A stretch of DNA of 64,000 nt from Morchella semilibera (lineage: Eukaryota > Ascomycota > Pezizomycetes > Pezizales > Morchellaceae). Below the pieces are notes generated by a model, which saw only the letters and a list, made by a program, of their open reading frames with translations, ran no database searches and was not told the origin of the DNA. This document shows, in pieces, positions 1 to 64,000 of this stretch. The position numbers and the translations under genes are program-made. Position 1 is the first letter of the stretch, and every line of letters begins with the position of its first letter. The stretch lies in NCBI GenBank assembly GCA_009192285.1, contig WBVU01000012.1, positions 930,001 to 994,000 of the forward strand. Direction: 5' to 3'.

Positions 1-22
1 CCCCTAGCTAGAGCCTTACGCG

Positions 23-53
<31 letters not shown>

Positions 54-857
54 ACATTTTGAACCTTCTTCCACTGCATTCTAGACCGCAGCCTTACGTT
101 ATATGTGATCAATCCTGATTCTACTCAGTTCTGTTGACATCATATTAGAGGGTCTTTTTATCTGCCGTGTACGTGTGTGTGTATGACAGTGGGGTAGGCG
201 GTTGACGGGAGTTGGTGAGAAGTTTTCGCTCTTTGTAGCTTGAGAGAGCTATGTGGCAACTCAAAGGTTAGCTGCGTGGCGAGAACAGGCCTGTGGCTAT
301 ACCATAACTGGATTTTCCAATGGGTCTTTCTTTTTAAGTCTCTTCGCTGGTTTCTCTGAAACGTGGGGTAGTTGTCGAGGCGCCCTTCCGTTAGATGCTC
401 CGTAGGGTGAAAGGGGGATAGAAAATTGTTCTAAAAAAAAAACCGTGGGTTTTGAGTCAACAATAATCATTGGTGGGTCGAGTGATATTTTGGGCTCGAG
501 TGATGCCTTGTGATCCATTGATGTTTATTTATTTATTTATTCTTCATACATGCATGTTGATCCATTGATTATTACCAGCGTACATAAAGAATTGTGTACA
601 TGTAGTTTTGTATTATCTGATAGTTTTGTGTGAGAGTTATGAGTGCTGTTGTTTCTACAGCTGCGGGCTTTCGAGTGTTGGAAACAGCTATAAATTTCTG
701 CCAGGAAACTACATGTACATGTACATACATATCCTAGACCGGTTTATGCACTTTTCGGAGGGCAGTACCCTTAATGACAGTAGCCCACGGCACTCGAATA
801 TAATATTACAGTAAAAGAATACAATGCCACGACTTTTTCTCATAGATACATTGTGTA
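1..857. other. Intergenic, microsatellite at the start
   Basis: No convincing gene is seen. A C homopolymer followed by (CA)n lies at about 23-56. Two TACATGTA-type palindromes sit near 598 and 710. Short open frames here show no family resemblance and no intron logic. Confidence 0.6.
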
Positions 858-988
858 GTACCGCAAAGGTCCGTTGGATAAGGCCAGTCCCTTTCCGGGT
901 TCGCAGCGTAAGCCACACCGTTTTTCTGTGGCTTATGCCGTGAACTCGTAAGAACAGGCCGGTGTTATCCAACGGACTTTTGCGGTAC
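858..988. mobile_element. Fold-back MITE, 131 bp
   Basis: The two ends are long inverted repeats: the left end reads GTACCGCAAAGGTCCGTTGG and the right end is its near-perfect inverse, and the pairing continues imperfectly inward (GTAAGCCACA on the left, TGTGGCTTAT on the right). The whole segment can fold into one hairpin. No coding capacity is present, so this is a non-autonomous element. Superfamily is not assigned. Confidence 0.75.
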
Positions 989-1746
989 CATAGTAACCTG
1001 CCAGCATATATACTAAAGACCTCATCACCTCAAACAAAAGAAAAATTATAGAAAATAGAAACACATAGACCATCTATCATCTGTGCAAGTCATATGGCAA
1101 AATGCATGATTTTTAGGAGTGTGTATTAGTGTCTATTGACTAGCGGTAGCCAACTGACATTGGAGGCAGGAAGCTGCTTCCAATCACACCAGAATCATAG
1201 ACAGGGGGGGCCTATGGCTTTTGCAGTATTGAGTCAATTCCAGAAATAGCAACACGAAAGATAGCATAATGAAGAGGACAGCGGTCTTAGGTAAGGATGG
1301 AAGGAACTAGAGCAGAAAGAGTAGTGAAATAAAATCAGATTCTAGGTTGCCATTACATGTAGTTAAGAAGATAGAGGTTCTCAAGTTGTATTAATGAATT
1401 AACAATTATGTAAATAGTTTCCTTCATAAAATATCACCCGGGCCGGAACGGGCGATTTAATACCCAGTATTCATTGCTTGTATTTCAACCCTGGTGATGA
1501 AATCCGCGTACCGGCACTTTCATTAATTTTGTGGGTGAAGAGCCCCCTTGTACTGTTAATCTATATGCATGTACCTTGTGGTGCAGGTGCTCTAAGAGCT
1601 TTAATGATTTAATTCAAAGAATTTAGAAATGGAAGTTTTAATTAATTACATGTAATTGACAATGCATAAAGGTCAAAAGGACAAAGGAAATTCACATCGT
1701 GTGGCAGCTAGTAACAAACAAAAGTAAATTCGAGGAATGTATGAGA
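989..1746. other. Intergenic, no feature seen
   Basis: AT-rich spacer with two TACATGTA palindromes (near 1354 and 1648). It would hold the 3' untranslated region of the minus-strand membrane-protein gene that ends at 1747. No RNA gene or repeat was recognised. Confidence 0.5.
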
Positions 1747-4577
1747 TTAGACAAAAATAGTACCCCGCCGTGTCTTCTTTATGATCCGGCGTCTCCGCAG
1801 TCTTGGTGATCCGTTCGTGTTTCGTGCCGTTCTGGCTACCTCTGGGGATATTGTCTCGCGACTCGAAGTACTTGTCTTCGTATACATTGATTCCTCCTCT
1901 CCATCATACCAGCCCTCGGGGAAGTGCTTCCGTACATTTATGTCCTCTCCAATATCGAGATGGTGACGCGTACCAGATGGGTCTATTCGAACGCCATACA
2001 CCACCTTGCCTGAAAAGGTGCTAGAGATTTCTTGGCCAGAGAGGTAGCAACCATTAGGTCCAAGACGCTCAACAATCGCTAGATATTCACATAACATTAA
2101 CAAGATATGCTTGTATATAAATGAGGGATATTCCTACGTCTAAGTAATCTGGCTGTTGCCAGATACGAGTCGGCCTTACAGACGACTGTGGTTGACCACA
2201 AGATGGCCATTAGCCCCATGATTAATTGTGCTAGCAAAATTCCGCCAAGAATCGCGATCTAAGGGGTTAGATTAAAGTAAGCATCATATATATAAGATAC
2301 CATTATTGCCTCCAGTACTCACCGTTTCTGGCCACTTTATCTTCAAAAGAACCCCAATCGCAGGCTTATCCCCATGGGCTTTAATAGTTGATGATCCAAA
2401 CTGATCACGGGATGCAATTACTCCACAAGCAAATTGGCCACCTAACTCGGCCATACGGTCGGCGTCGTCCCCTACACGTTCGCCCCACATTGTCCTATCC
2501 TTCCGTCAGAGGTTGATATTCGGTGATATTTTTTGGTCCGGAACTCACCCTTCGTAATAACCAACGGAGGCCCATGAGGTATTGTATCCGTTTGAGTATC
2601 CTTGAGAACCGATCGCACCTGCCGCGATGACTGCCATTCGGTCCGGGAGATTATGCTCCGGAATCTTGGCATTCTGGACTTCCGAAATGTCAATTGTACA
2701 TGAAAAGTAAGATCCGAATTGATTTGAATCATTGTTTTCGTTATCATCGTTATCGTCATCTCGTTTTTCAATGTCGGCATCTTGGGCGGGGTCGTAGGGA
2801 AGATACTGGATCGCAGCCATGCCAGCACACCTAGGTCCGCAGTTCCATTCAGCATTTCCTGGTAAATCACTACGTAAATTCAACCATGTTCTAAGCAGCA
2901 TGGCCGTTAGTTTTCTCATTCTAGAATAGTAGCGACCTTCTATAAACCTACGTTACGCCACGTGCATGATACTAGATCCATGTTAATATATAAATATGCT
3001 GTGGATTCCAAACAGATTGTACATACCCCGACATCTTGAACCTCTATCTCTTCTGTACCATTGAGATAAGTGATGGAATCAGTAGTGCCATCTTGACCCT
3101 TTATCACGGGAAAGTAGGTACAAGCCGCGGAGACAGTAATATACCGGTCTGATTTGTGGGATATAGCTTGGTTAAGTGGACTATATTCTCTGAACTATAA
3201 TGATATCAGAATACTTTCTTGTTGCGCCTCAGGTACACTCCGATACTTACATAATAACGCCATTCTCCATCATGGTTTTCGAGTACATGGGCAAATTCAC
3301 CAAAATGAGAAGAATCTGGGTCTGCATTACCAAGCAATATTGAGGCTGGGAACATATGGGTGGTTAGTACCATGGAAAACAATCAATATATCCAGTGAAC
3401 TATCATGAGACTCACATAGGCCCCAAGCATGAGCCATGGAATACTCAGCACCTCGTGTCGGTGTTTCATCTGTATTATTCGAGGGCCAAAAGTAAGTGAG
3501 ATCACTAATGGCCACTTCTCCTGGAGTAGAGAATAATGCGTCGGCGCTATCATAGCTGTATGTCAATCCCGTAAGAGCAACAGAGAGTCTCCCAATCTAA
3601 GGGTGTTAGCTCTCGCTTTATATATTTTCGATCGGGGAAATTACACAATTAATAAAAATCCACAGGAAGCAAAGGAATGCTCGCAGCGGCCGACCCTTCA
3701 AACTATAGAGCCCAAAACGGAAAACCTTGATCAAACTGGATATTCCTAGAATGAAATCAACCTGTCGCTCAATTAGTTGATCAATGTCTAAACCCACAAA
3801 ACCACCATTGTCAGGTGGATGATGCATACTTCTTCTAGAGAATGAGCCTTTCTCGATAGTAACTTCCATCGGATGATAGTTGCCATTCCTTTGAATGAAC
3901 CCTGTGATCGGGGAGAAACCACCGTTAGCCTCACACAACTTGCAACAAAACAGGAACATGTTTGAGATTGCAAATGTTTTCAAGGTATCACTTCTTAAAT
4001 GGTCGCTTCTCCAGGTAAAATAGAAAGTCATAACATACAGCAAGGTTCAATCCCAATGTTAAATAGAGACCTGTAGATAAAGCATTGAACCATCTTTTCT
4101 GAGATTTGTTCAAAATCATAACTCTTTCGTACTCGTAAAATGTGACCAACATGCCTGCGCAAAGCACGAAGGTAGCGAGCCATCTTAATAGTATCTTCCA
4201 GAGCATGTGGAAAAACTGTTTTTTTGCCGAGTGCTTTCGGGCTAAGAGAGATCGATTTTCCCCATTTATGGCGCTGAAATGTGTCTGTAGCTCTTCAGGA
4301 TTTTGTGGTTTCCATATCGGCGGCGATACTAGAGAAAGGAATGTTACATTTATACACATTTGAACGGAGGGAATAGAGGATTCATACTATTCCCACATCT
4401 CCTCTGGAAGTCTTCTGTTACTCTGCGGGAAATACGAAGGTCTGGATCTTGATCTTGATCTTCCTCCCCTTGGGAGTATATATCTCCTATACTCCTCATC
4501 CCGCCCTCGTCTGGATGTATGCCTACTCTCCTGTATCCAGTTGACGATCGAACGGAAGGCCTTGGTTCTAAAGACAT
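1747..4577 (-). CDS. Conserved fungal multi-pass membrane protein, about 8-10 exons
   Basis: A spliced minus-strand gene. Exon 1 (4577-4388) encodes a polar N-terminus from MSLEPRPSVR; a 59-bp GT-AG intron leads in phase to exon 2 (4328-4039) with the first membrane helix (WLATFVLCAGMLVTFYEYER) and the motif KKRWFNAL-like QKRWFNALSTGLYLTLGLNLA, which I recall from uncharacterised Pezizomycotina membrane proteins. Later exons, with GTAAGT or GTGAGT donors, give ILGISSLIKV and FLCFLWIFINC (about 3.6-3.9 kb), a polar probably extracellular part with WNCGPRCAGM (about 2.9 kb), a last helix near 2240-2150 (ILGGILLAQLIMGLMAILW), then ADSYLATARLLR and a basic tail ending at 1747. Exons downstream of exon 2 are placed only approximately. 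No function is known to me. It looks intact and is a host gene. Confidence 0.75.
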
Positions 4578-5509
4578 TGTCGTAAAGGATGAATCTTATC
4601 AGTTTGCCGCTGGCTAAGTTGAAAGCTTATGGGATGAAGAGAGGAAGAGATAGGAAGAGGCCAGCTTTTATATGTTAGGAGGACGGAGCTAATAGAAATA
4701 AGACAACTCCGCTTCTGTTGACAGACAAATCTGGCCCTATCCGAGTTGGTGATACACTGCAATCGCATCATCTATGTATGTACCGCCCCTCGATTGACGA
4801 ATGGTAACATTCCTCGGGGGAATATGAAGACCTGGTTGGGCACAGACGGAAGTCCTTCTAGATCTGAAGGTGCGGCTGAAAAGCTTAGGTTTGATGTATG
4901 CAGGCTGGGTCAAGCCTTGTGTCTTAACTCTTGAAGGCGCATGCTGAAACGCCCGACTCAACCCATTATGTGGTATGCTGGTAACTCCTTATCATTGGAT
5001 CTTCAGATCATAGCGATGCTTCCTCCGCCACAAAGTGTCAATTGCAGGTCTGCATCCGCACGTACGTACGTACGGGCGAATCGCGAATCTTCAAAATACG
5101 AGTAATCGTGCTTCCGCGCGAGCCGGATGAGTTTACGCAACAATACAAGAGATTTATTCCCAGTCATCCACTGGTTGTATCAAAGGGCAATTCTTGTGAA
5201 AGAAATATGACACGAAGTCAGCCAACAGTACCAACGCAGGCAAGCGTAGATACATGTACTTACATGTACGATTTGGGAGCTGTGTTGACTATCACATATA
5301 TGTAAATAACTGACTTTAAATAGAGTATATACGGGCGTGGATAATTTTATTATACTACGTGGTATCGATAATATAGATTAGGTGCGCTCAATCCAATATA
5401 TACAATACGAGTGTGTGCAATTACTAAATGTATGTACATGTATGTTTTGTTTGGCGTAATTCGATTTCAGGCTCATCCTCAGCGCGGCCGATACGTAAAT
5501 GTTAATGTA
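4578..5509. other. Intergenic: 5' flank of the membrane-protein gene
   Basis: Holds the promoter side of the minus-strand gene starting at 4577. TACATGTA palindromes occur near 5251-5265 and 5432. Small open frames here lack any family signal. The sequence abuts the target duplication of the 8.8-kb transposon. Confidence 0.5.
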
Positions 5510-5518
5510 GGTTGCACT
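5510..5518. repeat. Target-site duplication, left copy (GGTTGCACT)
   Basis: The nine bases GGTTGCACT immediately precede the left terminus TAGTCTCG of the 8.8-kb transposon. An identical nine bases follow its right terminus at 14324-14332. This fixes the element boundaries. Confidence 0.9.
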
Positions 5519-5597
5519 TAGTCTCGTGCCCATCCCCTATTTTGGTGTGGTTGGAGATGTAGTATTTTTTTATGTATCCACACCAGTAGGGTCTGGA
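5519..5597 (+). repeat. Left terminus with subterminal hairpin
   Basis: Begins TAGTCTCGTGCCC. Inside it, TGGTGTGG (5543-5550) can pair with CCACACCA (5578-5585). TATTTTTTTAT and GGGTCTGG are shared with the inverted right end. Such ends are likely transposase-binding sites (inference). Confidence 0.8.
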
Positions 5598-5736
5598 GCA
5601 ATAACTTTCCGGAATTACCCGGGAAAAGTCCGAAAGTTTAAATTTCCGTGATGACTAAGCACGGTTCTCCGCTTGGGTGCCCGCCGTCTCTATGACAACC
5701 GAGCACCTAAGCCGCACTAATAACATTCGCCGCCCT

Positions 5737-5856
5737 CGGTGCCATTTCTGTGTCCGCCGGTATCATTTCTGTGTCCGCCGGTGCCATTTCTGTGTCCGCC
5801 GGTGCCATTTCTGTGTCCGCCGGTGCCATTTCTGTGTCCGCCGGTGCCATTTCTGT
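5737..5856 (+). repeat. 21-bp tandem repeat, about 5.7 copies, inside the left end
   Basis: The unit is close to GCCATTTCTGTGTCCGCCGGT, with one variant unit at 5762. Because 21 is a multiple of 3, the array is open in the transposase frame and would encode CHFCVRR repeats if translation began at 5677. More likely it is a 5' subterminal array, matching the tandem array inside the right end. Confidence 0.85.
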
Positions 5857-5868
5857 ACCCTATTAGTG

Positions 5869-8620
5869 ATGAATCGTACGTTTGATATCCCTTTGGCAGG
5901 GAGCTCTCCCGATGTTAGAATCATTGCAGTACTCGGGTTCATTCGAGAGTGCGAGTTTCGTTCTATCAACCATTTTCTTCTCGAGTTGTTCGACTCGCAA
6001 GTCCCAGAAGTGAAGCGGAGGGTAGCTCTCGTGTGTGCTGCAAGGCGGGATGGCTTTGATGAAGTGATATCAACCTGGATTAAAGACCCTCGCACTGCGG
6101 AGCATGTTGAGAGAGCTACACCCGGTAGATTGATTGACCCCCCCCCCCCCCCAAACCGAGAATCTATTAGACTAACGATATAGTAGAATTCAGTTCTCGT
6201 GCTCGGAAAGAGCTCTTCCAGCAGCTCGCCGCCGAGCTTACTCTTCTCGGGGCTGATGATAGTCCCTTGAGATTACCATCAACTGCCTTCTCAACATACA
6301 ACTGGGAGAGCTTTGACTACGTTCAATTAGCGGAGAAATATTCGACCAAATCTCCAACGGTATTCCGACTTGTCAAGTTTCTTTCAGGGCTTTCGGGACC
6401 CGATGATATCGTGCAGCAGCAGATTGATGATGATGTGGACGATAATGATCCTTTGATCCAAGAACAAAGAAACAGGGTCCTGGAAGCAGGAATACCTCCG
6501 GAGACGCCCGAAGCTCGGAGGCAAAGGAAAGGCCGGGACAGACTGCGGATAGCCACAACCGCAATGGGCATCATTACCTTCTCCCGCTCTAGGAGAGCAA
6601 ATATTCTACAGACCACTTTGGGCTTTTTTGCGTATGCATCACGGACCCCTAAGAGAGTTATAAGTGTTTTAAATCGTCTCGGAATCACCTGTTCATATGA
6701 AACTATACTGGAATCCCTCCGTTCTAGCGCTACCGGTACTAGAGCAGCTATCAAAAAGCAGTGCCAGGACCGACCGTTTCTACTAACATACGATAATTGG
6801 GACCCTTATGTAAAGGTTATTGATGAACGTCTACATAACAAGAACATCCTGCATCATGCTACTCTTGGGGCTGTAATATACCTCCGGCAGAAAGACGGCA
6901 CCCCCTGGACTACTCGCTCGGAGTTTGATAACCCCCCAGCGGAAAGGCCCCCGGGATCAAGCCCGCTGTGTTCTATACCAAGCCAGTCCTGGGTACGCTC
7001 AGAGCTCATGATCAACTTCAACGCTCAAGATCTATTGGTACCAATCTGGGAAACTCTGAATAATCATTGGCCCATTGTCGGGGAATATCACATCTCCGAG
7101 ATCCTCTGGAAGTACGCCGGAGAAGAAATGATAAAATCAGCCCACAAGTCTCGTCTTCAAATTCCTGAGATTCACAAGTTGGCCCCGACCAAGGCGGATA
7201 CATTCACTTTACCGGCAATTGATCAGAATGAGGGAACCTTGGAGGGAAACGCCGCAATATGTGATATTTTATTAGAGGAATTATCGATAGACAAAGAAAA
7301 GGCTAATACGGACTGGTTAATACCCATATCTGGAGACCAGTTGACTGTATCCCGCCTCCGAACACTCCAATTTCTCCGAGAACATGATATTGGTGTACAC
7401 CGTCTTACTTGGGTTCATCCAATAGCGGGCCTGTTTCATGTCCGGATGGCAACACTTCGAATGATATTTGACGCGCATGAGGGTTCCGAAGATGGCCGGG
7501 ACCCCATCTCCCTCCGGCGATTTGCGCTATTATTAGGTCGGACAGGGATATATGTAGGAGATAAAACAGCAGTAGACTTCCATAAAACACAATCCTTGCT
7601 AAACCAGGTTATCGATGCTCTGTTCCTTTGTTGCGCAATGACGAAACTACAGGTTACGGACATAAAAGCCTTCCGGGAAAAGTTGATTCTTGTCGATTGG
7701 CCTGAAATGGTTCAGGGGATTACCAGGGAGTAAGCCCGCCCCTCTCCGCCGTTATTGATAAGGACTGCCTCTCATCTCCAAATAGGATTCTCAACCCGCA
7801 AAAAGTCGCCTATCTTAGGACTGAGGATACAGCCAGCCGTGATATGGTGCATGAAAACGCTATTCTTTTACTCCAGCATGGTATAGTAGCAAGAGAGTTG
7901 GCCCGGGCGATTAAAGATGGGGATACCGGCCGGGCTTCTATCATGCTCCAATACTTATCCTTGATGTTCCAAGGAAGCCGGCAATCAAAATACGCAATTG
8001 AGATGCTGGAATGGTCCGCCGGAATGCTCCGGACTTGGTCTAAAGACATGAAACTGTAACCCCCCCCCCCCCCTTCCGCCCCTATCCCTCTGTGGTTTTA
8101 TTAATATTGAGTTAGGCTTTGGTTAAATCACTGCGTAGTAAATCTGAGCGGCAGAGAAAGCAAATTTATACCAGTAGACCAGTACAATGAATATATCGTC
8201 CGAGAGGTTTCCGATAGTCATAATCCTAGGAGTACTGGTGCGACTGATAACTTTTTACGCACTGTGATCGCCCCGAACATTATCAACTTTAGTAACGTCA
8301 AGAGAAGAGTCGCAAAAGTAGCAGGTGCTATTAATTACGGGTCTAAACATAGCGCCATATCGGAGACTGTGGACGTTGAACGATTGGTGGCCGACTTAAT
8401 TAATAGGAATGTTTTCATATTCACCCCCGGCCGGGACCATATTGGTTCCGTAAAAATAACAGAGGCTACTGATTTGTGGAGTAAGGGATGGGGGAAGCTG
8501 CGATCTGGCCTCCCCATTGCTGAATTGATGGAAAGAAAAAATCACCGGCTTGGCGATTCTGGAGAAGATTTGGCTGATGAGCTTGGTGTGAGTGTAACTG
8601 TTGATAATGATGAAGAATAG
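5869..8620 (+). CDS. DUF6589/Academ-like DDE transposase, four exons, about 856 aa
   Basis: Exons inferred at 5869-6105, 6171-7729, 7786-8055 and 8116-8620; all phases agree and no stop intervenes. Introns: GTTGAG...TTAG (65 bp), GTAAGC...ATAG (56 bp), GTAACC...TTAG (60 bp). The start MNRTFDIP follows a 21-bp repeat array; an in-frame ATG at 5677 would add the repeats to the protein. Candidate catalytic residues (inference): D287 in LLTYDNWDPYVK, D468 in IPISGDQLTVSR, E714 in FIPVDQYNEYIVRE. HPIAGLFHVRMATLRMIF lies between the second and third. This pattern fits proteins I remember as DUF6589, common in fungi and tied to Academ-type transposons. Introns 1 and 3 each contain a run of about 15 C. 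The product would act in the nucleus, cutting and joining the element ends. Confidence 0.8.
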
Positions 8621-8719
8621 GATCAAAAAATATATTATTAGAACCCTATTTAGCTGGCCCAATGTGGTTGCCGGGGGCGCTGGACTCCGCCGGAGTTTTC
8701 TCGCGCCTTCGCCTCTTAG

Positions 8720-11232
8720 CTACGGGGCCCTCCGGAGCTTCCGCTCCCTTTTTCTTCTTGTTGCGGGATCCAAGGGCCTGCCCACATTAGTCCTTTTTGT
8801 AGCAGTTGTATTTGTGATATTTTCAAGAGCCTCTCTTTGTGAAGGTTCTCCGTTATCCTGGGGCGGGGGTTCTTTTCTTCTCCGCATGTTCCGAGCGCTA
8901 CGTATTTCCTGTGCCATAGCGGGTATAGCGACCACTGCCGCAGAAACTTCGGCAAAAACAGGGTCATTCCTACCACGAGGTCGTGGTAGTTGGAGACCTG
9001 GCGTGCTAAGGTATGCATCCGCCTCTAACACATAACGTTGGCTCGGGGTTGCAGGGAGTAGCGGAGGGGGGGTTGGTGGCCGACTACGGACATATCTTTG
9101 GATCCCGCTCACAAGCCTCTCGGCTCCAGCCTCGAGCGGGGAAAAATCCAAGTTATATTCGGGAAGCAATACAGCCTCTAGTTCCTTGACAGATTTGATT
9201 TCATTTGCATATGTTGCTATCCTCAGGATTTCATTAGGCCCCATTAGCCAATTATCAGGCAAAACAGGGAAGAATTGGGGCTGGCCCGGAGAGACAAATA
9301 ATTCCGCGAATCGTCGGCGATTCCATCTATGCAATTCCGTACTAATATGTGCTATTTGGTTGGGCGTCGCGGACGACACCAGGCCATGTGATCTCTTTTT
9401 GATTGCGAGGGAATTAATAGCGAATGGTGAAAACAACTCTAATGGTATTTGATCTCGCACTGTGATATTGAGATCCGGGTTCGATGTCAAAACATGGGAG
9501 AGGCAATTATCGCAGTTTTGGCATCCAATACCTTGAACGGGGAAGCCTCTGGGCTCTCCTGCAACCTCGGGGCGATTAAAACTTTGACCGGAACCCTTGT
9601 CGTCCATCAAATATAGTGATAGTTGCCGGCGACATCCTGTGGTAGATATCCACCAAAGTAGTTGGGCGTCGACAGACTTGAGCCTCTTAATCTCGGCGAC
9701 TGTTACGGATCCCCGGACCCCATTTAACGGAATAGCTATTTGTTCCGCATATATTCCTTTCAAGAACTCTTCGCAACCGGGTTTAGCTGATTGGCGGAAA
9801 CGTATAAAGGGATGCCCGTCTTCGCGGCTGACAGACTTGTCCTTCTCATAGAAAAGACAGACTGTGCCCCTAAGCTTTGGGTCTCGTGCACATCGCCCGA
9901 ATCGCTGCCACAGAGTGTCAAATGCACCAATGGGTATTTTGTATTGTATGACTCTCACAACATCGCGGACATTAACACCCATCCCAGCAGCATCTGTGCA
10001 TATGAGAATACGGATCCCCCCATCGATAAATAGCTTCATATTCGCCTCATTAGCCGCATCGGAGATTATTGACGAGTAAGCCCGTACAATCGGAAGATTT
10101 CTCCAGCATCGGGGCAACTTGTTTATTAGTCTTCGGACAACTGCTTGTGCCCCAACCCTGTTATCGATAAACACCATAGTCTTCGGAATATCTTCCCAAA
10201 ACCACTCTGGTACCAAACTTCCTGGTGGAGAGTCCGGCAGAAGCATATCCAGATCGGCATATGTATCAACCGGGTTTCTAATCGGTGCGCATGCTAGAAA
10301 CAAGTTTGGTCGGTCTACCGATTCCCGTATCAAGATGGTATCATGAGTCAAATGTAGGCTTCTATGCGTAAAATTAAGGGCAGATATAGATAGTGTTGCT
10401 GACAGCGCCATAAACGGGGTCTGCGGGAAAAATGCGCGTAAAGACCCAATGTTGGAGTACTCGGGTCTAAATGCCGGCCCGGAGTCTGAGGCGCCCCATT
10501 TGAAGATGCAATGAGCTTCATCCACCACTACAGCGATCAAACGTTCCCGAAAAGTGGAAGTCTGGCAGTTGACTACTTTCCAGAATTCCGAATTGTCTGG
10601 TCTGGTCATTTCGGGAAAGGCATACACAATCTGAAACCGTCCATCTCGGACCCTTTTTATGAGATCCGGATCAGATTGTAAGGATTCTCGGGATAAGTAA
10701 CAAGCTCGTATGCCCTGCGCTTGCAAGCCTTGAACCTAGCCGCTATATCAGAGAAGTCGAATCGGATATATACCATCAACTTACCTGATCTTTCATCAAG
10801 CTGGTGATAGGGACGATAACCAGTATCAATTTCGACGGCTGGTTAGCAATGAGCGCCTGGAAGGCTATACTTTTTCCTCCGCCAGTGGGCGCAATTACCA
10901 CAACATCCTGGCCGGAGGTGACCAGAAAGCCCGATTGGGCTTGCCAGTCGTGAAGTTCGAAACCAAGCTTGCGGGAAACCTTCCGAGAGTAAGAATCCAG
11001 GGCATTTTTCTCCTGTCGGGTGTATATTATCTCTTCCACAGGCAAAAACCGGGCAGGAAGGTGGACAACGCGACCCAAAGGGGCCGGGAGAAATAGGTGT
11101 GTCTCTCTCTGCCGCTCTCTGAGCATCACCAATGGTATCTGGATCGACGTATCCATCACGAGCGGCGTATTCACTAAGAGCTGTCAGTCTCTGACGAAAC
11201 GACAAGGCTGTCGCTGCCCTCTTGGGGGGCAT
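8720..11232 (-). CDS. RecQ-like superfamily 2 DNA helicase carried by the transposon
   Basis: Main body: exon reaching 10795 (minus), a 59-bp intron (10794-10736, GTAAGT...CTAG), then an exon 10735-8720. The join gives SLMKDQVQGLQAQGIRACYL, the usual RecQ motif Ia region. Motifs seen: Walker A APTGGGKS, DEAH box VVDEAHCIFKWG, motif III ALSAT, motif VI QRFGRCARDP, and a RecQ zinc-binding set (CRRQ...GIGCQNCDNC). A basic tail ends the protein. The 5' end is uncertain: ATG at 11174 is in frame with the helicase, while an ATG at 11232 opens a protein-like stretch (MPPKRAATALSF) in another frame, and I see no intron that joins the two. Gene ends face the transposase (convergent). A RecQ-type helicase could unwind element DNA during excision or repair (inference). 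Confidence 0.85.
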
Positions 11233-11798
11233 CTTGAACTCACAAGCTGCTCAGAGTACCAGAGCAGGAGCGCGACAATGTGCGCGAAGAGGAGCGCGAT
11301 CTCGTGAGATTATGGGCGGCATCATGGGGGCTCCAGAAAAGTCTATTTTGCATGAGACCGGGGTTCTATTGCTGGACGCGGATTTTTTTTGGCAGGGGTA
11401 CCGGGGTTTCCCCGCACAAAAACTGAACAAAGAAACCCACCGCCAAAGTTCCGGCGGAAGAAAAGACTGCGAATAAAGTAACCCGGATGTAATTTTAACA
11501 CTACCTTAACTGTAATTAACAATAATAACCCGGAAATTGAGACTGTCAGATAAAACTATGTGAAGAATGATGAAACCCAAACCGATATAAATGCCCTAAA
11601 TCCCATAGTAAACACTCTAATAATAGTAAAAAAAAAAAATATACCCCGAAGTAGACCTAAGAATGCACAGAACGACCATAATATATAATATATACTTCCC
11701 GAAAACTAAATTAAGAATGTTGGAACTCGACGAAAAACCTTGGAGGACCTGATATGGATTAAGTTAAACCCGAAGATCCTGGAGGGGGGGTCGACCTA

Positions 11799-13752
11799 TT
11801 AGAGTGAGGCTCCCTTCATATGGCTCATGTTAAGAGCCGGGTCTGGGAGGTCCTCCGAGTTTACACGATTGGCATCGCTGACCTGTGTATTCGGAACAGT
11901 GTCGTCGTCAATATTGACCGAGAACTGGTCTTGGGTGTAGATATCGGGGATGCTACTGCTAGTTGCACCCCCGCGAGACTGTTGATAAGGTATAGGCTTT
12001 GCATGGTGACTGCTGTACTTCTGCAATGGTGAGCCGTCAACCCCCGGGCCAGACTCGGAACCAAATCGCCGACTAGTGGGTGGGGTTACAGCATTATGAC
12101 CATGCTTTGAGCTCCCTTCTCCACTCCCATAGAAAAGTGGGGATTGGAATGTGGTACTCAAGCGACGATGGGCCTCCGAGGGGGTTCCAATCCCCGACTG
12201 GTCGTCGTGATTCAACTGTTTGAGCATCATACCTAGGGAGCCCGGACGACGCTGAAAACTACCTACAGCAGCTTCAGCTTTGTTATATAGGGCCTGATCC
12301 TTGGAGACAACCGCCCGCCTCTCTTTGACCTGCGTCTCCACCTCGAAAGCCTTTCCAATAATCTGCTGATACTTTGCCATCATCACCTTCATTCTCTGCT
12401 CGGAAGATTCCACCGCTCTTAGAGCATGCTCGGCCTCCTCCAGACGATTACTCGCAACGACAACATAATGTTTCAAAGTGTTCATTCGGCTGCGGAGGCG
12501 TTGGATGGTATACATCACGAGCCCAGAGATATTGAGTTGCGCAATCATATCAGACTCCTCATTACGATAGGCAGTGTCCACTGAAAGTCCGACCTCAATA
12601 CCCGGGGCATCAAACAAATCCGAACATAACTTCAGCGCATCCTCCTCATCACAAGCTTGCGCGGCCCACACATTAGAAAGATCCTCATCATCGAGATCTT
12701 CTTCTTGGATGTCCAAAACGTGGCTATGGTGCCCATTGGACGAAGTAACACTGATAGGGGCTTCTTCACCGGCAGGATTGAGATATGAGCCCTTCTTTCG
12801 AGGCCATACCTCATGAGCGAGTCCCCAACGGATCGGAAGATTGTTTGCAAGGAAAGGTAAGTTGTAAGGTGGCCAGCCCGCAACATCCATACGAGTGCCG
12901 AACTCGAAGTCGACCATAATGGCGTTAATACTGTAGTTGCGGGTGGTGATAACAACCCCGCTGGCGATACGGCTAACGGTCCTATAAGTGCTTTCCTCGA
13001 GGATATCCAGCCAATTGACTTTGTATCTGTCCGGATTATCGAGGCAGGATTCGTCGACGAAGGACAAGATAGGCGCCCAAATAAAGGCAATATCTGAGGG
13101 TTTGAGCTTGAGATGCTCTTTACTCAACTCGATGTTCTCAAAGGGCCTCGGCTTTCTACCCTTCTTCTTCCGGGCTTCTTCAGCTGCGGACCAGGCCATT
13201 TGAACGTTACTGTCACCAAACCTCTCGACGAGAGTGTCCGCGTAGGTCCGGAGGTTGCCTATGATGACCCTGCTCAAGTCCGAATCGAGTGCTTTGAGCT
13301 CCGAAACCATCTCAGGGGATAGGTGTTGCATTCCGACCGGCAGTGTATGCAGAATGAGGACCTCGAACCAATGGGCTGGAATAGGCCGAGCTTTGAAGTA
13401 GATGATTGCCAAAAGAAAGCGAAGGAGTTTTCGGTATTCTTCGGGAGACTTGAAATCGCATTATTAGTAGGGAATCAACTTTAACGGACCTGATTGAACC
13501 TACGTCGGACGATTTCATCCTTGCAAGAATACTATCTGGGAGCCAAGTCTTCATATTTGGCGGGGGAACGGGATCCTTTTTCTTGGAGATTGGAGTTACT
13601 GGTACCGGCGCTTCAGGTTCCCCCACTCTCGCCTTCTTTGGGCCTGGAGTAAGTGCAGCTTTCGGGGAGGGTGAAGATCTCCGACCCCGTTTACGCGTAG
13701 CTCCCGGGTCAGTGGGCGTCTCGCTTACGGCTTTGCCCTTGTTACCGGCCAT
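11799..13752 (-). CDS. Third transposon gene: basic N-terminus, coiled-coil protein of unknown function, about 632 aa
   Basis: Exon 1 13752-13504 and exon 2 13448-11799, joined across a 55-bp intron (donor GTAGGT, branch CTACTAAT, acceptor CAAG) that keeps phase and gives RMKSSD|SPEEYRKLLRFLLA. The first 60 residues hold nuclear-localisation-like clusters (TRKRGRRSS, GPKKARV) and many prolines. The middle, with ARPIPAHWFEVLILHTLPVGM and an aromatic stretch (MDVAGWPPYNLPFLANNLPIRWG), looks globular. From about residue 400 a heptad-rich coiled coil runs through RLRSRMNTLKHYVVVASNRL. The last 150 residues are Ser/Gly-rich and disordered. No known domain is recognised. It lies inside the transposon termini, transcribed with the helicase, so it is probably element cargo. 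It could be a second transposition factor or a structural partner. Confidence 0.75.
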
Positions 13753-14057
13753 CAGTGCTGAAGTTTTGAGTGTTCAGAAAGTTTGGGAGAAGACCGGTGT
13801 ATAGGGGAAGTGGGGTGATGAATGGGGATACGCGATGTTTGGTGTTTGAACGCGGGGTATTTGGCTTGGCTTAGCTCACGTTGATTCACAGGGTTTCTTT
13901 CATCACCAAGTGGGTAATTTTCATCACCGATCAGAGCTACTATGCACTTTTTTCCTCTGTCCCTATGTACACAAGATAGAGCTCGTTAAATACTGTCGGA
14001 GCCACTTTCAACTCCGACCGGTCTTATATCACTTCCCTAAACGATCCTATTCTATCA

Positions 14058-14145
14058 GGCGGGCTTCTTTCACCGCCCGCGCGGCCTTCTTTCACCGCCC
14101 GCGCGGCCTTCTTTCACTGCCCGGGCGGGGCTCTTTCATTGCCCG
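14058..14145 (+). repeat. About 22-bp GC-rich tandem repeat inside the right end, about 4 copies
   Basis: Unit close to GCGCGGCCTTCTTTCACCGC, with two diverged units at the right. It sits about 180 bp from the right terminus, much as the 21-bp array sits about 220 bp from the left terminus. Confidence 0.8.
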
Positions 14146-14259
14146 GATGACTAATCAAAATCCCGGAGACGCTAACCTTCCCGAAACGGCGCTAACAGCC
14201 CCGAAGTGGCGCTAGTATTCCCGAAAAAAGGACTGGTACAAGCTTTTTGGGTAAGCACA

Positions 14260-14323
14260 CCAGACCCTTCCGGTATTGCACACCACAATAAAAAAATACC
14301 GATTGGGTCTGGGAACGAGACTA
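14260..14323 (-). repeat. Right terminus with subterminal hairpin
   Basis: CCAGACCC (14260-14267) can pair with GGGTCTGG (14305-14312), and CCGGTATT (14270-14277) with AATACCG (14295-14301), giving a two-part stem. The element then ends GGGAACGAGACTA. The outermost bases match the left end inverted. Confidence 0.8.
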
Positions 14324-14332
14324 GGTTGCACT
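14324..14332. repeat. Target-site duplication, right copy (GGTTGCACT)
   Basis: Exact copy of 5510-5518, directly after the right terminus CGAGACTA. Confidence 0.9.
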
Positions 14333-16072
14333 CTTAAATGAAACGACTTAAACCTTAAAGACTTTGAAGCCATAGAAACCTTGTCATGTTAACCCGGTCC
14401 CAGTTACATGTAGATGCCAAGCTTGTTCGGTCACTAAGTGCTGACAGTGAGGAATTTGTTCACTCACTAAATTACAGAGACTTGTACTCCTTTTCTTCTT
14501 TTGTTCTCAACCGGCACTGGATTCAATTTTAACTTAGCGAAACCAACCGACATCTTGTTTACCTACCCATAGTGGAACTCTCTTAACCTGGCCAGGCTTA
14601 GCGGACAGGTATGCGGACCCCTTATTAGTTACGTGTGTCCCTTCATCGAATATAGAGTATGCTTTAATTTTAGTCGAACTAATATTGTTTTACATGTATT
14701 TTTGTATAGGGCTATAGGTGCGATAATTGAAATCTCTGGAGTCTACATGGAAACTTACTGATTACACCATCGTACGCGTATCGTGCTTACTCAGGGCTTG
14801 GACTGCACTGCATAAGCTTAGGGCTTTAAGACCCCAATGAAGGAACCGCCCCGAAATATCAGGCCGGGGCTAGAGTACACGACGCTAAAAGGATCATTGA
14901 GCTACTAGGCCCTAGACACAAACACATTATATTTATCACAAATAAATAAGCTTACAAATTACAGAAGAATAGATTTACATACTTGCACTGTCACAACGCC
15001 TCAGATCGTCCAGTCTCAGCCTGGACGCGAACGCGACTGAATTGTGGATGGACGGTCTACTTACTAAGTTACACTAGTCTACGGTCTGCCTGCGGTCTGA
15101 CTATGGATTGCATGACCTGAGTTCTTCCTAGGTCGAGGTGGCTCCAACCTGGAGTTCAAAAAGAATTAAGTCGCAACCAACTTCTGTGTCTAAATTTTTA
15201 GTTCTTGGCGACCGGTTTTTGGTCCGGATAGCCCGCCAAGAGCTCAAAATTTGAGCTGAAATTTGGGTGTTGCCAATACGCTCTAATATCAAAATAGTTC
15301 CAAATCATACTTCAACATTAGAGACTTTGCGCAGAGGCCATTCCACACTTGGCATTAATTAGCCAAGGAATTATAGAGCCAGCCTTGCATTTGACTCCAG
15401 GAGAGAGGGCAAATCGCTAAATTAGACCTCCACCCCTTCTAACATTTGTAGAATCACCAAATGGAGATCGTTTTTCATGGGAACTTTTTTATACTAACAT
15501 TCAGATACAAATATACCTTATATAAAATCCTCAAGAATTTAGCAACAGCATTAAAGGTAAAAATAATTCTTTTCTCACCAAAAACTGGGTAGTGCCGATC
15601 AGTGGCAAGCAACTGGCTCCCCATATAATGCCAAGCTACAAGGAAGCTGGATGCATCCAGCGTGCTGCGTGGATTCATTTAATTACCAAAATAATTATCA
15701 CTAAACTCTTTTAGGCCATTATGTAGTCCGTCCAGTGCGTCCAAAAGGTTGCTTGAATCGACCGCAATCGAACTAGACCACTAACGGTATTCCTGTACAT
15801 CTTTAACTCTAGGCCGAATCACTACATGTAGGTACCTGCCCTTGTTTTCAGCCCGCATATCCACGATTTTGAGGTTAACAGGGATATTTGGCGGACAAAA
15901 CACAGGCGCTCAGGCTGGTATCTAATCGCTTGATTGACTTTTCGTCGTTGCCCCAGGTTCGTCGCTGCCCCTAAAGCTGACCCCCAAAGAAGCAAATTTT
16001 GTGTGGCTTTACTAACAGATCCCGTTATCTCCCTTCCTCTATTATAGGGGTCAGCAGTGACAGACTAAGGGA
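14333..16072. other. Intergenic, no gene seen
   Basis: Moderately AT-rich. A few TACATGTA palindromes (near 14404, 14692, 15822). No long open frame, tRNA or rRNA was recognised. It may hold old, unrecognisable transposon sequence. Confidence 0.5.
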
Positions 16073-16093
16073 TAGTCTCGTGCCCAGCCTGTG
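16073..16093 (+). repeat. Orphan terminus related to the 8.8-kb transposon
   Basis: TAGTCTCGTGCCCAGCCTGT starts like the left end of the 8.8-kb element (first 14 bases identical). No partner end with a matching target duplication was found. Confidence 0.6.
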
Positions 16094-17086
16094 ATTGATT
16101 CTCTTCGCATTACACGAATCGCAAACAACGACGAAACTACAGATTCCAGCCAATCACGACACTTGATATCTTCCTGGGCGCCATTTTTTCGCCGTCCATC
16201 AGGCAGGATGACTCGAATCTATTAGTGGTGGGACTAAGGAAATTCAACCCACTAGCTCGAATTAACGTGCTGCACCTACCCCGCGTAGGCCGCATGAACG
16301 CCGCTTCAACCCACCTTCGCTCAGAGCTACTGAGTCCAGATCCTAGAAAATACATAACTGTAAATTGTGCACACCACCACTCCCATAACCATAGAATAGG
16401 ATCTCATTTTCCCTATTTCCTTTTTCGGGGCTGGCTATGCTGAACACGTCGATTGTCCTCACTGTCTAAGACTAAGACTAGGACCAGGACCAGGACCAGG
16501 CAGGACCTAGCTTACTGCAGGTGAAAAGTCGCAAAGTAGGTCTTTGCTGGGTTCGTGACGGGTGGTGCCAACAGTCGCAGATTGTTGCATTTTGCACCTT
16601 ACGAAAGACCAAACGAAATAAATTTCTTTGGTGATACTAAATAGCATCTAGCAAAGGAGTACCGTAGAAACTTGCCAACCTGACTATCTCCGTGCAGGGA
16701 CTTCCGTTTGATTGGCTGAGGTAGAGACCAGCCTTAGACATTCCCATTAGAGTAGAAGAAGCTAGTTTCTGACTAAAGTTGCCATACTACATAGAGCCAG
16801 TGATGTCACGATATTTGGTCTAAAGGTAAATATAAATATCAGGACATTGCACAGATACAAGATTTGCTACTATCAATAAATGCGAGTGATATATTATGAT
16901 TAAACATGTAGTACATTATCTCCCAGATGCTCTCTCATGCATCAGTTCGGGTTCATAAGCCAATAGAAAGTGTTTGAGTCATATGACTCTCAACCTCATT
17001 ATTACAACGGAGTCCCAACATTCAAAACCCATACCAGTACTGCGTGAGTATTAGGAGAGATTGATCCTAATAGAAGGGAGGAATCT

Positions 17087-19015
17087 GTGAGCGAACGCCC
17101 AATCAAAAGGCCAAGGGTAGAGTTGCCAGTAGGCCCACCAGAAATCTTCGTTCCAATACCCTATATTGAGCATGCGAGTAAGGCCATGCTACCAGAGGGA
17201 GTTCAAGATACTTTGACGGTCCTATATCATTCTTCAACCTATTTTAGGATAACGAGATATGCAATATTAATACATTACTTGCAGCTACGAGTGCCTATGG
17301 GGATGCAAGAAGTACTGGAAATAGCCGGGACTTGAAGGATCATATTAGCCGTAATGAATTTCAGATTTTTCTTGGTATATGTATTATCATGGGAGTATAG
17401 TAGTACACGCCCCATCTGCCCGGAAATATTGGACGTTACGGTTGGTTTCTTCTGGAAGAAGACAACGCCTCATGAGCTATATGCGATACTACCAAACTTG
17501 CTGTTTCCTACATATCTCTACCGGATGCAACAGGCAACCTTCCTTACAAAGACTGGGGGGAAAAAATGGAACCACTTAGCTCTCACCTAAAGCGGTGTTC
17601 CCAACAGCTTTATCTACCAAAGACACATGTTTTGGTCTACGAGATGATGGTACGATGTTCTGGACGAAGCCGCCATACAGTTAGGATACCAAGTAAGTCA
17701 ATTTCGGCAGGATATAAGATCCTAGTTCTATGTGATAGTGGTTGTATGATAAACTGGTTATTTGTTTCTCGTACAGAATCTATTGCCGAACTCGAACGAG
17801 ATTTACCCTATTACCTACATCTTCAGCTGTAATTGCATTAATACTACATCAGCAAGATTGCCTCTGTCTCCTGATATTTTTTGGGTTTCAGGAGATTCAG
17901 GGGACTCTCAGGGGACCCAGGAGACTGTCAGGAGACCCAGGACGATCCAGACATAAATTGTAAAGCTTGCTGATGTACTGAATATGATTATGTATTGTAT
18001 ATAGATAATGGCTTTTCCGGTATCGTGGTCCCGTTGTTCAGAGAGCTGCGTCGGTTTGGAATTGATGCATGTGATACTACGCGGGTTAATAGTCCTGAAT
18101 ATCCCTCAAAGTTAAAGTACGATACTCCACTTGTACAATGGAATACCATAGATGGTTTAGCTGTTGGCGAACTAATGCATGGTGTTTTATGTGTACGCTG
18201 GATTGATAACAACATATTGTTCATATGTTAGCAACAGTACATCCCTGAGGAGAAACCATATTGCGAGAGGTGCAAACCGAGAAGCACCAGTACCAATGGT
18301 ATTGCTGCTAGGGAGGCATTCGGAGAGAAAGAATGCAAGTCCTTTTATATACCTACATGTACATTCATTGACGATTACAACAATCACATGAACGGCGTTG
18401 ATTTGGCAGATTTTGCAAAGGAGAGCCCAATATACAACTTATAAGCCTTCAAGACGGAATTGGATTCCTTTCTTTTATGCATTTTTAGATATATCTATAT
18501 TTAATGCATTTATTCTCTTCAGTATGACGAGGATAGCTGGACTGAACCGCCTCCTCGACACACGTCAATTATGTAAAAAATCGTCCTTTAAGTCGGCCTT
18601 ACTCTGCAGAATTATTCCGTCATTTTCTGTACAAGCAGCTGTGTGAACCAGGCCCGGCTCAAAGGACTGCTGCTGAATTAAAAACAGTATAATTCCGCAA
18701 GGAGAGAGAGTTACCATCGTCAACAGACCCAGTTACAGCCCAAACGAAGAGTGTTGTATTTCGCGGAAAGCACTGGCATCGCTTCCAAAAAGAATATTGT
18801 TATTAATATATCAGGTCACCAACTGCAGAAACTACAGAAGCAAAGAGGATGTGCAGTCTGTCGATACAATTTTCGGAAAACAGGGCCTGCTGGCCGTCAT
18901 CGTCCTAAATTAACCCGGTATGAATGCGCCCAATGCTCTCCTCCAGTTGCGCTCTGTGGGCCGGGTCGCAGTAGTAAATGCTTCCAAGAGTGCATAAAAC
19001 AGGTTAGAAATATAT
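17087..19015 (+). pseudogene. Decayed piggyBac transposase (DDE_Tnp_1_7 type)
   Basis: Pieces in three frames follow the piggyBac order: a polar N-terminus (17087 on), ISRNEFQIFLGICIIMGV (about 17340), VDEMMVRCSGRSRHTVRIPSK-like catalytic region (about 17640), YIDNGFSGIVVPLFRELRRFGI (about 18000), IDDYNNHMNGVDLAD (about 18370), RNWIPFFYAFLDISIFNAF (about 18460) and a cysteine-rich C-terminal zinc finger (CAVCRYNF...CAQC...CGPGRSSKCF, about 18850-18990). Several stops and frame changes break it, and an imperfect repeat of GGAGACYCAGGG type interrupts it near 17890-17945. Terminal repeats and TTAA flanks were not identified. The copy is inactive. Confidence 0.8.
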
Positions 19016-21034
19016 AACCCATATCAAATAACTGCTAATATCCAGTAAAGCATAAGGTCGCAAGTGGAGTCTAAGTCAAGTAAATTGAGGTTGAGGTCGC
19101 GGGGTCGCGGGGTCGAGGTCGAGGTCGCAGGATCAAGATAGAGTAGGTTGGGTTAGACTAGAGTTGAACATGACAGTTAGCAAGTATAGCATCTGTACAA
19201 AGCCAAGCAGTAGTAGTAATTCATGGTCATAATGACTACCGGCTTCATGACTTGATATCAGGTGACCTGCCAAGACCCTAATGCATGAGAGAGATTTCGC
19301 TAGCTTTCGAACATCCGGGAGATAATTCCTTATATGTGTGAAGCTTGTACATGTAGTTTCTAACCACATGTAGAAGTACATACTACATGTATGTAGCCTA
19401 TATGAGACTACATGTAGCCTTCCCCCTGGTATTAGATATTGGTAGTTAGTCGCGCGCACACGTATATATTGGATTGGTCTTGAAGCCCTAGTAAGCGGAT
19501 TGAGAGGATTGTCACCTGCGTAGTACATCCGGTTTCTTAGTATGATTTCCGTACTCCAGCTGCGGCGATGTGAAAACTATATGTATTAACGATTTAGGGC
19601 CACGATTTTGCTAGCGTTTGTTATTTGTATGGCCATATGGGGGACATATGAGTCAACTGTTCGATCCTCACTCAGGGGTTGAAGTTATATAAAGTGGTTC
19701 GCCCTTAGACCTACCAATAAAAATATAATTTCAACTACGGCGACATTGCTCAAGAGAATATTACACCATACGCAATACACACGGCGAGAATTAATGCATC
19801 CACCACATGAGATATATGTTCATGTTGGTTAGGGCCCGCTCGGAAATTCGAACGACTTAGGGCTTAGAGTCATCTGGCTCACCAGGACCACAGAATAGTT
19901 CGCGCCTTTAACTCTGGGGTCTCAACCTCAGTCTAGGTAGGTCAAGGGTTCTGCTAAGTTTAAATTAGTTAGAGTCTCTGTCACTAACCTCGATGCACCA
20001 AGTAGCTTAGAAATTATCTGTTAATAGGCCCTTTGCGCAAAGACTCCAGAGTCTTTTTCTACTTGTGTGCTAGAACCTACCAGTTAACCTTAAACCATTG
20101 ACGGAAATCACTATGTCGTTTGCCTCAAGCCTTCATCTTTTCATATTTGCAAAAGCTAGCAAGTTCCTAGGGCCATATGGAAGCTTCAAAGCCCAAAATC
20201 CGGGGAATGTTTTGGGGGCGATGGCCAGGTTACGCATAAGCTGCGAAGAGAGATTGATGCCCATGAGATTCGAGCCCGGTCTCTTCTTCGAGGAACTGTC
20301 CGGGGCTTACATTGTACGGTGGGCAGGCTAAGGGATGATAGCTCGGTTAGCTGTGACAATATGGTTCCGAAGCTCCATTACCCTCAGATGAATATATGTA
20401 GGTACTTATCTTGAAGCAACCTTCCCACATACATAGGTTTATGCCAATATAGGCAAGCCAGGAGTTGAAAGTTCAGCCAACCAAGAACAAACGTGGGGAA
20501 CACATGATGTCACAAGGCCACCCACCCTGTGGACGACTAAATGTTCCTGAATAAACGCCCATATGTGCTGTATAGTACCCGCAAAACAGCTCTACCTCGG
20601 ATGGTCTCCCTAAAGCGCCCGACCGATCACCACATTGGCATCCCTTCCTCCTCTGCTCCCTATTTCTAGCACGCCTGCCTGGTCTTCACGGATCAACAGA
20701 GTTGCGTTTATTTAATCAACATACCAGTAGTCCGTTAGTTTGTGTACTATACCGAAAAAGGCTCTTACGAGTACGACTTATCCTATTACCAGAGTACAAA
20801 GAAACCTAGGAGTATACACCACACCCTTCTATTTCAAAGGTCCGGGATTACGTGTGATCCAGCTGTCCTCGCCCCTACAAATCCTCAGCACATCCCCCGA
20901 GCTGCTGTTACTGATTCATCAGCCGACCAACAACCTTCACAATCTACAAACCTCCTCTCGCTCTTTCCCTCCAAACCCTCCCGCAATCTTACATACATCT
21001 CACTCAAGATAAGCTCATCCAACACTAGGATATC
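19016..21034. other. Intergenic; includes 5' flank of MAF1
   Basis: A GGTCGAGGTCGCGG-type minisatellite lies near 19090-19130 and four ACATGTA motifs near 19347-19411. The last 300 bp, rich in C and T, are the likely promoter and leader of the gene at 21035. No other gene seen. Confidence 0.5.
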
Positions 21035-22151
21035 ATGAAGGTTCGTATCATGAGCTTCCGATCATTGCCATGCACCTCGGTTGCGCATCACCTGCATCGT
21101 TGGCATCTCCCCTCGAACGTCCCCTGAGCTGACACCTGCACCTTCTAATACATGTAGTTCCTACCACTCCGCGAGTTAGATGTTATCAACCGTGCCCTCG
21201 TCTTCGACACACCAGACTGTCGGGTCGTTGGCGGATGTGACATTTACACCACCAAGGTCGCTATTCCCAGCTCATTGTGAATATGTTTATACAGAAAGAA
21301 AAACCATAAAATGAAACATATAAAGCTTGTTTACAGCTCGATATCAAGCTAACATTTTGCCCATTAATTTTTTTTTACCTGGGCATTGATACGTTCAGGC
21401 CGCCGGCGCTGATAAGAAGTTGTACAAAAACATTTCCAACACTATCACCAACCGTTATGAAGCCGACCTGAGACTATCAGAGTCTCTATCGCCCCCTAAA
21501 TCAACTGCAACCTCGACGGCAACACTCGGGAGTAAGAACCAGTCGAGGGCAGTTTATCAAACCCTCCATTCGCCGTTTGGACCGCTCGACCAGATCTCTG
21601 CTCGGCGCACTTTCGCTTATCTTATCGCAACCCTGAACGCTTCCCATTCGGACTACGATTTCTCTACTGTTTTAAAACCCTCTGACTTTAGGCGTGAGAG
21701 ACATTTGAGACCAGTTATGAATAACTTCAATACTACACTCTTTAATCTTGGCATGAACCCTTACAAAGCCTTGCCTAGAATGTGGGACACTATCGATAAG
21801 GAGATGGACCTTCTCAATTGCAACATATACACCTACTTGCCCGACGATGTATCCGATGACCCGTATGGCGAAGAGGGTCTCATATGGTCTACAAATCTCT
21901 TTTTCTTTAATAAGCATAAAAAGAGAGTTTGTTACTTATATCTGAGAGGGTTAAGCTCACTATCGCACTCGCCGATGGAGATCAACCGAGTGGGCGGATG
22001 GAGGGCAGACGTGGGCGGTGTGAGTTCGGGACATGAAGGATGGGATGATAGTGATGACGATACATTTGACGATGAACTCCAAGAGAGCTCAAGTGTCTGG
22101 GGAGGGGATGAATACGATGACGATGGGTTCTTGGAAACGATGGAGGTCTAG
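21035..22151 (+). CDS. MAF1: MAF1, repressor of RNA polymerase III transcription
   Basis: Three exons: 21035-21040 (Met-Lys only), 21158-21256 and 21399-22151, all in phase, giving 285 aa. Exon 2 reads [20 protein letters not shown] and [11 protein letters not shown], the conserved MAF1 N-terminal box. Exon 3 opens [12 protein letters not shown] and carries [28 protein letters not shown]-like [55 protein letters not shown], matching the second MAF1 box. The tail is acidic ([11 protein letters not shown]), as in other fungal MAF1. Introns are 117 and 142 bp; donors GTTCGT and GTCGCT are unusual but the joins match the family exactly. Known role: MAF1 binds RNA polymerase III under nutrient limitation or stress and shuts off tRNA synthesis, shuttling between cytoplasm and nucleus under TOR/PKA phosphorylation. 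It looks intact. Confidence 0.96.
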
Positions 22152-22638
22152 GGGGCTAACGATCGGAACCAGCGGCCGCAGCGCACTGTGTTGGGTAGTG
22201 AATAATTTGTTGGCATCATTTCATCTTTATCTTTGTCATTGATGTCAATGCGCATCATTTTCGTCCTGTTACGCCTGGATTGTCATTTTGATTTTCTTCT
22301 ATTATGTTTGTTCCATGTTTTTATGGCATCGGCAGCGCTATGCCTTGTTTCGATGTTAGGGGTTAAGGGGATAGGCGGGTCTGGCTTGGTTCGGTTCGGT
22401 TAGGTATATGGCGTTTCAATGCTTCGGTGAGAGCGGGTGTTGAAATTTGGAGAGGGGCGTTGCCCTTACTTTCTTACCTCTACGTTTGTTTTATCTCATA
22501 GTTTATGCTGCTTGTATTAACAAGTGCGGGAGAGGGAATACGATATCAGTGATAATGATAATTAAGCGGCCTATTTTTTCTTGGGCGGGGGATTGGGGGA
22601 GTGGAGTTTTCCTAAGCTGTAATGGAGTTCAGGCAGCC

Positions 22639-23366
22639 ATGAACTTTTCGAAGTCAGGCGGACGGGCGTTCGATTGGGCGGTTCGCCAAGCCACTGACGC
22701 AATTTCTACCCAATTAATCCCAACCCCAAAATCCTTCCACTCTACAAACACTCACTTGTAAGTTTCTGGGCAAGATGCTTCCCCGAATGAACTCAAAAAT
22801 TCCCAAGCTCCTGCGCTCGAACATTCGGGGCCTTAAAACCCCTGCCGGTGCACCCCATAATAGCATTTACGACGCGTATCACTTCTTCACTCCCATGCAA
22901 TTACCCTCCCTCCACTGACATCACTACAGTGTCCGTAATGATCACGACTTTCACACGCTCCTCCGTCTCACTACTGCTGCCTCCCTTCCTCTTCTAACCC
23001 TCTGGACAACTTCCTACTGCCCTAGCTGCCGCATAGTTAAGCCACTTCTCTCGGAGATCCTCGAGCGCCGGGGTGTTGGGGTCGGGTTTGCGGAGGTGGA
23101 GTTGGATGCACCTGGAATGATGGATGTGGGAATGCGGTATACTGTACGATGATTTGGTTTTACTGGTTGGTTAGCGGCTAAATTGAGGTTGAGCGTAGGT
23201 TAACAAAGTACCAACACTCCTAGTGTTTAGTCGGGGTGAGGTCAAGGAAAGAGTTGTAGATGGAAAGATGCTGGCAGATCGAGTGACGATGGAGGCTCTG
23301 GTAGAGAGGGTCGCGGCCGAGAGGGAGGTAGGAAGGGGATGGCTAACTGGAGTTTTTGGTGGATAG
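22639..23366 (+). CDS. Small thioredoxin-like protein with CPSC motif, three exons, 166 aa
   Basis: Exons 22639-22757 (donor GTAAGT), 22930-23143 (donor GTACGA) and 23199-23366, all in phase. After a short N-terminal part that could be a mitochondrial presequence (MNFSKSGGRAFDWAVRQ), exon 2 gives FHTLLRLTTAASLPLLTLWT, the active site SYCPSCRIVKPLLSEIL and FAEVELDAPG. Exon 3 gives VPTLLVFSRGE, the cis-proline strand of thioredoxin folds, then a C-terminal helix. CPSC replaces the usual CGPC. Role is inferred: a thiol-disulphide oxidoreductase or thioredoxin-fold protein, perhaps mitochondrial. It follows MAF1 by about 490 bp on the same strand. It looks intact. Confidence 0.85.
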
Positions 23367-23677
23367 TTAGGTATTGTAATCGCAGTTAATAGTCCTCTTG
23401 GTTTCGGAGGGTTTTCTGCAGGACTAAGGGATTTTTAAGCCTATCATCCACTGGCGATCATTGGCGCATTCCAATATCCAAGGCATTGATCAAAATTCGG
23501 GGGTTATAGTTCGAGTGATGATATATGAACCTCCTAGCTTTTCTGATAGCAAAATTTGTATGGGACCATACAAAAGACTACCTTGAAAACCACATCACAC
23601 ACCTGCAAAGCGAGTTCAAAGTCCTAGAACCCTCTGGGATTCATCTTAAGATAAGTATATACTTAATTTCTAATGTA

Positions 23678-23867
23678 CCCAGGGTGTTGGAAAGTGATGC
23701 ACATTTTGACTAGACAACGCCCAAATACTTTATCACAAAAGTACTAAGCATATACTTGATGAAGAGTATCTGCACACTCATATTTACCTTGGAATAGCCT
23801 GGTGTGGGGGTTGGTTCCCGTGTGGCTATGAAACCACCAAATGTGCATCACTTTCCGACACCCTGGG
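23678..23867. mobile_element. Tc1/mariner-like MITE, family A, copy 1 (190 bp)
   Basis: Ends CCCAGGGTGTTGGAAAGTGA (left) and its inverse (right, TCACTTTCCGACACCCTGGG), flanked by TA on both sides. Inverted repeats of about 30 bp, one mismatch. A second copy lies at 58088-58448. No coding capacity. Confidence 0.85.
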
Positions 23868-24107
23868 TACATGTACTTACTTAACATGTATCCATTATGA
23901 CTCTCGGCTGGGCCTAATATTATGTAAACAGCTACAATACATGCATGGGTGTTTCAAGGAACCAGCGATAAGAAAACACAGTCGCCATTCGAAGATGGCC
24001 CAAGTGAACAAGTTGTCCGCTCTTGAGGTGATATACCACGGGTCTCAAGTATAGACAATCATTATTCAGCATATGATACAACCACGCCAAAACATTACGG
24101 TAGTAAG
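23868..24107. other. Spacer between MITE and orphan ORF
   Basis: AT-rich, two ACATGTA motifs near 23870-23890, no gene recognised. Confidence 0.4.
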
Positions 24108-24779
24108 ATGTACCAGTATTGCTATACCCAATACCTCTATGGATATGAGTCCTCATCTGGACAATATGTCGTTATAGAGTGTCATGATCCTAAGCCACAT
24201 GCACCGGGTAACGGGAACCGTCACCAATGTAGCTGCCGACAGCTTTTGTCCGGCCACGGATATCAAGGGTCCGAGCGCTGTCCGGAGTGTTATAGCAAAC
24301 GGTCCGAAGACTCGCGGGATATTGAAAAGGTCTATGGAAACACTGGTAGTCTAGTGGAACGGAAGGAGCACAAGCATAAGAAAGTCAAGAATACTTTTCC
24401 CGGGCTTGCACCTGTAGACAGGAGTATTGAAGATGAGTGGGAGGATGCTAGTTCACGTCAGACTTCTTATACGGAACTGCATCAAAGAGAGGAGATTTCG
24501 TCTCCAACCTATGCCAGTACTGAGAACAATCCCAACATCTTGGTATTCGACGGCTGCAATGAAAGCTCTGGAGGCGGAAGACTATCGCCAGATCTAATCT
24601 TTGAGCTGGAACTTAACTATCCAGATTCTGAGTCCAGGGCATATATCTCAGAGGGGAAATATACGGATGAACTTGTCTGTAGCTCCCAGGGGTGCGTTTT
24701 AAAACCAAGTGTAGGCACAACCCAACCTGTATCTGTGGTATTCTTCTTCTGCTTACTTTGGCTTAGCCCTCTATCCTAG
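24108..24779 (+). CDS. Hypothetical protein, 223 aa, Cys-rich N-terminal part
   Basis: A single open frame from ATG at 24108. Residues 60-85 hold CSCRQLLSGHGY and CPECYSKR, a spacing that could bind zinc. A lysine-rich patch (KEHKHKKVKN) and an acidic, Ser-rich middle follow. The last 20 residues are hydrophobic (VVFFFCLLWLSPLS), perhaps a C-terminal anchor or read-through past a missed intron. No family recognised. The length of open frame and the codon pattern favour a real or recently lost gene, but this is not proven. Confidence 0.4.
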   Translation: MYQYCYTQYLYGYESSSGQYVVIECHDPKPHAPGNGNRHQCSCRQLLSGHGYQGSERCPECYSKRSEDSRDIEKVYGNTGSLVERKEHKHKKVKNTFPGLAPVDRSIEDEWEDASSRQTSYTELHQREEISSPTYASTENNPNILVFDGCNESSGGGRLSPDLIFELELNYPDSESRAYISEGKYTDELVCSSQGCVLKPSVGTTQPVSVVFFFCLLWLSPLS

Positions 24780-25081
24780 TAGATTACAGTCGCCGGCGAT
24801 ATCGGTTACCAGCCCCCATACTTGGTCCTGGGGGCGCGGTTCGCCAGAATGCTCGTCATTCTAGCGTCTAGAATTCTGATTAGATAAGTTTTGTGATGAT
24901 TAGGGCGGAATCCTGGAGTAAGAAAAGTCTTTTTTTTCAATCTTTAGATCGTCTGACTATAATGTTGGGTAGGGGTAGAGTCGCTAGTGTAATAAGAATG
25001 ACCCCTAGTTGGCTACAGGTTTTAGGGTCTCGTAACGAACAATAAAATCTTAATCTTGATTAGCTTTTATGAACAATAGAG

Positions 25082-25102
25082 CACAGCCTGGGCATGAGAC
25101 TA
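25082..25102 (-). repeat. Orphan right-hand terminus related to the 8.8-kb transposon
   Basis: CACAGCCTGGGCATGAGACT then A. Its inverse matches the orphan terminus at 16073 at 19 of 21 positions. The flanks of the two sites do not match. Confidence 0.6.
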
Positions 25103-28012
25103 GTGGTTCTTCTGATAAACTACGTACATGCCATATGAGCTTCTGCTCTCATACAATGTGTATGATCGAAGTAATAATCCTGAGGTTTTTACTACCTAGA
25201 ATTTATATATACACGCACGCGGAGGAGACAGTACATCAAAGGCAATAGAGCTCCCTAGTATTTCAAACACATACACTAGCTATCACTCGTTCATGAGGGC
25301 TCACTCGACATGTCTCGGTGCCAGTTTGTTATAATATTCGTTGCTTCTGAGCACAGTCAACCAATGTTCCAGGACAATATGTCCGGTACAAACATATGTG
25401 ACTGTCTTATATACATGTAGGTAATATAAGACATCATGCCAATCCTCAAGTTGGATCTTAACAAAGTTCTGCGCCACACTCATATACATCAAAAACTTGA
25501 ATCATAAGAGGTTATGATAAAATAAGGGCCTGATTGATAATGGTGCTCAAAAATTTTCCTGATGTTCATGGGTGGAGAATATTAGCTTCGGCTCTGTTTG
25601 TATGCGTCCAGTTAATATTTATCTATCAGTACCTTCACTTCTACTGAAATTCTGGACGGACTGGGCTGGGAATAAACTGAATCTGCGGTAAGATAGAGCA
25701 AACCAACCTGTTCCGCTGCTCCGTGCCAAAACGGTACTTTTAACTTTGAAAAAGAAAAGTTACTCATGGAGGTGTGAAGGGTTGTAAGAAACTTCAAATT
25801 TTAACATGGGGGAATGTAGGCCGGGTGCGTGACATTGGTGCCTGGCGTGTAGCCATGGGTTCGTGTTATATTTTGTTCTCCAGTAATAACCCCCGGATCT
25901 GGTGTTTTTTTCTCGGTTTATAAGCTATTGAAACCCACGCTGGAAGTTCAGATTTTGTTTATTGTGGCTTTGATTTCCAAATCAGGCAGCCTATATTTTG
26001 CTACAGAAGTTACTAATAAACCTAATAAACTGAGGCATCTAAACGGGGCCATATCACACATGATTTTAGTTTTGAAATCTTGAGAAGACTTCATCCAAGG
26101 AGTATATATATATATGATCACAATATGCCTTGATCTATTGCCACATGTTAAGTGATCGATAGCTATAGGAGTGTCATATCTAGAACCGGTGCCTTGATTC
26201 TGTCGTGAGTATCCCTTAGGAGGATAAATGGTTAAATTCGCGACCCGGCCCGTGCTTCTGCTGAAACTGGCAACTTTCCTATCATCAATAGCTGAGAAGC
26301 TGATCAGACGTTGTGGGGTATTGCCCAGAACGGATATGAAATAAAATTTTGGGTAGGTCGCGCGTTTGACCATTTTATCCTACTATGGCCATGGGATAGT
26401 ACAATATATCTGTATATAAGTAGTTTATTATATAATTTAAAATCTACTTTCTATGTTTACGGATTACTAATATAATATCGCGGTCTCTTATAACCCATGG
26501 CCATATGTGCTTTGCTTAATTAATGAACCGACCAATCGACCAGTTGGCCAATCAATATTCTCCTTAATTCATTCACATACATTCGCGCCGGTGCAGCTAG
26601 AAGGGGATGGTTTCCGTCTACAAGCTACATGTAGCTTACTCGTAAATGATCATGGGTATACTACATGTAGTTACTTACATAGATATAGCCTAATACAATT
26701 ATAATGTAGGTTTTGTAATTGTCCTTGGCCCGCGAGGTAATACATGTAGGTAAGATGTGGTAGGTAAGAAAACATCACTGTTCTATATATGTATACGTAT
26801 GTAGATATATAGAAAGTGTAGTACGGTGCGAACTTACGCTGACCAGGGAGCTCTAGCACACAGCAGATAGTACATTTCTTACATCAATTAACCATTGAGT
26901 TGTAGACCTTAACGCCTATATGAGGTTTCGGTATTAACGTTTTCACATTACGTACTCCAGGTCTTGTTTGGGTGGTCTTAATTAATTATTAAACTTGGCG
27001 TTACTTTAGCTCCTCAATTCCTACATGTATTTAGCAACGACACTAAGCCCAATTAGGACTGGTTCGAGACAACTCCAGGTCCAGCCTTCTTATATATATA
27101 TGGGCACTTGAACGTGCTATGTACGTTGCTTGAGCAGACTATATATCCATGCAATGCATACATGCAAGGATTATCAAAAAAAGGGTCGGTGTACTGGGCG
27201 GTATTTTTCGAGTGATAATATGTGATTAATAAACATTGATACATGTAGTCAAGGTCACTTGGTTCTATATGAGCAGCCACTGTAAGTACAGGCGGTGTCG
27301 ATGGGCCACAGAATCAGAATTAAGATAATCACTCCGCAATGGTAAGGAGTTCGGGCCCAAGTGCGTACCCTTATATAAAATATTTCGTCGTGCTTAATCA
27401 AGTACCTCTTGATCATGAGTATATCCCTCTTGCAATTACATATATATAACTATCTATAAATAACGTCAAAACAACAAATCACCTTACTACATGTAGGTGG
27501 TATGGAGCGGTAAATATGTAAAAAGCAATCTTACTAACGGTAGTAAATTTATAATACTAATTTTTATGATAAAAGCACAGACCTTTGGCCAAAGGAAGTC
27601 ATATAATACCAATATATATAAGGATATTATCCGCCAGGGGGGAGATTTTGATAGGTTTTGACATTAAGGATTGGGCGTTTGCTTGTTTAGTATAGTGCAG
27701 CATAAACCGAATTTCAGTGTTTATACTGGCACAAGGACTGAAATTCAGTGCTTGTATGTATTTGAATATATGTGGTTGAGCATGCCCTAAATTATAAAGT
27801 GTGTGCTTTGACAAAGGTTATAAACGCAAGGCCTTTAGCTCGGATCGGTTGAGAATTTGCGTCAGAAAATATAATTCCGGCAAAGATTTCATGGGGTGCA
27901 CAGGTATGGAATATGAAAATTTCTCAAATGGAACTGACAAATAGAATTGCGTTCTCAGATACAAAGAGAAACAAAAAATACAAAGGCCCCCATACCCGTA
28001 ACTTAGGCATGA
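25103..28012. other. Gene-poor AT-rich stretch with TACATGTA palindromes
   Basis: Seven or so TACATGTA-type palindromes (for example near 25412, 26628, 26660, 26740, 27022, 27240, 27487). One 141-codon minus frame (26373-25948) exists but has no family signal. No RNA gene seen. Confidence 0.5.
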
Positions 28013-28861
28013 TTATGTCTTCCGTACCTTTCTCCTCTTAGCCGTGTCTACCTTGATTGGCTCAATAGCCTTCCTAGATTTGGTCCGGGGGCGTGAAGAC
28101 TCTCCGTTTTTCATCCTTTGCAATTCGGTAGTTCTTTTCCTTTCCTCTGCCCCAACTTCATGAGCGACAGCTCTCAAGTCTTCACGCAGAGCCTTATCGG
28201 CACGTTGACTGGCAAGTTGAATAATGTCCATGCCCGAGTCATCATCGTCATCGGTGAGATCATTGAACCGACCTTTTTGTGATATTCTGGTGTTTTCCCT
28301 GGGACGTACCCATTCAGGTTGCTCATCGGTGGGGAGTCCTTCTGACCACTGGGGTCTTAGGTGTGGTCTTTCGATATGGAATATTCCGTGCGCATCGCAC
28401 TGTATAACGTTTCCCATGTGCCTTTCAATATCTCGTCGGAGGAGCTTCACAGCCTCATCGACCATATCTTGTTCTTGCATTCCAACCCTCTGTAAGGGGT
28501 CTCTTCGGGTGTCCGTATAGTTTGCGCTGAAAAGAACATCACCGGAGAAGTCTCTACCTAACATGTGTGGGTTGACATTCGCGGGAATGACGAGCGCGCA
28601 TACCTGAGGATATAGTGCGCTAGCCTCACCAGATATCAGACCCGATAGAGTGATTAAACGGACATCTCGGCCGGCTAACCAGCTAGCGTTATCGATAATG
28701 CGTTGACGGTCATTGGCCTTGGAGCAGTCGCACTCAGGCATTTCCTGTTTCTCGTTTTGTAACGAATAAAGTATCGATAAAACCTCGGTTTCTTTTACTG
28801 TAAGGGTTTGGTGCTTCTGTTGGTTTGCTACTTGGTAGTTCGTTGCAGTTATAAGGAACAA
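28013..28861 (-). CDS. Hypothetical nuclear-type protein, 282 aa
   Basis: A continuous minus-strand frame starting MFLITATNYQ. The middle contains CDCSKANDRQRIIDNASWLA and a hydrophobic run (VRLITLSGLISGEASALYPQVCALVIPA). Further on come DDDDDSGMDI, a helical segment (ADKALREDLRAVAHEVGAEERKR in part) and a basic tail (TKSRKAIEPIKVDTAKRRKVRKT in part) with nuclear-localisation character. The first 13 residues (MFLITATNYQVAN) and the flanking sequence do not show clear introns. No known domain recognised. Its length makes it unlikely to be random, and it may be an orphan host gene or a relic of a transposon protein. Confidence 0.5.
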   Translation of the reverse strand: MFLITATNYQVANQQKHQTLTVKETEVLSILYSLQNEKQEMPECDCSKANDRQRIIDNASWLAGRDVRLITLSGLISGEASALYPQVCALVIPANVNPHMLGRDFSGDVLFSANYTDTRRDPLQRVGMQEQDMVDEAVKLLRRDIERHMGNVIQCDAHGIFHIERPHLRPQWSEGLPTDEQPEWVRPRENTRISQKGRFNDLTDDDDDSGMDIIQLASQRADKALREDLRAVAHEVGAEERKRTTELQRMKNGESSRPRTKSRKAIEPIKVDTAKRRKVRKT

Positions 28862-29491
28862 GGTAACAAAGAAGAATGTTGGTTGTGCGTAAACAAAGAA
28901 ACAAGGGGTTTATTAGACTCCTAAATCAGTAGATACATGTATTGTTCAGTGGATGCTTGCGTGTAAGCCCGGGGCTAAACTGAATACATGTATACATGTA
29001 TCCACATAGATGTAAGTACATGTAGCAAGTACATCAAATACGCACACATCCACATACACAGTATCATAAGATGAAGTACTAATTATAAGAGAATGATCTT
29101 TAACTGATTTATTACTCACTGAGTTTAGGCCTCTACGTGAATCTTTCACGACGGGGTAGTCGCAAATACATAATGTAATTCAGATTACATGCAAGTAAAT
29201 TCAGTCCTATACAGCAGACCTGCAGAGCAAGCCTACCATATTCAGCAAAATACTACATGTATGCCATGGTACTTATAAGTTACATGTATCCTACCTAGCT
29301 AAGCTTAGCCACGAAAAGGATTTGATTTGAGGAATTTGAATAATTATATAACTGAGAGGAATTTGGAGAGAGGAGAGGAGTGTTGAGATTGGACAATTGA
29401 GCTTGGAAATAGATACATGTACCCAGATCCACAAGCTTAAGAGGCGATGCGTGACATTGGGATACATTATGCGTACGCGTGGTATGATGTA
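28862..29491. other. Intergenic with dense TACATGTA palindromes
   Basis: Seven or so ACATGTA motifs between 28934 and 29413. No gene recognised. Confidence 0.5.
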
Positions 29492-29701
29492 CAGCCGCGT
29501 CCGCAAAGTTTTGGCACCCTGTAACAAGGTATCTCGGTCCCTCCATCGAAAGGTAGGGTTGCAAAGGGTTGTGATAGACGGGAGTATAGGGATATGTAAC
29601 TATAAATTGCCATTGCAGTCACTCTTATCTGGTTGTTCATATCACGGTTTGAACTCATGGGCTTCGAGACTGGGGGTGCTAAAACTTTACGGACGCGGCT
29701 G
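29492..29701. mobile_element. Tc1/mariner-like MITE, 210 bp
   Basis: Inverted ends starting CAGCCGCGTCCG, then YAAAGTTTTRGCACCC, flanked by TA on each side. Overlapping short frames on both strands inside it only reflect the inverted repeats. No coding capacity. Confidence 0.85.
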
Positions 29702-31211
29702 TACATACATCATGATTAAACTTACAATTTGACCACCGCTAGGATACATCTCTGAAGAGATAAGCCCTATATACCACATGTACACGTACTTTACATGTAT
29801 ATGTATACGCTATTTTCTTTTTCCAGAACCAAGGTTTTTGACCCAGTGATAGAGATTGGATTATATAAAGACGTAAAAGCATCGGTACTTGCTATGCATG
29901 TAGATCTAGAGAACTTTAGCTTATGATCTTTGTATGTCTGCCGTGCCTGCACCTAGTGAAGAGTAACGGCTGACAATATACATGTATACATGTCTCTCCA
30001 GTGATATTACAATTGCTTCAACAAATAGGCACTGCTTAGCTGATGGAATATAGTACATGTAGTTTGACTGTCCGAATGATGTCTGTATTAATATAGCTGT
30101 ATGCATGTACATGTATGCAATAGGCCTTGCCTCTATCCTACGTTCTCTCTGGGGAGTATTGAGGGGAAAGGGGGGAGGGGTTAATTGATACGTACTACTA
30201 CATGTACTTACATGTTTAACTCAGACCGATGCTCATATTGCGCCTAATTGTATGCATACGGACACCTTCGATAAGCGGTGGTTATAGGAGCTTGTCCGAG
30301 TTAAAGTTAAAGAGAGCCTAAAGACTACACGTATGAAATGTTACGGGAAAAGAAATCTACGAGTACATTTAGTCTCGTTAACTTACATACATGTAGTAGT
30401 TGTGATGTGTACTAACGGTAAAAAAAAAAACACAGAAAGAAAGCACATGTATAATCTGTGACTACCCATACAAAACTTTGAACTTAAAGTAAAGCATTTA
30501 ATACATAACGAGTAAACGTTTAGAAACAAATCGTAGCCAACTCGAAATTGAAGAGTGTAAATTCTTGGCATGGGCCTGGTGCTACGTTTCCGGTTCAGCC
30601 TCAGGAATCTCACGCCTGCTAGGAATGTGGTGGTCAGGGCGATAAGGCGCAATCTGGAACATAAACAGCGGGAAAGTCAACCGGTTTTCCCAGGCCATTA
30701 TTCAAACCCTCTGCGTGACTTGCTTTGTGTGACTCGAGAAGCACTTCATTACACAATTAAGGGTCTAGGCTATAGTGGAGTATACACAGAACGAAAGTAT
30801 ACATTGCAATTCTAGATCTCTAAAGTGGAGTACGGGTACCTACATGTACTCAGGTGTAGCATTTAGAACCAAAAAATGCAAATACTCCATACAAATAACT
30901 CCTGCTTTGTCACCCGCATTTCTGGTTCTTATTGCGGTACCCGAGTATGACAGCTGGTTCCGTGGTAGAGGGGCAGTTTTAAGCCATTCCCTTGTCCTTC
31001 CCTCTTCCCTTTGTTCTTGCCTTTGAACATCATTGAGTGAAGTGTGCTATATACATGTACATTTATCATACATGTACATACAGTACATGTACATGTATGC
31101 ATGAATGACATATGTACGCAGGTAATGCGGATAGGAAAAAACGTGTCAGGAATGATCGACGATGTCTACATGTATTTTCTTTATCCCCCTTTCTTTCTTT
31201 GCTGTTAAACA
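29702..31211. other. Intergenic with dense TACATGTA palindromes
   Basis: About 12 ACATGTA motifs, some back to back (near 30105, 31050-31095). No gene recognised. Confidence 0.5.
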
Positions 31212-31332
31212 CAGCCATACCTCGCTATAAGAAACCTCGCTATAAGAAAATCCTTGCTGCAAGAAACAACACGCTAAGGACTCTGCACCAAAACTCCGCA
31301 ACTTTGGTGTTTCTTATAGCGAGGTGTCGCTG
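31212..31332. mobile_element. Pogo-like MITE, 121 bp
   Basis: Left end CAGCCATACCTCGCTATAAG and right end the inverse of CAGCGACACCTCGCTATAAG. The ends resemble those of the pogo-like transposase element at 36454 (CAGCATACTCTCGCTATAAG), so this may be mobilised by it. Right flank is TA; left flank has drifted to CA. Confidence 0.8.
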
Positions 31333-32600
31333 TAATACCAACTCCCTGGCTAGTTTCGGAACACATCCGTAGGGTATACACTAATATATCACCTTACCGA
31401 TGCATGCAGGTCAATCTTTTTTCACGAGGCATGGAAACGTGTGGACAGCTGAGGAGAAGCTTAGGAAGGTTGACCTTCTGGAATTAGCGGCGATGATGCC
31501 GGGTTCCGTCGCTATGCCTTGCCCTTCCGAGGTTATGTTTCCGGAACTGCACTGGGATTTTTTTGTTGGTAACTTGAGGCTATTCTACAATCGTTTCGCT
31601 TGTCTCACGGGCGGTTTCCGAAGTTTTGAAGTATGCAAGCACTCTAGAGTACATGTAGTCTACCCGTATTATCTGAAGAAAAATTCGTTGTTGCGAGCTA
31701 GTAGGGGTATGCTAACCAGAGTCCACCTTTAGACGTCAATCTGCAACGAAATTTCTTAGATTTTACGGTATATACAAAGTACATGTATATATTACATACA
31801 TGTATATATACATATGTGTTAAGGTATTGGTATAGTAAATACATGGTATGTATGTAGGTGCGGTACTGTGGTTGTAGGAGTAAGTCTGTGCGGTTGTAGC
31901 CACGACCACCGTCTACGTAGTACTCTCGCAGCTCTCCTTTCAAGGTTTAGTGAGACATGTAGTAGGTAGAGTACTCTAGAATACATGTACCTGCAGTGCG
32001 TACGGTACAGGTTCTATTAGAGTACCGCATTGAACTCTAAAGTGCTGGCGCCATACCCTACCCCAGTGAATTTTTAGGCAATCTGTAAAGGCCATGCCTA
32101 CATGTACATATATACATATTGTATGTAAGTACTACATCTGATCATCTATTTCTTCGGGGCTGTTTTTTGTTCGTCCCCTGGCCTGAACAGTTCAGATAAT
32201 TACATGTAAGTACGATCAATACGGTCAAAGCAGATAAGGGAGGGCGGGGAGGGGGTACATGTACATGTATGTACATGTAACCTCCGTCCTCAATTGGGCG
32301 TACATGCAGGTAATGGATTATCGGTCGAAGAGGAGGAGATACATACACATATGTAATTGCTGCGATACCAGCTCCGACCTAGACACTTTCAAAGTTACAT
32401 GTAGTATGTAGACACTCCTGCAGACCCATACATGTATCCTACTTCAAAACTATAAGTTTATATGATATAATCTGGGTTCGCTAGCTCAGCACTTCTGTGA
32501 TCGCCTGCCCCACGGGTTCTGTCCTGCATCCTCCTCTCTAGGCCTCCATTCCTAGAGAAAAGAAAAGAAAGAACCCTGGAGGTCCACAAAAGCGAAGGGT
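31333..32600. other. Intergenic, densest TACATGTA region
   Basis: At least 14 ACATGTA motifs from 31650 to 32435. A 110-codon plus-strand frame at 31400-31732 begins MHAGQSFFTRHGNV and has no recognised domain. Confidence 0.5.
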
Positions 32601-32610
32601 CCATCTTCTC

Positions 32611-32692
32611 TTCATCCCTACCCCCCCTCCCCCTTCCCTCTTTCCCTCTTTCCCTCTTCCCCCCTCCCCCTCCCCTCCCCCTTCCCCTTCGT
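32611..32692 (+). promoter_or_regulatory. C/T-rich promoter tract before the PH-like gene
   Basis: An almost pure pyrimidine run (CCCTACCCCCCCTCCC, then CTTTCCCTC repeats) 75-155 bp before the ATG at 32765. Pyrimidine tracts in this position are typical of fungal core promoters. Confidence 0.6.
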
Positions 32693-32764
32693 CCACCTAC
32701 CTACCCCCGTCCCTTTTGTCTTTGACATTGAAGCGGTGTCGCCTAATACTCAACTCCACGAGAT

Positions 32765-34718
32765 ATGACGACAATCATAGAAGGTTGTCTACAGGTTCCG
32801 CCAGAGCGCAACTTGATAGGCCGTGCTGCCTGGAAGGTACGATGATCAATGAACTTCATCTCTGATAGATGGCTGTTCGTTATTTTACTCTCCCCGCTTA
32901 CCATTTCTAAACTTCCTTCCTTCTAACACCCCGAACTGACTTTGCTCCTGCCGTTTGATACGGATAGATTAGGTATGTTAGGTTCGGAAGCCATTCACCC
33001 ACGACTCCGACGTCTGCGCGGTCGGCAATTTCACCGACTCGACCGACTACGGCTACTGGAGTAATAGGACCTGGTGGAAGTGGAGCAGTCTCTGGCAACG
33101 GCCCTAAGCTATCGCAAACTCCATCGGACCGGAGTCCACAGTCGGTGGAGATGGATGAGGTACAGGTGCCGATCTCGTTAACGGTTTTCAAGCAAAAGGT
33201 AAGGGACTAGAATCGGCAGGGCCGGTACAGAAACCGACTGACTTGGTTGATGACCTGTAGACTGATACCGAACCAATTGCAAGATATCCGTAAGCTCTCC
33301 TTGAAAACCATACCCACCCCGGTCTCAGTCGTTCTGGCCTGCACTACTAATATATCCCTTTAAAACTATGTAGTATTGCATCTATTGCCTCGTGCTATAT
33401 TGGCGATGTTGCTTCCCGACATAAAAAGAAGTCGGTAGTGCTCCCTACATTAGTCGTTAACCTGCGACCTGAGATTCAGCTGTCTTCCTCAAAGTCGTTC
33501 CGGAGGCGAAGTCATGATGTGCCGCCTCGAGAAGGGACAAAGAGAGAGGGCGCTGCTAAGGAGATACTGCTCTTCCGTCCCGGGCCGGATAACGTGATTG
33601 CGATTGAAAAATGGGCGAGGGAAATCCAGGCGCATCTAATTCCCAGCTCGTCCGACTCAAATGCTAATAATACAACCGACCCAGCATTTCGGGAAAAATT
33701 CAGCGATCTTGACTTGGAGACGCCTGCCAACCCCTCCTCAATGTTTTTCATGAATGGTGAACCCAACACAGCACTTCTTAGTCCCTCACTTCGGTCACGG
33801 ACTAGCAATCTTTCGAGCATAGAGTCCGATGACAAAGGTAGTTTAATGAGTAGCTCCGCATCGGATATGCCATCCCCAAATGCAGATGAGGAATTCCCAC
33901 GTTCTTCAGCTGATGGTCGACCTCCTCTGCACTTGGCGACCAAACTGCGGAATTCGATAGGGGCTGGAGATAATAATGGTATGAAGGAGGAGATTAACAT
34001 TAAAACTCCCATTGCCCTCCCGCCACGTCGTGAAACGATCCTTGACCGGTTCTTCTCCACGGCCCCCCCAAGCCCAGCATTGACATCCGAGCAGGCACCA
34101 ATGAACTCAATTGCACGTTTTGAAGCGTTGATAAGAGACATAGAGTATGAGCAAAGCTTTGATACTTCAAGCACATCAATTTTAATAAATCACCCCAGAC
34201 GGATACCAAGTCCTACCCAGCGGGCGCTCGAATTTGTTTCAAGTGGTCTCATGAAACATTCCCCCGAGGGTTTGGAAAGACGGCCAAGTACAACCTACGG
34301 CGAGGAGACCCACTCTTTGAGAGAATCGCAGAAGGAGGCCCAAAGAGAACTATCATCGAAACTAAGCGTTGGGAGCATTCATCGAACACTAAGTCGACAG
34401 GCTAGTGAGGCGAGTTTGGGCACGACGGCTAGCATGGCTGGAAGTACTGGAGGAGGGGTAATTGTTGAGACGAATCTCGGCGTTTCTAACAGCAAACGGC
34501 ATAGTCTAGCTGACTTTACGTCAAGGAGGCTCTCACCAACAACTCCGCCGATGTTTCAACTTGGTGTCTCCAGACGAGGCTCGCATTCGGATATTCCAAG
34601 AATCTCTGAATCTTGCGATGATGAGGACCAGCTCTCTCCACTGACTGTTACTCCAACACAAAACTTTGGCCACTCGGGCGTGGTCAATAGACCCTTATTC
34701 AGGGAATTCTCGTTCTGA
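32765..34718 (+). CDS. Conserved ascomycete PH-like domain protein, four exons, 558 aa
   Basis: Exons 32765-32836, 32968-33198, 33261-33289 (29 bp) and 33374-34718 join in phase. The protein begins MTTIIEGCLQVPPERNLIG, then RAAWKIRYVRFGS, a Ser/Pro-rich loop, VQVPISLTVFKQK, TDTEPIARYPIASIASCYIG and SVVLPTLVVNLRPE. This order of short beta strands resembles the split PH-like domain of an uncharacterised family I remember from filamentous ascomycetes. The microexon is supported because it restores exactly that order. The rest is Ser-rich and probably disordered, with ALPPRRETILDRFFSTAPP as a conserved island, then FEALIRDIEYE. Intron 3 has a clear CTACTAAT branch point. Likely lipid- or protein-binding and signalling related (inference). 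It looks intact. Confidence 0.85.
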
Positions 34719-36153
34719 GGTGATTTCAGAATTGATACCTGCCATTATCTATCTACACTCGACCGTACTGCATATGTTAATATGTTTAGTGCAGTGAAAT
34801 ACTAATTTTCGGATTTGTTCTTCTACGATACTTTTGGGAGTCACAACCAGTCCGGAGTGTTTAAGGTGACTTTAATGGGTTGGCGTACATTTGTGATAAC
34901 TGGGCTTTTCTTTATTCCTTTTCTTTGTCTTTCTGTTGCTTGGGGCACTTGGGCTTACCACCGTCGGTAGTGTGTGTCAACTATCGCTCTTCATTGTATC
35001 TTCCGTTGCATGAGCGTGGTCCTTATTTATATCTTGTTAATATCATCAGAAGGAGGAGCGATTGACACTGGCTGGTTAATCTTTGTTTTCTCTTAGGAGT
35101 CTTGATATTTCTATTCTTGTAAATTCTTCCTCCTCTTCCTAAGCTAGGCGTAAAAGAAAATTATGAAAATTTTAATCTAGCTAGAGGCATATTTAAGTTT
35201 GGGGAGGGGATGGGCTCTTGGATAGCCAGCGAAGTTTGGTAAGGCGGGGTATGATTAGGGTATGTATCCCTTCGTCTGTCAATTGCTTCCTTCCCAGAAA
35301 GTTTTTTGATAATCGTCTGAAGAGAATCTCCGTTTGTTCTAGGGTGAGGTAAAAACTTAAGTGAAAATATTCCTCAAAAAGCAGCCTGTCTAAGCCCTGT
35401 CGCCCGCGTGGCCACCCTCACATACGTGCCACATCTTCTCTTTACAAATAATGGAGCTATACCAAACCATCTGGTGTATGAGTGAGTACACACGGGGGCC
35501 GTGACATGCTGGGAGTTTTCAGAGTACCTGCAGTGAGGATCGGCACCTACTACAAGTGTATATATCTATCCCTTCACCTGACTAGAGTATACTACCCCCA
35601 ATGTAGATCGCAACAGGTTGCGGTCCTATCACGGGGCAAACGAAGGCAAGGACGGAGCAAGCAAAGGTATGATAAAACTGAGGTAGGACGTAAACTAGGA
35701 GCAAGGTGAGAGGGAAACCTAGATGAAGCTGTAACCGGGGCTCACCTTCGGAGTGTGGCTGTGGACTCAAAAAATAGGAGGGAGGAGAAAATGTTTGATC
35801 CTGTTAGGGTATTTTTTCAAGGTAGACAGAGATAGATAGAGTCGATAGAGTCCAGAAAGAACTAAGAAAACTTTAAGGGGCTCCATCGCTAGAAGAGAAT
35901 CCGTCAAGATTTCTGTGATGATTGAAAGGCTAGAATAGGGGACAGGTCACGATATTTATAACCAGATTTCCCTTCTTGGGAGAGATTGTGTGAACCGAAC
36001 CCAAGCCCAATAGTTGGTGCAGAGCAACTTTTTCCTATGAGATATAACCTTCAACAGGTCAGTAGAATAACCTATTTGAGCTGAGAAGTCACACAATTAC
36101 TAAGAGTTGTAAACGGGATCCTAAGAACTAGCGGGAGCAACTATATAGATAGA
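34719..36153. other. Intergenic, no gene seen
   Basis: 3' flank of the PH-like gene and further spacer. No repeat family or RNA gene recognised. Confidence 0.5.
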
Positions 36154-36169
36154 ATACTATAGCACCCCT

Positions 36170-36219
36170 CTGCTATACCGAACGTGCATAATCCAAGAAA
36201 ATTGGTTCGGTATAGCAGT
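36170..36219. repeat. Short inverted repeat (pogo-type end?)
   Basis: CTGCTATACCGAAC at the left and GTTCGGTATAGCAG at the right form a hairpin around about 20 bp. It resembles in style the CAGC...CTATA ends nearby, so it may be a remnant of a tiny MITE. Confidence 0.5.
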
Positions 36220-36453
36220 TTGTTCAGTACAGCAGAATTAATTTGAGGGCTCATAACAGGGTTTATTCCAGCAAACCTACAGAAGCAGGTCCCCAGCGGA
36301 TAGCCATACCTTGTCTCCAATAGTACTGGGGTGCGACTCGAAATAGACAACTCTTCCTGAATCCCCTGGGCCCGAAAGATTTCCACTCAAAGGAAATCAA
36401 ACACTTCTGACACGTCTCTTGACATGGTGTTAGCTTGATCTTCATTGGAAGTA

Positions 36454-36590
36454 CAGCATACTCTCGCTATAAGGATATGGTCCGGACCGGAACATGGTAT
36501 CCTTATAGCAAATATATCCTTATACAGCATACTCTCGCTATAAGGATATGTTCCAGACCGGAACATAGTATCCTTATAGCAAATAGAATA
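36454..36590. repeat. Tandemly doubled pogo-type terminus
   Basis: A 71-bp unit beginning CAGCATACTCTCGCTATAAG occurs at 36454 and again at 36525. Each unit is itself nearly palindromic, ending ATCCTTATAGC. TA precedes each start. It lies about 90-220 bp beyond the stop of the pogo-like transposase and is probably that element's 3' end. Confidence 0.75.
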
Positions 36591-36677
36591 GACGAGGCCC
36601 TACAACTTGAACTAGTAAAATTTAAAGAGAAAAGACAATTGCATTTATTTATTTTAATCTCTCTAAAAGCGAAATTA

Positions 36678-37839
36678 CTATTGCTTGCCGCTTGCAGTGG
36701 AACCCGTTTGAGATGAAGAACAAAGGCTCGAAGTTGGTTGAAAAAACTTGGTGAGTTTTTGCTGGGGTAAGATGAGGAGTTCTTGAATTTTTTTAGATTC
36801 CACACTGCGACGCATCTTGGTAAGTTCTGATAGACTGTTTGTGGAAATATTGGCGGAATCCATTTGTAGGAAGTAGCGTTCTAGGTGAAGAAGGTGATCA
36901 AGTGCGGCTTGTGTTGTTATTAAAGGATAATTTGTCCCACTCTCCTCCTCAGTATCCAGGGTGACTTGTTCCTCTCGATTGATTGGCATATAATGTTCGA
37001 GGATATTGGCCTGCCAGATATTAATAAATACTAGTAGAATTTACTTTATGATTAGTTTTACTTACTTCTACTGACTCCAAGCTATCCTGTACCTGCTCCT
37101 CAATAGGATTCAAAAACCTATCAATATCCATTCTTTCTTGAATAAAGTTACCCTCACACAACACAGTCATCTTAGCCTGTACCTCCGCTCTGATTTCAAC
37201 CATTTCCTCTGTATTTTCGGGCAGATTTGGAATAACTGAAACATCAAGCTCAGGCTGTATTATGCTGGATTGGTTCTGCCCGGAATTGAGACTTTGTTGA
37301 ATTGGAACTCTCAAATTCAATGGGCGTTGGGGGCCGTAAAGCTTAACACTGCTTTTGGTAAAGCAGTTAAATATGGTAGAACTTTTAACATCATTATTCC
37401 ATGCTTCCACAGCCCAATTTATCGCTTGTAGCATTGAAACCTCCGTAATCTTTGCTGACCCATTTTGATCAAGTTTTTCAACCTCCTTAACCAAGTACCG
37501 GATGTAATGTCTTCGGGTATAGGCCTTCCATGAACTGATAATACCTTGATCTAATGGCTGCCAAACTGAAGTTGTATTTGCAGGATGCCATATAATTCGT
37601 GTATTCTCCAATTCATTGCCAATAAGTTTTGCCGCAAGTTCGTGAGCTGAAAAATTGTCCATCAATAAAACCACCTTTCGACCTCTCATTTTTCTATCAA
37701 ACCAACGCAAATAATCAACCATGATATCATGTTTCATCCATGCGGTTTGATTATGTCGATAAATAACACCGAGAGCCTCTCGATTAATATTTTTCATACA
37801 CCGAGGATTTTCAGCTCGTCCCATAACCCATGGTGTAAG
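36678..37839 (-). pseudogene. Pogo-like DDE_1 transposase, N-terminus cut off by an LTR insertion
   Basis: Frame from the insertion point: TPWVMGRAENPRCMKNINRE, then LGVIYRHNQTAWMKHDIMVDYL, VVLLMDNFSAHE (second catalytic Asp), WHPANTTSVWQPLDQGIISS and ILEHYMPINREEQ. Exons run to 37066 and from 37010 to 36678, across a 55-bp intron (donor GTAAGT, branch CTAAT, acceptor GCAG). The C-terminal segment AALDHLLHLERYFLQ is typical of the tail of pogo/Tigger proteins. The first catalytic Asp and the helix-turn-helix DNA-binding part should lie upstream of 37839 and are not present. The remaining frame is open, so the loss is recent. Confidence 0.85.
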
Positions 37840-38233
37840 TGTAAAGGGATATCTCAGGAGTCACTAAGATATGGCTAATGCTAAGCGATAGTTCTGTAGC
37901 TTTTTAAACTTGTAATATTGTAGACCGGATTCCGTTCGCTTGAGAGGATGATGATTCCCCTAAGACGACGGGAATCCTACTAGCTATTTATACATAAAGA
38001 ACCCTCTTAAACCCGCTAACTCCCCCAATAGCAAATCTCCCGCAATGCCTCCGCTACTGCTCCGACTTCCTACGAGGTGGGGTAATCCAAGGGTCCTCTC
38101 GTAAGGTGTGGTAGCGGTTGCCGAGCTATAACCGAACCCCGCTTCTTGGTGTGCGTCACTCTTTCATCGCGCTGTCATACCAGGACAATACCATTGTACT
38201 ACTAGCACCGCACTTCCAAGCAATCCTGTAACA
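37840..38233 (-). repeat. Gypsy LTR, copy 1, 3' LTR (394 bp)
   Basis: On the element strand it begins TGTTACAGGATTGC and ends CCCTTTACA (TG...CA). A purine-rich tract just inside it (right side) is the likely plus-strand primer. Confidence 0.9.
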
Positions 38234-38326
38234 CTACTCCCCCTTCCAAGCCGTCGTCCTCGACTGTTAAACCCTTCCATGGAAAAAACCCCGTGGGAAA
38301 AGCCATGATGAGGGAAGGTATCGGGA

Positions 38327-41300
38327 TTATTGCTTTGTTAACCGTCGCTGCCTCTTAGTCTGCCGTGCTCCGGACTCCGGGGCTACTATGCCTTGACTCC
38401 GAGTGCGAGGACGGTTGGTGGTAACCGGTTTGGCGTTATCATCAACCAGTGCCTCTTGGGGCTCTGGTGTTGCCAGCCGTTTGCGCGTGTTCTGCTTCCT
38501 GTTGGGGTCCAAATCTTCTCGATAAGGTCGTAGGAGCATCTCATGGAACACATGATAAACCTTCCAGTCTGCTGGTAGGTCTAGTCGGTATGCGCGATTG
38601 CCAACCTTTGCTAGTACTTCGAAGGGTCCAATGAACTTGTCTGACCACTTGTTGTATCCGCCGAGGTTCCGTGTGTCTAACAGGACCTTCTGCCCGGGCT
38701 CGAACTGTTGTACTGCGGGACCAGGTCGTGACGCCATTTTATCGTACGTTCGCTGTAAGGTTTCCCGAGCCAGTTCATGGGCGGCGAGGATCTCGTCCAG
38801 GTGGTTATTCCCTTCGGCATCCAGCTGCTCAATCTCCACATCCGTAGGCCAGTCTGAACGAGGGTGAAACCCATAGTTGCAATAGAATGGTGACTGCCCG
38901 GTGGAGGAGTGTTTGGCGTTGTTGTAGGCGTACTCACAGATAGGGAGTAGGTCTCTCCACTTCTTACCTGTGCCGGCCGTAAACGCTTGTAGGTAGGACT
39001 CCATATGTTGGTTAGTCCTTTCCGTCTGACCATCTGTCTGCGGATGAAACGAGGTCGGGAGTCTTCTACGAATCCCTAGTCGTTCTGCAATCGCGGTCCA
39101 GAAGGCTGACACGAACTGTCTTCCTCGGTCCGATACTATTGATCGCGGGAGTCCATGAAAGCGCCAGATGTCTTTGACGAAGGCTTGTGCAGTTTGCTCT
39201 GCATTGATTCCTGTCATTGGGATGAAGTGCGCCATTTTACTGAAGCGGTCCACTACCACTATGACATTCCGGAAACTTGACCGCTCCTTGGGCATTTTTA
39301 CTACAAAATCCATGGAGATGTCGCACCAAGGGGTCATGGCTAACTCTAGGGGCTGTGGAAGAGACATATGTCGTCGTCGTTGTTTGGCTCTTTGGCATAC
39401 ATCGTACGTGCTGACATACTTGGCTACATCCGTGGACATTCCTGGCCACCAGTAGTTCCTGTCAATCAATTCCAAGGTTTTATCTCTGCCTAGATGCCCT
39501 GCCGTGGGTCGGTCGTGATGGTCTTCTATGACCTGCTTGACTGCATGCCCAGGCACTACCCAGCATCCTTCATGAGTCGCTGTATTCTGGTCGGGATCCC
39601 ACGCTGTTGCAGCCTCCCGCAAGATGGTCTGCCAGGTCCACAGGTCCTCAGGATCTTCGTTTTCGGGGAGTTCATCCGGAACTATCCTACGAGTCCATCG
39701 ACCCTCTTCCTCATATCAGTTCTGCAGAGCCGCAGGCATTCCCACTCCTGGTATGTGTACCCACTGATCCACTAAACGCACTTCCGATGAGGGATTGCAG
39801 AGGATTTCTTCACGAGGTTCTATTTCCGCTTGTGTCCTTCTTGCAAAATGTTCCGGGAGGAGGTTTCTTTCCGCGAAATGTTCAGGTGAGAGGAGCATTT
39901 TTACTGGCTGCTCTCGAACTACTCCCCCTTCTATGGCGTACTCCGGGCGCCTGGTCAATGCATCAGGTTTCCCGTTCTTGTCGCCTGGTCGAAAGTGGAT
40001 CTTGAAGTGAAAAGGTGCTATCTTTTCAGCCCATCGAGCCTGTCTTCTTGACAGCTTCTTGGTTGTCGTGAAGTACTGAAGGTTTTGGTGATCAGGATAG
40101 ATCTGGATAGGTATGTCCGTACCTTCCAGCCAATGTCTCCAAGTTAGGAGGGCGGAAACTATTGCGAGCATCTCTTTATCGTAGATCTCATAGTTGACTT
40201 CGGCCTCGTTGAACTTGCAAGAGTGGTAAGCCATCGGATGTAACTTGCCATCTTCGAACACCTGTGACAAGACCGCAGCCTCTGCCCAGTCGCTGGCATC
40301 TGTTTCAAGGACAGCCATGCGATGTTCGTCGTAGTGTCGGAGTATAGGAGCGGTGGTAAATAGCTTCTTGAGCCCCTCAAAAGCATCCTGCTGCTCCCGA
40401 CCCCACTTCCATACAGCATTCTTCTTCAGGAGATCTATCATGGGCTTGCATACCGCAGAATACCCGTAGATGAACCGCCTTAGGAAGTTGGCGAATCCCA
40501 AGAAGCATTGAAGCTCCTTCACCTTTGTGGGTATCAACCACTCAGTGATAGCCTTCACCTTCTCGGGTGAGACCTGGGTACCGCTACCTGATGGCTTGAA
40601 TCCTAGGAATTCTATCTCCGTTTATAACCAAGCAGTCTTTTTCAGGTTGCCGAATAGGTGGTTTTGTCGTAGCCGCTCCAGCACCCTGCGCACAAGAGCT
40701 ACATGCTCTTCTCTGGACTTGGAATATATCAGGATATCATCCAGGTAAACCACTAGGCCCTGATCTAACAGGTCCTTGAATATGGTATTGACCATTGCCT
40801 GGAACGTTGCTGGGGCGTTGGTCAAGCCGAAAGGTATTACTCTATATTCGAAGTGGCCATATTTGGTCCGGAAAGCTGTCTTCCACTCTTCTCCCTCCGT
40901 GATCCTTACTAGGTTGTAACCGTTCTTGAGATCCATCTTGGTGAAGAAGAGAGCTCCCTTCGTCGAGTCTGCCAGCTCTGTCATGAGAGGCAGTGGGTAC
41001 CGGTTCTTGACTGTGACGGAGTTTAAGCCGCGGTAGTCGACGCATAATCATAGTGACCCATCTTGTTTAGGGACGAAGAGGATTGGTGCCGCTGCTGGGC
41101 TGGAAGATGGGACAATTTTACCTGCCGCTAGCATTTCGTCCAGGTATTCCCTCAACACTTTTTGTTCCGGGGGTGACAATGCATAGATAGGACCCCATGG
41201 AGGTTGGCTTCCGTCCAAGAGGAGAATCGTATGATCCCACTCACTATGTTCTGGCAGGCGTCCTGCTCCTTCAGGCGAGAACACATCTGCGTAGTCTTGG

Positions 41301-42013
41301 AACTCTTCCGGCATAGCACTAGCGAGAGTCTCGCTTCCCGTGTTTCGTGCCCAGAAAGGGTGTAACTCGAGAGGCACGTCAGGCTTAGGCATATGTCGTA
41401 GAAGTCTAACGACCTTTTCTTGCCAGCCTTCTTCGTACATGTCCCCTTCTGTCATCATACAGCCCTTAATCTGGCACTTGATACTATTGAAGATAGCCTT
41501 ATTCTGGCCCCAATGTATCGTAGGTTGATGCTCTTCGAGCCATCGATGTGGTATGACGAGATCTTCTCCAGCAAAGGTACCTATTTCACAGGTGACTAGC
41601 CTGTCGAGGTGGCTACCAATGCGGAGTGTGAGAGGTTGGGTGATGTGAGTACCGGAGTGAGGCATGCGTGAGCCATCAGCTTGTTTGATAAGGAGAGTTG
41701 TAGTGCGAGTCTGAACGGGGATGTCGGCTTGCTTGACGCAATTCCATGACATGATCCATGTCTCAGTGCCACTATCTAGCAATGCTTGAACTGTGTGGGT
41801 GAAGTGTTTGTTGGTCTTGGGGTTGAGCCAAGAGATTTCTATCTCGAGGCAGGTTTCTTGGGTGGTGGTAGTCATTGTAGTATAGGTATGTTGTAGTATG
41901 GGTAAAGGAGGATGGTTTATGTTCTTCTCTTTGAGGCGGATGAGGTCTCTTATATAGCTAAGTGCGGGGTAGTTTTGACACGTCATGCCCAAAGAATACC
42001 TTGCCCTAGTCAC
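38327..42013 (-). other. Gypsy copy 1 pol region: protease, reverse transcriptase, RNase H, integrase (fossil)
   Basis: Parts visible in order on the minus strand: an aspartic protease (LLDSGTETWIM), reverse transcriptase ([13 protein letters not shown]), RNase H (YEIYDKEMLAIVSALLTWRH), the integrase zinc finger (HHDRPTAGHLGRDK) and catalytic core (IVSDRGRQFVSAFW). No chromodomain is obvious at the end. Frames are interrupted; treated as a fossil. Confidence 0.9.
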
Positions 42014-42279
42014 GAGTTCTTACTTTACATCGGCAGTCTCTCCGCAGGGTTATGGCAAGTCAACAGTGCGCAGTGCGTCTACTGTCCGCTATCTGTGTGG
42101 CCCCTCTGATTTCCGAACTTCTAGACTCGAGTCTTGGATTCTGGCATTGGCCATCGCTTCCTTGCAGTATAGTTTTTATAAAGAGATTTATTTCCGCACC
42201 CTAATAACTATTTTCTGCCTTAGTCCGAAAGAAAACCCAAGAAATATAACAAATTTAATCTTCCCCAAGTGCCGTAATC

Positions 42280-44761
42280 CTAGCCTAAATGCCTCGCCTT
42301 GAGGTCCCAGTTTCTGCCTTTTCTCACTCTGCCTTCCGGTTCCTTCGTCCTCGAAGTCTTACTTTCTCTTTTTTTCTTTTTCCCACTTGATCGTTCCGTC
42401 CCATTTGCCATTCTGACCTTAGTGGCCGAGTAGCACTTCTTTCTCCAGTGACCTTCTCTTCCACACCGAAGGCATTTATTCTCTTTTGCCCATTGGTCCT
42501 TTTCAGCCTGGGTGGCTCCTAAGCTACCTGTCGCTGGGTGGGGTTTGTGCGGGGAGTCCTCTCGTTCCTTTCTACGGGGACGGGACTCGTCGCGCTCCTT
42601 TTTACGGGGGCGGGGTCGCTGGCGTTTGGATTCCTGGTGCTTAGGTTCTCGGGTTTCTTGGGGTCTTGCTGGTTCCCTTCCACGCAGAATCTTCTGGCGG
42701 GCCCTGACTTCAGCATCTTTTTTTCCCACCCTTCGAACCCATGCTAACCAATCTGGGAACTCAGATGGTTCTTCAATCGCAGCGGATAGTCTTTGTTCCA
42801 ACGTGGAGTTTATTCCTGTTAGAATCATGGACTTCATGACGATTGGGCCTACTCGAGCATCCCACCCGAGATTTTGCATCTCATTGATGTAATCGTCGAT
42901 AGGACCAGTTTGACGGAGATTATCCATCTTCTGCTTGGCCTGTTCTTGACTGGTGCGATTACCATACTGGATGCAAAGTTCCTGCTTAAAGCGTTCCCAA
43001 GTACCGAGCCTAGGTTCTACACTAAGCCTTTCCTTAAAGTTGCGCCAGAAACTTGCTGCACTCCCGGTGAATTCCAGGGATGCCCAAAGGATTCGGGTCT
43101 TATCGTCCCATGTGACTCGGGGTTGAAGGTCCATCAGGATCTCTATACGATCGATCCAGTGACGGACATCTTCATCGGGTTTGCCAGAGAAGGAGATCTT
43201 TGCCTGCTTAGGGGTTTCCCCCTTGCCGATTGCTGTGGGGTACCGGTGACTGCGTTTCTGCTCGTCGGTGGTGCCTGTCCCGTCTTCCCTTCCGTCTCCT
43301 ATCATCATTGGAGGAGCTGGATGAGCCCGATGAGCTTGGACTGTCATCCCTTCTGTGCTTCTTTCTTCCTCTTCCGCCACCATTTCCTCCACCATTTCCT
43401 GCCGCTCCCTTCTCCAGTACAGGGCTCCTCCCTCCCCTCCTACGTTTACCGTGGGATCTTCTGGGGGTGGAGACGGGGATTTACTCCTCCTCCTGTTGGC
43501 TGGGGGTGAGGGTGGCGGTGCCCTTCCTTCTCCTGGGGAGTCCTTCTCAGACTCGACCCGGGGTTGTTTGTCCTTTAATGCTTTCAGGGCTACCTTCAGC
43601 ATTTTCCTCAACTCTGGCTGGGATGGTATCAACAGCAGGGGTAGGCGCCTTTGGTAGTGGGGCTGCCTGGGCTGCGGTAATAGTCGCCGCTAGTCCCTTA
43701 GGTAACTCTAGGCTTTTTTCGGTTTGCTGTGCCTGTATATAGGCCGCTAGTTCCTGGGTCCGTTGCCGCTGTTGCTCGTTTTCGAGGGCCATCTGCCTGA
43801 ACCTCAGTTCAGTTTCCGTCTGCTGGTTCTGTGCATAGGCCTGGAACTGACTGGCCAGAGTGCCGGAGGGCGGTGGTTATCTGCCCTTGCTGTCCGTCTA
43901 CCTCCCGGAAACTTCCCTTGTAACTCTCCTACCAGCTGTTGTCCACCTTGGACTACCTGACTATGCTGGTGTTCCCTGGCCCTGGCTTCTGCCTGTAGAG
44001 CCCAGCCTGTCTGAGCTGCGAGACCTTTCATACCCTGGACGATTACCTCGGTCCTGAGGGGTCGTGGGGTCTCCTGCTCGTAGAAGTGCTCGCCGGCGGA
44101 GGAGGTGCTCGAGTAGCTGGCGTTGCTCATATCCCCATCCGAACCAGAGCGCCTCACTGTAATAGTGGCTTGCCTGGTTGGAGTCTCGAAGAGGTTGAGA
44201 TCCATGCTGGCGGAGCTGCGAGTTACCCTCTTCGGGTCTCGTTTGCGGACCTTCTTCGGGGCTTTGGCTTTGAGGGGGGCTGGGTTCCATAGCTCTGTGG
44301 CGGGGGTGTCTCTGGCCCTGCTGGCTATTGTTGGATGGGCCTGGGCCATGGCGGTGTCCTTGTCTCGGACCACGATGGCTTCCGCCATGTCGTGGTCTTC
44401 CCGCGAGGTTAACGCTAGTGGGAGGGACATTACTGAAGAATTCGATGGGTAGATCGGGGTTACTGATGCACCAAGGTAGGGGAGTAAACCAAGTTACCGA
44501 GTGCGCTAAGCCGTGAGAGTTTTGGCGAAGCTTTATGAGGATGGAGGGGATGGAATTGGGCTCAAGGATACTTTCCTTGAAGGTGGCGATGGTGCGAGCT
44601 TCTGAGAAGAAGCCTTGGTGTTGGAGGTAGCCGCAGTATAGATGTTCTGCGCTGCCTCGAGGAACAAGAAAGGAGGTTTCACAGGGGAAGCGAAGCATGT
44701 ACCGTCTTCTTTGATCACTACTTCTTATACCGAGTGCCCGTGTACTATCCGTACCTAGCAA
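42280..44761 (-). other. Gypsy copy 1 gag region (fossil)
   Basis: Contains a capsid-like region (ISFSGKPDEDVRHWIDRIEI) and a zinc knuckle CLRCGREGHWRKKC, with basic and coiled-coil parts. Broken frames. Confidence 0.85.
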
Positions 44762-44846
44762 TCACAAAAGGTAATTGATGAAGCGTTGTCTTGGGAAAGT
44801 AGTAGGTTTGCTTAGGAGGTATGCGACCGGATAAGGAACAATATAG

Positions 44847-44936
44847 TGTAAAGGGATATCTCAGGAGTCACTAAGATATGGCTAATGCTAAGCGATAGTT
44901 CTGTAGCTTTTTAAACTTGTAATATTGTAGACCGGA
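44847..44936 (-). repeat. Gypsy LTR, copy 1, part of the 5' LTR
   Basis: Ninety bases identical to 37840-37929, then the sequence becomes N. Confidence 0.9.
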
Positions 44937-45491
44937 NNNNNNNNNNNNNNNNNNNNNNNNNNNNNNNNNNNNNNNNNNNNNNNNNNNNNNNNNNNNNNNN
45001 NNNNNNNNNNNNNNNNNNNNNNNNNNNNNNNNNNNNNNNNNNNNNNNNNNNNNNNNNNNNNNNNNNNNNNNNNNNNNNNNNNNNNNNNNNNNNNNNNNNN
45101 NNNNNNNNNNNNNNNNNNNNNNNNNNNNNNNNNNNNNNNNNNNNNNNNNNNNNNNNNNNNNNNNNNNNNNNNNNNNNNNNNNNNNNNNNNNNNNNNNNNN
45201 NNNNNNNNNNNNNNNNNNNNNNNNNNNNNNNNNNNNNNNNNNNNNNNNNNNNNNNNNNNNNNNNNNNNNNNNNNNNNNNNNNNNNNNNNNNNNNNNNNNN
45301 NNNNNNNNNNNNNNNNNNNNNNNNNNNNNNNNNNNNNNNNNNNNNNNNNNNNNNNNNNNNNNNNNNNNNNNNNNNNNNNNNNNNNNNNNNNNNNNNNNNN
45401 NNNNNNNNNNNNNNNNNNNNNNNNNNNNNNNNNNNNNNNNNNNNNNNNNNNNNNNNNNNNNNNNNNNNNNNNNNNNNNNNNNNNNNNNNNN
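44937..45491. other. Assembly gap (555 N)
   Basis: Unknown sequence. It lies between an LTR fragment and telomere-like repeats, so the two sides may not be neighbours in the genome. Confidence 0.99.
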
Positions 45492-45575
45492 TAACCCTAA
45501 CTAACCCTAACTAACCCTAACTAACCCTAACTAACCCTAACTAACCCTAACTAACCCTAACTAACCCTAACTAAC
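45492..45575 (+). repeat. Telomere-like array, 10-nt unit CTAACCCTAA, about 8 copies
   Basis: Perfect tandem units directly after the gap. On the other strand the unit is TTAGGGTTAG. The C-rich strand reads 5' to 3' on the plus strand, as at the left end of a chromosome. The unit is TTAGGG plus TTAG, unlike the plain TTAGGG of most filamentous fungi. Confidence 0.9.
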
Positions 45576-45622
45576 TTTAGGATATAGAGAGTAAGGTACC
45601 GTACAGTGTCCTATGTGTAATA
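45576..45622. other. Short link between telomere array and 161-bp repeats
   Basis: Contains AAGGTACCGTACAGT, which resembles AAGGTGCCGTACAGT in the repeat unit that follows. Confidence 0.6.
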
Positions 45623-45944
45623 TGACTGGAGGTAAATAGCGCTGTACGGCCTCTCTTACCCTCTTGTTACAAAGTAAAAGGTGCCGTACAGTCAGCTTGG
45701 GATTGACTTTTGCTCATTGCGAAGCACCTCGCCATTTTCTGTTAACCTTAACCCTGAGGACACCCCACCAGAAAGCCCTATAATGACTGGAGGTAAATAG
45801 CGCTGTACGGCCTCTCTTACCCTCTTGTTACAAAGTAAAAGGTGCCGTACAGTCAGCTTGGGATTGACTTTTGCTCATTGCGAAGCACCTCGCCATTTTC
45901 TGTTAACCTTAACCCTGAGGACACCCCACCAGAAAGCCCTATAA
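45623..45944. repeat. Subtelomeric tandem repeat, 2 x 161 bp
   Basis: Units 45623-45783 and 45784-45944 appear identical. Each contains GCGCTGTACGGCC, AAGGTGCCGTACAGT and a degenerate telomere-like stretch (GTTAACCTTAACCCT). They separate the telomere array from the truncated gypsy copy. Confidence 0.9.
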
Positions 45945-46841
45945 TTCGATTGGGAGGTCGGGGGTATTGATGCACCAAGGTAGAGGAGTAAACCAAGGTA
46001 CCGAGTGCGCTAAGCCGTGAGAGTTCTGGCGAAGCGTTATGAGGATGGAGGGGGTGGAGTTGGGCTCAAGGATACTTTCCTTGAAGGTGGCGATGGTGCG
46101 TGCTTCTGTGAAGAAGCCTTGGTGTTGGAGGTAGCCGCAGTAGAGATGTTCTGCGCTGCCTCGAGGAACGAGAAAGGAGGTCTCACAGGGGAAGCGAAGC
46201 ATGTACTATCCTTTCTTGATCACTGCTTTTCTCTTTTACCGAGTGCCCGTGTACTATCCGTACCTAGCAATCACACAAGGTAATGGATGAAGCGTTGTCT
46301 CGAAAAAGTAGTAGGCTCGCTTATAGGAGGAGCAGAGTTGGACACAGAGTCCAAAGGTTTTCTCTGATGGCGACGTGGAGGCGGAGGTACCAATAGATGG
46401 CTCTCTCCACAGTCATAGGGTATGCGATCGGATAAGGTACAATATAGTGTAAAGGGATATCTCAGAAGTCACTAAGATATGGCTAATGCTAAGCGATAGT
46501 TCTGTAGCGTTTAAACTTGTAATATTGTAGACCGGATTCCGTTCGCTTGAGAGGATGATGATTCCCCTAAGACGTCGGGAATCCTACTAGCTATTTATAC
46601 ATGAACAACCCCCTTAAACCCGTTAACTCCTCCAATAGCAAATCTCCCGCAATGCCTCCGCTACTGCTTCCGACTTCCTACGAGGTGGGGTAAACAAGGG
46701 TCCACTCATGAGGTATAGTAGTGGTTGCCGAGTTGTAACCGAACCCCGCTTCTGGGCGTACGTCACTCTTCTCGTTGCGCCGTCATACCGGGACAATACC
46801 ATTGTACTACCAGTACCGCACATCCAAGCAATCCTGTAACA
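45945..46841 (-). mobile_element. Ty3/gypsy copy 2 (fossil): 5' LTR, leader and gag start only
   Basis: Minus strand: 5' LTR 46448-46841, leader, then the first part of gag, cut off at 45944/45945 where the subtelomeric repeat begins. Its LTR resembles that of copy 3 more than copy 1. The LTR borders the ankyrin gene fossil. Confidence 0.88.
46448..46841 (-). repeat. Gypsy LTR, copy 2 (394 bp)
   Basis: Same TG...CA ends as the other LTRs. The gag start and leader lie immediately to the left on the plus-strand map. Confidence 0.9.
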
Positions 46842-49800
46842 GGTGTTTGCCATGATTCGTCTTTGGTGTTGACATACGCATCCTTGCCATTGTGAAGTAG
46901 CAGCCTAGCTATGTCGACGTAGAAAGAAAATCCAGTGTCCATCTCTGATTCATACCGTCTCAAAGAACCACCGCTGATATAGTCATTATCAGCCTTCCCA
47001 TCGTAACCATCATTATCTTTATCCTCCTTTGATTGGGACCCAATTCTCTTTACCAAGAAACACTCCTTATTATCAAGGGCTATATGCAGCGCTATTTTCC
47101 CAGAGTGACTTTGTGCACCCATGTTTGCTTTGTATAGTAGAGGCAGCCTGATTACTTTCGTATGCTGGTCGAGAGTATCCTTTAGTAGCTTTTGAGGGTT
47201 GATGGGGTGGACATTCGCGTCCAAGTGACTCATTGCGACGTACATGCATCATTACCGAAAATGCGTAAAGCATTGGCATTGACGCCCCGCTGTAAGAGGA
47301 GCGCTACCTACTCCGACCGTCACCAGTTAGAAGCAATATGGAGTAAAGGGCGCCCATCTTCGAGCATTGTTCGGATAATATCGGGCCTATAAGCTAGTAG
47401 TGTACTGGCTACTCTGGTGTTTCCCACACGAACGGTAATTGATAGTGGTGTCTCCTCCTCCTACCCCCAGCACCGACTGTATCTAACAGGGCCGTTGTAA
47501 TTTTAACCGAACCCATTAGATCTCGAGACAGCGTCGTGAGATGTAAAGCAGTGCGCCTAGTATTACGTTCCTTCAAGCCAACCTTGGCACCGCTGCGTAA
47601 AATAGCCATTAGGACCTCAACATCATCGGCGAGTACGGCTCTATGTAGTACCGGCAATGTTCCCTCTGGGTATCGGGTATAATCGAGAGCATCGTGCGCT
47701 TCTGCACTGTCTGGGGTCCTAGCCTGAAACGCGAGGTCGAGAATCCGGTGCACAACAGAAAACCTCCCCCACTTCAACGCAAGATCCAGTAGAGTACCGT
47801 GATTAGGTCCACGAACCCAAGGTCTTCTGTGTGTCGTAAAATTGTATTGGCCGTATCCTCCCGCCCCTCGAGAATGGCGAAATGGAGTGCTGTGTTGCCA
47901 TCCTGGTCCTTTTCCAACAGATGTGCTCCAAGATCAGAGAGCGTCTACAAAACGTGAGTCTCCTTGCGTCTCACTGCTTGGTGCAGATATGGCATGCTCC
48001 GTCCAGAAACCTTTCGGTGGGGTCGCTCATGTCGATGATCCTTTCCCCTCGTATCTTCTTGAGATATCGCAGATTCCACCGTGTCACAAGTCTTTTTATA
48101 TACTTCTCATATGATCCAGTGGTCAGCGAAGGTTTCCTTGCTTAAGGTTCCTTTAATTCTCTCACTATCTGGGGCCGTTATCTTACTTATGAACTGGTAG
48201 ATAGTTTCGAAGGTGAGGTCGGGCGCCGTGCCTAACTTAACGATTTCGGAGCGATCTTTATCTAACTGGTATATGCGTCTCCCATTGGACATCGAGAAAC
48301 GCATCCTGAGACGAAAGCGCAACATACTTTTCACCCATTCTTGTCTCTTATATCTGCCACCGTGGTCCTAGAATATGGTTAGTCCTCTCTTAACATATCA
48401 AGCCAATAGAGGCTCTCGGCTGATCCCAGTTTTCTATTTTCAAAGTGGAAGGAAACTCATGTAGCCAAAGGCCCGCCCTTAGCATATTGAACTATTGACA
48501 AACGCAGCAGCAGACTGAAAAATACTCGAGGACGAAATATTTAGCATTGAGTATTTATAAGAAAGTCACATGTCAGTCGCAGAAGCGGACGCAATCTTAA
48601 CTGCATGAGTTTCCCTTTCACTTTGAAAAATGAAAATTCGGGTCAGCTGAAAGCCTCTAATGTGTTGTCTCACAAACCTAGCCTTTTCAGTGAGTTTGTC
48701 CTTTTTGCTCGTAGTAGGTCACTAGGGTTGGCCAATGCGGTCTTAAAAGATTGCGAAACGATCCGAAACTTCCCCCGACAATAGGTGAGCCCATTTCGAG
48801 CAATTTTAGGAAATCGATCCTACCAAGATTTCCCCCCACAGCCTGCAAATGTTCCCTACATGTTCCTTATGTTTGTTCAGCCCACGGTTAGGCGTGTCGG
48901 GGAATATTATTGCCTCTGTGGCAAGTAGTAGAACCTCGGAGCCGCTCGCATTTCGTCCCTTTTTGTGGGATTTAACAATGCTCTGGAGTATTTCAGTGTT
49001 TCCTGTTCCATCTCTTTCCGGATATGGCGGATCGATAGGACTTTAACTTACATGGGTGATTACCTAGACTCCCAGACTGTGGCCGATGAATATTATAGAC
49101 CGCAGCCGTGCGCGCCCGTCCCATAATCTTCCTATGCGATAATTAGAGAGATGCCGGGGGAGCTTGGACGGTGCTATGCTATGGGGGAGATATACCTTGC
49201 CCTTGGTTCTATTTCTATATAACTTCAGCTGTTCAAGAAACCCATCCACGTAATCATCCAGTGTATTGAACCCATCGCTCTTGATAATAGTATCGATAAG
49301 TCATGCTGCAGTTTGGGACCTTTTCTGGAAGGAAGTCACGTAGCCACATCGACCTATGAGCACCTCTTGCTCTCCAGGAACCATAAGCGTGCGCAGATAA
49401 CCCGGTTAGGGCGATGATACTAGATGAGACTTCAGCGTCAGAACTTGACACATTTAACTCAACCTTCATATAAATATGGGATTATGAAACGAACTCTGCA
49501 GCAATCGGTTGATCCCTGGTGAAACCGAAGAATTCTCGATCTATCACAGCACCCCACCAGCCATTAAGAGCGTATTGCGCTTGTTTTTGAAGACTTCTGG
49601 CTCTTCCGAAAACCGGATGAGTGCAATTTGTGTGTCTGCACCCGGATACTCATACTGGATCATTACCGGCTCTCCTGCAACTTCTGCCGAAGGATTGCTC
49701 TTGAAGAGTTCGTTCAAAAGGGTTCTTTTCAAATTGTCTACCCCAACACCATGAGGGATTCCACGTACACGATACGTGTCCAGTGTTGCACTCCCGCTAC

Positions 49801-50910
49801 ACGGGTCCGTGATATCCCCCAGACGGCCCACTCCACCCGGTTGTATCGGTGTCTCCCCGGAGGAAGTTTTACCTTCAGCGCCGATCATTGAGTTCTACGG
49901 CTTTGGGGGGGTGGCCTCTGGGCGCACAGTACTTAGGCGTTGGCATTGACGAAAGAGCCTCCGTGTAGATATTATGAAACTTCGGATATGAGGGAGTTTT
50001 AGGGGAATCATGGGGTTCCCTGATCACCCCTCCCCAGCACGTTGTCTCGACAGTCACCAGCCACGGATGCTGACGCGCCTGCTCTGCGGTTAGCCTGTCT
50101 CCTGGTGATGGCATCAATAACCCGGTGACAAAGCTTGTAGCCGCGCCTTTCACTTGATTTAGTTTCTCGTCAGGGAAAGGTATCTCCCCCTAGATATAAC
50201 TACAGAGCTTCTTGACATTTCCGTCGAACGGGATATCGTTGGTGATCAACAACAACACATCCTAACGACCAGATGTCAACCGCGTTTGGATACCTAGCTA
50301 CCTTTAGATCGTGACCATCACAAAGACCACGAATCTCTGGTGCCGCATAGTCGCGAGCAGTCACTGGCTCGTCGTGCGCGCGTGCGATGCTACCAAGGTT
50401 CTTCAAAATGCCGAAATTACCAAGTTTCACCGCAGAATGATTTGGAAGCCAACGAACGACGAAAACATTCTACAACGTCAGTTTTTAATTGTAGGAATTC
50501 CAGCTAGATTGATCCTCAGTGCTTGCAAACCTCTGGACTCAGACCACTGTGGGAGATATTGTGCTCGTGCATTATTACCAAGCCGTCCAGCAATTGTGTA
50601 GTAATTAACTTGATGCTCGCCGCTGGTATGGAGCGATATTCCCTAATGTACGTACCCAAATCGCCGTACGAAAAAGAAAGATTTCTGGGCAGTTGAATAA
50701 CGACGTACCAGTAGGGTATCACAGATGTATACGGGGGTTTTGATTAGTACCTGTGACATCTTTACTAAAGTCCCTTAAAGCTCTTCATTCTTATACCATC
50801 ATGTTTTTGGTATCTGCTTAACCACCCTGACCTTTCCATTTTGTACATAGCTCTCCTTCCATACTTCCCCGAATGGACCACAACCAATTCTGCCGTTCAT
50901 TTCCCTTACC
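46842..50910 (-). pseudogene. Decayed kinase / alpha-beta hydrolase / ankyrin gene, truncated by a gypsy LTR
   Basis: Reading right to left: a protein-kinase start with glycine loop GRIGCGPFGEVWKE (about 50895) and VVKQ, then the mid-kinase (ITTQLLDGLVIMHEHNISHS; LGNFGILKNL; DYAAPE; VDIWSLGCVVV) and C-lobe GDRLTAEQARQHPWL (about 50100). The catalytic HRD and DFG aspartates are replaced (HSG, NFG), so it was a pseudokinase or has decayed. A small linker (TYRVRGIPHGVGVDNLK) leads to an alpha-beta hydrolase: LTGLSAHAYGSWRARG, MWLRDFLPEKVPN, FIGHSLG and IIFPDTPNRGL. Further left come ankyrin repeats (TLPVLHRAVLADDVEVLMAIL; TALHLTTLSRD). Several stops and frame changes occur, though some may be introns. 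Fungal proteins with such an N-terminal hydrolase and ankyrin repeats are NLR-like immune or self-recognition types (inference). The 3' end is replaced by an LTR at 46841. Confidence 0.7.
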
Positions 50911-51310
50911 CAACGCTCTTGTGGATAAAGTTCATGCAGCCCTCATCGAATGTGGTGGTAAGTTCGTGCGCCCTGTACCGGTCGAAACTGGAAGCCATTG
51001 TTCACATATGTCTCGGCTGAAAGGTTTTTCTATTCGTGTATCGAGGGAGATGGGTAAAGGGAGGATAGCTATCAATTCAGCTGCCAACGTATATTGATGC
51101 GGGGAGAACCTGTGTAACATATCGTTAGATGCACTTGCACCCTCTTTCCTGGTATTTCTGAAAGGATTGGTACTGCCTTAATTTCTAGTTGTAGTACAAT
51201 GAGAGTTCAAAGATCTAGGACAAGCTTCTATCTGTAGTACTACGTGATAATTCTAGCAGCAGATTTAGTTATGTCTTTCTCCGTTCACATCACCTCACTC
51301 TATAAGCCAT

Positions 51311-51350
<40 letters not shown>

Positions 51351-52113
51351 TCGCCTGGTGCTAACATGATGTTGATCTATCACTAAGTGGAAACCTTCCC
51401 GTGGATATTTTTGAAGGTTTGTAGGCGTTCAAATGTGGTCTGTAGATCCCCCCAGGGGGTGTCTACAGAGTTGTTGTGAGCCCTTTCTATGCAAGACCTG
51501 TAATTTATTTTCAAGGCTTCAAGTTTGAGCACCTTTAGGATATCCACGGGAAGGCTTCCAGTATTGAGTGAAGATTTGTATGGGTATCCTAAAAAGGAGA
51601 GTAGATTTGGGTGTGGTGAACACAAAGGGATAAAGGAGGACCGATTTTGAATAGTCACATGTACCTACTTGCCTCGAGAATAGGTTTCTGCCACCACTTC
51701 TGTCTTGCAACAGCGTTTTCTTACACAAACTTGGCGGAAACTTGTCCTCGCCGCAAGTAAGCACAGCTGTGAACTTTGCAAAACCGACTTTCTCTTTTTC
51801 AACACCCGATCTAAAAACCTAATCCCGATTATATATAGAGATTTTTTTTTTCCTCTTGTTTACATCATACTCGCATCTGCCCTAAGGCTATGGCGGCGCA
51901 CTAATCCTCTCCAAGCAACCAGTGCAGGGTCTCACCCATATGAAGCGCTAGCCTCGGGTGTAGAATACCCCAACCGACCTTAAGGCCAGCACCTTCGCTT
52001 AGTCACACTCCTCCGCATTTTTCTCTGCATGTCCCATTATATATAGAGATAACCTCGATATAAGGATGCCACTTTCCGGTCCCTAACCCATCACTATAAT
52101 GAGAGGAGGCTGT
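50911..52113. other. Intergenic with a 34-A homopolymer
   Basis: A run of about 34 A at 51315-51348 could be a retroposed tail or a simple-sequence expansion. Short minus frames near 51383-51764 have no family signal. No gene recognised. Confidence 0.5.
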
Positions 52114-52477
52114 AGTGATGGCCTCGAGACCTTTAGCAGAACAAGACGAGACCAAGGGCCGACAAGACAAGACAAGACTTGGTCTAGAGGTCTCGAGAAA
52201 AGTCTCGAGACTTATTTGACTTTTCTTCTTCACCAAAATGAATCCCCCAGCCACGACCCAAAAATAAAATGAATAATGAAATATCAAAATGAAAGAAACG
52301 AAAAAAGACCTTGACCTTGATTTGCATTAATTAGCATAGTTGCAATTTTTCCCCATCCCTGTGGCTACATAACGAGACTAGACAATTGTCTCGAGACATT
52401 CAAGGCTTTTTCTAAAGAATACAAGACAAGACGAGATTTAGGGAGGTCTCGTCTCGTCTCGTCTCGTACCCATCACT
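52114..52477. mobile_element. Possible MITE rich in GAGAC/GTCTC
   Basis: Ends AGTGATGGCCTCGAGAC (left) and GTCTCGTACCCATCACT (right) are partly inverse. The inside is full of GTCTCGAGAC and GACGAGAC motifs. No coding frame. Confidence 0.5.
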
Positions 52478-55400
52478 CTTATAGAGGGGGTGTGAGAGAT
52501 TGAGGTGCTTGGAGATGCTGGAAACGATCAAGCTGTAGTTCATGATCATGAGTGTTCCTGAATAACGAAAGATGTTTTATTCTCATGCAAGCTCACTCGT
52601 TTTGCATACGTTTGAAATTAGGATAACCCAGCTTGAAGCGTGCTGGATGATAGTGAATTTATATAGCTAAATCAGATCATCTTCATCAGTATCCGTCCAC
52701 AGTGCATTCACGACAATGAGCTAGACGAACTTTCACCAACATGTAGACCAAAGACTGATGGATGAGCTTTACGCATCCAGAGTTACCGCTCAGAATCGAA
52801 ATCAAAATTACAGAAATCAGTTAGCATTTAGACAAAAACGCCTGCACTAGCTTCCTATTTAACGTTGCGGCGTGGCCGTGTTTTGTCCAAACTGGTAGAA
52901 CTTATAATAAACCACACAGCGAATTAAAACCGTCCTGAGCGGGACCAGAACCACTGAGCCCTCGCGTTTCCCCGTTACAAATACCTACATGCATCGATCA
53001 TCATGCTGTAGATAAAGAAATGGCTATCCTCAATAGCCATGTACATACCTGTCATGTAGAATAATATTGCGATCTAGTGCATGCCTATATGTCAGAGTCT
53101 TTATTTTTCGGTATTACGCTAAACGCGGCCTCTCTAGAGCGCATAGAAGTACTTATCTATTCGAAAAATATTTAAAATATTCAGTATATTCATGAAAAAT
53201 GTGCTAAGCTTCGCGTGGTAATGTCAACCTTTGGTAGGGGAAGTTCGTGATAAGGGAAAATGGACGAGTTTTCCAATTACCTTCCGTCGACCCATTCTGT
53301 ATGGACGTATGCGTATCCGCGGCTGGCTTATAATTTGAACACCTAGGTCTCAACTTGGCTAACAGTAAGGTCTTAAGGACGATACCCTCTAAACACCCGA
53401 TAAGATACCGCGTACGCGCAAGCACTTGCAATTTACTCGCCAACCAGTTAGTACACTTTAATCATAAGCTTGCACTCGAACCACAGCCAAGCCACTCAAG
53501 CCACGGCAAGCCATGAGCAACACGAGTGACATTCGGTGATTTTCCAATGACTGTCAACTTCGCCCTGCTCCATGTGATTAATGCAAATAGTATATACTTT
53601 ACTTCGTGGCGGATGCTAGTTTAAGAAGTTTCTTCCATCAAGAGTTTGTATCCGGGGTGAAAGGGGATGCTGCGGGTGGTCGAACCTCCTTCTTCACCCG
53701 TACTAACCACCATATGCAACTCGGGGCTCAGGAGCCCAAGGTCAACACTTGTTATTTTCAATGGCACCGCGCGAATGACCACTCAAGACGAATGTTTTCT
53801 CCATCAACAGAAGAAACCCGAGACATGAAGGTACCCATTCGATTATATAGACGGCGCTAAAGGCATACAAATACCACAGGTATGGGGACAGGAACGGGAT
53901 AGCTAGGTATTCATACCGACTCACGAAAAGCCAGAAGATTAGGGACAAATTGTTACTTTCACTTTCATTGCTTCTGTTATTTTCCTACTGTAATGCTACT
54001 GAAGATGGCGGCGGAAGGGAGATAATTCTGGGGTAGTGTGATAGACTAAGCTCTGCATGCAATTAATGAATTAAACAAAAAAAAAAAAAAAGCGAAAAGC
54101 CGGAAAGCAAACCAAGGACACACCCGAAAAGATAAGAGGAGCAAGAAAATAAATCAGCACTAGACAAACATCTCATATATCGGTGCAGGGTACTTTCAAC
54201 AAACCCCGCCTTGACACACATGTCTTGACCCCATCTGCGCAAACAGCGTCAGCCGCTCATAATCAGTGGCTTTTCATTATATGCGATCAGAATGAAATCC
54301 CCAGCCGCCTGTAAATGATATGTACGGAGTAGACACGCTAGTTTATCCCCCTTCCTGACACCTGTCGACTGCAGCGAGCCTTATATCACCCCTCGTACAC
54401 GGGACGATTAAACGCCAGATTCTCGCGGTAGTACGGTGATCGTGCAGGCATATCCGCCATGTCTGCGAATGGGGTATTGAAGATATAGTCCTATAGCTAC
54501 ACGAAGGGCTGCTGCTAGGGGGCCGGCGCACTTTTCAAGTTTGCATATCTATCAGCACGCGTAGGGTTTGATTCTAAGAATATCAGGACGGAGCCCTAGC
54601 TTGGGGGAGGCGTCATCTCTGTCGACCCAGTACACCACTCAATGTAGACAAATCCTACACGACCCTTTTGGAACTAAAAGACCCTTCCAGTATGTCTCGT
54701 CGCCGACATAAATCTTTTCATCTACCATAACCATCACGACGAGGTATAGGTCGCAAGTATAGAAGCCAATTGGGCAGGGAGGATAATCTATACATACTAC
54801 CAACAACATCCTGCCACGACCCACTGTCAAGTTGATCGAGAGGGGTGGGCACCCAATCTAGCTATAGTCGATACGGAATTTCAGGCTTAAAACAAAACCG
54901 AGCCCAGCGGTCACGGAAGGTGACGCGCGGTATTAAGTAGCTGGATATGTAGATTATCGGTTAGGAAGGTCGGGTGACCATAATTCCGGTCCAGATGTTC
55001 TCTTCTACTCATAAGGTATTGTTTCGGACCACTTAACGAGCGATATCATGCGCCCTCGCCAGGCAAATTCCTGTGTGTGATGAAATGTGAAATGCATGCA
55101 TGGGGTCCTATAGAGTAGCGGATAAGTGCGGGTATTAACATAAATTCGGAGCAAAGCAGGGATCCGGACATGGTTTATTGAATTTGATTAGATTGAGGAT
55201 GGACAGTAGCGATGGCGAGAACAAGAGAGGCCGAAGCAAGTGGAGATGCAAGCTACATATAGAACTACCAATTACCACTCTGCCCTGACTTTATGACTTG
55301 TTCGTGGCCTATGCTGGCAGCTATCGACCTCCTCTCCACAATATCTAACAATTGTGAGCCATGTTCAGCAAGCATGAGGGTACGCCCGGAAACCGCTCCC

Positions 55401-57410
55401 CGCACTACCCGTAGCCACACCCATGCTAGCCAACAAGCCCGCACCACAAAGCAGAGAGTTGATAACTGGATAGAAAGATGCGTGCTAAACAATGATCGGA
55501 ATGAATGTTAGCTATAGGTATATGTGTATAGACAAGCAGTACTATGTATACATCAATCAGTCCAATAAGCAGATCAGAAGACTCTAAAAGTATATTGTAT
55601 ATGCAGGTTATAACTATATACTTATGAGATATACGGGTGATTCCGAGACTACTACTATTACCCGAAAACAAAACGAGGCGTGGCCAGTAGATAGAATCAA
55701 TGATCCATCTAGATCACTGAAGTCCTCGCGTATAACCTACCTGGGGCAACCGATCTATGGCCTAAATATAGTTTACCTCGACGTAATAATATGGGGGAAG
55801 TTGTATATTACAATGGGACTATGAAACCCCGCTTCCGTGGAAGAAGAGATGAAGAGCTGCTGAAATTAATTTAAGCGGCAAAGGTTGCTGGCCCTGAGAG
55901 ATACATCTACCAATATCCTGCTAATTCTTGCTAACTAAGGGGAGAATGTTGATGATGCATCGCGCTAAACGGTCACATGCCCCACGCAACGCCCTATCGG
56001 AAGCGCGAGCCCAGACAAGCCGAAGCTAGTACTGCTGCTATGAAGAAGACTACTACCATTGCCAACCCCAAGTCCCAGACGACATGTGTGTATATAATCC
56101 CCCCGATATTTTCGGTGGTTTTAGTCAGAACATAGACACCGTTAGTACTGTGCGCTTTATCACGGTATGAGTATGATGTTCAAGATTATCATGTATTGAT
56201 AGCTATGGTATAGTGTGTTTTATCTCAATCATGAGCGAATAAGGCTTCACTGTCATCTCGACCCCGAGCACACAGCAGCTAATAACTGTTGATACGTACT
56301 TATATTATTGCAGGATTACAGAATTAACCGATCACCCATGACAACCCCGAACCTAACTCCAGGTAGGAATTGTTGAGATCCCTTCGTGACGAAAGACTTG
56401 ATTGATTGGTAAAGATATATTGATAGTTCGTGACACGGGGAGTAAAAGAAGAAGAAAGGAAAATGACAGTGGGTGCGGGTACAGGTAATGAACGGTCACG
56501 GGGGGAGAAATGACCCGCGGGTCACAAGGATCACCTCTCCCTTCTCTCATACAGTGGTGTCTGGCCGCCTGTGAAAGAAAAGAGTTCTCCGCAGTTGACG
56601 ACACACGGCTAAAAATGTCTCCCTCTGCAACTTCACAGCTACAGCTCTCCTTATCGTAGACTATAATGCACCAGCAAAAAGACTCCCCAGTAATCCGTAT
56701 AAAGCGTCGACAGCCCCATCGTAAGGAAGCCCCTTGGAAACCCCAAGGAGTATTGCTACGATCGCTAGGAGTATACCTAACAGAACGTAGTTAACCTACC
56801 TAAACCGTTAGCAAACTGATGTTCATGAAGCCAACATTCCATACAAACCTAGAAGGATATAATAAACTTACGGTGTCGGTCTTATGGAACATCTAGAGGC
56901 GAATCCTCTACCGAATTGTCCTCCAAGTCCTTACCACTACTTACAAAGTAGATGCCCCTTCTTCTATTTGCACATAGACATTTTCAAGTGTATCAATGTC
57001 TATTCCCCTTAAAGAGGTCCCCCGCTGTACCTAATCATCGTTGATCCATATCCAATGAAGGATCTGATCTCTGTCAGGAAGTACTGCAATTGGCTTTTTG
57101 AGCAATGAGCTCAGTCTCCACCGCTTTGTGCTACGGGACTGCTGCAATGTCGAAGCGGGACATCATCTGGCGATGTTACTGTTGTTGCTATCCCGCTGAT
57201 GAGCCCAACATCTACCCAGCCGTGTTGGCATCGAGGTCAATATGGTTGCGGAACTCGGCTGCTTGATGTATTAGCCTCTTGTTCTGTATAGACGACTTGA
57301 CTGAAGATACATACCTCGAGCTGCCACACGATGTGACTCTATCGTTAGGACGTTGATGATGGTATTGAGGGCGGTGTGAGTGGGGTTAGGACATTGATGA
57401 TGCTATAGAC
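52478..57410. other. Long gene-poor stretch, no gene supported
   Basis: Only short frames of no recognised family. A homopolymer A of about 15 lies near 54078. The region lies 7-12 kb from the telomere-like array, which fits a decayed subtelomeric zone. Confidence 0.5.
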
Positions 57411-57464
57411 GGTGATGGTGATGGTGATGGTGGTGATGGTGATGGTGATGGTGATGGTGATGAT
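57411..57464. repeat. (GGTGAT)n microsatellite
   Basis: About nine units of GGTGAT with one GGT interruption. Confidence 0.9.
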
Positions 57465-58087
57465 AATCATGCAGCTGATGACAGGATGAGGAGAATGGAG
57501 AAGGAAGAGGGGTCCAGTCCGTACCTCATGTCGGTACATGTAGTATACGCATAGACACATATATGTATATGAGTCTCCTCTGCTGTGTCCCGAGCCTCAT
57601 TACATGCCACATACACCATAAAACCACTCTTCTTCCTAGTTTCTTCCTGTATTATCGGCCACTATCTTTTTTATATTGTGATGGAATCGGTGATGAGGTT
57701 GAATCACTACATGTAATCAAGGAGTCTTCCTCCACCTCCCGACCCAACGGGGGTAACGTGAGAAAATAATTATAATCCATCGGTCAAAGAGCATACATGT
57801 CACTTTCAGAGGCATCAAAGCCAGATCATGAGGAGCTGGATTTCACTCCGAGTGATAGCACGTGATACATATCAGGTCTTCCCCCCCCCCTTTCAACAGC
57901 CATACATAAACTCCTTTTCCAGGACAACTTCATTTCTCTATCGGGTAGCTCTGACGACCTGTGCATCAAGACCATTTACATCTAAACTTGCCTGGAATGT
58001 CTATTTTCAGTCACCACTCACTAATGTTATTTTTTGGCTATCTCGTATGTTTGAACAGCAGTAATGTCGCCATGATGAGTACATGTA
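57465..58087. other. Spacer, no gene seen
   Basis: Three TACATGTA motifs (57534, 57707, 58079). No gene recognised. Confidence 0.5.
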
Positions 58088-58448
58088 CCCAGCGTGTTGG
58101 AAAGTGATGCACATCCTGACTTAACTACGCCTAATTACGCCCAAATTCACTAACTCAAACCACTTTCTAGGTGGAGTTTTGAGTATATATACCCTCTATT
58201 ACTGTTTGGAATGTATCTAGAGATGTCTGGGTACTAAATGTTTGCTTTATGGTGAAGAGGCCACCTCGAGATAGTAAAAATGAGTGGTCAAGGTCGCAGA
58301 AGAGAATTGATAACAGACTCTTTGTTTTAGTCCCTGGTCACAAACAGAATCTAAACTCTCATATTAACATAGAAATGACCTCATGTGGTATGTAACCATC
58401 TGGTGGTGGATGAACCACCGAATGTGCACCACTTTCCGACACCCGGAG
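58088..58448. mobile_element. Tc1/mariner-like MITE, family A, copy 2 (361 bp)
   Basis: Ends CCCAGCGTGTTGGAAAGTGA and the inverse of CTCCGGGTGTCGGAAAGTGG, flanked by TA. Outer 30 bp match copy 1 at 23678-23867; the interior is longer, so the two are different internal variants of one family. Confidence 0.85.
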
Positions 58449-59360
58449 TACATAAAACAGTATAAAGACGCAATGCATTAGGATGACTGCCCCACATCCC
58501 ACAGCGCTCCACAATTCACCAACTATGGTGAAAGGTTAGGCGAGCATGAAGAAGGCAATAGGGAGGTGGCTTAGAAAGCGCATCGTGGGTTGTGTATGTG
58601 CGTATTAAATGTCGCTGATTTTGAGATGGGTGCTCTCCTGGTGGCAAAGGTGAGAGTGGGCGGTGGGCGGATATTAAATCTCTTGATACCCTCAGAGCCG
58701 CGGGGAGGAGGAGGGGATTGGCACTCACATAGAATAGCTACTTATACGGTATGCTAGATGTGCTTTTCCACACCTTTTGATCGCCTACCATTTTTGCACA
58801 TTATTCATAAATACACCGAAACCTCATATTGCGCATCAACCACTTACAATTGCAGGCTTTCATATGGGAGACCAAAAATGATCCTAAGCAACATCTTTTC
58901 TTCCCCGCTCCTTCAAAAATCCAGTAAAGTCACGGCGGGGAGAATCTGTGCTCGGTTTTCTCTACCTTACTTTCTCCTTTTACTACAAAAGGAGAGTGAG
59001 AACCTACGACGGTAACGACAAAGGCGCCTTACATATAGCTCCGCAGAATCTCATAAGGAACCGAGGGGGCTAGGTATATGTAATCCCATTGGTCAAGAAG
59101 GTCTAATGCCAAGTCCTGGGGTGCTCAACGAGTAACGTACCCTCCAATCTAAAAGTGAATATCCCTAACCCATCAAATCATGAACATTAAACGAAGGGCC
59201 CTAATGGAATTGTACTTGTATCTAGTGGGCTTAGCTTGTATAGTTATGAGGGATATCGCTAAAATTGTTGCCAATTTTGGAACTCTGTATATTCCAGAGC
59301 AGATTCCCTAATCCTGCTACCCAGAATATGATGTGCATGCACCTCCGTCTAGGGACATTC
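58449..59360. other. Spacer before gypsy copy 3
   Basis: No gene supported. Sequence next to the LTR is GGGACATTC. Confidence 0.5.
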
Positions 59361-59752
59361 TGTTACAGGATTGCTTGGAAGTGCGGTACTAGTAGTACAA
59401 TGGTATTGTCCTGGTATGACGGCGCGATGGAAGAGTGACGTACGCCCAGAAGCGGGGTTCGGTTATAACTCGGCAACCACTACCACACCTCATGAGTGGA
59501 CCCTTGGTTACCCCACCTCGTAGGAAGTCGGAGCAGTAGCGGAGGCATTGCGGGAGATTTGCTATTGAAGGAGTTAACGGGTTTAAGGGGGTTCTTCATG
59601 TATAAATAGCTAGTAGGATTCCCGTCGTCTTAGGAGAAGCATCATCCTCTCAAGCGAACGGAATCCGGTCTACAATATTACAAGTTTAAACGCTACAGAA
59701 CTATCGCTTAGCATTAGCCATATCTTAGTGACTTCTGAGATATCCCTTTACA
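59361..59752 (+). repeat. Gypsy LTR, copy 3, 5' LTR (392 bp)
   Basis: Begins TGTTACAGGATTGC and ends TATCCCTTTACA. Confidence 0.9.
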
Positions 59753-59992
59753 CTATATTGTACCTTATCCGATCGCAACCCCTATGACCGTGGAGAGAGC
59801 CATCTACTGGTACCTCCGCCTCCACGTCGCAATCAGAGACAACCTTTGGACTCTCTGTCCAACTCTGCTCCTACTCTAAAGCGAACCAACTACTCTTTCA
59901 AGACAATACTTCGGTTACCTTGTGTGATTGCTAGGTACGGATAGTACACGGGCACTCGGTATAAGAAGTAGTGATCAAGGAAGGATTAGTAC

Positions 59993-62432
59993 ATGCTTCG
60001 CTTCCGCTGTGAAACCTCCTTCCGCGTTTCCCGAGGCAGCGCAGAACATCTCTACTGCGGCTACCTCCAACACCAAGGCTTCTTCTCAGAAGCTCGCACT
60101 ATCGCCACCTTCAAGGAAAGTATCCTTGAGCCCAACTCCACCCCCTCCATCCTCATAACGCTTCGCCAGAACTCTCACGGCTTAGCGCACTCGGTACCTT
60201 GGTTCACCCCTCTACCTTGGTGCATTAACACCCCCGACCTCCCCATCGAATTCTTCAAAGATGTCCCTCCCACTAGCGTTAACCTCGCGGGAAGACCACG
60301 ACATGACGGAAGCCATTGTGGTCCGAGACAAAGACACCGCCATGGCCCAGGCCCATCCCACAATAACAGGCGGAGCCAGGGATACACCGGCCACAGAGCT
60401 CTAGAACCCTGCCCCCCTCAAAGCCAAAGCCCTGAAGAAGGTCCGCAAACGAGACCCGAAGAGGATCACTCGCAGCTCCGCCAGCATGGACCTCAACCCT
60501 TTCGAGACTCCAACCAGGCAAGCCACTATTACAGTGAGGCGCTCTGGTTCGGATGGGGATATGAGCGACGCCAGCTACGCGAGCACCTCCTCCATCGGAG
60601 AGCTGGCCTACGAGCAGGAGACCCCACGACCCCTCAGGACCGAGGTACTCGTCCAGGGCATGAGAGGTCTCGCGGCTCAAACAGGCCTAGCCCTTCAGGC
60701 AGAAGCCAGGACAAGGGAGCACCAACACGGCCAGGTAGTCCAAAGCGGACAACAATTGGTGGAAGAATTACAAGGCAAATTCCGGGAAGTAAACGGACAC
60801 CAAGGGCAGATGACCACCGCCTTCGGCACCTTAGCCAACCAGTTCCAAGCCTATGCGCAAGACCAGCAAGCGGAAACTGAGCTAAGGATCAGACAGATGG
60901 CCCTCGAGAATGAGCAGCAACGGCAACGGACCCAGGAGCTGGCAGCCTACATACAGGCTCAGCAAGCGGCCAAAAGCCTGGATTTGCCAGAAGGGCTAGC
61001 AGCCACTATTGCGGCAGCCCAGGTAGTCCCACAACCCAAGGCTCCTACCCCTGCTGCCGCGACCATCCAGCCGGAATTGAGGAAAATGCTGAAGGTAGCT
61101 CTGAAAGCATTTAAGGAGAAGCAACTCCGGGTTGAGTCTGAGAAGGATTCCCCAGGAGAAGGAAGGGCACCACCACCCTCACCCCCAGCCAACAGGAGGA
61201 GGAGTAAATCCCCGACTCCACCACTCAGAAGATCCTACGGTAAACGTAGGAGGGAGGAGGAGCCTGTACTGGAGAAGGGAGCGGCAGGAAATGGTGGAGG
61301 AAATGGTGGCGGAAGAGGGAGAAGGAGACACAGGAGGGATGACAGTCCAAGCTCATTGGACTCATCCAGCTCCTCCGATGATGATAGGAGACGAAAGGGG
61401 AAAAGAGGAAGGCACCACCGACGAGCAGAAACGCAGTCACCGGCACCTCACAGCCACCGCAAGGGAGAGACACCCAAGCAGGCAAAAATCTCCTTCTCTG
61501 GCAAACCCGAGGAAGACGTCCGTCATTGGATCGATCGTATGGAGATCCTAATGGACCTTCAACCTCGAGTCACCTGGGATGATAAAACTCGAATTCTTTG
61601 GGCATCCCTGGAATTTACCGGAAGTGCAGCAGGTTTCTGGCGCAACTTTAAGGAAAGGCTTAGTATAGAACCTAGGCTCGGTACTTGGGAACGCTTCAAG
61701 CAGGAACTTCGCGTCCAGTACGGTAACCGCACCAGCCAAGAGCAGGCCAAGCAGAAGATGGATAATCTCCGTCAAACTGGCCCTATCGACGATTACATCA
61801 ATGAGATGCAGAACCTCGAGTGGGACGCTCGAGTAGGCCCAATCGTCATGAAGTCCATGATCCTAACAGGAATAAACTCCACGTTGGAACAGAGACTATC
61901 CGCGGCAATTGAAGAACCATCCGAGTTCGCAGATTGATTAGCATGGGTTAGAAGAGTGGGAAGGAAGGATGCTGAAGTCAGAGCCCGCCAGAAGATTCTG
62001 CGAGGAAGGGAACCAGCAAAACCCCACGATACTCGAGAACCTAAGCGGCAAGAATCCAAACGCCAGCGACCCCGCTCCCGTAGAAAGGAGCGCGACGAAT
62101 CCCGTCCCCGTAGAAAGGAACGAGAAAACTCCCCGCACAATCCTCGCCCAGCGACAGTTAGCTTAGGAGCCACCCAGGCAGAGAAGGATCAATGGGTCAA
62201 GGAAAATAAATGTCTTCGGTGCGGAAGAGAGGGACACTGGACGAAGGAATGCTACTCGACCACTAAGGTCAGAATGGCAAGTAGGACGGAACGATCAAGT
62301 GGGAAAAGGAGGAAAAGAGAGAGTAAAACTTCGAGGACGAAGGAGCCGGAAGAGGAGGGTGAGAAAAGGCAGAAATTGGGACCTCAAGGTGAGGCATTTA
62401 GGGCCAGGATTACGGCACTTCGGGAAGATTAA
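59993..62432 (+). other. Gypsy copy 3 gag region (fossil)
   Basis: Same parts as copy 1 gag: a polar N-terminus, Gln-rich coiled coil, capsid-like ISFSGKPEEDVRHWIDRMEI and zinc knuckle CLRCGREGHWTKEC. Confidence 0.88.
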
Positions 62433-62815
62433 ATTGTTATGTTCTTATGGGTTTTCCTTGTTTTTGTTAGGGATAAATTAAAGTTAATAGGGCGCGGAAA
62501 TAAAATCTCTTTATAAAAACTATACTGCGGAAGAACAATGACCAATGCCAGAAACCAAGACTCGAGTCTGGAAGATCAGAAATCAGAGGGGCCGCACAGG
62601 TAGCGGACAGTAGACGCACTGCGCACTGTTGACTTGCCATAACCCTGTGAAGAGACTGCCGATGCAAAGTAAGAACTCGTGACTAGGGCAAGGTATTCTT
62701 GGGCATGACGTGTCAAAGCTACCCCGCACTTAGCGATATAAGAGATCCCATCCGCCTCTAGGAGAAGAACATCAATCCTCCTTTACTATTATTATCACAA
62801 CCTATCTAAACTACC

Positions 62816-63985
62816 ATGACTACCATCACCCAAGAAACCCGCCTCGAGACAGAGATCTCTTGGCTTAATCCTACGACCAACAAACACTTCACCTACACTG
62901 TCCAAGCCTTGCTAGACAGCGGCACCGAGACATGGATCATGTCCTGGAACTGTGTCAAGCAGGCCGACATCCCAGTTCAGACCCGTACCACAACTCTCCT
63001 CATCAAACAAGCTGATGGCTCACGTATGCCACACTCCGGCACTCACATCACCCAACCTCTCACACTCCGCATCGGTAGCCACCTCGACAGGCTAATTACC
63101 TGTGAAATAGGTACCTTTGCCGGAGAAGATCTCGTCATACCACATCGATGGCTTGAAGAGCATCAACCCACGATACATTGGGGCCAGAATAAGGCTACCT
63201 TCAATAGTATCAAATGCCAGATTAAGGGTTGCATGATGACAGAAGAAGACATGTACGAAGAAGGCTGGCAAGAAAAGGTCGTCAGACTCCTGCAACATAT
63301 GCCTGAACCTGACATGCCTCTCGAGTCACACCCTTTCTGGGCACGAAACACGGGAAGCGAGACTCTCGCTAGTGCTATCCCGGAAGAGTTCCAAGACTAC
63401 GCAGATGTGTTCTCCCCTGAAGGAGCAGGACGCCTGCCGGAACATAGTGGGTGGGATCATACGATTCCCCTCTTGGACGGAAGCCAACCTTCGTGGGGTC
63501 CTATTTATGCATTGTCACCCCCGGAACAGAAAGCGTTGAGGGAATACCTGGACGAAATGTTAGCGGCAGGAAAAATTGTCCCATCTTCCAGCCCAGCAGC
63601 GGCACCAATCCTCTTCGTCCCTAAACAAGATGGGTCTCTACGGTTATGCGTCGACTACCGCGGATTAAACTCCGTCACAGTCAAGAACCGATACCCACTG
63701 CCTCTCATGACAGAGCTGGCAGACTCGACGAAGGGAGCTCTCTTCTTTACCAAGATCGATCTCAAGAACGGTTACAACCTAGTAAGGATCGCCGAAGGAG
63801 AAGAATGGAAGACAGCTTTCCGGACCAAATATGGCCACTTCGAATATAGAGTAATGCCTTTCGGCTTGACCAACGCACCGGCAACGTTCCAGGCAATGGT
63901 TAATACCATATTCAAGGACCTGTTAGATCAGGGTCTAGTGGTTTACTTGGATGATATCCTGATATATTCCAAGTCTAGAGAATAG
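62816..63985 (+). other. Gypsy copy 3 protease and reverse transcriptase start (fossil)
   Basis: Protease motif LLDSGTETWIMSW, then reverse-transcriptase motifs ([41 protein letters not shown]). Truncated by the window end. Confidence 0.9.
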
Positions 63986-64000
63986 CATGTAGCTCTTGTG

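What the first reader, a model, noticed from the sequence alone, without database searches (positions are those of the whole stretch)
5510..14332. Complete helicase-bearing DNA transposon with DUF6589-type transposase and 9-bp target duplication
The sequence shows inverted ends (TAGTCTCGTGCCC / GGGAACGAGACTA), an exact 9-bp duplication GGTTGCACT, a transposase whose four exons join in phase with no stop, a RecQ-like helicase with intact ATPase and zinc motifs, and a third open gene. From memory this matches the AcademH lineage; the 9-bp duplication, convergent gene order and three-gene cargo make it worth careful comparison, since it could be a new branch.
Basis: partly seen in the sequence, partly recalled or inferred. 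Interest (0 to 1): 0.9.

Follow-up and report, generated by a model that had tools for sequence, protein, structure and literature searches.

The report
Intact helicase-carrying fungal DNA transposon
This is a complete, apparently undamaged cut-and-paste jumping gene, probably of the AcademH kind already known from animals and fungi, carrying a transposase, a RecQ-type helicase and a third protein of unknown role; it is mainly useful because it ties a Pfam 'unknown function' domain to a transposon.

Summary
An 8,805-bp element (5519-14323) has inverted tips (13 of 14 bases) and an exact 9-bp duplication GGTTGCACT. A scan for this arrangement (9-bp repeat outside 13-bp inverted ends, at most one mismatch) finds only this place in the window and none in 100 shuffles. 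The transposase (four exons, 858 aa in my model) matches Pfam DUF6589 without a break across the junctions (profile 18-410 of 410, E 1.4e-87). The helicase is RecQ-like with its main motifs present. The third gene (632 aa) is open but passes no Pfam cut-off. AcademH is stated to carry a helicase and make 9- or 10-bp duplications, so 9 bp is the norm for that lineage, not a sign of a new branch. The transposase was not compared with any Academ transposase: no Academ sequence, Repbase or host genome was available, and the founding paper is not held. I file it as a probable new AcademH family. Newer points: the DUF6589 link, the third gene, and a second pair of matching tips at 16073/25102 without a duplication.

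The parts
5510..5518 (+). left copy of 9-bp target-site duplication GGTTGCACT
14324..14332 (+). right copy of the 9-bp duplication
5519..5532 (+). left terminal inverted repeat tip TAGTCTCGTGCCCA
14310..14323 (-). right terminal inverted repeat tip TAGTCTCGTTCCCA (13 of 14 identical)
5562..5596 (+). inner inverted block, left (GTATTTTTTTAT...GGGTCTGG); its chance level was not tested
   Evidence: local alignment; I13
14260..14299 (-). inner inverted block, right
   Evidence: local alignment; I13
5737..5856 (+). left subterminal tandem array, 21-bp unit x 5.7
14058..14146 (+). right subterminal tandem array, 22-bp unit x 4 (a different unit from the left one)
5869..8620 (+). transposase gene: exons 5869-6124, 6184-7729, 7786-8055, 8116-8620; 858 aa; DUF6589 at aa 377-769
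8720..11156 (-). RecQ-like helicase gene: exons 11156-10785 and 10735-8720, 795 aa (the gene may begin upstream, for example at ATG 11232 with a further intron)
11799..13752 (-). third gene: exons 13752-13504 and 13448-11799, 632 aa, no family; basic N-terminus, predicted coiled coil

Best explanation
A complete, potentially autonomous cut-and-paste DNA transposon of the AcademH lineage in a (probably fungal) genome. Shown: matched inverted ends, 9-bp duplication, open reading frames for a DUF6589 protein, a RecQ-type helicase and a third protein. Inferred: the DUF6589 protein is the DDE-type transposase that binds the ends (perhaps also the subterminal repeats), excises the element and joins it to target DNA with cuts staggered by 9 bp; host repair fills the gaps and makes the duplication; the helicase unwinds transposon-end or gap DNA during excision or repair; the third protein is a nuclear accessory or scaffold, possibly regulatory.
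For: Ends and duplication above chance. DUF6589 match continuous over four exons (294.5 bits, against 144.8, 76.2 and 47.4 for separate frames), which also supports the splice model. Helicase: DEAD and Helicase_C in Pfam, WRN and RecQ as best solved relatives of its main exon, ATPase motifs and zinc-site cysteines present (motif names recalled). AcademH is stated to generate 9 or 10 bp duplications, a length its author thinks related to its helicase (PMC10045372, passage). In fungi 1,568 of 1,938 Academ copies contain recognizable protein domains, the examples given being DEAD/DEAH helicase and recQ_fam; how many carry recQ is not stated (PMC6416283, passage).
Against: No Academ transposase was compared. 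DUF6589 is annotated only as a family of unknown function, and the likely first catalytic D (D289) lies outside the matched stretch; the D289/D470/E716 triad is a guess from motifs. No second copy or empty site was available. A second pair of matching tips (16073/25102) has no duplication and encloses unrelated genes. The structure prediction of the transposase exon failed (mean pLDDT 34). RecQ_Zn_bind is below its cut-off (13.3 against 25 bits, E 0.14). The two subterminal arrays have different units and share no 8-mer in inverted orientation, so they give no direct sign of a common binding site.
Confidence: 0.8

Rival explanations
1. A complete transposon of a separate, undescribed superfamily (DUF6589 type) that has picked up a RecQ helicase independently of AcademH.
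For: DUF6589 carries no Academ label in Pfam and no held paper's text mentions DUF6589; the transposase could not be compared with Academ.
Against: Helicase and 9-bp duplication together are what is published for AcademH, and helicase/recQ domains are named as typical of fungal Academ copies.
Confidence: 0.14
2. A Kolobok element with a RecQ helicase (KolobokH or a relative).
For: KolobokH encodes a RecQ helicase and has been found only in fungi; one rhodophyte Kolobok family (Kolobok-1_CCri) has a RecQ helicase on the complementary strand, as here (PMC9587614, passages).
Against: In KolobokH the helicase is described as downstream of the transposase domain; here it is on the opposite strand. 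Kolobok makes TTAA duplications (recalled), not 9 bp. In Pfam the transposase matched DUF6589 and, weakly, LTM only.
Confidence: 0.03
3. A Mutator-like element, the other well-known maker of 9-bp duplications.
For: Mu elements of maize make 9-bp duplications (PMC2774946, abstract start in the listing).
Against: No MULE domain in Pfam for the transposase at E up to 1; tips of about 14 bp, against the roughly 215-bp repeats given for Mu (listing); a helicase is not a MULE feature (recalled).
Confidence: 0.02
4. Not a mobile unit: a chance arrangement around cellular genes.
For: Only one copy seen; no empty site.
Against: 0 of 100 shuffles show the arrangement; the ends enclose the three open frames of 200 or more codons found there, one of them with a tandem array on its side at each end.
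Confidence: 0.01

Closest known systems
AcademH (Academ superfamily; Kojima 2020, paper not held, known here through passages of citing papers)
   Same: transposase plus helicase; 9-bp duplication (published: 9 or 10 bp); described as low-copy in fungi
   Different: third gene without a known domain; convergent arrangement; whether known AcademH have these could not be checked
AcademX
   Same: same superfamily, if the AcademH filing is right
   Different: 3- or 4-bp duplications and a nuclease in place of the helicase
KolobokH
   Same: fungal DNA transposon with RecQ helicase
   Different: [quoted passage not shown] TTAA duplication (recalled)
Telomere-linked RecQ helicase genes of fungi
   Same: RecQ-like helicase repeated in fungal genomes (passages)
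   Different: in the passages seen they are subtelomeric and not described with a transposase; here the helicase lies inside inverted repeats beside one

Membership tests
AcademH | 9- or 10-bp target-site duplication | tested here: met
   exact 9 bp GGTTGCACT; published range; one insertion only
AcademH | encodes a helicase | tested here: met
   Pfam DEAD and Helicase_C, RecQ/WRN in PDB, motifs
AcademH | transposase homologous to Academ DDE transposases | not testable with these tools
   no Academ sequences; Pfam gives only DUF6589 above cut-off; PDB gave 3 weak unrelated hits at E 0.26-0.66
AcademH | terminal inverted repeats | tested here: met
   13 of 14 tip bases plus inner block
AcademX | 3- or 4-bp duplication and nuclease | tested here: not met
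   9 bp; no nuclease family among Pfam matches at E up to 1 for the three proteins
KolobokH | RecQ helicase encoded downstream of the transposase domain | tested here: not met
   helicase on the opposite strand; but one rhodophyte Kolobok family is said to have that too
KolobokH | TTAA duplication (recalled) | tested here: not met
   9-bp GGTTGCACT
Mutator-like | MULE transposase domain | tested here: not met
   Pfam scan of the 858-aa protein at E up to 1 listed only DUF6589 and a weak LTM match

The most novel reading that the evidence does not exclude
DUF6589 is the catalytic family of a distinct three-gene helicase transposon lineage in fungi, in which the unknown coiled-coil protein is a conserved third component of the transposition machinery, beyond the transposase-helicase pair of described AcademH.
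Probability: 0.2. Interest if true: 0.55.

Novelty: new member of a known kind. Interest (0 to 1): 0.4.

Why it matters
An intact, apparently autonomous helicase-carrying transposon is a good starting point for asking why a cut-and-paste element would need a RecQ helicase and whether that sets the long 9-bp stagger. It also gives a likely function (transposase) to a Pfam family still labelled unknown, which would help annotate fungal genes that carry it.

Tried and rejected
Host genome: none held, so copy number, other copies and an empty site could not be examined. No other copy of the element lies in the window (self-comparison). Relatives: transposase in viral contigs (14 pattern matches, 0 relatives) and genome contigs (68 and 0); helicase in viral contigs (3 and 0); third protein in viral contigs (4 and 0). 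The collections are viral and prokaryotic and a single protein finds close relatives only, so the negatives say little.

Structure predictions from single sequences failed: transposase exon 2 mean pLDDT 34; third protein (407 aa of its main exon) mean 36.9, above 50 almost only in a helix at residues 334-399 of the model. No fold search was run on them.

Second copy idea: 16073-25102 has tips matching 19 of 21, but no duplication, no blastn similarity to the element, no tblastn match to its proteins below E 1, and it encloses Maf1 and a broken piggyBac-type gene. I do not count it as a copy. A tip-like place at 52459 (2 mismatches) sits in a TCTCG microsatellite and was dropped. RIP-like mutation: dinucleotide ratios of the element are unremarkable (thresholds recalled). 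Rfam and tRNA scans of the window were empty. Papers looked at by passages and not used for the argument: PMC12730594 (no mention of Academ), PMC8290104, PMC12210899, PMC10799480 again.

Full report
Observation. The window holds an 8,805-bp unit, 5519-14323, flanked by exact copies of GGTTGCACT. That 9-mer occurs twice in the window, both times here. The tips match 13 of 14 bases; a second inverted block is shared at 44-78 bp from the left end and 25-64 bp from the right end (its chance level was not tested). Each end also carries a tandem array (21-bp x 5.7 on the left, 22-bp x 4 on the right), with different units that share no 8-mer in inverted orientation. Scanning the window for a 9-bp repeat (100-20,000 bp apart) directly outside 13-bp inverted ends with at most one mismatch gives this place alone; 100 dinucleotide shuffles give none. 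With a looser 8-bp exact tip it is still the only real hit, against 6 in 100 shuffles. Allowing three mismatches adds two AT-rich hits elsewhere in the window (no shuffle control was run for that setting). A duplication length of 8 in the same scan gives two other hits, at 46509/59684 and 44345/60339; their 8-mers are palindromes lying in inverted repeat copies. A length of 10 gives none.

Transposase. Four exons (5869-6124, 6184-7729, 7786-8055, 8116-8620) join to 858 aa. Several alternative acceptors also keep the frame open; I chose the model with short introns (59, 56 and 60 bp) and a continuous profile. The DUF6589 profile then matches from 18 to 410 of 410 without a break, 294.5 bits, E 1.4e-87; the exon frames alone scored 144.8, 76.2 and 47.4 bits. 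Candidate catalytic residues D289, D470 and E716 (positions) are my reading of the motifs and are untested; D289 lies before the matched stretch (377-769). PDB has no relative: 3 hits at E 0.26-0.66, of unrelated kinds.

Helicase. Minus strand, 795 aa with one 49-bp intron in my model; other introns stay open too, and the true start may lie further upstream. Pfam on its first 661 aa: DEAD 6.3e-19 and Helicase_C 9.9e-13; RecQ_Zn_bind is below cut-off. The best solved relatives of the main exon are WRN and RecQ (E 1.5e-18 to 1.8e-18). Walker A, DEAH, SAT, motif V, motif VI, the FRPEY loop and cysteines like those of the RecQ zinc site are present (motif names recalled).

Third gene. Minus strand, 632 aa with one 55-bp intron in my model, one of five open choices. 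No Pfam family passes its cut-off, and no PDB relative was found for its main exon (2 hits, E 0.17 and 0.24). Its 553-codon open frame exceeds the largest of 200 shuffles (204). It has a basic N-terminus (seen in the sequence) and a probable coiled coil (low confidence overall).

What it is. Published statements available here: AcademH generates 9 or 10 bp duplications and carries a helicase, AcademX 3 or 4 bp with a nuclease (PMC10045372, passages); AcademH is a low-copy element in Ascomycota, Basidiomycota and Mucoromycota (PMC10799480, passage); of fungal Academ copies, 1,568 of 1,938 contain recognizable protein domains, the examples given being DEAD/DEAH helicase and recQ_fam (PMC6416283, passage). 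KolobokH, the other fungal lineage with RecQ, has it downstream of the transposase domain, though one rhodophyte Kolobok family has it on the complementary strand (PMC9587614, passages). The 9-bp duplication, the helicase and the inverted ends were tested and met. Homology of the transposase to Academ transposases could not be tested. The founding paper is not held. I therefore file it as a probable new AcademH family, at 0.8.

Literature on DUF6589. A full-text search for DUF6589 found 0 papers and PF20231 only 1 unrelated optics paper (listing), within a library of open-licence PubMed Central papers. That does not show the link is unpublished, since Repbase, subscription papers and supplements were not searched.

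Mechanism. Cut-and-paste transposition with a 9-bp stagger is inferred from the duplication and inverted ends. That the helicase takes part is inferred from its place inside the element. The role of the third protein is open. The host is probably a fungus (short introns, known range of AcademH), but the organism was not identified by any search.

Against the reading. No second copy, no empty site, no Academ sequence. A second pair of tips at 16073 (plus) and 25102 (minus) matches over 19 of 21 bases. In all, 4 places in the window are within one mismatch of the tip, two of them this element's own; 25 shuffles gave 1 such place in total. The second pair lacks a duplication (flanks) and encloses Maf1 (E 2.8e-56) and a broken piggyBac-type transposase, with no similarity to this element's proteins at E below 1. 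It may be two decayed ends, or an old non-autonomous relative. It does not refute the finding, but it is not an independent copy either.

Noticed in passing
16073-25102: Second pair of tips (TAGTCTCGTGCCCAGCCTGTG / TAGTCTCATGCCCAGGCTGTG, 19 of 21), facing each other around a Maf1 gene and a piggyBac-type remnant, without target duplication.
   Followed up: partly
17476-19014: Broken piggyBac-type transposase: two of the four pieces searched match DDE_Tnp_1_7 (one below cut-off), one weakly zf-Tnp_2, one nothing.
   Followed up: partly
21390-22151: Maf1, the RNA polymerase III regulator (Pfam E 2.8e-56): probable host gene.
   Followed up: no
6138-6152 and 8060-8073: Runs of 15 and 14 C inside the predicted first and third transposase introns; unexplained.
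   Followed up: no
40691-44813 and 59879-64000: Two inverted repeat copies, about 90% identical; an adjoining open frame at 38330-39715 has integrase and Tf2-1-like SH3 domains, which suggests a Gypsy-type retrotransposon.
   Followed up: no
45492-45575: Telomere-like array TAACCCTAAC x 8.4 beside a 555-bp run of N.
   Followed up: no
37021-37860: Open frame with a DDE_1 transposase domain (Pfam E 1.3e-39), pogo-like by recall.
   Followed up: no
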